From the IMG/VR virus record IMGVR_UViG_3300031565_004844, positions 1 to 38,858 of that record: DNA of 38,858 bases. One strand, given 5' to 3'. Below the pieces are notes generated by a model. That model made no database searches. It saw only the letters and a list, made by a program, of their open reading frames with translations, and was not told the origin of the DNA. The position numbers and the translations under genes were made by a program. Below, in pieces: positions 1 through 38,858 of this stretch. This DNA is from a virus. Within the stretch, counting starts at the first letter, position 1, and every line of letters starts with the position of its first letter.

Positions 1-8
1 TGTTCATT

Positions 9-404
9 TCATTGCCCTCCTGTACTGATTGAATTCGAACCCAACTCCAACACATCGACTAATAATTTGCCCATGTGCCACATCACCAAATCGTCTACGA
101 CATCACCGTCATCCCAATGACGCTCGTCGGCTTGATCCACAAACGTTCCCGCAATTGCTCGGATGACGCTGATAATTTTCACGGCGTTGATCGGTTCAGT
201 TGTACCGTAGAATTCCTGAATTGCGTCTACGACGGGTTCAATGTATATCTTCAATGCGATGGGGATGATAGGATTAACCTCGGCGGATAACATCACCTCG
301 ATGACTGCTTGTCCGACGTCTGGCAATCCATTACATGCTGCTTGAATTGCGGTAACTATGTATTGTTGCACAACATCCGTGTCTAAATTGTGTTTCGGGG
401 TCAT
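9..404 (-). CDS. Hypothetical acidic protein, 131 aa
   Basis: I do not recognise this family. The start is chosen at 404 because AGGAG lies seven bases upstream; the longer reading frame to 455 lacks a ribosome binding site. The protein is mostly helical in appearance, acidic, with a hydrophobic middle (roughly residues 20-60) and an acidic stretch around residues 90-100 (HWDDGDVVDD). It has no signal peptide or clear membrane segment. Its stop codon is overlapped by ATG codons at 12 and 7 that follow a GGAGGG, so another minus-strand gene begins at the left edge and is cut by it. AG/CT dinucleotides are only mildly scarce here, unlike the next segment to the right. Confidence 0.6.
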   Translation of the reverse strand: MTPKHNLDTDVVQQYIVTAIQAACNGLPDVGQAVIEVMLSAEVNPIIPIALKIYIEPVVDAIQEFYGTTEPINAVKIISVIRAIAGTFVDQADERHWDDGDVVDDLVMWHMGKLLVDVLELGSNSISTGGQ

Positions 405-428
405 CACATTGCTCCTATGGGTGTATGT

Positions 429-463
429 GTTGTCATAACGTGACAACATCGTCAATCGTTGAC
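429..463. promoter_or_regulatory. Two small inverted repeats upstream of the 9-404 gene
   Basis: GTTGTCA-taacg-TGACAAC (429-447) is followed three bases later by GTCAA-tcg-TTGAC (451-463). Both share the half-site TTGAC/TTGTCA and lie just upstream of the minus-strand gene ending at 9. They look like operator dyads rather than terminators because they have no T-tract and sit on the promoter side of that gene. I did not find a convincing -10/-35 pair there. Function is inferred. Confidence 0.5.
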
Positions 464-465
464 TA

Positions 466-516
466 CGATTGTGTTTGGATATTATCGTATGTTGTGGTAA
501 TATTCAAACACAATCG
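466..516. repeat. 19-bp inverted repeat (long hairpin)
   Basis: Arms 466-484 and 498-516 are complementary over 19 positions with one G:T wobble, around a 13-base loop. The hairpin begins two bases after the small dyads and touches the next hairpin at 517. It could be a transcription barrier for the minus-strand gene 580-1044, a protein site, or an RNA structure. Confidence 0.8.
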
Positions 517-544
517 CCCATCCATATCGTATGATATGGATGGG
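517..544. terminator. Perfect 12-bp hairpin with 4-base loop
   Basis: CCCATCCATATC (517-528), loop gtat, GATATGGATGGG (533-544). It lies 36 bases downstream of the stop of the minus-strand gene 580-1044, the place for a terminator, but no clear T-tract follows on that strand. It abuts the longer hairpin on its left, so the pair may act together. Confidence 0.55.
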
Positions 545-579
545 ACGTTGTGTTATTCGTGCGTGATAAAACGTGACGT

Positions 580-1044
580 TTATTTTGTACGAGGATTCAC
601 CACCAAATTGTTGACATCAAATCCGGCGGCGGTCATTGCCGCAATGAATGCGTCATATTCGGACATTGCGCCCGATTCGGACGTGGTGTTCAAATACAAT
701 GCGAATTTGTTTCGCCCGTCATCACGGCGTGAACGTGACGACACATTCAACAATGTGTCAGGAACGTCGTGTTGGTCGTTGGCGATAATCCACGTTCCGA
801 ATTGTAATTTTGTGTTGGGCAATTCACCATTGCGCGCGCATTCGCGAACGCGTGATTTCCCCGCGTCATCAGTGAAACCGTGTGTTTCGGCCCAAGTGGA
901 TAATTCGGTGTATGCGGTTACCGTGGGCGTGATTGGTGCGTGGGTCGCGTCACGGTTGTCCACCGACATCAAACGTTCGGTTCCCGATTTTGATACGTGT
1001 ACCGTCGATTCGATTGAATATTTTCCCAATTTTTTCGTTGCCAT
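580..1044 (-). CDS. Excisionase/MerR-like DNA-binding protein, 154 aa
   Basis: Start at 1044 (the second of two adjacent ATGs) is chosen because GGGAG then lies six bases upstream. Residues about 44-90 (TELSTWAETHGF...VRECARNGELPN...FGTWIIAND) have the shape of the winged helix of excisionases and MerR-type regulators: a helix-turn-helix in which an Arg-rich recognition helix is followed by G-x-L/I-P and a small wing ending in a Trp-Ile strand. The rest (about 100-154) is unknown. Codon use is extreme (no AG- or CT-containing codons apart from a few), matching the island it sits in. A promoter with an internal dyad lies upstream. Likely a DNA-binding regulator; the exact target is unknown. 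Confidence 0.55.
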   Translation of the reverse strand: MATKKLGKYSIESTVHVSKSGTERLMSVDNRDATHAPITPTVTAYTELSTWAETHGFTDDAGKSRVRECARNGELPNTKLQFGTWIIANDQHDVPDTLLNVSSRSRRDDGRNKFALYLNTTSESGAMSEYDAFIAAMTAAGFDVNNLVVNPRTK

Positions 1045-1079
1045 CATAAACTCCCATGTGTTACACGTTCGACGATAAA

Positions 1080-1112
1080 ATTATCCAACATATGGGTGAA
1101 CGTGTCCCATAT
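1080..1112 (-). promoter_or_regulatory. Candidate promoter with internal operator dyad for the 580-1044 gene
   Basis: On the minus strand GGGACA (1108-1103) and GATAAT (1085-1080) are separated by 17 bases, a reasonable -35/-10 pair. An inverted repeat ATATGGG-n9-CCCATAT (1090-1112) covers the spacer and the -35 element, the expected place for a repressor operator. The predicted start of transcription would be about 30 bases before the ATG. Confidence 0.4.
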
Positions 1113-1156
1113 ATTAAATGTTTGCGGATTGTAAACGGTGGTGTTTCGGTGTGACG

Positions 1157-1399
1157 TTATATTACCAACGTCGGCCATTGACATTTGAATGGTTCATGAT
1201 TAAACGGATTGACCAACATATCCGCCGGGCCGTGACGATATTCAATATCATCACGTCGTATACCGTGAATATATATACCTGATGTTACGATGTAATATTG
1301 TGTACATCCATTGCACAGCGTATATGTTTCGGCGTGCGGGTGTGATGATACAACGTGAAACGTTTCGCGTATGTGTCCACATTGCAATTTCGGTGTCAT
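1157..1399 (-). CDS. Small Cys/His protein, possible zinc-binding, 80 aa
   Basis: The protein has CGH near residue 7-9 and CNGC at about residues 29-32, with several further histidines, which could bind one zinc ion; this is a weak fingerprint, not a family match. GGGGGG lies seven bases before the ATG. An extended -10 promoter sits upstream at 1451-1461. It shares the AG/CT-poor composition of its left neighbour. I cannot assign a function. Confidence 0.5.
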   Translation of the reverse strand: MTPKLQCGHIRETFHVVSSHPHAETYTLCNGCTQYYIVTSGIYIHGIRRDDIEYRHGPADMLVNPFNHEPFKCQWPTLVI

Positions 1400-1450
1400 G
1401 TATGTACCCCCCGTTTAATGTTGGGTGGATTGTTTCCCACCCACATATAT

Positions 1451-1461
1451 ATTATACCACA
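1451..1461 (-). promoter_or_regulatory. Extended -10 promoter TGTGGTATAAT
   Basis: On the minus strand TGTGG is followed directly by TATAAT, then ATATATG. No good -35 is present at 17 bases. The same word, including the ATAT tail, occurs at the promoters at 2791-2819 and 13687-13715. It would drive the small Cys/His gene (1157-1399). The TGGGTGG dyad at 1422-1443 lies just after the expected transcription start and may be an operator. Confidence 0.6.
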
Positions 1462-1674
1462 TACGGGGATGTGTACCGTTACGGATGCGTGACAAATGCG
1501 TTACAACGATATGGGTTGTGTTTATTACCGGGGATGTGTGAATGCGTCCGGGTATTTACGTATTGTGGGTAGTTGGTTTGGTTCGATACTCGCTTCGCGT
1601 TTTGTTTTTGTGTGTGGCGTGGCGTGGCGGCGTGGCATATTTTGCGCGTCGCGAGTGACAACGGTGGGGCTCGG

Positions 1675-1723
1675 ACGCGCGTGTGCGCGTGTGTGCGCAT
1701 ACGTACGTGTGCGTGTGCGTGTG
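1675..1723. repeat. 49-base alternating purine-pyrimidine (Z-DNA-prone) tract
   Basis: Every base from 1675 to 1723 alternates purine and pyrimidine, built of CG, TG and CA/TA steps. GC- and GT-rich alternation of this length is the classic left-handed DNA signal under negative supercoiling. It lies between the three-helix-turn-helix gene and the small Cys/His gene, near the right end of the AG/CT-poor island. Confidence 0.85.
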
Positions 1724-1764
1724 AATGAATATGATATCGTCTACCTCCATAGTAGAACCGAGTT

Positions 1765-2361
1765 TTACTCCGCCAGACTAACAACTTCAAAAACAATCTC
1801 AGGATGTACTAGTTTCTTAGTCTTCGCCGTAATAGCCATTCGTAGCGGCAAACCGTAACCATGAACTATTTTATATATCTTGGTCACACTAATTCCTAGT
1901 TCCATACGCATATCTCTCAACGGCATTCCTATTAAAGGATTTCTTTCTCCCGTATCTGGATCTATAGGAGCATACAATTCGATCACATCTTCTTCCAGAC
2001 GTTTCCTTCCTGCGCTATAGCGATCCACGAATCCTCGTTTGGGAACTCCCTTGCTGTCCAACACAGCATAAAACGTTCGTGTGTTAATATGCCATTTTGC
2101 TACGATTTCCCACACTGGCATTCCTAGTTGATAATCTTCCACAGCCCCATCATACACTGCTGCTCCCCGTTTTTTGGCTTCCATATCTGGATCGCTACCA
2201 GTATATATCTTTGCATCAACTAAGATCTCAATAACCTCCGGAACTGTGATTTCCAGTTCTGCTGCAATTGCATTCGGAGAAAGTGATTCTCCACCTTGCC
2301 CGCCGTACATTGCCACTGCCAAACTTTTCAATCCTTGCGTAATTCTATGCGTGCTGGTCAT
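1765..2361 (-). CDS. Three-helix-turn-helix DNA-binding regulator, 198 aa
   Basis: Three segments look like helix-turn-helix units: about residues 26-50 (NAIAAELEITVPEVIEIL), 78-105 (GMPVWEIVAKWHINTRTFYA) and 145-172 (GMPLRDMRMELGISVTKIYK). The last two share the opening G-M-P, suggesting internal duplication. Such repeated resolvase-type helix-turn-helices are known in phage regulators and small terminase-like proteins. Here the gene is alone, on the minus strand, facing away from the virion operon, with a perfect consensus promoter, so a regulator of the divergent control region is the best reading. AAAGGAG lies eight bases before the ATG. Composition returns to normal in this gene. Confidence 0.6.
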   Translation of the reverse strand: MTSTHRITQGLKSLAVAMYGGQGGESLSPNAIAAELEITVPEVIEILVDAKIYTGSDPDMEAKKRGAAVYDGAVEDYQLGMPVWEIVAKWHINTRTFYAVLDSKGVPKRGFVDRYSAGRKRLEEDVIELYAPIDPDTGERNPLIGMPLRDMRMELGISVTKIYKIVHGYGLPLRMAITAKTKKLVHPEIVFEVVSLAE

Positions 2362-2395
2362 TTCTTCATCTCCTTTGATTTTCGATCATATATAC

Positions 2396-2424
2396 ATTAT
2401 AACATATTCATCGTATAATGTCAA
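2396..2424 (-). promoter_or_regulatory. Consensus sigma-70-type promoter for the 1765-2361 gene
   Basis: On the minus strand TTGACA (2424-2419), 17 bases, TATAAT (2401-2396), with TGT just before the -10. Both hexamers match the consensus perfectly. Predicted start is near 2389, giving a leader of about 28 bases with a good ribosome binding site. Confidence 0.85.
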
Positions 2425-2530
2425 TGTTGTTATTATTTTATCATTTTACATTCGCACGGACAACTACGCAACTTATAACCAACCTGACCATTTTGTTGTA
2501 TTTATGATGATGTGTTTATTTTGTTATTTT

Positions 2531-2554
2531 AATATTTATATTTAAATAAATATT
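2531..2554. repeat. AT-only inverted repeat
   Basis: AATATTTA (2531-2538), spacer TATTTAAA, TAAATATT (2547-2554). Every base is A or T. This could be a protein-binding dyad or part of a DNA-unwinding element. Confidence 0.6.
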
Positions 2555-2576
2555 TATACCGGTATTAGGGGACATC

Positions 2577-2624
2577 GATAATAATAGACATATGCTTAAG
2601 TTAATATACACATCTATTATTATC
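2577..2624. repeat. Perfect 12-bp inverted repeat with 24-base spacer
   Basis: GATAATAATAGA (2577-2588) and TCTATTATTATC (2613-2624). The centre-to-centre distance of 36 bases is near three to four helical turns, which suits two protein dimers on one DNA face. It sits midway between the divergent promoters. Confidence 0.75.
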
Positions 2625-2790
2625 ATCCCAAATACATGTGGTGTGTATATATTTCCAATTTTCGAAAATAAAACCGTAAAATAATAAAATAATCACGTCA
2701 TCATATACCGCCACATTCCCCTGGATTATAATATCTTCCCATCTTGCTCCGATTCAAAGCTCATTTTCTTGTGTATGGGTTCCAGCGGCA

Positions 2791-2819
2791 TTGACATTAT
2801 AATTGATTTGTGGTATAAT
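2791..2819 (+). promoter_or_regulatory. Consensus promoter of the packaging/virion operon
   Basis: TTGACA (2791-2796), 17 bases, TATAAT (2814-2819), with the extended -10 TGTGG directly in front. Transcription is expected at about 2826, only about three bases before the ATG at 2829. The first gene would therefore have almost no leader. Confidence 0.88.
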
Positions 2820-2828
2820 ATCTTTATA

Positions 2829-3281
2829 ATGAAGAAACATCCAGTGTTTGAACACGATACTACTGAAAATAAAGCCTTGCTGGAACTAATCACGGAAGGT
2901 TATACCGTTGGGGCCATCCGTCGGAAGATGTATGCTGCCAAAATGGATATATCTGCTGTCTCCGATACGGAAATCATCAATTATATGCGATTTAATCGCA
3001 AAATTGTAGAAGATAGACGAGGAATCTTAGACGTAAATCTACATTTGCTATACGGTCTAGCTGAATCGCAGACAAGAATCCGCCGTTTGATTACATTTGC
3101 TGAAGAAATCGAACCCAAAGCCCTTACGGACGAGAAGTGGGCTACACAATACCGCCAGGTTCTTTCACAAATACGTGCTGAAGTTGAACCGTATGGCCTG
3201 ACAATCCGACTTGATGACGGATGGGCTAAACTTTTGAAGGATTTGGCAAATGTGGACGACAGCAACACGGAAACAGCTTGA
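2829..3281 (+). CDS. Probable small terminase subunit, 150 aa
   Basis: The call rests mainly on position: it directly precedes and overlaps the large terminase by 32 bases. The protein is helical, with a possible N-terminal DNA-binding helix-turn-helix (about residues 14-55, LITEGYTVGAIRRKMYAAK) and a charged middle (EDRRGILDVNLHLL) that could form the oligomer core. The start at 2829 is preferred to in-frame starts at 2769 and 2775 because those lie upstream of the promoter's predicted start point. No Shine-Dalgarno sequence is present, consistent with a leaderless message. Family assignment by sequence alone is not secure. Confidence 0.6.
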   Translation: MKKHPVFEHDTTENKALLELITEGYTVGAIRRKMYAAKMDISAVSDTEIINYMRFNRKIVEDRRGILDVNLHLLYGLAESQTRIRRLITFAEEIEPKALTDEKWATQYRQVLSQIRAEVEPYGLTIRLDDGWAKLLKDLANVDDSNTETA

Positions 3282-4728
3282 TTTAGTTCTCAGTGCAATA
3301 GAATCTAAAACGGGAATAACCCCGACTGCTGCTCAATTACCATTTATAATGGATATGAGCAGAGTTCGGGTCTTTTTAGGTGGCGAGCGTGCTGGGAAAT
3401 CGTTAGCAGCAGGTTTAGATGCCACTTCTCGCATACCATTTGGATCACTTTTCTGGATTGTTGGTCCCGACTATGACCTTCCCCGACGTGAATTTGCCTA
3501 TATCCATAATTTTCTTGTGGAATTGGACGCCATCAAATCCCCAAAGGATGTACGTATGCCGTCCGAAGGCTCATGGGAATTAAAAACTAAATCTGGACAG
3601 ATTGTGATGACTCGTACATCCGCCGACGTACGAAAATTGGCAGCTGATCCTGTGGATGGCATCATAATCACCGAAGCTGCACAGTGTTCATACGATACGT
3701 TTCTGAAATCTTTCGGACGTACATCTGAAACACGCGGTTGGATTACTCTGGAAGGTACATTGGAAGGTGGTGCTGGATGGTATGCTGAACTGGTTCGGGA
3801 ACTTCTCGACCATCCAGGAGAAGAAAACGTATTTGGTGCTACAGCGTACGTTATTCCTACCTGGACAAATACAGCAATCTTTCCATTAGGAATTGACGAT
3901 CCAGAAATTCAGAACTTAAAACGGGTGTACTCAAAAATTCCTGGTATGTTTGAAGAAAAATGTGGTGCAGTTGCTTCGGCACCGTTGGGTGTTATCTTCC
4001 GCGAATTTTCCCATATATATCACGTATCTCAAGCAATCCGTTATGACCCTTCTCGTCCGGTATATTTAGCTATTGATCCTGGACACGGTGGACCTTCGGC
4101 GTATGCTGTGGCAGTACTTCAGGTATCCGAATCTGATATGATGTCTACATATCGGGCCATAGCAAAGAATGGTGAACCTACCAGCGACGAAGTTCCCGAT
4201 GATGCTATCGAAGATATTGATGTTATTGATTGTATTTATATTCCAGGAGCACAGACGGAACAGATTATCGAAATCGTTAAGACATATCCCTGGTGGGATC
4301 ATGTCGTAGGTGGAACAATTGACGTAGAAGCACCTGATGAAAAAACGCGATGGATGCGTATTGCTGGAGTTCCTCTTACAGCTAGGAAGATTCCCGTTCT
4401 TGAGGGCGAACGTCGGTTACATTCATTCCTTGCTAAAAACGAACGTCGTCCATCTATTATGTTTTCGTCTGAAATTCCATCTCCTGCCCTAAGGGAATTT
4501 TCCGAATACAAATCATCAGTGTCGTCTTTGGGAGACTTGGATATACGTCCAGGAAGTGCTGCAAAAGCCCGACGTGGTGCTGACCATATGTTAAAAGCTA
4601 TCTGGTATTTTCTTGTGGTGCGGTACGGCTACGTAAAGTCTGCACGACCTGCTGTACCTTCAACCTTGCCGTGGATTAGGAGATTATTAAATCATGGTCG
4701 AAAACGAAGCATCATTAATATTCGCTAA
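3250..4728 (+). CDS. terL: Terminase large subunit (packaging ATPase/nuclease), 492 aa
   Basis: This enzyme docks on the portal, pumps DNA into the capsid by ATP hydrolysis and cuts the concatemer. The ATPase half shows Walker A GGERAGKS (residues 44-51) and Walker B with catalytic Glu, GIIITEA (137-143, E142). The C-terminal RNase H-like nuclease half has the first acidic residue in LAIDPGHGG (D276), a second likely at TIDVEA (D358) and a third in RRGADHM near residue 455. Length is normal. AAGGA lies eight bases before the ATG, inside the small-subunit gene. The end overlaps the portal gene by 35 bases. Assignment is firm; the packaging strategy cannot be read from the sequence. Confidence 0.93.
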   Translation: MWTTATRKQLDLVLSAIESKTGITPTAAQLPFIMDMSRVRVFLGGERAGKSLAAGLDATSRIPFGSLFWIVGPDYDLPRREFAYIHNFLVELDAIKSPKDVRMPSEGSWELKTKSGQIVMTRTSADVRKLAADPVDGIIITEAAQCSYDTFLKSFGRTSETRGWITLEGTLEGGAGWYAELVRELLDHPGEENVFGATAYVIPTWTNTAIFPLGIDDPEIQNLKRVYSKIPGMFEEKCGAVASAPLGVIFREFSHIYHVSQAIRYDPSRPVYLAIDPGHGGPSAYAVAVLQVSESDMMSTYRAIAKNGEPTSDEVPDDAIEDIDVIDCIYIPGAQTEQIIEIVKTYPWWDHVVGGTIDVEAPDEKTRWMRIAGVPLTARKIPVLEGERRLHSFLAKNERRPSIMFSSEIPSPALREFSEYKSSVSSLGDLDIRPGSAAKARRGADHMLKAIWYFLVVRYGYVKSARPAVPSTLPWIRRLLNHGRKRSIINIR

Positions 4729-6517
4729 ATACGGGGAAATTTCCTTGTGGTATGGCAATCGCAATGCCCTTCTACATACTCAAGATTTGTTTTATCGTGG
4801 GGTTCAATGGGAAGATGACGAGACTGATGACAATGCTCAAGAACTCATTCGTGTGACGTTGAACTATACACGGCTCACGATTTTGAAACAAGTAGCATAT
4901 TTAACGGGGAAGGCTCCTCGTGTTGACGTTCTCGAAACTGGATTGGGAGTTGAAGCAAGTAAACGGGAAAGGTATCTACGTGCTGTGCACAAACATTTGT
5001 GGCCTGTATGGTCATCTTCCGTGGAACATGATGCGGCCAAGTCAGGCTATGGGGTTATCCAGGCTATCTGGGCCCCAAAGGTAACATCTCGTAAGGCTCT
5101 CGATGCTTTGGAAACTCCTCTTAAGGAATATACCACTGTTCCATTCAAATTCCGTTCGATCAATCCTGTAGATTTCTTTCCCATGTATCGTACACACGAT
5201 GAACCTGATGACTTCATGTACGTATTTATACGTGAACAAGATCGGTTAATCGAAGATCTTGAGGAACGTTATGGTGTGGCGCTGCAACCCACGTCTACCT
5301 TACAGGGAACTACTGGTACTTGTGAGGTTGTAGAATACTGGACAAAAGATCGTTACGTGTTAATGGCAATTACTACTACGAAAAATGAACGCGGTGCTGC
5401 CCTTAAGGATACACATACTCCCCACATTATAAAAGATGAAAAACACGGGTATGGCAGAATCCCTTTCTTTGTGGTATCCAATATTTCACAGCCGCATAAA
5501 AATCCAACTATCGAGGGTTCCCTTTCGGATTTGGAATTAGTCATGGAAGTACAGAAACATCTGAATCTTGTGTGGTCAATGACTGCTACTGAAATCATGA
5601 CTCGTATGCGACCTCCAACGGTGTATACATCGGACAATCCTACCCACGTTGCAAGTGAGCTACGGATTGGAGCAGGTGAGGTTATTCCTATCGAGTCGAC
5701 GGAAAAGTTAGAATTTATGCGGTGGGAAGGTATTCCTTCTACTGTTGAACAGCATAGTGATGATACAATGGCTGCATTGTCAGATTTCGGTAGTCTTCCT
5801 CGAACGGAATTTGGCGGTGGTAGCACTCCGCCGTCCGGTGTGGGAATGAAACTTTCCTATGGAAATCTAGAATTGTGTTTAACATTGAAAGTTCCACGCC
5901 GAACGGAAACCTTCCAACGAATATATTCGTTTTGTTTAGAGGTTACGGAAAAGAAGTTAGGGACAGCTGGGATCATCAACTTTTCTTTTGTGGATACGCC
6001 CGATGTAATCCTCGACGTTAATCTTCTGGCTAAGGATATTGGAGGTCGTTATGAATGCGAAGTCTCCTATCCGAATCTTCTTCCTCGGGACAAGATTACA
6101 TTCGAGCAACATATTGTATATCTTTACAATGCCAAAATCATTTCCTTGCGTACAGCTCTTGAAATGATTGAAGATGTACAAGATCCAGAAGCTGAGATTG
6201 CACGTATACAGAAAGAATCAAAAGATCCAATTTTGTTCCCGGAACGTGTGGCAGCCACTACGCAAGCATCAACACCTCCCCTGGAAGCAGGAGCTGGTGG
6301 TCCCTCGCAACAGCAACCTGGATTAGATTTGAAATTCAATTCGGCACCTTCTGTACCCCAATCACCAGAGATGCCTACGGGAGTAAATACTCCCTATCTT
6401 GCACGGCAACCTCAGATGCCTACGGGACAAGGTATGGGATCAGGACTAAATGCAGGACAGATGTTTAATCGAAGTCCTGGAGTGTATCAAGGACCTCCCA
6501 CACAGGAGACGATTTAA
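4694..6517 (+). CDS. Portal protein, 607 aa
   Basis: Portal proteins form the twelve-fold ring at one capsid vertex through which DNA passes. Position directly after the large terminase, length, and the sequence pattern support this: an early segment ending VAYLTGKAPRVDV, a central VVEYWTKDRYVLMAI strand pair, a basic/proline loop IPFFVVSNISQPHKNPTIEG, and the following helix SDLELVMEVQKHLNLVWSM, as in SPP1-type portals. Residues after about 520 are a low-complexity Gln/Pro/Gly/Met tail with a repeated MPTG. AGGAG lies about 13 bases before the ATG. The stop codon shares one base with the next ATG (TAATG), so the giant downstream protein is translationally coupled. Confidence 0.88.
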   Translation: MVENEASLIFAKYGEISLWYGNRNALLHTQDLFYRGVQWEDDETDDNAQELIRVTLNYTRLTILKQVAYLTGKAPRVDVLETGLGVEASKRERYLRAVHKHLWPVWSSSVEHDAAKSGYGVIQAIWAPKVTSRKALDALETPLKEYTTVPFKFRSINPVDFFPMYRTHDEPDDFMYVFIREQDRLIEDLEERYGVALQPTSTLQGTTGTCEVVEYWTKDRYVLMAITTTKNERGAALKDTHTPHIIKDEKHGYGRIPFFVVSNISQPHKNPTIEGSLSDLELVMEVQKHLNLVWSMTATEIMTRMRPPTVYTSDNPTHVASELRIGAGEVIPIESTEKLEFMRWEGIPSTVEQHSDDTMAALSDFGSLPRTEFGGGSTPPSGVGMKLSYGNLELCLTLKVPRRTETFQRIYSFCLEVTEKKLGTAGIINFSFVDTPDVILDVNLLAKDIGGRYECEVSYPNLLPRDKITFEQHIVYLYNAKIISLRTALEMIEDVQDPEAEIARIQKESKDPILFPERVAATTQASTPPLEAGAGGPSQQQPGLDLKFNSAPSVPQSPEMPTGVNTPYLARQPQMPTGQGMGSGLNAGQMFNRSPGVYQGPPTQETI

Positions 6518-9500
6518 TGCCTACACAAAAAGGTCGTAAATGGTTACCGCCAGGAGAACTAACTGCCCCGACTCCTCCTACCGTACCATCTACTCCTGAA
6601 GTTGTTGTTCCTCCGAATCGTCAGCCTGTTCCTCCGAAGGACGAGAAATGGTTACCTAAGCAACCGCCCATCCCGCAAAGTTCTGTACAACAGGTTGAGA
6701 AATTCCTTCCTAAGCTTCCATCCGCTCCTTCTGACTTGGGGATTGCTGGTGGCGCAAAGTTCGGACCACCTCCTCCTCCAAAGAAAATTCCTCAGGTTTC
6801 CCGCCCGAAGGGTGTGGCTCCTATTACATCGAAAGTACAACAGCAAACATCCAAACAAGCACTTAACGAATCCCTGACGGATATAAGTGGTAAGATGCCG
6901 TTCTCCTCGAAAAAATATTATGATCGCTTGTTAAACGAAATGTACGGGGATATGACCGACGAGGAACGGGAAGTGTTTGGGTACACAAGTACAAGTCCCA
7001 CGAAACCCACAGAACTTGATCCTGTAATAGCTGGGGCGTATATAATTCCTCCCAACGATCTAAAGATATTGTGGAACGCCGTTGCTGGATGGGTGACAGG
7101 TCGTCTATTGAATGAATTCGCCAAAGTTCCCGAGCGTTTCTTGTGGATGATTAACGAGATTGATTTCGCTGCTGTTGCTCCATCTACATTATGGGGCGGA
7201 CCTTCAGCGTATGAACTTGCATTGGCTGGTCAATTGCCACAGGAAACTGCTGATGAAGTTATTGCCGCAAAGGAACATTACTTCAATGCTTCGTCAGAAG
7301 AAATGTGGCAATACTGGCAAGAGGGTACGATTGGCTATACATTGATGCTACATCCTGAACCGCTAATGGCGGATCGTGGGGGAGAACGAATTCCTGGTGT
7401 GGAAAATGTTGGACGTCTTGATCAGATGCGTTATGATATTTCTCAGGGAATGACGTATCGTGAAGCTGAAATGAAATATGGTGACTTCTGGACTCAGTTA
7501 ATCGGGGAAACTCTTCTGGATCCAGCTAATCTATTGGGTCCGACCGCTACGAAGGTGTTGTTTCCTGGGATTGTAGTATTACAGGAAGGGTTACAAGTAC
7601 TTGGAAAATATGTAATCAAAGATGTTGCGAAGTTTGCCGATGCCATTATGAAACAACCCGTAGGTGAATGGTTACTTCAAACGTCCCAACGGTCAGCCGT
7701 GCGTGTGGCAATTATTGAGTCTCATGATGCGTGGTCCGAACTTGTGTTGCATCTACCCAGTGGAGCAGCAATGCAAGAATCCGTAACGAGTATTCTTCGT
7801 GGACGATTCGACGAGGAGCTATTTGCTAATGTAACCGACCAAACTTCGTTGGCAATTCGTAGGCAAGTTGGACAATTTGCATCTGATGGTGTACGAGATT
7901 TTGACGGACTTATTACCCGATATATTCCTAAGATTGGGGATTTGTTGGATGAACCCGCATTCCAGGCAGCTTTTGCTGACAATGCTTCGGAATGGACGAT
8001 TCATCTTCTCGAGCGTGCCGCCGAACGGCGAGCGATTCAACAGATTGCTAGAGCATCAGGAAAACAAGTTAGTGAAATATCGTTGGATGTATTCGGTAAA
8101 GGTGCTATTACAGAATTCTATGACTTCGTGGGTGGTGTGTGGAAAGAAACCCTTTTAGGAGTTAATCCAGCGTATGTAATTGGAAACCTAACTGACAATA
8201 CTGTAAAGTCATGGTTATGGGGACACTTCATCAATCCGTTCAAATTTGGAGCTACACAACAGATTACACAAGCAATGGCCGATCAGGGTGGATATCTTCC
8301 TGCGATGGTAAAATCTGGATTCATTGCGGACCAACTTGGTAGCATGGGACAACCCAAATCTGCATCTATTCCTATTCCTGGGATCGGTAAACCAGCGGAG
8401 ATTGTAGATGTGTGGTCCAAGATTCTCGGTGTAGATATTCGCGGGGCGTCATCGTTGGTGGATAAGTTAGCACCTAAACGGGCGGAACCACTTTCCGCTT
8501 TATTGTTGACATCGTCTCCCCCGTCTCGATTGGCAGCATTTCTTGACAACGCAAACTATTCCAGATTAGTCCAGGGCGGAGCATCTCTGTCGGATTTGAT
8601 TGAAAAGACAGCCCGTGTTCAAGTATTCTATGATACGTTTTCTAAATATATGGTGGATAAGGGACGTCCTGCTGTCACACAATTGTCACAATCTATGGAT
8701 CTTCCAGAATACGTTACGAAGATGTTAGGAAATCCTGGACTGATAAAGTCCGCTGATGACATTGTTGGTATTTTGGATTCTTATGTATCCAGTACTGGCG
8801 AAGCAATGGTAACGAAAATTAGTAGTTTATTGCCCGAAGGTGCTACTGATGACGTGTTTGCTGCTGCCGCTAAAGAATTGGATGGATGGCAAGATTGGTG
8901 GGCGGCTGGAGATAATCCTCTGGAACATGTTGACGAATTTATGGTTAAGGTTGACGAACTTCTTGACGGCTTGATTAACAAATCTCAGGAATTCAAAGAT
9001 GCTTCGGAAGTAGAAGATGTGATTGCAGCATGGCGTTCAACCAAAATGAGACAAGCTGTCGGTTTTCTTGTGGAGGAGTCTAGGACATTACGCGACGATT
9101 TACGAACTATGGCCTGGACACATTATCAACAACAGCCTAAGTTGGGAGGATCAATCTGGTCGCGGTATTTTGATGAGGTTGGAGAAGTGTCCAATGCTAC
9201 GATGGATGAGATTTCTCGTTTGTTGGAAGCAAAAGTTCCTGATCTGTCAGATAGTATTCGTGGGGTTATTGGAAAATATCGCAAGGCTACGGTTGCCTGG
9301 GTTCAAGATTTATCTACACAAGAATGGAGTGATTTCGGAGCACAACTTCTGGAATTACGTAGTGGTGTAGATGATGCTACTGATTCGTTGTGGAGGGCTT
9401 TGGTGTCGAATCCTTCGGCGGATGGTCTTGAACAAATAGGTAATGTGTTTGACGAATTGGCAGTACTTGCACGGGAAGCCTCCGATGCGGCATCTGTTGT

Positions 9501-12500
9501 TAGGGATGGATACATAGCACAAATGTCGCGGGCGGGTGGTGCTAGAATTACTCCTGAGGATTATCGTGCTCAAATGAATCGTATTTGGGTAGAAAGGTAT
9601 TTCCAACCGGCTAGGGAAACGGCACTATCCGTAGCAACGGATATGGGTGCTGATCCTCCTTCTCGACTTATTGTTGTGGGAATGTCCGATACAGGAAAGA
9701 AGTTGGCGGGTAGACCTGATGTTCCCTGGAACATGATGTATACGTCCGGAAACAAAAGTATGGAAGTAATGACAGGTGCGGCGGAAGGTGGGCATTGGGA
9801 AGATGCCGCGCGTGCGTTAGGAATAACACCCAAAGAATATATGGGACGGTTACAAAGTCCTGACAATCCTATGGCTCCCGTGGTACGGATTACTAACAAT
9901 ACCGAAGGTGGATATCTTGTCTTACAATATTATGGTGGACAAGGTGCCGAAGGGGAACTTGACGAGGTTACGGCTACGTTACTGCGAACTTTGAAAGGTA
10001 ACGGGATGGACGGTGGACAGCTAGTATATATCACTGGCGATCCTGAAATTATATCTTTGGATGATGCGTTGGCTGGAATCGAAAGTAGGGTTGGTGATGG
10101 AATGTTACCTCAAGCCGGGGATTCTATGGATATTCCAACGGCTATGCAAGACTTAACTTCTAAAATCCAGCGGGAAGAGATTACGTGGGACGAATACCAG
10201 GAACGTCTTCATGACCTTATGGTTGAAGCAGAGCATGGCCCTGGAGGTTTCCGCGATGAAACGTCTCGTGCAACGTCTGCTGAATTTCTGAAACAATCTG
10301 AAGAAATGCAGGGTTACGCACAGGCTTGGCGCGATAATATATACCAGAATGTTCAGGGATTCTCCGAAACACGAAGTGTGTCTGATGCTGAAATGTCTCA
10401 GATGAAAAAGAATTTGGCAACGTTAGCTAAAGAATATGCCCACCAAATTTCTGCAGGAATGATGGCAGGTTCCTTCGAAACGGATCGAGTTTTGTTTAAC
10501 TATTCTATCAAACAAAACTGGGAAGAATTGTTACGGTTTTATGCTCCGTTTACAACTTGGCAGGTTCGCAATCCGATTATGTGGTTGCAACTTATGAATC
10601 AACGTCCAGGAGTTGCATCATTCCTTCAGCGTCTAAATAAACTAACTGAAGACGAACGGGTTAATCGTAACTTGACTACTCGATTTGAAGGTACAGTTCC
10701 AATTCCAGGTCAAGAGTGGTTACAACAGCAAGGTGTGTTACCGGAAGGATACTACGGGGCGGATCCAGCGGCATTCTTTTCCATTCAATCTCAGGGTCAG
10801 GAACCGTTTCAGTCTCCTGCAGAAGGAGACATGACCGGTGCCAAATCTATAATCAATCAAGCCCTCAGGTTGCCAGAATATGCAGGAGTTACTCCATATC
10901 CCTGGCTACAATGGCCCCTTGAAAAGATTGGAGCATACGGTAATCGTCCTGCATGGGGAATGACTGGACCAATCGGTAGAGCAATTCCAGCTTTACGTCG
11001 TTGGGAACAAGAACAGGGACATAAGCGGGTTCCTGGTTCCGAATGGCTACAAACGTTTTTGGTCAATCGACAGTTATCTATTATGGTACAGGAAGGTCGG
11101 GCTGATCCTATACAGGCAAGTATTGCCTTGGGCGATAAAGAAAATGACTTGTGGCAACTTGCCGAAGAAGAGATATTAAGTCAACAAGATAAGATGTCTA
11201 CGTACCGAACGGCATTGCCCGTTTCCGTTAAGTATGCTCCTCCTGGTGAAATGGAATTACGGGAGACGCGAGCGGAATTGCGGGAAACTCCTGAAACACG
11301 TGCTGCATATTTGCGGTCACAAGAACCCGCACAAGGATTGTATTCTCGTGCTATTGCCTTTACGGATAATCCTGAATGGGCACAATGGGCGTCTAAACGA
11401 GATGCAGTCTATTTGAAATATAACAATATGATCGGAGAACTTCCTCCCTGGCATCCTCGTGTGAAAGAATTACGCGATGCAATGTATGCGGAAATTGAAT
11501 CTTTGGGGGTAGCACCTGAGAAGGTTGACGAATTTGGATATGCTCAGGAACCAGGGGGACAGTCCAAAGAATCTTTGTTGTTTGAGATGGAACAAAATCG
11601 TCCGCGCTATGAAGATTTTGTTGACTGGAAAGGAAATGTAGATTGGGAAGCATATCAACAGGCCGAAGCTGGATGGATTGAACAAGTCGGACTTATTTCA
11701 AATCAACAAGGAAATATGATTCAACCGGATGAATATCAGGCTTTCCGAGAACGTTATCAATCTCCAGAGGAATTGGGTTGGGGGTTACGACAAGATCAAC
11801 TTAGCAAGGGATGGGAACAATATCCAGGGTTACGGGATCAAGAAGTACCCGAAGGTTTCGGAACGAATCCGTTAATATCTGCAGGGACAGTTCCCGAACG
11901 GGGAATTCCTCAAGATCAACGTACCCAATTAAACTTCGGCGGGGAGGGGATGGCTCCGGAAATGCGAGACTGGTTAATCGGAGAATGGCAAGGTAGACAA
12001 CAGGCTGGATGGACAGAAGAACAATTTGCGGAGTGGGCTAGTGGTCAGGGATTGCCTTACGATGAAGTGTACCGAATTCTTAATGAACGGGGATTCGGTC
12101 CCCAACCGTTGAGTTCTATGCAAAAAGGTGTTGAGCGGTTCCGACCGTGGCTACAGGGAATGGAACCAGATAATCCTGAGATGGGAAGACTTGGTACACT
12201 GGGTTCGGAGATGATGCCGGGTATGTTTGATGTGGGCGAAACGGCAAGTGATCGTGAAGTCGAACAGTTCAAAAATACTTTCTATAATCTATTCCCGTTA
12301 CAACGTCGCGAAATGGAAAAGATGTTAGGTATTCCTACGGGGACGGATATAAATGTTTGGACAGAAGAAAACAAGGATCGCTTCCGCGAACTCTTCCCGT
12401 ACGGTATGTGGACATTGCCACAAGTTCCAGAGGTTCAGGAGCGATATTCCGCCGAACAAGCATTCGTTAATTGGAGATTGACCGGAGACTGGGATCCCAT

Positions 12501-13680
12501 TCTCGATCAATACTACGGTAGTCCTGACGCTGGAAAGACAAAATTCTGGGATTATCTTGGGACGTTGGTATTGTCCGATGCTGCGTACGAAGATCCAATG
12601 CTGGGTCCCATGCTTAAATCCGAGGTTCGAGATTTATATGCATTCACAGATGAACAATATCTGATAGCTATGAAGTACGTGCAAGACAACCAAATTTTCC
12701 TTGTGGATGAACGCGTCGCTGCGTTGAAAGCCGAGCATCCAGACTGGTGGGATGTTGCTCAACAACAAATGCCTTTAGTACGGGGTGTAGCATCTGTAGA
12801 GGGATGGAACGAATACAATTCTCTGGAAACTCCTAACGATCAAAAACTATGGCGTGAAGAACACGAAGCTCAGTGGATTTCCATGACGGATTCTTTGAAC
12901 GAGAGAAACGCTATGATGGTACAAAATCCGCATTATACATACTTCTATGATCCGGATAAATATAAACAATGGTTTGGAGACGTTCTTCCCGACGATGTCG
13001 ATGTAGCATTGGAACTTTCGAATTATATGAAAGCATCTAATCAAATGAATCGTGTACGCGAAACGGGCGGATCGTGGACTTCTGAGATGGAAAAATGGTT
13101 TGGTGACGAAGGATCGGCGTCTACCCGCTTCTGGAATAAATATTATGGAATGAAAGATATGTTGACGGACGAGTATCGCGATGATGGAGTATTGATTGCT
13201 GCATTGTCGAGTGACGTTCGCGGACTTATTCTTTCCGATGCAATGATACCAGTATATGAGGAAGCAATCAAACGTCTTTCCCGTTATTACGATTCCGAAA
13301 AGTCAGAACGTTGGGGAGTCTACCCCGAATTACGTCAACAAGCTGCGGCGGAACGTAGTGAATTGCTTTCAATATTTGACTATGATGCCATACCTACGGA
13401 TTCAAAGGAAGAGAATGCGTGGTGGAAAAGATGGACAGATTGGGTAAAAAGTCATCCAGTTATGGCATATTTCTATTATTACAGTACGTATGTACGATAC
13501 TTCGGAACAACGCCACCAGGAGATGTGGGAGGGACTCCAGAACCTCAGGCTCCTTCAGCACCTTCTGAGCCAACGGCTCCCTCGGAACCTTCAACGCCTT
13601 CGGAACCCGTTGCTCCTCCAGGAGTTCCCAGTATACCTTCACTTCCACCTCCACCACCGCCGCCACCACCCATGCCATAA
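6517..13680 (+). CDS. Giant virion-associated protein, 2387 aa
   Basis: The largest gene takes 18% of the window. Residues 1-120 are Pro/Lys-rich, with a repeated KWLP/KFLP motif. Around 543-571 is TLLGVNPAYVIGNLTDN, resembling the NPa-x4-N(L) signature of large polyvalent phage proteins, and around 1341-1365 is FYAPFTTWQVRNP, also seen in that group. The second half is rich in Trp, Gln and Glu. The last 50 residues are a PSEP/APSE stalk ending in nine prolines. It lies between portal and scaffold, as do internal or ejected proteins and minor head proteins. I see no protease, lysozyme or tape-measure signature. AGGAG precedes the ATG. Likely packaged or portal-bound and possibly ejected; function is inference. 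Confidence 0.75.
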   Translation: MPTQKGRKWLPPGELTAPTPPTVPSTPEVVVPPNRQPVPPKDEKWLPKQPPIPQSSVQQVEKFLPKLPSAPSDLGIAGGAKFGPPPPPKKIPQVSRPKGVAPITSKVQQQTSKQALNESLTDISGKMPFSSKKYYDRLLNEMYGDMTDEEREVFGYTSTSPTKPTELDPVIAGAYIIPPNDLKILWNAVAGWVTGRLLNEFAKVPERFLWMINEIDFAAVAPSTLWGGPSAYELALAGQLPQETADEVIAAKEHYFNASSEEMWQYWQEGTIGYTLMLHPEPLMADRGGERIPGVENVGRLDQMRYDISQGMTYREAEMKYGDFWTQLIGETLLDPANLLGPTATKVLFPGIVVLQEGLQVLGKYVIKDVAKFADAIMKQPVGEWLLQTSQRSAVRVAIIESHDAWSELVLHLPSGAAMQESVTSILRGRFDEELFANVTDQTSLAIRRQVGQFASDGVRDFDGLITRYIPKIGDLLDEPAFQAAFADNASEWTIHLLERAAERRAIQQIARASGKQVSEISLDVFGKGAITEFYDFVGGVWKETLLGVNPAYVIGNLTDNTVKSWLWGHFINPFKFGATQQITQAMADQGGYLPAMVKSGFIADQLGSMGQPKSASIPIPGIGKPAEIVDVWSKILGVDIRGASSLVDKLAPKRAEPLSALLLTSSPPSRLAAFLDNANYSRLVQGGASLSDLIEKTARVQVFYDTFSKYMVDKGRPAVTQLSQSMDLPEYVTKMLGNPGLIKSADDIVGILDSYVSSTGEAMVTKISSLLPEGATDDVFAAAAKELDGWQDWWAAGDNPLEHVDEFMVKVDELLDGLINKSQEFKDASEVEDVIAAWRSTKMRQAVGFLVEESRTLRDDLRTMAWTHYQQQPKLGGSIWSRYFDEVGEVSNATMDEISRLLEAKVPDLSDSIRGVIGKYRKATVAWVQDLSTQEWSDFGAQLLELRSGVDDATDSLWRALVSNPSADGLEQIGNVFDELAVLAREASDAASVVRDGYIAQMSRAGGARITPEDYRAQMNRIWVERYFQPARETALSVATDMGADPPSRLIVVGMSDTGKKLAGRPDVPWNMMYTSGNKSMEVMTGAAEGGHWEDAARALGITPKEYMGRLQSPDNPMAPVVRITNNTEGGYLVLQYYGGQGAEGELDEVTATLLRTLKGNGMDGGQLVYITGDPEIISLDDALAGIESRVGDGMLPQAGDSMDIPTAMQDLTSKIQREEITWDEYQERLHDLMVEAEHGPGGFRDETSRATSAEFLKQSEEMQGYAQAWRDNIYQNVQGFSETRSVSDAEMSQMKKNLATLAKEYAHQISAGMMAGSFETDRVLFNYSIKQNWEELLRFYAPFTTWQVRNPIMWLQLMNQRPGVASFLQRLNKLTEDERVNRNLTTRFEGTVPIPGQEWLQQQGVLPEGYYGADPAAFFSIQSQGQEPFQSPAEGDMTGAKSIINQALRLPEYAGVTPYPWLQWPLEKIGAYGNRPAWGMTGPIGRAIPALRRWEQEQGHKRVPGSEWLQTFLVNRQLSIMVQEGRADPIQASIALGDKENDLWQLAEEEILSQQDKMSTYRTALPVSVKYAPPGEMELRETRAELRETPETRAAYLRSQEPAQGLYSRAIAFTDNPEWAQWASKRDAVYLKYNNMIGELPPWHPRVKELRDAMYAEIESLGVAPEKVDEFGYAQEPGGQSKESLLFEMEQNRPRYEDFVDWKGNVDWEAYQQAEAGWIEQVGLISNQQGNMIQPDEYQAFRERYQSPEELGWGLRQDQLSKGWEQYPGLRDQEVPEGFGTNPLISAGTVPERGIPQDQRTQLNFGGEGMAPEMRDWLIGEWQGRQQAGWTEEQFAEWASGQGLPYDEVYRILNERGFGPQPLSSMQKGVERFRPWLQGMEPDNPEMGRLGTLGSEMMPGMFDVGETASDREVEQFKNTFYNLFPLQRREMEKMLGIPTGTDINVWTEENKDRFRELFPYGMWTLPQVPEVQERYSAEQAFVNWRLTGDWDPILDQYYGSPDAGKTKFWDYLGTLVLSDAAYEDPMLGPMLKSEVRDLYAFTDEQYLIAMKYVQDNQIFLVDERVAALKAEHPDWWDVAQQQMPLVRGVASVEGWNEYNSLETPNDQKLWREEHEAQWISMTDSLNERNAMMVQNPHYTYFYDPDKYKQWFGDVLPDDVDVALELSNYMKASNQMNRVRETGGSWTSEMEKWFGDEGSASTRFWNKYYGMKDMLTDEYRDDGVLIAALSSDVRGLILSDAMIPVYEEAIKRLSRYYDSEKSERWGVYPELRQQAAAERSELLSIFDYDAIPTDSKEENAWWKRWTDWVKSHPVMAYFYYYSTYVRYFGTTPPGDVGGTPEPQAPSAPSEPTAPSEPSTPSEPVAPPGVPSIPSLPPPPPPPPPMP

Positions 13681-13686
13681 CGTTCC

Positions 13687-13715
13687 TTGCGGTTATAACA
13701 GATATGTGGTACAAT
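13687..13715 (+). promoter_or_regulatory. Promoter for the capsid genes
   Basis: TTGCGG (13687-13692), 17 bases, TACAAT (13710-13715), preceded by TGTGG and followed by ATATATGTG. This near-copy of the promoters at 1451 and 2791 would raise expression of the scaffold and capsid genes. It occupies the only sizeable gap in the virion operon (69 bases). Predicted start is about 13722. Confidence 0.75.
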
Positions 13716-13749
13716 ATATATGTGAATAAAAAATTATGGAGGGCTTGAA

Positions 13750-14349
13750 ATGACAAACGTAACTTCGGTGGAATCAACGATTGCTCATCCCAATCAGCAG
13801 ATGGTAGATATATTGCAACAGTTGACGGGACAGTTGACTGCTCTCACTGTTAAGGTAGAGGGACTTGAGAATAAATCAACTCCTGCGGTTGCTCCCGTTA
13901 CTCCGATGCCACAACCTCCCGTCCTGCAAAAGGGACAATCTACGGACTACCAAAATCAACTTGCGGCATATGCCGCACAACAGGCACAAGAAGCCGCAAG
14001 ATATCGGATTGCACGAGAATTTAGTGTTGATCCTGATGATCTTTCGGGAGAATTTGAGAATGAAGCCGCAATGAGGCGGCACGGAAAGCAGCTTGCGGAT
14101 TTATCAAAACTCGAACAGCAAGCGATAGCAGTACAGGCAAGGATGGACGCACTTACAGCAAGCTCAACACAGTCTACTACTGAGCCAACAGTAGAAGACA
14201 CCGGCGGACCGACCGGCGCGAAGCAACCTGGAATGGCGGAACTTGACGCAAAATATTCAGAACTAAAGGGACAGATTGGGGAGCAAGCGGGGGCGAACTA
14301 CTTATCTACTGTATATCGTGACCCTCGACAAATTCTCGGACGTTCCTAA
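13750..14349 (+). CDS. Probable scaffolding protein, 199 aa
   Basis: It lies just before the major capsid gene and has the composition of a scaffold: an N-terminal coiled-coil-like helix (about 15-45, MVDILQQLTGQLTALTVKVEGLENK), an Ala/Gln-rich central helix (about 68-90), a Thr/Ser linker, and a charged helical C-terminus. It is acidic and low in Cys and Trp. GGAGGG lies six bases before the ATG. Scaffolds guide capsid protein into a shell and then leave. No sequence family was recognised, so the call is by position and composition. Confidence 0.65.
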   Translation: MTNVTSVESTIAHPNQQMVDILQQLTGQLTALTVKVEGLENKSTPAVAPVTPMPQPPVLQKGQSTDYQNQLAAYAAQQAQEAARYRIAREFSVDPDDLSGEFENEAAMRRHGKQLADLSKLEQQAIAVQARMDALTASSTQSTTEPTVEDTGGPTGAKQPGMAELDAKYSELKGQIGEQAGANYLSTVYRDPRQILGRS

Positions 14350-14377
14350 CAGGTTAACTTAACTCAGGAGGTATGTA

Positions 14378-15541
14378 ATGCCAGACCCCACTGTACAAGA
14401 TGTTAGTTGGATCCAAACTATTACGGATACCACGAACATTATCTACGACGTTAGTGGCATCATTGACTTCCTTTCACCCTTCGACGTTCCGTTGCTTCAG
14501 CGAATCGGAATGACAAGTCTTCATACTCCCTGTACTCAGGTCAAGCACGAATGGCTGGAAGATGCCCTCGTGCCGCAACAGACTGTACTGGATGGAGCAT
14601 ATACTGCTGGTACGGGGACTTTGACCGTTGCGGCAGGAACTGGACTATATTTCTACACGGATGATCTCATCTTAGTGGGAAATAACGTCTTGCGAATTCT
14701 CGTCATTTCGACGGATACGTTTACTGTTGTGGGAGGGATCGGTGGTTCTACCGACGCGGCTGCAGTGAATGCTTCGATTGTGTACCGGCTCGGCCAGGCA
14801 TCGAAAGAGGCATCTGTTGCGCGGGTGGACACCAAGAAAACAACTCTTGTGCGTCCCTATAATTACACTCAAATCCTTCGGGACTGGGTGGTCGTATCAG
14901 GTACGATGGAAGTTATCAATCGTATCGGGTATGCTTCAGAACGTTCGTACCAGGAAGAAAAGGTTCTCAAGCGGATGTACATCAGTATGGAAAAGACGTT
15001 GCTTTACGGACGTCGATCCTATTCCGCCGTTGCGAATGAACGCCGGTCAACTCTCGGTGGGTTGGCAGAGTACATTCTCGATGCGGGAATTGCTGGTTCC
15101 TGGGATACAGTAGTTAATGCAGCTGGAGGTGAGTTTACCGAAACTATGTTGAACAACATGATGCAGCAAGTGTTTGAAGCGGGCGGAACTCCGTCCCTTT
15201 TGGTGTTGAATGGGTTCAATCAGCGTAAGGTTACTTCGTGGGGAACTCCCCGTATCCGGACGGATATTGGGACGGGTGTAGCAGGTGCTACCATCGGCCA
15301 GTACGTTAGCGACTTTGGTGTGTTGGACATTCTACTTGATCGTAATCTTCGACCCTCTGATGTGTTGTTCCTATCCCCGGAAGATATCGGGATTGGTCCC
15401 TTGACAGGTCGCCAGTTCCAGAGTAAAATGCTCCCAAGTCTCGGTGACTATACCCAGTCGGAACTGTTGGGTGAATATACTGCCGAGGTTCATCGTCCAG
15501 CCATGGCTCATGGTTGGATTTACGGTACAGCCACTTCATAA
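14378..15541 (+). CDS. Major capsid protein, SU10-like, 387 aa
   Basis: The protein resembles the SU10 major head family (DUF5309-type): an early FLSPFDVPLLQRIGM segment, the T-x-V-KHEWLEDALV strand with a conserved Trp-Leu-Glu-Asp, a long Val/Thr/Gly-rich beta insertion (about 70-130), the NYTQILRDWVVVSGTMEVI helix start, then the spine helix EEKVLKRMYISMEKTLLYGRRS, and a C-terminal RPAMAHGWIYGTAT strand. It builds the icosahedral shell with the HK97 fold. AGGAGGT lies five bases before the ATG, the best ribosome binding site in the operon, as expected for the most abundant virion protein. A smaller capsid-associated gene follows after 14 bases. Confidence 0.85.
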   Translation: MPDPTVQDVSWIQTITDTTNIIYDVSGIIDFLSPFDVPLLQRIGMTSLHTPCTQVKHEWLEDALVPQQTVLDGAYTAGTGTLTVAAGTGLYFYTDDLILVGNNVLRILVISTDTFTVVGGIGGSTDAAAVNASIVYRLGQASKEASVARVDTKKTTLVRPYNYTQILRDWVVVSGTMEVINRIGYASERSYQEEKVLKRMYISMEKTLLYGRRSYSAVANERRSTLGGLAEYILDAGIAGSWDTVVNAAGGEFTETMLNNMMQQVFEAGGTPSLLVLNGFNQRKVTSWGTPRIRTDIGTGVAGATIGQYVSDFGVLDILLDRNLRPSDVLFLSPEDIGIGPLTGRQFQSKMLPSLGDYTQSELLGEYTAEVHRPAMAHGWIYGTATS

Positions 15542-15555
15542 GGAAGGAGATATTC

Positions 15556-15951
15556 ATGGCAAATAAAATTCCGACCATGTCTTCTATGCTCTTTGTTCCT
15601 GGACTTGGTCCTGGTCATGAGCATGTCATGGGTGGCGATGGTGTGGGAGTAAATATCATCACTGCTACCCTCGCATGCAATACTGCACAAACAATCGCGC
15701 AGTTGATTGCAAGTGTTCCGAATACTGGAATTGGTGCAGCCTTTGGTGCTATTGTTCATAGCCTCGGACGTGCTCCTGGTCTAACGTTGATTCAGGCAGC
15801 TTCTCCGAATGCTGCGGCAACGGGCATTGGAGCATCTGTGCAGTTCCAGTATGTTACTGCTAACAACAGTGCCGTGTTTGTCTTTGCGAAGACATGGACT
15901 GGTGTAGTGCCACGGGGTCTTGCCGTCCGTATTGTGGCAATTCCGAGCTAA
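15556..15951 (+). CDS. Small capsid-associated or decoration protein, 131 aa
   Basis: Start is placed at 15556 (GGAAGGAG seven bases upstream) rather than further left. The protein is hydrophobic, Ala/Gly/Val-rich and beta-like, with few charged residues; the C-terminal part alternates hydrophobic residues (FVFAKTWTGVVPRGLAVRIVAIPS). Its place directly after the major capsid gene and before a strong hairpin suggests a shell-decorating or stabilising protein. I do not recognise the family. Confidence 0.55.
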   Translation: MANKIPTMSSMLFVPGLGPGHEHVMGGDGVGVNIITATLACNTAQTIAQLIASVPNTGIGAAFGAIVHSLGRAPGLTLIQAASPNAAATGIGASVQFQYVTANNSAVFVFAKTWTGVVPRGLAVRIVAIPS

Positions 15952-15964
15952 CCTAATATATAAG

Positions 15965-16014
15965 CAGGTATGTAGTGGGTGGGAGATTGCCCTCGCCTGT
16001 CCACTACATACCTG
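15965..16014 (+). terminator. Strong hairpin after the capsid genes
   Basis: CAGGTATGTAGTGG (15965-15978) and CCACTACATACCTG (16001-16014) are perfectly complementary over 14 bases with a 22-base loop that contains a smaller GGG/CCC pairing. There is no T-tract, and a ribosome binding site for the next gene follows at once. This looks like a partial terminator, or a 3' barrier that protects capsid mRNA and lowers expression downstream. Confidence 0.7.
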
Positions 16015-16030
16015 ATAAGGAAAGAGGGCT

Positions 16031-16768
16031 ATGAGAATTTGTTGGTGTACACCATACGGTATGTTTTTTGATACTCCGGAATCCGCACGCCGGAAGGATT
16101 ACGTTCAGTCAACGATGTTGGAACATATGTTCCTTAAGGCTGAAATTGACATGAACGTTGTTTCGTTGGCTCGGAACACAATTGTTGAAACCGTGTTAGC
16201 TGACGAATCTATTGATGTGTTGTGGTGGGTGGATAGTGATATACTTCTACCTGACAATGCAAGTGAATTATTGCAATATGTAACCGACGAGTGTCCTGTT
16301 GTATCAGGACTTTATATCTCTCGTCGGTTTCCTTATTTTCCTCAGGCTTATTTCAAAGCAACTCATCATGAACGGGGAAATCATCCGTATATTCCACTTG
16401 TGGATATTCCTATAGCACCTACACACGTCGATGCTGTTGGTGCAGGTTTCATGATGGTTAAGCGTAGCGTATTTATTGAATTAGCAGAACAGTATGATCA
16501 GGATACGGCTATACTTCAAACATATCTTGATGAGGTTAAACCTCCTGGTGGCGTTGTACGTGCGTTACATTTAGCACAGTCATTAAAGCCCTGGTTTGAA
16601 TTTTTGGGGCGTGTGGGAGAAGATTTTTATTTCTGTGAGCAATTAGCTCGCATAGGTATTACTCCGTTATTGGTTCCGAATGTGGTGGCAAAGCACGTTG
16701 GACCACAAGAAATTGGTCTCGAACAATTCCTCGCCATGAAACAGGCGGGACTTGTATACTTGGATTAG
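16031..16768 (+). CDS. GT-A-type glycosyltransferase, 245 aa
   Basis: Transfers a sugar from a nucleotide-sugar donor. The metal-binding DxD motif is DSD (D68-S69-D70) in VLWWVDSDILLP. VDAVGAGFMMVKRSVF (133-148) and GEDFYFCEQL (196-205, with the E-D pair that often carries the base) follow in the usual order. The SLARNTIVETVL helix before the DxD is typical of phage and environmental members. It has no membrane segment, so it is cytoplasmic. It is the first of three glycosyltransferases in a row, nine bases before the next. The acceptor is unknown; virion protein, host glycan or DNA base are all open. GAGGG lies three bases before the ATG. Confidence 0.78.
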   Translation: MRICWCTPYGMFFDTPESARRKDYVQSTMLEHMFLKAEIDMNVVSLARNTIVETVLADESIDVLWWVDSDILLPDNASELLQYVTDECPVVSGLYISRRFPYFPQAYFKATHHERGNHPYIPLVDIPIAPTHVDAVGAGFMMVKRSVFIELAEQYDQDTAILQTYLDEVKPPGGVVRALHLAQSLKPWFEFLGRVGEDFYFCEQLARIGITPLLVPNVVAKHVGPQEIGLEQFLAMKQAGLVYLD

Positions 16769-16777
16769 GAGGGCAGC

Positions 16778-17788
16778 ATGAGGATTTTCTTTACTCCATT
16801 GATCGTACCAGGGGTTAAGCCTTGGGCAGGTCATACTATATATGAGCAAGCATTAGGCGGGTCGGAGTCCGCTGTTGTATATCTTGCTCGTGAATTTGCT
16901 CGTCGGGGACATGATGTTACAGTGTTTACGACGGGACAGCCTGGAACGTATGAAAAGGTTAAGTATCTTCCGCAAGGTCAAATTCCCGTACAGACCCCAG
17001 GAGTCTGTGATGTGTGGATTTCGAGTCGGTGGGAGGACATTTTCAGTCAAGTTCCTGATACCATATACAAAGTGTTGTGGTTGCACGATATGGCCCATGG
17101 GGGTATAGAGGCAGCGGCACACAAGGTCGTAATGCTTACCCAGGCCCACGCGGCTAGCTACTTGCAGTACCCTCCATACCCTCCACACATCTTTATCGAA
17201 GGAGATGGAGTTGATCTAACATTGGCCGCTGGATACGAAGATCGTGATCCGAATCGGCTTATGTGGATTTCAAATCCCGACAGAGGATTATGGATTGCTG
17301 CAGAAATATTTGTAAACCAAATTCTTCCGCGCTGGCCTGATATGACGTTGGAAGTATACGGACGAGCGTCTGTGTACGGATGGCCTGCAGCGGTAGAAGA
17401 ACCTCATCTTCCGTTGGTCGATACTTTGAAGAAGGCAGATGGAAGGATTAAGATAAAAGAACCTCTTCCACGGCTGGCATTGGTCCGAAGATTGATGTCA
17501 GCATTTGCTTTGTGGTATCCAACGTATTGGCCGGAGACATATTGTATGTCAGCTTTGGAATCACAGGCTGCGGGAACACCTGTCGTAACGAGTCCCGTCG
17601 GTGCTTTGACTGAAACTGTAAAGGGTGGAATTGTAGGTACAGATTTTGTTAATGCAATTTCACAACTTCGAAATGGGGGTCGTTGGAAGAAATTGTCTGA
17701 TGCTGGAAAGGAATATGCTGCAGAACATTCCTGGGCAAAGGTAGCATCTCGGTGGGAAAATAACGTATTTGGAGGGCAAACACAATGA
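16778..17788 (+). CDS. GT-B-type (family 4-like) glycosyltransferase, 336 aa
   Basis: The N-terminal Rossmann domain has the loop LGGSESAVVYLAREFARRGH (26-45) that holds the acceptor side. The donor domain shows the E-x7-E pattern PETYCMSALES (around residues 252-262) followed by QAAGTPVVTSPVGALTETV, the classic family 4 donor site for a nucleotide-sugar. ISNPDRGLW marks the domain junction. Size fits the family. GGAGGGC lies three to nine bases before the ATG. It overlaps the next glycosyltransferase by four bases (ATGA), so the two are probably made together and act in one pathway. Confidence 0.82.
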   Translation: MRIFFTPLIVPGVKPWAGHTIYEQALGGSESAVVYLAREFARRGHDVTVFTTGQPGTYEKVKYLPQGQIPVQTPGVCDVWISSRWEDIFSQVPDTIYKVLWLHDMAHGGIEAAAHKVVMLTQAHAASYLQYPPYPPHIFIEGDGVDLTLAAGYEDRDPNRLMWISNPDRGLWIAAEIFVNQILPRWPDMTLEVYGRASVYGWPAAVEEPHLPLVDTLKKADGRIKIKEPLPRLALVRRLMSAFALWYPTYWPETYCMSALESQAAGTPVVTSPVGALTETVKGGIVGTDFVNAISQLRNGGRWKKLSDAGKEYAAEHSWAKVASRWENNVFGGQTQ

Positions 17789-18936
17789 AACTTTTAATTT
17801 ATGCAGGAGCATATAACTACTGGGGCGAATTAAATCCCGATAGATTGTTTACTACCGATGGCAAACAGTTGGGTGGCGGGGAAACTTCCGCAATTCAAAC
17901 GGCAATTGCTATGTCTCGTCGGGGACATGACGTAACTTTGTGCGGGAACGTGGGGCGTCCAAGACGATTCTTCCCCGGTTGGGGAACGTGCGGAGATCAG
18001 TTTTTTGTGGCTGGTCGCATTCCGATGGTGAATCTTATTCCCGATTCGTATTATTACTACGTTGGATGTGGATCGCTACACGACGTACTTATCGGATGGG
18101 ATTCTGCACATATGTATCGTTACAATGTTCCCGCGCGTGTGCGGGTTGTTGCATATCAGTTGAACGATACGGAAGTTGGCGTGTTAGATCACGTGATTGA
18201 TCGGTATTATCATCCTTCGCGATGGCATGCACAGCGGTTCCAGGAGTTATATGGAATTCCTGAAAAGAAATCCCGAAGTTTGATGACCAACGGAACTGAT
18301 CTGAATATGTTTCCTACACCGCCGGAGAATCGAAAGCCCTATGTGATCTATTGTTCAAGTCCTGATCGTGGATTACATCATCTTCTGGATGCGTGGCCAG
18401 AGGTTCGCGCAGCTATGCCCGAAGCAGAACTACATATCTACTACGATATGACCAAATGGACGCAAGTGGTACGTCAAGCCTTGGCTATGGGACAAACATT
18501 AAACACGACTGAGCGGGCATTGCAGATTCAGAAGCAATTAACAGAACTTCGGGGCCAGGGTGTATATCATCACGGCGGAGTTGCGAAGGGAATCTTGTAT
18601 CGGGCAATGGCTGAAGCTAAGGTGTTGGCCTATCCCTGTGATCCCGTGGCTCCGACTGAAGGATTCTCAATGACGATTCTTGATGGGATTGCTTCAGGTC
18701 TTAATGTTATTACAACGGATGCGGACGCACTTCCCGAACTATGGGGGTCCGTTCCTGCTGTTACAATCCTTCCTCTTCCCGTACAGAAAGATGTGTGGGC
18801 TACGGAAATTGTTAACAAGCTTCAGGGGCCATCTCCCCTTCCACAAGATTCAGATTGGGTGAAACTATGGACGTGGGATGAGCTTGCGAGAAAATGGGAA
18901 GAGGATTTAACTTTACTATTGGAGGAAAAATCATGA
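17785..18936 (+). CDS. Second GT-B-type glycosyltransferase, 383 aa
   Basis: Similar in plan to the gene before it: an N-terminal QLGGGETSAIQTAIAMSRRG loop (29-48), CSSPDRGLHHLLDAWPEV at the domain junction, and a C-terminal donor motif TEGFSMTILDGIASGLNVI in which the second acidic residue is Asp (E-x7-D) instead of Glu. The resemblance of the 'SxPDRGL' segments suggests duplication followed by divergence. It is coupled to both neighbours by ATGA overlaps. It is cytoplasmic, with no transmembrane segment. The donor and acceptor sugars are not predictable. Confidence 0.8.
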   Translation: MKLLIYAGAYNYWGELNPDRLFTTDGKQLGGGETSAIQTAIAMSRRGHDVTLCGNVGRPRRFFPGWGTCGDQFFVAGRIPMVNLIPDSYYYYVGCGSLHDVLIGWDSAHMYRYNVPARVRVVAYQLNDTEVGVLDHVIDRYYHPSRWHAQRFQELYGIPEKKSRSLMTNGTDLNMFPTPPENRKPYVIYCSSPDRGLHHLLDAWPEVRAAMPEAELHIYYDMTKWTQVVRQALAMGQTLNTTERALQIQKQLTELRGQGVYHHGGVAKGILYRAMAEAKVLAYPCDPVAPTEGFSMTILDGIASGLNVITTDADALPELWGSVPAVTILPLPVQKDVWATEIVNKLQGPSPLPQDSDWVKLWTWDELARKWEEDLTLLLEEKS

Positions 18937-19349
18937 GTACCTTCGGTAATATGCCCATTGAGGAGGGTTCAATGGTAGATAGAATTTTGGATCTGTTTAA
19001 GGAATCTGTCTTGTTACAGAGTCTCGTAACAGCAGTATTGATTATTACATGTTGTATGTTGTGGATTACAGAAAGAGTAGTTCCGAATGAACTCTTACTG
19101 ATGACTACAACTGTGGTCGGATTCTGGTTTGGACAAAAGAATCAGGTTGTTGGGGCAAAAATGGCCAAAGAAACGGCGTACAGACTTGCTACTGTGATGG
19201 AAGGTTCTAAGACAATTCCACCAATTCCCCCAATTCCACCAGTAGTACCAGTTACACCTACATATAATTCGCTATTTACGAATATGTCAACACCTACATA
19301 TAATTCGCTATTTACGAATATGCCAACACCAACTATAGATTTAAAATGA
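18933..19349 (+). CDS. Small membrane protein, holin-like, 138 aa
   Basis: Two hydrophobic segments, LVTAVLIITCCMLWI (about 27-42) and ELLLMTTTVVGFWFG (about 50-65), are followed by a charged turn and a Pro/Thr tail (PPIPPIPPVV, then two copies of TPTYNSLFTNM). Two in-frame starts, 18933 and 18972, each have their own GGAGG at proper spacing; paired starts 13 codons apart are a well-known holin trait, but also occur by chance. No endolysin gene lies beside it, so membrane anchoring of a virion or surface function is equally possible. The start overlaps the preceding stop (ATGA). Confidence 0.5.
   Translation: MSTFGNMPIEEGSMVDRILDLFKESVLLQSLVTAVLIITCCMLWITERVVPNELLLMTTTVVGFWFGQKNQVVGAKMAKETAYRLATVMEGSKTIPPIPPIPPVVPVTPTYNSLFTNMSTPTYNSLFTNMPTPTIDLK
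19254..19325 (+). repeat. 36-bp tandem direct repeat, two copies
   Basis: Copies 19254-19289 and 19290-19325 differ at one base (t/c). Each encodes TPTYNSLFTNM plus one residue in the tail of the membrane protein. The almost perfect identity shows a recent duplication, or an assembly copy. Confidence 0.9.
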
Positions 19350-19666
19350 TGGCAATGTCGGAAAGACGTAGAAGGTTAATTATATGTAAAGTGCTTCTGA
19401 TAATCTGCATTCTACTTGCATTTGTTGTGTATGTCAGGAGTGACGTAGAGATAGTTGTGTCACCTACCATTCCGCCAACTTCGACGAATACTGTCTCTCC
19501 TACATTCACATCGACTCCAACGCCAACGCCAACGCCAACGGTTACACTGACTCCCACGACTACGGCTACGTTTACGCTGACTTCCGTACCAACACCAACT
19601 CCTACGTCTACAATAACACCTACACCCACGGAAGATCCTCTTATATATGTAAGTGGAAGAGGGTAA
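19346..19666 (+). CDS. Membrane-anchored Pro/Thr-rich stalk protein, 106 aa
   Basis: A basic start (RRRR), one transmembrane or signal-anchor segment (LIICKVLLIICILLAFVVYV, about residues 11-30) and then about 60 residues of Pro/Thr/Ser (TPTPTPTVTLTPTTT). This architecture, a signal anchor with a long PT stalk, is a hallmark of exported proteins of Chloroflexota. It overlaps the preceding stop (ATGA) and has no ribosome binding site of its own, so translation is probably coupled; three adjacent ATGs (19346, 19349, 19355) leave the exact start open. No folded domain remains after the stalk, so function is unknown. Confidence 0.6.
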   Translation: MMAMSERRRRLIICKVLLIICILLAFVVYVRSDVEIVVSPTIPPTSTNTVSPTFTSTPTPTPTPTVTLTPTTTATFTLTSVPTPTPTSTITPTPTEDPLIYVSGRG

Positions 19667-19668
19667 TT

Positions 19669-20358
19669 ATGGACTTAGTAAATAATATAGTTGCGGAATG
19701 TACAAATCCGTATAGTCCCAGGATAAGATTTCAGTGGAATTGTCTATCGTTGGCGCGGGGGGAAGTTCTAAATGTAGGATCGTGCGATGATCCTGCGGGT
19801 TTCCGCCAGCGGGTAATACATTTCGACTATGATGACTGGAGTGAATTTTTTCTTATCGAGGATTGTGCATTTGTTCAAGGTGATGCACATCTTCTCGATG
19901 AGATATTTGCTCCTAAACGATTCGATCTCGTAATTCTTGGGGATATATTGGAACATGTATCCGATCCGGAGAAGGTTATACGAGCAGCATGTCGTGTATC
20001 AAATGCTGTGTGTATGACTGTGTGGGAAGAGTGGCGGAATCCCGAGCGGGGGTGCTGGATAGATGAAACACGGAATAGGATGGAACAAGAAGTTCTAGAT
20101 GCAGGACTCGATCCAGGCAAGTTATCCTATGAAGATATGTATGAACAGCAACATCCCCTGGTAAAGGTCAATCGAGGACAACCACACTTGTGCCATATCT
20201 GGCAATTTACTATGGAAGATGCCAAGAAGTGGTTGGATGTTTTTACTCAGGAAGGATTTTCGGATCCTTATGCTGTACGAGTTCTGGAAGTAATCCACGA
20301 AGGTCACGAAGCGTATAACTATCTTATATATGCCAGCCGTAATAGTATTCAAGGGTAA
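19669..20358 (+). CDS. SAM-dependent methyltransferase, class I, 229 aa
   Basis: Motif I is EVLNVGSCDDP (residues 32-42, the SAM-binding loop), D53 near HFDYDD fits the acidic end of strand 2, and FDLVILGDILEHVSDP (85-100) is the motif IV-like region with the conserved H-x-x-D/N-P of methyltransferases acting on small molecules or sugars. There is no DNA-methylase DPPY/NPPY motif and no target-recognition domain, so a DNA target is not supported. It sits with glycosyltransferases and a radical-SAM gene, which suggests methylation of a sugar or glycan. GAGGG lies five bases before the ATG. Confidence 0.75.
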   Translation: MDLVNNIVAECTNPYSPRIRFQWNCLSLARGEVLNVGSCDDPAGFRQRVIHFDYDDWSEFFLIEDCAFVQGDAHLLDEIFAPKRFDLVILGDILEHVSDPEKVIRAACRVSNAVCMTVWEEWRNPERGCWIDETRNRMEQEVLDAGLDPGKLSYEDMYEQQHPLVKVNRGQPHLCHIWQFTMEDAKKWLDVFTQEGFSDPYAVRVLEVIHEGHEAYNYLIYASRNSIQG

Positions 20359-20371
20359 GAAGTATGTTGTT

Positions 20372-20494
20372 ATGTCCCACGCGGGAAAAGGAGCGCGTGT
20401 GTTGGGTCGTCATACTACCCGTATTAAAGCAAAAGCTCAACAGCGTGCCGTGAATGCGTCACTATCTAAGTTTATGAGGGCAAAGAAGAAATGA
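20372..20494 (+). CDS. Very short basic protein, 40 aa
   Basis: The frame MSHAGKGARVLGRHTTRIKA... ends KFMRAKKK. Basic residues (Lys, Arg) make up about a third, and it has no acidic residues. Its stop overlaps the next ATG by the same ATGA device used throughout this operon, which supports a real gene. There is no strong ribosome binding site. Basic short proteins often bind nucleic acid, but no family is recognised. A competing frame from 20364 (29 aa) lacks the coupling. Confidence 0.45.
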   Translation: MSHAGKGARVLGRHTTRIKAKAQQRAVNASLSKFMRAKKK

Positions 20495-21723
20495 AAATAG
20501 CATTGTTGTGGCCTGAGAGTACTTTTCTGATAGACCCGATGGTATATCCTCCATTGGGATTGTGGTATCTGTGGACTATGTTGGAGAATGCTGGACATAT
20601 CGTGGAATATTACGATGCTTCTGATCCTTCTATTGATATCTTACAAGTCAAGTGGCACAAATATAATCAAGTTTGGATTTCAGGTACGACTCCACAGTTA
20701 TCTCGTATACGGTATTGGACAAATCGAATAACAGATGCTGGAGTAAAAGTTGTCGTGGGTGGTCCTCACATGACGGCACATGGGGATGACTTTACGAAGG
20801 AATTTCCAAACGTGTTAGTTGTACGGGGAGAAGTTAGTGTTTCGGATATTTCCGTAATTGTAGATATGGGAGGTATGGGACACGGCGGAGTAATTGATAC
20901 TTTCCAGCAACCAGATCTATCCAATTTTCCATTACCACAAAGAAAAATCGGGGCTAAATATACAGCATATCTTGACGGAAACTTCTGTACAACGATGATA
21001 ACTTCCATCGGATGTCCGTACAAGTGTGCGTTTTGTTCCTCGAATTTTCTATATGGTTCAAAGGTTCGATACTTTCCGATGGACAACGTATTGGTGGATA
21101 TTTTTCGGATATCGAGATTGGGTTATGGAGCCATTCAATTTTACGATGACATACTTCCGATACGTAAACAACGTACTCTGACAATTGCCCACGAACTTGA
21201 TAGGTTGGATTTGATCTGGCGCTGTTTCATGCGTTCTGATTTGGGATTGTTAAACGGGAAAGATTTTCTTGTGGAACTGGCCGACTGCGGACTTCGGGAG
21301 GTACTCGTCGGCGTGGAATCAGCAAGCAATGTTATTAAGAATGCTATCCACAAAGGAACGACTGTCGAACAAGATACATTGTTTCGTGAATGGTGTAGAG
21401 ATGCTGGAATTTCATATAAGGCATCTATCATTCTGGGACTTCCTGGCGAAACTATGGAAACGATGCAGGCCACAAGGAAATGGATTCTTGACAATCGACC
21501 GGATCGTGTAGATATCAACACTCTTATTCCTATGCCAGGAACTCCGTTGTATGATAATCCTGCCGAATACGGATGTAAGTTTAGCGTTGGACAAGATATT
21601 GATACGTATTTTTACAAGGGTCGACTTTCTGAGGTTAGGTGTGTTGTCGAAACTGATGAGTTAACTTCCGAACAAATATCTCAGTTTCGTTTAGACTTAA
21701 TTCACGAGGGCATTCCATACTAA
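20491..21723 (+). CDS. Radical-SAM enzyme with B12-binding-like N-terminus, 410 aa
   Basis: The 4Fe-4S motif CxxxCxxC is CPYKCAFC (C175, C179, C182). The N-terminal 130 residues (PPLGLWYLWTMLENAGH..., VWISGTTPQLSR, VVVGGPHMTAH) follow the B12-binding Rossmann pattern used by this subfamily, though the cobalamin-ligating D-x-H-x-x-G is absent, so it may not bind cobalamin. GVESASNVIKNAIHKGTT and IILGLPGETMETMQ are typical barrel elements. Radical-SAM enzymes of this type methylate or rearrange unactivated carbons. It is coupled to the gene before it. In a phage, next to glycosyltransferases and a methyltransferase, a role in tailoring a sugar or lipid is plausible; the substrate is unknown. 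Confidence 0.85.
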   Translation: MKIALLWPESTFLIDPMVYPPLGLWYLWTMLENAGHIVEYYDASDPSIDILQVKWHKYNQVWISGTTPQLSRIRYWTNRITDAGVKVVVGGPHMTAHGDDFTKEFPNVLVVRGEVSVSDISVIVDMGGMGHGGVIDTFQQPDLSNFPLPQRKIGAKYTAYLDGNFCTTMITSIGCPYKCAFCSSNFLYGSKVRYFPMDNVLVDIFRISRLGYGAIQFYDDILPIRKQRTLTIAHELDRLDLIWRCFMRSDLGLLNGKDFLVELADCGLREVLVGVESASNVIKNAIHKGTTVEQDTLFREWCRDAGISYKASIILGLPGETMETMQATRKWILDNRPDRVDINTLIPMPGTPLYDNPAEYGCKFSVGQDIDTYFYKGRLSEVRCVVETDELTSEQISQFRLDLIHEGIPY

Positions 21724-21736
21724 AAAGGAGATTGAA

Positions 21737-22075
21737 ATGAGAACAGACGTCATCCCTGTCAGCTACGCCGCTGGAACCTACGCTACCCCCGCCGTCAACG
21801 TGTCTGAATATCTTGGTGGAACTGTCCTGATTGGTGCCGTATGGACTACAGCATCGCTAGGATTAACCACATGTACTAGTCCAGATGGGACATTCGTTCC
21901 TGTCATTGACAACAGTCTCGGATATTTGCAACTTAACGCAAAACCTAATGTTGCTGTAACGCTACCTTTGGAAACTATTGGCGGGTTACGATACATTCGT
22001 GTTATCTCTCACACGGGAGGAACTGTAGTAAATCAGGCAGCAGCAACGCCTATACAAATCATAAGGAAGGGATAA
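21737..22075 (+). CDS. Small virion protein, 112 aa
   Basis: A beta-rich protein with Thr/Val/Gly alternation (LGGTVLIGAVWTTASLGLTT...). AAGGAG lies seven bases before the ATG. It lies between the sugar cassette and the neck gene, so a structural role is likely. Composition and length resemble small head or tail accessory proteins, but no family is recognised. Confidence 0.5.
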   Translation: MRTDVIPVSYAAGTYATPAVNVSEYLGGTVLIGAVWTTASLGLTTCTSPDGTFVPVIDNSLGYLQLNAKPNVAVTLPLETIGGLRYIRVISHTGGTVVNQAAATPIQIIRKG

Positions 22076-22076
22076 C

Positions 22077-23096
22077 ATGGCAGAACCTTCGCTATATATT
22101 AATCCTCGGAACACTTATGTACTGGGACCGTATGCTTCCGTGGATCAGATGATGTATGAATTGACAGGAATTCGTATGGATGCTTCGGGCAATTCCTTGT
22201 GGGCTATCCGAGGACTTGTGGATGATTATGCGTTTGCTGCCTTGAATGACGGATTTGCACAGTATCCGATTCGTGTTGTGGATATGCATCATACGGTAAG
22301 TCCAGCTTCTGCAGATGGTTTTATTCCTTTACCTCATGACGTGTACCGTGTAACGGATGTATGGGACTTAACAAATTCTCGTCGTGTTCCTCATTTTACA
22401 TTCGTTCCCACACAAAATACTAAGTTTCTTCAGTTTGGACAAACTGGTATTTCGTCGCTTGTACGGGTTACGTATATACAAGAAATCAATTGGGTTCCGC
22501 CTGATACGTATTTAATGGAAGATGAAGTATCTAGTGGATATATTGATACAGTAGGTCGTGGGCCGTACTATTATGAAGGATTTGTAGTAAAAGGATTGAC
22601 GTATCCTTCCAAAGGATATTTATCAGTCCGCGCGCTTATTGTAAACAATTCAGCATATACTCCTGGTGAAGAAGTAATGCAATATGGCAGGGTATCACAG
22701 GAAAGATTTGGTAGTCCAGGTGAGCATACTCACTATGTATTCCAAAGATTCCGTAATTTGAGTAGAGCCGTATACGGATATCTTCCTACTTCTGGATGGA
22801 CTATCCGTGCGGAAGCTGCTACAATTCCCATATCGTATGCGGTAGTGGCACCGAAAAGTATGCTTACTCCGATCATGTTAACCGCTCAGGCATCTATGTA
22901 TCAATACTGGCTATCCGACCGAGCAAACTATGATCGGTATACTGCATTGGTATCTCGTCAATTCTATACACAAACAGAATTGCTTGAACTTATCAATACG
23001 TTGGAAGCACGTGCTGCTATCAAACACCGCCAGGTCAGTCGCGAGGATTTGTACCAAATTGGTTCGATTCGTCTTCGAAGGGATTTACCAAAATGA
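22077..23096 (+). CDS. Neck/adaptor-like virion protein, 339 aa
   Basis: The first half is beta-rich (WVPPDTYLMEDEVSSGYID, FIPLPHDVYRVTDVWD); the C-terminal 70 residues form long helices rich in Gln/Tyr (ASMYQYWLSDRANYDRY, then FYTQTELLELINTLEARA). A helical region that ends in such Tyr/Asp/Glu helices is common in head-to-tail adaptors. It is placed before the large tail protein as adaptors are. AAGG lies about eight bases before the ATG. It is coupled to the next gene by ATGA. The adaptor call is inferred. Confidence 0.55.
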   Translation: MAEPSLYINPRNTYVLGPYASVDQMMYELTGIRMDASGNSLWAIRGLVDDYAFAALNDGFAQYPIRVVDMHHTVSPASADGFIPLPHDVYRVTDVWDLTNSRRVPHFTFVPTQNTKFLQFGQTGISSLVRVTYIQEINWVPPDTYLMEDEVSSGYIDTVGRGPYYYEGFVVKGLTYPSKGYLSVRALIVNNSAYTPGEEVMQYGRVSQERFGSPGEHTHYVFQRFRNLSRAVYGYLPTSGWTIRAEAATIPISYAVVAPKSMLTPIMLTAQASMYQYWLSDRANYDRYTALVSRQFYTQTELLELINTLEARAAIKHRQVSREDLYQIGSIRLRRDLPK

Positions 23097-25288
23097 GTAC
23101 TCCGATAGTGGGTGTCACTCACGACGTAGTAATCTACGAAGCATCTGGAAATATTGCTCCCGTGGGATTAGTAGTGGATGCGCAGTCCTATCGAACAACG
23201 GCTATACCGCCTCTCGTACCTCGTATGGCAGGAGGTTCTCAACGAGGAACGGATTATAGTTCTTTCATGTCCTGGGTACAAGATGAATGGCCTGGGCGAT
23301 CTGGACTCGGAAATGCTGATGCACAAGGTTTCCGATTCATGAAGGGATTTGTTCCAACGCTTCCATCGTATGATATGTATGCTATTCCTAGTCCTACGGG
23401 AAATACTTTGGCCGTAGTATATACTTCTACTGGGGATAATTTTATGGCAACCCACTTCGTATCTCCAGTGGGTACTGCTCCTCGGGTGCTATCCAATCTT
23501 GGGCCACACATAGCTCAAATGAATTTTTCTAATTCTGGTCTTCCGCCTCGTCCTGGTCCTATTCCCACTTTCTGGCCATCCAGAACGAGGATCTATGCTG
23601 GAAATGCAGTCATTCGTCCGCAAGTTCAGCTAACAAGAGGAGCACCTTCCGTTGCATCCGTTGTAGATACAACTCTAGGATTTGTGGGAGTTGGTGGACA
23701 GATGCGGGTATATGCGGGACAAGCAGTATCGTATTCGACTGTTGCATTTATTGCACCGTATATATTCACGTCTTTATTAGATGCTCCTCTATACGGGAAA
23801 ATAGCTCCTATTCATATAACTAATGTACAAATGAGGGTACATGCTGTATTAGCAGAACCTTATGGGCATACATATTACGTTCCTGTAGGATCCACGGTAG
23901 TTGGTGCGTTGGGTGTATACGACAAGAAACTATGGAAATCTGCCCCAAAGGGAGATCAGATTGCATACTATAGACCCACGGAAACTACTCTTGGATTGTG
24001 GTCGGATGGAATTACAGTATCTCCAGGAACAGTTATATTACGTATGGAAGAATTCATTGGTAGGTTGATGATTGGAACCTATGATGGATTGTACGCTTAT
24101 GAAGCAGGACGGACGTATCGTGTAGTTGATTTCTCGAAAGATACCTCAACTCTAAACTTTACTGTAATGAGTTCTATTTCTGGTTCCCTGTGGTTCAACA
24201 TTCGCCATAGATTGTTTCGGTATACTTCCGGTGGATTGTTAGAAGAATTAGATATTTTACTTGCCGAATATCAGTATCCTATGGCACTTGAATCTGGAGA
24301 AAACTGTGTATATTTGTTAGCCGGTTCTCTCGTGGATGATGCTGTGGATATGTATCGAATTGATTCTGCTACTGGTGCAACCACTCACATCGGAAGGGTT
24401 AATACGCAATCTCAGTTTTTTGCTAATCCTGCAATGATTCTACCGACACTATTTACTCCTGATCCAACACATCAGCAACGAGGACTTGCGGAGGTTGCCG
24501 GAAATCCCTTATGTATTGGACCTCTACTTACTGGGGTTGTTCCTCATTCCGGGGGAGATGATCTTGAATTGCAAGTAGGAATTAAAATTTTTGGTGATAT
24601 AATTCCTGGACTTGTTCCTGGAAAGAAAGATTTTACCGGATCATTTGCTACGGGAATTATTAATCAGGGGTATCCAGCGATTAACAAATCTTGGCAACGA
24701 GTTCGAATCGGAATGGTGACTCCTGCTGAGAGTAGTATAACTGTAGTATTAAAATATAGAACCCACATAACTAATCCGTATGATGGATACGATCCACTTG
24801 TACCAGCGGCCGATTGGACATCTTTAGCATCGGTTTCTGCTACGAACAACATTACAATATCCTTACGTAGCAACAAAATTATTTCTAAACAAATCGAATT
24901 GTGTCCAGTAGTAACGGGATATTTTGGAAACAGTATTAAGGGACAGTTGGGAATTACATCTTTGGAACTTGATTCACTCCTGGTTGGACCACAGGGAGAT
25001 GACGGAAAGTTATTATCACAACATACCTTTACAACAACCATTGTAGACAACATGCAATTGTTAAACTTGGAAGTGGAAAATAGTGCTGCATTTGTTACCG
25101 CCGCATTGTATAGTCTAGCAGGGAGTGGAATACCACACGTCGTCAGCGTGCCGTTTCCACTCCCTGTTGGACATACAACCTGGGCTGTGGTAGAGTTTGA
25201 TCCTCGGGGTGTAATGGTTCCTGCATTAGGCTACCAACATATAACTTGTCCTGGTTCACATGTTGGTATTATTTTGAGGGAAGTCTAA
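23093..25288 (+). CDS. Large tail protein, propeller-like (tail nozzle candidate), 731 aa
   Basis: This protein is almost all beta, with repeated blades of the type MEEFIGRLMIGTYDGLYAY, SISGSLWFNIRHRLFRYTS and SGENCVYLLAGSLVDDAVD (about residues 320-450), typical of a beta-propeller. The C-terminal 200 residues are jelly-roll-like. In short-tailed phages a propeller-containing nozzle or tail-tube protein B of 700-800 residues follows the adaptor, which fits here. No known enzymatic motif is visible. The ATG overlaps the adaptor stop; the stop overlaps the nuclease start (TAATG). Confidence 0.6.
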   Translation: MSTPIVGVTHDVVIYEASGNIAPVGLVVDAQSYRTTAIPPLVPRMAGGSQRGTDYSSFMSWVQDEWPGRSGLGNADAQGFRFMKGFVPTLPSYDMYAIPSPTGNTLAVVYTSTGDNFMATHFVSPVGTAPRVLSNLGPHIAQMNFSNSGLPPRPGPIPTFWPSRTRIYAGNAVIRPQVQLTRGAPSVASVVDTTLGFVGVGGQMRVYAGQAVSYSTVAFIAPYIFTSLLDAPLYGKIAPIHITNVQMRVHAVLAEPYGHTYYVPVGSTVVGALGVYDKKLWKSAPKGDQIAYYRPTETTLGLWSDGITVSPGTVILRMEEFIGRLMIGTYDGLYAYEAGRTYRVVDFSKDTSTLNFTVMSSISGSLWFNIRHRLFRYTSGGLLEELDILLAEYQYPMALESGENCVYLLAGSLVDDAVDMYRIDSATGATTHIGRVNTQSQFFANPAMILPTLFTPDPTHQQRGLAEVAGNPLCIGPLLTGVVPHSGGDDLELQVGIKIFGDIIPGLVPGKKDFTGSFATGIINQGYPAINKSWQRVRIGMVTPAESSITVVLKYRTHITNPYDGYDPLVPAADWTSLASVSATNNITISLRSNKIISKQIELCPVVTGYFGNSIKGQLGITSLELDSLLVGPQGDDGKLLSQHTFTTTIVDNMQLLNLEVENSAAFVTAALYSLAGSGIPHVVSVPFPLPVGHTTWAVVEFDPRGVMVPALGYQHITCPGSHVGIILREV

Positions 25289-26280
25289 TGTCTCTTGTGG
25301 CACCCCTTACGAAACTACATCCTCGTACTGCGAAGTATTATCGCTACTGGGAACGTCGACGATTGCATCGTAGGAATGCTCTAGCTGGAACTATTTCATC
25401 AGGTAGGCAGAGAACGGATGAGCCAGGATGGACAGATTATTTTCCCGAATTTCCTGGTACACGTGTCGAAAAGATTGTGTTTAAGGCTTTGGTGGATTTG
25501 GGTATTACGTTTTACTTCGGTGCGTATTGGGGAGATATGCCATTCACAACAGACTTCGAAGAACGATATCGACCTGACTTTATTCTTCCTGAATATCGAA
25601 TTGTAATTGAAGTGTTTGGGGCATACTGGCATAGCCTTGAGAGTTCGTATAAACGGGATTCCGTTCGTGCTTCGATGTTTGAAGCTGCTGGATATAAATT
25701 TATTATTTTGTGGGATTACGAAGTTCTTAATAATCCATTTGCTATTCTTGATACCATTCCTGAACTTGTTAATCCGGCAATTAAAACAGGTCAGGTATAT
25801 GTAGCAGATCGTCCATTCAATCCTACAGCATCGTTGGCAGCAAGACAGCGGTCGGTTCCAAAAGTTGTTAGATTAAAGACAGGACGTGCTAATCGGTATC
25901 CGCAACGATTGTCCAGATATAAAGCATATCTTGTATATCCAGGAACGGAAAAAACTCCTGGAAAATATTATAGATTCGCTGGATTTCCTGAAGAGTATCT
26001 GGCATCTCTTCGAAAATATTCACAGGAATGGAAAGATTACTTTGATAGCCTTAGCAAATTCTTTCTAACATCTCCACAATATGCTGGATATTATTCTTCG
26101 TATTATCACTATTGGGCCAAGTGGTATGGATGGTGGGATAGATTTCAACGTATTACAGAAGAAGATTGGACTGCATATTTCGCAGCGTTGGAAGGGTATC
26201 TTTCTTTGTATCCTGACCAACGAGAGGTGTATCTAAATCAGTATAATATATGGAAACGATCAGGGATTAGATCCAAATGA
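25288..26280 (+). CDS. PD-(D/E)XK nuclease (Vsr/DUF559-like) with Tyr/Trp-rich tail, 330 aa
   Basis: Residues about 57-150 follow the Vsr/DUF559 nuclease pattern: RVEKIVFKALVDLGITF (E61), then YRPDFILPEYRIVIEVFGAYWH with D97 and E108, then a D-x-x-R helix (RDSVRASMFEAAGYKFI) and ILWDYEV. The PDF..., IEVFG and Y-x-W-H order is highly characteristic. The start at 25288 is chosen by GAGGG seven bases upstream and the TAATG coupling. The second half (about 210-330) is rich in Tyr, Trp and Arg and unlike other nucleases. Finding it inside the tail operon, coupled to both the tail protein and the fibre, is unusual; it could be packaged or ejected, or act in the cell on rival DNA. Confidence 0.72.
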   Translation: MSLVAPLTKLHPRTAKYYRYWERRRLHRRNALAGTISSGRQRTDEPGWTDYFPEFPGTRVEKIVFKALVDLGITFYFGAYWGDMPFTTDFEERYRPDFILPEYRIVIEVFGAYWHSLESSYKRDSVRASMFEAAGYKFIILWDYEVLNNPFAILDTIPELVNPAIKTGQVYVADRPFNPTASLAARQRSVPKVVRLKTGRANRYPQRLSRYKAYLVYPGTEKTPGKYYRFAGFPEEYLASLRKYSQEWKDYFDSLSKFFLTSPQYAGYYSSYYHYWAKWYGWWDRFQRITEEDWTAYFAALEGYLSLYPDQREVYLNQYNIWKRSGIRSK

Positions 26281-28985
26281 CAAACGAGTTATTCACTCCA
26301 ATATTCCACGAACTTGGTGGAACTCACGGAAATGCTAGTCCCGTTCCTACACAATTCGATGAAGTTCGTACGCGATTGTACCGTATCGAAATGCATCTAC
26401 GTAGGTTGGGATTGTATTTGACAGGTGGAGATACGCCGGATTATCCTGGAGTCATCATGGCTTCTGGTGTAATCAATGCTACTACGTGGTTGGCCGGGGG
26501 AGGTGATCTTAAGGATGGTCCAATCACAATTGCATTAGCAGCTGATATGCCTCTATTGGTTAAGGGAGATGGTACGGAAGCTTCTGAATATGCGACTGGT
26601 ACATTAGCGTTGGCCGCAGCTGTATCCGGTGATGTCGTAGTCCTACCGCCCAATACTTACGTAGAAGATCTAACCGTGGGTGCTGGAATTTCTCTTGTGG
26701 GTGCTGGCCGGGGTACGATAGTCCAGGGAACTATCTATGCCGGAATAAATGCCCTTATCACTAATCTTTTCGTCGATTGTTCCCATGCTACTACAGGTAT
26801 TGAATACGGTATTCGAAATATTGATGAAGTTGGAAACTCCTGGTATGTCTCCCACGTTGTTGTCGAAGGTGAACAATCCGGGCCTGGATATTTACGCGGG
26901 ATAGCATCAATCAATAGTCGGGGATATTTGCACGATTGCCAAGTAAATGTACAGGGAGGTAATGCTGTAGGATTGTACGTTGACGGAACTCTTGACGTGG
27001 GCGGAAACGATCCAATAGTAAAAGATAGATGGACGGAAGCTGCAATTACACCGGATATAATGTATGTAGATGTCGCAACTTGTCCTCCGACATCAGCACC
27101 TTGGGCATATTTGTGGTGGATTTTTACGGTTGACGGAGAGGTAACACCGTATACATATCTTCGGGTGGGATGGACAGGTAGAGTTGCCGTATCCGAATAC
27201 TGGGGAGATAACCTAACCCCACGAAATATAGAATTTAACGCATCTCCTCATGCAAATTCAGGTGGAGTACTTGGTCCTGGAGCCACTGAATGGTTAGAGT
27301 ATCCAGATAACTATCAAATTCTTCAGGAGACAGTCGACGAGATAGGTGAATCTGGAACATCTGGTTCTGTAGTTATACGAGCACGAGATATTGGAACAGG
27401 AGGAGTCACCCTTTACGTATCTGCAGAAGTTGAACGAGCTATAACCGATGGAACGGCAAGAGTTACCATGATTTGGTCGGAGATTATGGGTGATGCTATC
27501 ATTGCAGACGATTGTCAATTCTACGGTACACAGTACGATATATACGTAGCGGCTGGTGGAATCGAAGTACAAGCATGTACATACGATCACGCAAAGACGT
27601 CCGGTACGATTATTTCAGCAAGTGGTGATCGTTCGGCGTGGGACGTAACAGGCTATCCAACATTGCATGCTTCTGATATATACAATGCCGCACGACTTGT
27701 ACATATGCCCGATCCAGTTGCGGAGAATGATATAGCTATTGTCAATGCAGCTGGTAACTGGGAAGTGTTAACTGGTCCTACAGCCGCTAATGATATTCTG
27801 ATTGCCGGAGCTGATCCATACAATCCCACATGGACTGCTGGCAACGCAATGGGTAGTGGCGCGGCCAACCAGGTCGCGTATTGGAGCGAGGTAAACGTGC
27901 TGACCGGCGCGGCGACGCTCACCTACAATCCAGCGGCTAGTCCTAATCTGCTCCTCACGGCAGCGAACGCGGCGCATATTCCGTTGGTTGTGCGCCTTGC
28001 AGCAGTGCATACCGCCAATGCGTTTGAGGTGCAGAGTAACGGAGGAGCAATCTTAACCTCCATTAACAAAGATGGTTATTTAGGGATTGGAGTAGCCGCA
28101 GCTCAAGCCCTACAAGTAAATGGGAATATCTTTTTAAGTGCTGCTGATTCTAAATTATATCTTACTAACGGGCTCTACTTTTTTCAGGTCGGTGCAAGTA
28201 CTTTGCAGATTGTTAATACAAGTGGTGCTGGTGGAATAGGTGAAAGTTTTAATGGTGACTATTCTCATACAACGGGCTCATCAACGGCTACTACAGCCGG
28301 AGTACTAGACCAGTTTATTTTAGCAAGAGCTTGTACAGGAGTCCCAGTTGCGGGGTTCGGCGTAGCTTACATTCTTAGAGCATCCTCCACTACCTCAGAC
28401 AATCAGTTGATGGGAAGAATCGGGTCTGAGTGGATTGATCCCACCCACGCTACCAGGAAGGCCAGACTTAGATTAACAGTCTATGACACGACTATACGAG
28501 AGGCAGTTAGGTTTGATACTGACGGAGCTAATGTTTTAACCGCCTTTGGGGGAACCACAGTAGACGCTCTTACAACAGTTAAGACACAGGCGCCAGGAGC
28601 AACATATATCCCCCTGACCGTCAAAGCCGCTGCTGCTCAAACCGCCAACCTTACCGAGTGGCAGACAAGCGCCGCTGCGGTATTGGCTTACATTGATCCC
28701 ACAGGCGGTGCACTATTCAGCGACAAAGTAAGGTTCACCCAGACCGATGGGAACGAGGCGATTGACTCCCTAGCCGACGGGTATCTCGACTATCTGGCGA
28801 CCACGGCGCACAGGTTCAACAACGACATCTATCCTGCCGCAGACGATACCTACTACCTAGGCAAAAATGACGACGATACACCCTTCGCGTGGAAGGGAGT
28901 TGTCCTGAAAGACACCACTGACGGCAAATATTATAGAATTGAAGTAATTAATGGTACGATAACTGCTACGGATTTGACTGACTAG
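26277..28985 (+). CDS. Tail fibre/spike protein, 902 aa
   Basis: The N-terminus (1-60) is short and helical, likely a virion anchor. It is followed by a right-handed beta-helix-like region: GDVVVLPPNTYVEDLTVG (about 120-140), GAGISLVGAGRGTIVQG and SRGYLHDCQVNVQGGNAVG, as in pectate-lyase-like spikes. The second half has two related units, HIPLVVRLAAVHTANAFEVQ (about 562-581) and YIPLTVKAAAAQTANLTEWQ (about 776-795), widespread in environmental phage fibres. The tail ends DTYYLGKNDDDTPFAWKGV. No peptidase/autocleavage motif was recognised. GC rises abruptly near 27840-28060 and again 28560-28920, suggesting imported receptor-binding modules. The start is ATGA-coupled to the nuclease. Confidence 0.8.
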   Translation: MTNELFTPIFHELGGTHGNASPVPTQFDEVRTRLYRIEMHLRRLGLYLTGGDTPDYPGVIMASGVINATTWLAGGGDLKDGPITIALAADMPLLVKGDGTEASEYATGTLALAAAVSGDVVVLPPNTYVEDLTVGAGISLVGAGRGTIVQGTIYAGINALITNLFVDCSHATTGIEYGIRNIDEVGNSWYVSHVVVEGEQSGPGYLRGIASINSRGYLHDCQVNVQGGNAVGLYVDGTLDVGGNDPIVKDRWTEAAITPDIMYVDVATCPPTSAPWAYLWWIFTVDGEVTPYTYLRVGWTGRVAVSEYWGDNLTPRNIEFNASPHANSGGVLGPGATEWLEYPDNYQILQETVDEIGESGTSGSVVIRARDIGTGGVTLYVSAEVERAITDGTARVTMIWSEIMGDAIIADDCQFYGTQYDIYVAAGGIEVQACTYDHAKTSGTIISASGDRSAWDVTGYPTLHASDIYNAARLVHMPDPVAENDIAIVNAAGNWEVLTGPTAANDILIAGADPYNPTWTAGNAMGSGAANQVAYWSEVNVLTGAATLTYNPAASPNLLLTAANAAHIPLVVRLAAVHTANAFEVQSNGGAILTSINKDGYLGIGVAAAQALQVNGNIFLSAADSKLYLTNGLYFFQVGASTLQIVNTSGAGGIGESFNGDYSHTTGSSTATTAGVLDQFILARACTGVPVAGFGVAYILRASSTTSDNQLMGRIGSEWIDPTHATRKARLRLTVYDTTIREAVRFDTDGANVLTAFGGTTVDALTTVKTQAPGATYIPLTVKAAAAQTANLTEWQTSAAAVLAYIDPTGGALFSDKVRFTQTDGNEAIDSLADGYLDYLATTAHRFNNDIYPAADDTYYLGKNDDDTPFAWKGVVLKDTTDGKYYRIEVINGTITATDLTD

Positions 28986-28996
28986 AGGAGATTGTA

Positions 28997-29305
28997 ATGG
29001 CAGGATCATTCATAGTACTAAACGGAGACGTTACGGTTAAGTTTGAATATACATCTACACAAGAAAAAATACTAACCACTATTACAGATGCTGCACATTA
29101 TCTGTGGGTTGTAGGATGGGGAGATCACGGAACGGAAGAGGTTCCGATTGAATTCGGGAACTTAACAAGTCAACAAAAATTGGACGTTGTAGATGCGTAT
29201 ATACGTAAGACCATTCTTGATATGGCAAAAACATACACAAGCGTATTCGCACAAGATGAAGCAAGAATATTAGCGGAACAAGAATCCGCTGACCACCACA
29301 TATAG
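28997..29305 (+). CDS. Small protein near tail fibre, 102 aa
   Basis: GAGGAG lies seven bases before the ATG. The protein has a beta start (FIVLNGDVTVKFEYT), a WVVGWGDHGTEEVPIEFG middle and a helical, acidic C-terminus. Function unknown; its position after the fibre suggests a fibre chaperone or attached accessory protein, an inference from position only. Confidence 0.55.
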   Translation: MAGSFIVLNGDVTVKFEYTSTQEKILTTITDAAHYLWVVGWGDHGTEEVPIEFGNLTSQQKLDVVDAYIRKTILDMAKTYTSVFAQDEARILAEQESADHHI

Positions 29306-29315
29306 GAGGGTAGAC

Positions 29316-29519
29316 ATGACGGAGATTGATGTAGCAGTTCAGAAGGTATTGATTAGGGATCGAATTAAGTTGTGGAGGAATTCCGTATATCAGGCAGGAT
29401 TAGATATGAAGGTTGCTACCGTACTTGAGGATGAACAAATGCAAGTTAATGCTAAGAGGGAGGTAGCACGGGGCATCACAGCAATTGATACCCTTGAAAA
29501 GATATTAGGAACATTGTAG
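29316..29519 (+). CDS. Small helical protein, 67 aa
   Basis: A short all-helical, charged protein (RDRIKLWRNSVYQAGLDMK...). AGGAGGG lies six bases before the ATG, ten bases after the preceding stop. It is the last gene before the operon terminator. No family recognised. Confidence 0.55.
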   Translation: MTEIDVAVQKVLIRDRIKLWRNSVYQAGLDMKVATVLEDEQMQVNAKREVARGITAIDTLEKILGTL

Positions 29520-29526
29520 CATAAAA

Positions 29527-29553
29527 AATCCCCAGGCTATCGACCTGGGGATT
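29527..29553. terminator. Bidirectional hairpin terminator between convergent operons
   Basis: AATCCCCAGG (29527-29536), loop ctatcga, CCTGGGGATT (29544-29553), a perfect ten-pair stem. On the minus strand it is followed by TTTTTT, giving a textbook intrinsic terminator for the right-hand operon; on the plus strand the tail is weaker (gctattcttta). It lies eight bases after the last virion gene and eight bases after the minus-strand zinc protein's stop. Confidence 0.9.
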
Positions 29554-29561
29554 GCTATTCT

Positions 29562-29714
29562 TTATTTGGAAGGTTTTGGTTTGTCTTTCTCCTCGAACAT
29601 TGCGTCCCTTTTAACCTTTGCTTCACATACTGGACAAATTCCGTGACTAGTGCCATCTACGGGATAGTTAGAATCTATCACGCAACGACACCACGCACAC
29701 ACGAGTTGTCCCAT
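29562..29714 (-). CDS. Short zinc-binding protein, 50 aa
   Basis: Two cysteine pairs, CAWC (6-9, followed by another Cys at 11) and CPVC (27-30), about 20 residues apart, with SHGIC before the second pair. This is a small zinc ribbon; the SHGICPxC pattern also occurs at the ends of some signalling proteins. The C-terminus is Lys/Glu/Pro-rich. Start at 29714 is chosen because AAGGAGG lies six bases upstream. Last gene of the minus-strand operon. Function unknown. Confidence 0.6.
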   Translation of the reverse strand: MGQLVCAWCRCVIDSNYPVDGTSHGICPVCEAKVKRDAMFEEKDKPKPSK

Positions 29715-29728
29715 TTCATTCCTCCTTG

Positions 29729-30157
29729 TTATTCATACCTTACAGATTCTATTCGTGGAACACAGACGCTACAACCGTTAGTTCCACAATAGGCAATGAT
29801 ACGGGCCGTACTATCGAGGTATCCCTTACGTGCCCATACCTCAAGATCTCGTCCGTTACCCACGAATCGACACTTCGGATATGCGGTACACATATCCGTA
29901 TTTTGTGCACGAAGAATTAATTCGACATCCTGATCTCGTGCAGTTCTATAACCATACCAACGACTTCTTAGATCAATACCTTTGGATTGGTCATCCACAA
30001 GAGAACATGCTGTCAGTTCTCTACACTTAATACAATCGTCAGGTGCTTCGCCACGTAGAATACTCGCGGCTTCATACACGGGTGGTGATGGTGACTGGAT
30101 TGCTACCATCAAAAGACTGGTAAGTAGTAGTGACTTAAACCATAGGGTTAGCATCAT
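29729..30157 (-). CDS. Secreted Cys-rich protein, 142 aa
   Basis: An N-terminal signal peptide (MMLTLWFKSLLLTSLLMVAIQ, cleavage perhaps near residue 22-31) precedes a mature part with eight cysteines, including CIKC and NGCSVC, which could form disulphides outside the cytoplasm. No domain recognised. Its ATG overlaps the previous gene's stop (ATGA). Export suggests an action on the cell envelope or the outside, such as superinfection exclusion or lysis, but nothing confirms this. Confidence 0.55.
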   Translation of the reverse strand: MMLTLWFKSLLLTSLLMVAIQSPSPPVYEAASILRGEAPDDCIKCRELTACSLVDDQSKGIDLRSRWYGYRTARDQDVELILRAQNTDMCTAYPKCRFVGNGRDLEVWARKGYLDSTARIIAYCGTNGCSVCVPRIESVRYE

Positions 30158-30516
30158 TTATCCTTTGTGGACATTTCGATGGCAAGGCGGAGTAAACAAT
30201 GTTCCGCTTTTGGAATGGTATCCGCCAGTAAATATTCCAATGCCGTTTCAGCAAGGGGCTTTTGCGTTTCCATGTAAGGAACACATTGTTCCAACAAGCT
30301 TAGAATTGTAGTTTCCTTAGCAATCGAAACGCTAGAAAATCCCTCATCCCGACGGAAGATTCTATTCCCTGTTATCACTCCCAGTAAACGCATTGCTGGG
30401 CCTGACTTCGACCAAATCTGCATACGAACTCCCGCAGATTTGGATATGTACAGGTTCATATGATCGTCTAACAAACCTGCTATCATCACTACTTCTCTAT
30501 CAGTTAATTTTCTCAT
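30154..30516 (-). CDS. Degenerate LAGLIDADG-type protein, 120 aa
   Basis: IAGLLDDHM (residues 12-20) aligns with the LAGLIDADG helix, and NLYISKSAG... then WSKSGPAMRLLGVI and VPYMETQKPLAETALEYL match the strand-helix order of single-motif homing endonucleases (compare the usual 'LxPYLxxKxxQAELAxEFL' ending). The eighth position, which holds the metal-binding Asp, is His and the ninth is Met, so cleavage is doubtful; the fold may survive as a DNA-binding protein. Free-standing, not inside an intron as far as can be seen. AAGGAGG lies five bases before the ATG. Confidence 0.55.
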   Translation of the reverse strand: MRKLTDREVVMIAGLLDDHMNLYISKSAGVRMQIWSKSGPAMRLLGVITGNRIFRRDEGFSSVSIAKETTILSLLEQCVPYMETQKPLAETALEYLLADTIPKAEHCLLRLAIEMSTKDK

Positions 30517-30534
30517 ATCGTCCTCCTTAGCTTG

Positions 30535-30952
30535 TTAATAACTTAAACTTTCGCATGGAATTCCATTTCGATCTGCATCCAATCCATGTACGTCACGACC
30601 TACCACAAGTAGACAATACTCAAAACAAGCTAGTGCTTCGTGATACGTACCAAAGTCCGTGCAATTAAGCGTATTCTCGGAACAGACACATACAATAACC
30701 TGTACTGATGTCGCTATAGGTTTCGGAGTGTACGTTGGGGGTAAGGTAGACGTCGCTATAGGTGTCTGTATACTGGTTAAAGTAGCTGGAGTTGGTAGCC
30801 GTAATGTAGGCGTTAGCGTTCTGGTATTTTTTCGAGTAGTTGGTCTGTAGAATAGCCCACAACAAACGCAAAGCAACACCAAAATTCCCCCCGACAATCA
30901 AAACAATTCGTAACTTCTTGCTTTTCTTCTTAGTATTTATTTCTATCCTCAT
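30535..30952 (-). pseudogene. Excalibur-domain membrane protein split by a frameshift
   Basis: Two frames make one protein. From 30952 the first frame gives a Lys-rich start and a hydrophobic LRIVLIVGG, then runs out of frame at six G's (plus-strand 30887-30892). The other frame continues ILVLLCVCCGLFYRP, a PT-rich stalk and a C-terminal Excalibur domain with NCTDF, EALACFEYC and DADRNGIPCES (calcium-binding D-x-D-x-D/N-G-x-x-C-E). Dropping one G joins them into one signal-anchor/stalk/Excalibur protein of about 138 aa. The first ATG overlaps the polymerase stop (TAATG) and has GGGAG upstream, confirming the true start. This is a sequencing or biological indel, or programmed slippage. Excalibur domains are found on extracellular proteins. 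Confidence 0.65.
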
Positions 30953-33666
30953 TATAAATCTCCCCAAGATTGTCCGATTTTTGTATCCGCCTTATGTTCA
31001 ACAGACGGAAAGTATTGTTTAGCAGTGGCTACCATGATTTGTGACAGCTCCGCCGCGACGACATCCACAAGAAAATCTTTGACGCAAAACAGCACGCTGT
31101 CATGAACGGTTACCAGAAGACGAACGTCATTAGTGTACATATATTTCTTGTGTAATGTAAGAGCAGCAATGATAGTTACGTCCGACGCTGGGCCTTGAAT
31201 CGGTGTGTTTTGTGCAGCGTGGATCGCTTCTATCTTATTGTCTTCCGTTATGACAGGGAAGTGACGTTTCCTTCCGAACGTAGTAACGATGATTCCAGAT
31301 TTTAGAACGTCGTTGGCTACGTCTACCCGCCACTGAACAGCTCCCTTGAAATTTTCATTCCAGTTATCAGCAAACTGTCGTGCTTCTTCTTCAGGGAATC
31401 GTAACGCATCCCTTGCAATCTGGAACACATCTCCGCCGTATAGCCATCCGAATACGGCCCGTTTGCAGTACCAGTTTCGCTGTTCTTTTGTGAAATTATC
31501 TCCGTAAATTTTACGGGCAACCTCACTATGGAAGTCAGCATCTGGTTTGTTTAACACATTTCTCATAAACTCATCACCAGTAACATCTGCTGCGATACGT
31601 AACTCACATTGGCTAAAGTCAGCGTATACGATTTTATAGCCTTCCGGGACAATGAATCCTGAAGCAATCATACTTCCCCAGGCATCATCGTCCCGTGGAA
31701 TTGTCTGGATGGGAGGATCGCTTGCGGATATACGTCCGGTTACTGTACCATATAGTTTATAGCGTGGATGTACACAGCCATCTGTTCCCATTGCAGCAAT
31801 GAATTTCTTTGCATACGAAGATTGTAGCTTAGTGAGTGATCGGTATTCCCTCAACATTGTTAGGAATTCGTAGGCCTCCCGGGTGATGAATTTAGGCTTC
31901 CGTTCATTCAATCCGTACTTATCAAAATCAAGGGCCATAATCTTTGGGAGACTATCCCATTGTCTAGCCCATTTCTGTAAGTCTTCGTCAGGACGAACAC
32001 CTAACTCCTCCAGAACCCTCTCCCTATGTGGGGATGAGAAAATCAAGCTGACCATTGCTGTACGAAACAAGTCGAGAAGTTTGTCCTGGGCTTCTTTCGC
32101 CGTGGACCTGGGCTTTAACTTCGTACCTTTGGAAATTGTCCTGACGGATAGGGTAGAGGGAAGAACGAATAGGTCGTAGATTATAGTACTCATCTGCATT
32201 GACGATGCGGGATTGAACTCGTCTAGAATTCCTTCCAGCGCTTTGACATATTTCCGACGTAGCTGGATTTCAGGTGGTAAGTCAGCTACCTTTCGACCTT
32301 TCCAGAAAGATGCTTCCCCTTTAACCAGTTCGTAATGATCGAATGCCATCGTAGTAATGAGGTCGGCCATTTTCTTTAGCATGGCATCAACTTCATACTG
32401 TAATCCCTGGTCCACCTTTTCAAGATGAGCTTTGTCAATCATGAAGCCCTGGATTTCAGCATCCACGAACATGGGAACTACAGCCATCAGCGGAAAGAGG
32501 AATGGTTTTTCCCACATATCCTCTTTACGTAATAGCCGCTCGAATTCAATTGCCAACCTTCGCGTACATTCCGTGTCGATGGCGTTGTATTTGTACAGTA
32601 CTTTTGTAGGTATTTCACTGTACCTGGAGTTACGTCCATGTGAAAGATACTTTACGACATCAGCTTCATAGTCAGGCATATCCAGATATTCTGTGGCTAG
32701 TTGCTTTAGTCCGTGTGTTCCGCCATATTCCCACAAACAATAATGGGCAAGTAGCGTATCCATGTCACATCTAGCATTGTCTACGCACAACTGACCAATC
32801 AAAAATCGAAGATCAAACTGTGCGTTGTGCATCACGAAGCGTATATGTCGCCGCGTGAATACATCCACAAGAAATTGCCTAGCATCTTCTCGAACCATGT
32901 CCCTTGTAATTCCAGTCTCATCGTTAGCCAGAAATAGCAGCGGTTCATATATTTCTTTTGTGGTAATGATTGCAGCGCGATTCTCCGCATACGAAAACGA
33001 AATTGACAGAACGTAGTTTCGCTGGTGATCTATCTGATCCGTTTCCGCATCGATTGCCACGAAAGTATCGTTGGGTAGACCGTCGAGAACCGCAAGGAAC
33101 TGGTCGTAGTTACTCACATTAAGCATTCCGATTGACGGATTTACTGGGTGCTGTATCGGACCTCGAACGTAGCGTCGTATGTCCATCAGGAATGAATAGG
33201 ATTGTTTGACATCATACAAGACATATGCCGGATGTGCTCCAACGTATGTATTATAATGCCATCCCCGAGCTTCTGTATATCGTTGTCCGCTAAGCTTTGG
33301 AACTAGAATGTCCCGCGCTGTCGTCCCAGCTGCATAGATACAGGTATCTTGTGGAAGAAAACACAATTCCGCCTGTAAATCCACTCCACAAGAAAAAATC
33401 ATTTCTGGTGTAATCTTGTTCCCTGGAGGTCGACACTTTACGATGTTTGTGAAATACACATCATGTTGATTGACACCTTCCATCCACAAAGCACGACGGA
33501 TTACTCGTCCACTTTTACCAACGAATGGTTCTCCCTTTAGTTGTTCGTCAGCACCTGGAGCCTCACCAACAACACAATACTTTACTGCGGATATATCTCC
33601 TGATGGTAGTATGGGATTGAACTGTTCTCGTAAGGGACATGTCTCACATTTTGAATAGGGATTCAT
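30952..33666 (-). CDS. Uracil-DNA glycosylase fused to family A DNA polymerase, 904 aa
   Basis: Residues 1-165 are a family 4/5-type uracil-DNA glycosylase with the 4Fe-4S ligands C7, C10, C78 and C93, the GEAPGADE loop (34-41) and HPA (145-147). Next is a proofreading 3'-5' exonuclease: Exo I D206-A-E208, Exo II N281...D285 (HNAQFD), Exo III Y360...D364. The polymerase has motif A DFSQCELR (D683), motif B with K735, F739 and Y743, and motif C HDS (H855-D856-S857), where the usual Glu is Ser. All other catalytic residues are intact. No 5'-nuclease domain. It is the replicative polymerase candidate. AAGGA lies seven bases before the ATG. Similar fusions are known in a few phages such as SPO1-like ones. 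Confidence 0.92.
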   Translation of the reverse strand: MNPYSKCETCPLREQFNPILPSGDISAVKYCVVGEAPGADEQLKGEPFVGKSGRVIRRALWMEGVNQHDVYFTNIVKCRPPGNKITPEMIFSCGVDLQAELCFLPQDTCIYAAGTTARDILVPKLSGQRYTEARGWHYNTYVGAHPAYVLYDVKQSYSFLMDIRRYVRGPIQHPVNPSIGMLNVSNYDQFLAVLDGLPNDTFVAIDAETDQIDHQRNYVLSISFSYAENRAAIITTKEIYEPLLFLANDETGITRDMVREDARQFLVDVFTRRHIRFVMHNAQFDLRFLIGQLCVDNARCDMDTLLAHYCLWEYGGTHGLKQLATEYLDMPDYEADVVKYLSHGRNSRYSEIPTKVLYKYNAIDTECTRRLAIEFERLLRKEDMWEKPFLFPLMAVVPMFVDAEIQGFMIDKAHLEKVDQGLQYEVDAMLKKMADLITTMAFDHYELVKGEASFWKGRKVADLPPEIQLRRKYVKALEGILDEFNPASSMQMSTIIYDLFVLPSTLSVRTISKGTKLKPRSTAKEAQDKLLDLFRTAMVSLIFSSPHRERVLEELGVRPDEDLQKWARQWDSLPKIMALDFDKYGLNERKPKFITREAYEFLTMLREYRSLTKLQSSYAKKFIAAMGTDGCVHPRYKLYGTVTGRISASDPPIQTIPRDDDAWGSMIASGFIVPEGYKIVYADFSQCELRIAADVTGDEFMRNVLNKPDADFHSEVARKIYGDNFTKEQRNWYCKRAVFGWLYGGDVFQIARDALRFPEEEARQFADNWNENFKGAVQWRVDVANDVLKSGIIVTTFGRKRHFPVITEDNKIEAIHAAQNTPIQGPASDVTIIAALTLHKKYMYTNDVRLLVTVHDSVLFCVKDFLVDVVAAELSQIMVATAKQYFPSVEHKADTKIGQSWGDL

Positions 33667-33827
33667 TATCGTTTCCTTGTGGGAATGGGTTTCGGATACT
33701 TTGCTGGTTCGTACCCTATAGGTGTACGTGATACTACAATGTGATCTACATAGAGAGTTTCGTAGATGATGTAGCCGCCTTGTCCGTCAGGAACCTTTTC
33801 CCTTATCGTCACTCGATCTGGTGGCAT
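33666..33827 (-). CDS. Small hypothetical protein, 53 aa
   Basis: A short beta-rich, basic-ended protein (VTIREKVPDGQGGYIIYE..., ending PIPTRKR). GGAGG lies eight bases before the ATG and its TAA shares its last base with the polymerase ATG, so translation is coupled to the polymerase. Family unknown. Confidence 0.55.
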   Translation of the reverse strand: MPPDRVTIREKVPDGQGGYIIYETLYVDHIVVSRTPIGYEPAKYPKPIPTRKR

Positions 33828-33927
33828 CTTTATTTCCTCCTTTTAAGATTGTAACATGTGCTACCCATCCAAGACTGGATGGTGTGATGTGAGCTATAGT
33901 TGGTTTGAGTTTAGGTTTTGTATCCAT
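33787..33927 (-). CDS. Possible 46-aa protein overlapping two genes
   Basis: A Lys/Pro-rich start (MDTKPKLKPTIAHITP) then LGWVAHVTILKGG. The frame overlaps the end of the TGT-like gene by 17 bases and the start of the 53-aa gene by 41 bases. AAGGAG lies 12 bases upstream. It fills an otherwise empty 83-base gap. Moderate support only. Confidence 0.35.
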   Translation of the reverse strand: MDTKPKLKPTIAHITPSSLGWVAHVTILKGGNKDATRSSDDKGKGS

Positions 33928-34870
33928 ATTTTATTAAGACTCCTTGTGCCTGGTCGGGTTTGGTTAGGCTATATTTGAATGTATCATCCACGAAGTCGTA
34001 CCATCCAAGGGGTGATAGTGCTGGATGAATCTCGTCTAAATTCTTGGGGATGGTATCAAGTTTAAGAATCGACATTGGGTTGTATTCCGTTACAAGTCTT
34101 GTCGTTCCCCAGTTAGCTAAGATTCTCCTGTTCATATTACATAGAATCAGCAATGCATCTCCGAAGCTTCGCTTATGTTTTAATGGTAGCTTAACGGAAT
34201 TAGGTGTGATGTTTTTCCCGTCGGCTCCCAACGCAAATGCTAACGAAGTGTCCGCGAATTCAATGTCCTCGCGGGGTAATTCATTACACAAGAAATCTTG
34301 TACATCAGGAACACCTAGCAAATGTATCGGGTAATCAAAAGATAACATTTCGTCAAGAATCTCAGATCTTTTGTGAACTGTATCCCAATCCGCTGGAGAT
34401 ACGAATTCTATCCGCGGACATGGAACTGCCAACATTAGATCGTATAGGTTGAAAGGTCCGTCTGTAGTCCACCAATTCAACCACGCTTCGGTTGCCCGTA
34501 ACACCGTAGCCGGACAGCTTCCATGTGTTACAAATGCGACTGTAGGTATACCAATACCTTCTTCTGCTATCTGCAATATTGCCTTTCTGGATCGAATCAA
34601 TGTTTGCTTTGGATCCAAAATTACATCCGGCAATACTACAATGTTCGGCTTGATTCGTTTTACTACACGAATCCACGGTTCGTAAGCCATCATATGTCCT
34701 TCAAACGCACCGTTATCCATGATAACGATAGTTCCTTCTGGTCTGAGGGCATTCTCGTAAAATGCCACGTACTTAGGCTCAGAATACAACCAGGGAGAGA
34801 TCACCATATGGTAATCTCCCCTGGCGTATCTGTCCGCATACGCTGCCACAGCTATATGCGCTATTCTCAT
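33911..34870 (-). CDS. TGT/DpdA-like nucleobase transglycosylase, 319 aa
   Basis: Family members exchange guanine for a 7-deazaguanine: in tRNA (TGT) or, for DpdA in phages and bacteria, in DNA. MDNGAFEG (51-58) matches the (D)SGAF loop, LPDVILDP (80-87, D82) and HLLGVPD (183-189) match barrel strands, and FADTSLAF (205-212, D207) fits the position of the second catalytic Asp. The C-terminal zinc site of tRNA TGTs (Cys x3, His) is not visible, which agrees with DpdA-type rather than tRNA enzymes. AGGAGG lies five bases before the ATG. A YhhQ-type precursor transporter two genes upstream in the same operon strongly supports a 7-deazaguanine role. Substrate (DNA or tRNA) is inferred. Confidence 0.65.
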   Translation of the reverse strand: MRIAHIAVAAYADRYARGDYHMVISPWLYSEPKYVAFYENALRPEGTIVIMDNGAFEGHMMAYEPWIRVVKRIKPNIVVLPDVILDPKQTLIRSRKAILQIAEEGIGIPTVAFVTHGSCPATVLRATEAWLNWWTTDGPFNLYDLMLAVPCPRIEFVSPADWDTVHKRSEILDEMLSFDYPIHLLGVPDVQDFLCNELPREDIEFADTSLAFALGADGKNITPNSVKLPLKHKRSFGDALLILCNMNRRILANWGTTRLVTEYNPMSILKLDTIPKNLDEIHPALSPLGWYDFVDDTFKYSLTKPDQAQGVLIKYGYKT

Positions 34871-34879
34871 TCGATCCTC

Positions 34880-35098
34880 CTATGCTTGAGCTTGAATGTG
34901 GACGTATGTAGGAATGCCGTTTAGATGGCATGTCATACATAAAACACTTGTGCTCTGACCTGGTGCGAGAAACGCTTGGACTATGCTATGACAGGTTGGA
35001 CACACTGCCATTAGGGTGCGAGCAACGGGAAGGGGCCTTGCTCTCCTTCCTCTATCCTCACGGGGGTTTGGATATAGATCATTCTTGTTCTTAGCCAT
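34880..35098 (-). CDS. Zinc-ribbon protein, 72 aa
   Basis: A basic, disordered N-terminus (PNPREDRGRRARPLP) is followed by CPTC and, 20 residues later, CMTC: one zinc ribbon. The start overlaps the upstream stop by eight bases. Such small ribbons bind nucleic acid or other proteins; there is no more specific clue. Confidence 0.55.
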   Translation of the reverse strand: MAKNKNDLYPNPREDRGRRARPLPVARTLMAVCPTCHSIVQAFLAPGQSTSVLCMTCHLNGIPTYVHIQAQA

Positions 35099-35276
35099 AG
35101 AATGTCACCCTATCTCCACATCTGGGACATACAACCGTATCCATTTCTCCAACGCGAACCAGACATGTTAAGGCATATCCACATGAACACGTTGCTCCTA
35201 CGATTTTATACTGGGGTTTGTCTTGTTCCCTCAGTCTCGGATCGGGATGATCTCGCCTTCGCGTTGGTGTTACCAT
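35091..35276 (-). CDS. Zinc-ribbon protein, 61 aa
   Basis: CSC (residues 30-32) and CPRC (50-53) with 17 residues between make a zinc ribbon resembling its neighbour at 34880-35098 in size, overlapping both flanking genes by a few bases. The N-terminus is basic. The two ribbons may be paralogues. Function unknown. Confidence 0.55.
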   Translation of the reverse strand: MVTPTRRRDHPDPRLREQDKPQYKIVGATCSCGYALTCLVRVGEMDTVVCPRCGDRVTFYG

Positions 35277-35791
35277 TGGATTTCTTCTTCACTGATTCGA
35301 AGTTTATCCACGAGATCCGAGATACCCTCATGGCAATTCGGTTCAACATCATCCTCGTCAGGGAATAAGTGTGGGGGATGGTAGTCCATGCGGACTATCT
35401 TAGGAGATACGAATTCAGGATCGTAGATTTGGTCGTAGTTAGCGGGATCCTCCGAAAGCAACCTTGCATGGATTTGGTGGCACAACGCGGCAATGAATCC
35501 CGTGTAGTTGATCAGGTCGGGTGCTTCCCGCATAATTGTTTCCAATCGCTTTGGGTCGCGTTCCCACCCTTCGATAGCAATGGTGGACTGGATACGAATG
35601 AGTTTCTTTTCCATTTCCAGAAGAAATCCTTCCGGAGTCCACCTGTGATGCAGAGGGGAGACTTGATAACTCTTGCCTCTATTCTTGGCAACCGCGATAG
35701 CTGCTTCCAGAATCATCACGTAGTTTTCATGGAATTCCTTAATCAGGCGTTCATTCAGTTCGGCTTCTTCCGGAAAGATTATCTTTGTCAT
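35270..35791 (-). CDS. Nucleotide-modification-associated (DUF1599/Nmad1-like) protein, 173 aa
   Basis: The stretch about 46-110 (SPLHHRWTPEGFLLEMEKKLIRI... PDLINYTGFIAALCHQIH) resembles the DUF1599/Nmad1 pattern: an early Trp, a charged helix E-K-x-x-R-I, then D-L-I-N-Y before an Ala-rich helix. Members are found near phage base-modification genes and have a MazG-like helical fold. Neighbourhood (TGT-like enzyme, YhhQ) fits that. It starts at 35791 about 12 bases after GAGGAGGG. Assignment is tentative; a plain helical protein of unknown function is the alternative. Confidence 0.45.
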   Translation of the reverse strand: MTKIIFPEEAELNERLIKEFHENYVMILEAAIAVAKNRGKSYQVSPLHHRWTPEGFLLEMEKKLIRIQSTIAIEGWERDPKRLETIMREAPDLINYTGFIAALCHQIHARLLSEDPANYDQIYDPEFVSPKIVRMDYHPPHLFPDEDDVEPNCHEGISDLVDKLRISEEEIQW

Positions 35792-35795
35792 GATA

Positions 35796-36422
35796 TTATT
35801 TTGCCCTCCTCAAGGAAATTAACGGAATTGAGATTACTGTGACACCAAGTTTAAAGATGGTCGTGGCCTTAATCACACCCCACAAGGCGACCATCGGCAT
35901 TGTACCCGCAAAGGCTAACCCAGCGAATACGGCACTATCGATCACTACACCAACTAAGTTGCTTAGGAATACTCGGCTACCTACTTTCCATTGTAGGTTA
36001 AGCCCAACTTCGTAAATTGCAGTGTCAATTAATTCAGACATCAACTCAGCAACAATGGATGCAATAGTGATCCTCGGAACTGCTGTCATCAATGCCCGAA
36101 AGCCATCGTCCAGAGGCCAGAACACGGCTGGCTTTAACGTTGCCGCAAAGTACAAATATGCGGCTAGAATTACGTTTGCCAATGCTCCTGCCCAGATTAC
36201 GTTTACAGTGTTTCGTTTTCCGAGACGTTCGTGAAGAATGTCTCGCCATGTAAACGTGACCGCGAAGATGAACATACCAGCAGGGATAATGAATCCCCAC
36301 ACCTCCGCGATCTTTACTGCTGCCACATCAGCAGCCAATTGAAGTGCGATATACACAGCGATAAAATAGATATCACTGGTTCGCAACTGTGGAAAACTTA
36401 AATGTGACTTCGACCTTTCCAT
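35796..36422 (-). CDS. yhhQ: YhhQ-type queuosine-precursor transporter, 208 aa
   Basis: This membrane protein has about six hydrophobic segments and the YhhQ family signature: the first segment IALQLAADVAAVKIAEVWG, then PAGMFIFAVTFTWRDILHERLGKR (the conserved loop and helix with R-D-x-x-H-E-R-x-G), and a final SLPLISL-like segment. YhhQ imports preQ0/preQ1, precursors of queuosine and of DNA 7-deazaguanines. Start at 36422 is preferred to the GTG at 36455 because it matches the family start and an upstream GGAAGGGG. It overlaps the T-fold gene by 50 bases. Phages use this transporter to feed base-modification enzymes, so it supports the TGT-like gene. Confidence 0.85.
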   Translation of the reverse strand: MERSKSHLSFPQLRTSDIYFIAVYIALQLAADVAAVKIAEVWGFIIPAGMFIFAVTFTWRDILHERLGKRNTVNVIWAGALANVILAAYLYFAATLKPAVFWPLDDGFRALMTAVPRITIASIVAELMSELIDTAIYEVGLNLQWKVGSRVFLSNLVGVVIDSAVFAGLAFAGTMPMVALWGVIKATTIFKLGVTVISIPLISLRRAK

Positions 36423-36732
36423 GTCCTTCACCCCTTCCTTTAACTCTAACAGCACCCGTGACGGTATATAGAGGATTCATCTCCTCGACAATCCGCGTTG
36501 CAACTAACTGACACAATTCTTCCGAGGTTGTGGAATACACGGAATCCTGAAGTTCTCGGAAAATATCTTCAATGTTTCGAAGATCCAGCACACATTGAGA
36601 TTCGTCCTCTTCAACGGGAAGAATCTGATCAACCGTATACCATATAGATATGTTTGCGTTCAACGGGCCGAGCCCGAATCTACAGCGGGTATTGATCCTT
36701 CCCTTATATCTGATTGTCAACATGCTTTCCAT
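36373..36732 (-). CDS. T-fold-like small protein, 119 aa
   Basis: The pattern VLDLRNIEDIFRELQDSV then TSEELCQLVATRIVEEM and a final V-x-V-x-G strand resembles T-fold proteins such as QueD, QueF or FolB (the order strand, long helix, helix with E-x-L, strand). The zinc-binding histidines of QueD are missing, so any enzyme activity is uncertain. AAGGAG lies four bases before the ATG. It sits directly upstream of the precursor transporter, which makes a pteridine/7-deazaguanine link attractive but unproven. Confidence 0.4.
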   Translation of the reverse strand: MESMLTIRYKGRINTRCRFGLGPLNANISIWYTVDQILPVEEDESQCVLDLRNIEDIFRELQDSVYSTTSEELCQLVATRIVEEMNPLYTVTGAVRVKGRGEGHGKVEVTFKFSTVANQ

Positions 36733-36741
36733 TGCTCTCCT

Positions 36742-38858
36742 TTACGCTAAGTTGATTGAAATTGTAGACACATTTAATTTAATTGGAATATCTAAACCTC
36801 CTGTCTCAGCCTCAATTAATTTTACTCCGTAACACCACCGCGATTCGATAACCTTTGGAGGCGTTATGTATTTAGCCTCAGTTAATTGAGATGCCAAAGC
36901 ATCCCTACCGAGGGTCGATAGACCACGCTGTCGAATCTGTTTCTCATACCACACAAAAACAGATCCGAAGTGAAACCACAAGATATTTTCGTGGGCATCA
37001 TATACGTAGTAGAAATCGTTCGTTCCCTGAGCTACCTGTAATACCAAGTTTTCCACTAGATCATCCACGTGCATCTTATTACGCCCACGGCTCAAGTTGA
37101 AAGAATGTTTGATTGACGTTTCAATGTACGTAAGCTTATCTTCCAACTCTATACCGCACCATGCCTGGGCAAGTCTCAGCCCATACAACACCACGGCAAA
37201 GTTATTGGTTACCCTATGTGGTAGCGTTGGATGACGTTCTTGCAATTCCGTGAAACAGGCGTTAAGAATTGCTTTGCTTTTTTCTTGTGGAATGCCAAGG
37301 GTCCACTGTATGTAACTTCGGATTATTCCTTCCATCGGAGTCCCACGAAATTTGAGGTACGCTTTATGTGCATCACTTCCAGGCTGAATATTTGATTTTA
37401 CCAGACGAAGTCCGATTACCCTCTCTAACAACGCAGGTTCTGACAGGGAATCTTCTCCGTCAATCATAATCGGAGCGGACAATCTGTATGTTGTAACTGT
37501 CTGATCAGGACGACCTCTAGGATCTTCACCGAGATCATAACTTAATCTCAGATATCGAGATAAATAATCCGATGCTTTCGCCGTCCTGAATTCTGCCAAC
37601 GCCACAGGTAATGCATTAGTTGAACCTAATAAAGCTAGCAAAACGAATCTAGTTGTTGTACTATCGTATACCGTAGGTGTTGCATACCCTAGAAAGTCCA
37701 TCATCAAATGGATCAGAGTAGTTTTTCCACAGCCCTGGGTTCCGAAGATGTTAAGAACGGGGAATTTGAATCCAGCCGCTTCGACCACGGGTTTCGTGAT
37801 TGAAGCCATAAGCCAACCTAATGCTGGATACATTATTTCTTCCGTATTGCAGTGTAGAAGGATTTGGAATGCACGCAACGGATCAGCATCTCCGGGTATG
37901 ATTATCCGAGGAGCTGACATCGCACCAGATATATATTCCATTGGTCCTCCAGAAGTCCACGTTTCCGTAGCACTAAGTGTACTAGAGGGAGTCACGAATA
38001 TATCTCCGTGTCTACCGGCTGTCGTTGTTGCCGTAACCGTTTCGCCCGTGAAAGATTCCACAAGAAAGGGTAACAACCTTCTGGCATCTTGATCATTGCC
38101 AAGCCATTGCCAGAAGACCTTTGGTAACTGAGACGCAAATTGACGAGCACTATTGAAAGCATCGCGGGTGAATGTATGTGAAGACGTCGGTCCTTCTGGT
38201 GACGAAATCACTGCTTGTATAGCATCTGATTCTCCGTTGACACTGTAAATTTTCTTTACCTCCATTGCAAAAGTAGATACTTTGACCAGCGATTGCCCAT
38301 TACGACTCCACATTTCGGAATCTCGCATTTGAAATCCTTGTGGACCAGTCAAAACTACAACATCCTTAGATGCTTTTGCCCACGTTATCTCCAGGTAATG
38401 TTCAGGATCGACGTGCTCACGATACTTTATTCCTACACGATGGAAGTCGTAGATACATTTCACAGCCGCCACTGACATTCCAGCACGAGCTAATCCTGAC
38501 ATGACAGCCATGTCCAATTCGGAGCGTGACGGATAACCTCGACTATCACCCGTACAGATTTTGTGTTGTAGTTTCTTATCGACTTCCACGAGGGATTGTA
38601 TATCCGGAGGTGCATAAGAAACAGGTAAGGATGACACTAGTTTTATTTCCGTACCATCGTGCATACTACCTGGAATTCTACCACGACTATTACGATACCA
38701 ACAACTATCGGCATTTCCCCCAAGATGTTTTATTAAAACTTTATTTAATTCCTCAAATTTCTCCGGTGTAACGTACTGAGTCAATAGCCAATATATATGG
38801 TATCCATGAACGGTCTTTACCACATACGTAGGTGGTAATACCCACATTGGTAGTTCGG
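36742..38858 (-). CDS. Primase-helicase (partial; start beyond the window)
   Basis: The frame is open to the right edge, so at least part of the N-terminus is missing. The visible start (PPTYVVKTVHGYHIYWLL, then RNSRGRIPGSMHD) is the end of an archaeo-eukaryotic/RepB-type primase domain. A superfamily 3-type or DUF927-like ATPase follows: Walker A GTQGCGKTTL (about residues 366-376 of the visible part), Walker B-like PVALAEF, and a sensor region. The C-terminus is a helical/winged tail. It would unwind the fork and make primers with the polymerase downstream in the operon. Ten bases separate it from the T-fold gene. Confidence 0.78.
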   Translation of the reverse strand, partial: ELPMWVLPPTYVVKTVHGYHIYWLLTQYVTPEKFEELNKVLIKHLGGNADSCWYRNSRGRIPGSMHDGTEIKLVSSLPVSYAPPDIQSLVEVDKKLQHKICTGDSRGYPSRSELDMAVMSGLARAGMSVAAVKCIYDFHRVGIKYREHVDPEHYLEITWAKASKDVVVLTGPQGFQMRDSEMWSRNGQSLVKVSTFAMEVKKIYSVNGESDAIQAVISSPEGPTSSHTFTRDAFNSARQFASQLPKVFWQWLGNDQDARRLLPFLVESFTGETVTATTTAGRHGDIFVTPSSTLSATETWTSGGPMEYISGAMSAPRIIIPGDADPLRAFQILLHCNTEEIMYPALGWLMASITKPVVEAAGFKFPVLNIFGTQGCGKTTLIHLMMDFLGYATPTVYDSTTTRFVLLALLGSTNALPVALAEFRTAKASDYLSRYLRLSYDLGEDPRGRPDQTVTTYRLSAPIMIDGEDSLSEPALLERVIGLRLVKSNIQPGSDAHKAYLKFRGTPMEGIIRSYIQWTLGIPQEKSKAILNACFTELQERHPTLPHRVTNNFAVVLYGLRLAQAWCGIELEDKLTYIETSIKHSFNLSRGRNKMHVDDLVENLVLQVAQGTNDFYYVYDAHENILWFHFGSVFVWYEKQIRQRGLSTLGRDALASQLTEAKYITPPKVIESRWCYGVKLIEAETGGLDIPIKLNVSTISINLA

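Follow-up and report, generated by a model that had tools for sequence, protein, structure and literature searches.

Why should 1.3 kb of a phage genome be almost devoid of AG and CT dinucleotides? The question is raised by a phage contig from IMG/VR, 38,858 bases long and classed as linear, which is referred to here at its full length as the window and in which about 13 AG/CT had been counted in 421-1740 against about 165 expected. Our recount gives exactly 13 (7 AG and 6 CT), and the total is the same for 418-1740, where 160.5 are expected (odds 0.08). The longest run free of both dinucleotides extends from 1317 to 1571, in agreement with the earlier count. Markov simulation of the window, repeated 200 times, brought the AG/CT count of a 1320-base stretch down to 94 at the lowest and produced gaps of 115 at most.

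The AG/CT-void segment and its genes

A two-state HMM places the edges of the void at 418 and 1740. Both edges are sharp and coincide with gene borders, in agreement with the original prediction that they lie near gene ends. AG and CT are depleted equally, in coding as well as non-coding DNA, and the dinucleotide profile of the segment is close to that of a simple AG/CT ban. The other dinucleotides had been described as normal or high, which holds for CG and AT, both raised as such a ban predicts, and for most of the remainder, which stay near expectation; GG and TT, however, are somewhat low given the ban, and AC/GT and TG are somewhat high.

These proportions bear on the kind of agent involved. 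Cleavage at the mRNA level was rejected since both strands are purged equally, which points to an agent acting on DNA. Methylation of CpT followed by deamination was also rejected, as the dinucleotide counts of the void do not contain the AA/TT excess expected from CT-to-TT mutation and decay of that type is therefore unlikely. An excess of any other single product dinucleotide was likewise not found in the void.

Weaker depletion is observed outside the void, in gene 9-404 (odds 0.50) and in the intergenic region 2362-2828 (odds 0.41), and the regulator gene at 1765-2361 is not depleted (odds 0.93). Two contigs (L005 and L006) are near-identical to the window over 22170-38858 and add 8.2 kb of genome past its right end, where the AG/CT odds fall to 0.46-0.65 towards the far end. 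Gene order suggests a circular map, on which the depletion would rise stepwise towards the void. The exact DNA of the void had no match in the viral contigs searched, and a search for RNA families and tRNAs found none.

The features of the window that are relevant to the void are as follows.

9..404, minus strand: next early gene, partly depleted of AG/CT
418..1740, no strand: AG/CT-void segment, from the recount and HMM
466..554, no strand: two AG/CT-poor inverted repeats (466-516 and 507-554) 3' of gene 580-1044, from self-complement matches
580..1044, minus strand: HTH-like gene of the P0001 family, recoded throughout without AG/CT
1157..1399, minus strand: 80-aa protein with a zinc ribbon-like Cys/His pattern, the domain being judged by eye with no database match
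1451..1456, minus strand: extended -10 element TGG-TATAAT, AG/CT-free, candidate promoter of the void unit, from a consensus scan
1765..2361, minus strand: HTH DNA-binding regulator (phrog_1303, HTH_23) of ordinary AG/CT content, upstream of the void unit
2362..2828, no strand: AT-rich intergenic region that separates the divergent early and structural genes, with partial AG/CT depletion
30952..33666, minus strand: UDG-exonuclease-PolA fusion, the replication polymerase, adjoining the DpdA-like gene
33911..34870, minus strand: DpdA-like protein (alignment A3), candidate 7-deazaguanine DNA transglycosylase
35796..36455, minus strand: YhhQ-type queuosine precursor (preQ0) transporter (TIGR00697, E 1e-21)

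The claim that codon choice is rewritten in gene 580-1044 was borne out, with four AG/CT where 46 would be expected from the protein sequence (z -8.6), and none at the codon boundaries, where 26.7 are expected. The ribosome-binding site of this gene retains one AG. The Shine-Dalgarno sequence of 1157-1399 is GGGGGG and thus free of AG; in the rest of the window, all 11 genes sampled have an AG in theirs. The TGG-TATAAT element is likely the promoter of the void transcription unit and the inverted repeats are its probable terminator, so that, read from -10 box through 1157-1399 and 580-1044 to the repeats, the void looks like one minus-strand transcription unit. A divergent structural operon starts at 2829.

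Members of the P0001 family in two related phages (G005 and G006, below) have weak HTH_17 matches. A paralogue of gene 580-1044 (L010:2057-2524, 33% identity over 78 aa) occurs in the same phage, in the early region represented by the 8.2-kb extension, and its composition is far more ordinary than that of the void gene. Single-protein scans found no close relatives of the void gene, and the terminase, the capsid and gene 9-404 gave no matches as single queries. Structure prediction without alignments was unusable for both P0001 (pLDDT 36) and the DpdA-like protein (pLDDT 31).

Three other reading frames of the window were annotated in passing. The replication polymerase combines uracil-DNA glycosylase, 3'-5' exonuclease and family A DNA polymerase in one protein; a frame at 25246-26280, placed among late genes, has similarity to Vsr/DUF559-type nucleases; and 6517-13680 is one frame of 2387 aa with no Pfam match, conserved in G003 and G004.

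Voids and base-modification genes in related phages

Capsid- and HTH-based searches led to about 60 related loci. The phage G004, from a separate metagenome and with a capsid 53% identical to that of the window phage, contains a void at 37710-38748 that adjoins a homologue of the same regulator, with 12 AG/CT against 121 expected and five CG against 45. AG/CT odds below 0.2, which the original prediction had proposed to look for in other phages, are thus found in a second genome, which is not AG/CT-poor overall (odds 1.16-1.21). In G005 and G006 the same neighbourhood holds segments void of GC (three against 33 and three against 27 expected), near regulator and HTH-family genes. The regulator has homologues that flank the void in two of these phages, G004 and G006, and one in the vicinity of the void in G005. 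In the more distant second clade, G007, G008 and G010 each have a small HTH gene surrounded by roughly 500 bases void of CC/GG, situated just upstream of the terminase gene in the latter two, and G011 has a weaker CC/GG void. What is conserved is therefore the place of the purge and not the identity of the purged dinucleotide.

The voids of the window, G004 and G005 cover whole transcription units, and Shine-Dalgarno sequences are altered in those of the window and G004. Weaker voids were also observed, one of 300 bp for CG in G012 and one for TA in G022. The latter phage, in which we found no known modification genes, has 48 AC/GT against 119 at a contig end (L137 1-1000). In G019 (L129/L130), 500 bases of low G+C (L028 14601-15100) lack any GC, and the GC-void segment of G006 (L077 7650-8150) contains degenerate tandem GAGAAACC..ATGAGAA repeats.

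Genes for preQ0 uptake or synthesis accompany the DpdA-like gene in these phages: a YhhQ transporter in the window phage and G003, and FolE with QueE in G004, G005 and G006. The DpdA-like family carries DNG..E and PDV motifs without any Pfam or PDB match, and a homologue lies within or adjoining a FolE/QueE/QueD(/QueC) cluster in the isolates Youna2, BSP7 and phiST. Gene neighbourhood and shared motifs make the family of 33911-34870 a candidate DpdA. The family is otherwise unannotated and occurs also in Campylobacter CP220-group phages, Cellulophaga phiST and Bacillus/Weizmannia phages; besides the window protein, its members include L009:12962-13939, L078:16430-17170, L075:890-1633 and L080:2253-3014. 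All phages of the CC/GG clade have a thymidylate-synthase-like gene (phrog_160) and phrog_13667, mostly with a kinase as well, and this cluster could represent a candidate pyrimidine modification. It is located at L086 5777-8982 in G007, with homologues in G008, G010, G011 and G019.

Strong voids are associated with such genes. They were found in six of the ten relatives that have modification genes and in none of the 16 without a full cluster (Fisher p 0.0009). The relatives and clades in this comparison cannot be counted as independent samples; it also includes two fragments, G003 and G019, and G018, whose only gene of this kind is FolE, was placed among the 16. A strong void was defined by odds <=0.2 and log10p<-9, cut-offs chosen after the data had been seen. 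Genome scans of CAjan, 9g, Dp-1, Youna2 and BSP7, which encode deazaguanine pathways, found no void of comparable strength; the association is thus not universal and depends on lineage or on the type of modification. In CAjan, Rosebush and HVTV-1, 28-32% of G is modified (PMC6884629), about the density that a single dinucleotide context would give, which fits modification at the dinucleotide level.

The Iggyviruses allow the purged dinucleotide to be compared with a reported motif. According to the title of Olsen 2023, as cited in PMC11945000 and PMC11008142, Iggy carries dPreQ0 at a single GA motif, which was noted before any Iggyvirus sequence was inspected. The strongest void in the genome of its relative PBPA162 is for GA/TC (32 against 124 expected, log10p -14), so that the voided dinucleotide is the motif which that title names. 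The void occupies a 1-kb divergent intergenic region at 42.7-43.7 kb of PBPA162, annotated as non-coding in that phage and in part with small hypothetical genes in other Iggyviruses. Four Iggyviruses were paired with PBPA162 and differ from it by 37-69 substitutions per pair in this region. New GA/TC numbered three in PaP002, none in Iggy, two in Knedl and one in Pa-X, where 18.9, 12.8, 20.9 and 11.8 respectively are expected, that is, 0-3 overall against 12-21 (P<0.0005 for each pair). So few gains despite so many substitutions indicate that the motif is kept out today. Avoidance of GA/TC is weak in the adjacent kilobase, and losses of GA/TC are not raised.

Possible reasons for the purge

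We consider it likely that the void is an early unit purged of the dinucleotide targeted by the phage's own base modification. The link to modification is well supported by the gene association and by the counter-selection in Iggyviruses; for the window phage itself, we infer that AG is the target. The DpdA-like enzyme, together with the preQ0 transporter, would probably put 7-deazaguanine in place of G in 5'-AG-3' on either strand, which would account for AG and CT being lost to the same extent. As 418-1740 is nearly free of AG/CT, the immediate-early unit would remain unmodified even in virion DNA, and host RNA polymerase could start on it and read through it on DNA entry, before phage factors are made. 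Relatives would in the same manner purge whichever dinucleotide their own system modifies.

Transcription by the host polymerase is the most likely reason for the void and the least certain part of this reading. The voids include promoter regions, and in Iggyviruses they cover only the divergent, largely non-coding region; the simplest reason would be that host RNA polymerase works there on incoming DNA. Against this reading, the adjoining regulator gene is unpurged, so that the purge is evidently needed by some early genes and not by all. As a general rule, we lean slightly towards the view that phages with modified DNA keep their first-transcribed units free of the modification target, which would let host RNA polymerase work on natural DNA there, and that the voided dinucleotide predicts the specificity of the enzyme. 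The predicted specificities would be AG for the window phage, AG and CG for G004, GC for G005 and G006 and CC/GG for the second clade.

The original prediction had listed a nuclease or mutator that sees CT/AG among its explanations. The observations support an agent that reads AG/CT on double-stranded DNA, but they are better explained by a base-modifying enzyme of the phage itself than by a nuclease or a mutator. Escape from a host restriction enzyme or nuclease that reads the dinucleotide, needed solely in the first-entering DNA, is unlikely. It would agree with the position of the void near early genes and has a precedent in the T5 first-step-transfer region, but a cut anywhere would be lethal and yet just 0.5-1.3 kb are purged. 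Judged from the position of the terminase in the window and G004, the void appears not to be contiguous with the first-entering end, as the regulator and other unpurged genes lie between it and the terminase in both phages. The GA purged by Iggyviruses is, moreover, the motif reported for the phage's own modification, and we know of no host system that cuts at a dinucleotide.

The small genes within the voids raise another possibility, namely that the HTH or zinc-ribbon protein of the void unit silences DNA that bears the dinucleotide and that its own gene is spared. Small HTH-like or zinc-ribbon-like genes are indeed present in the void units of the window, G006, G007, G008 and G010. However, the void of PBPA162 is annotated as non-coding, with small hypothetical genes only in part of the region in other Iggyviruses, and in G005 and G006 an HTH-family gene lies outside the void. 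To our knowledge, dinucleotide-specific binding by small proteins of these types has no known example, and we give this explanation little credence.

Mutation without selection, by which the dinucleotide would be worn away in a locally exposed region such as an origin or promoter, would hit coding and non-coding DNA alike, as observed, and would leave the Iggyviruses with few gains of GA/TC. We nevertheless judge it improbable: no one product dinucleotide is in excess, the residual sites include ribosome-binding sites, the voided dinucleotide differs among relatives at the same locus, and the Iggyvirus losses are not elevated. Recent import from an AG/CT-avoiding genome or a chimeric assembly, both put forward in the original prediction, can be set aside as highly improbable: the edges are very sharp and the left arm is not spanned by an independent contig, but G004, from another metagenome, has an AG/CT void at the same place, G005 and G006 are void there for a different dinucleotide, and the same phage carries the 33%-identical paralogue of far more ordinary composition.

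If purging of the phage's own modification target is the correct reading, self-modification would be costly at particular places, and evolution would meet the cost by removing one dinucleotide from as much as 1.3 kb of coding and regulatory sequence. The handling of hypermodified phage DNA by host polymerase at the start of infection would become testable, voids would mark candidate immediate-early promoters, and the motifs of phage DNA-modifying enzymes that await characterisation could be predicted across metagenomes from sequence alone.

Comparison with known systems

No description of motif-purged islands was found in the open-access papers searched. The closest systems are the 7-deazaguanine phages such as 9g, CAjan and Iggy, in which DpdA is combined with FolE/QueD/QueE/QueC or YhhQ; the group of the window phage has FolE/QueE or YhhQ and, beside a PolA, the candidate DpdA. 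The DpdA-like family of the window phage is, however, far from the DpdA of 9g, and its modification is predicted from genes.

In phage T5, the first-step-transfer region lacks EcoRI sites, so that recognition sites are likewise counter-selected in one early region only. The agent there is a host restriction enzyme with a 6-bp site, whereas the purge described here concerns a dinucleotide, apparently away from the leading end, and seems to be due to the phage's own modifier. The Alc protein of T4 stops transcription of unmodified DNA by discriminating it from HMC-DNA, and in this system, too, transcription is linked to whether the DNA is modified; in the reading proposed here, by contrast, an unmodified island would be maintained in otherwise modified DNA.

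In large DNA viruses of invertebrates, CpT/ApG are depleted and CpG is in excess, genome-wide and mildly (0.72) (PMC4219779). The same dinucleotides are low and high in the void, but there the depletion is local and almost complete (0.08), and the relatives of the window phage purge other dinucleotides.
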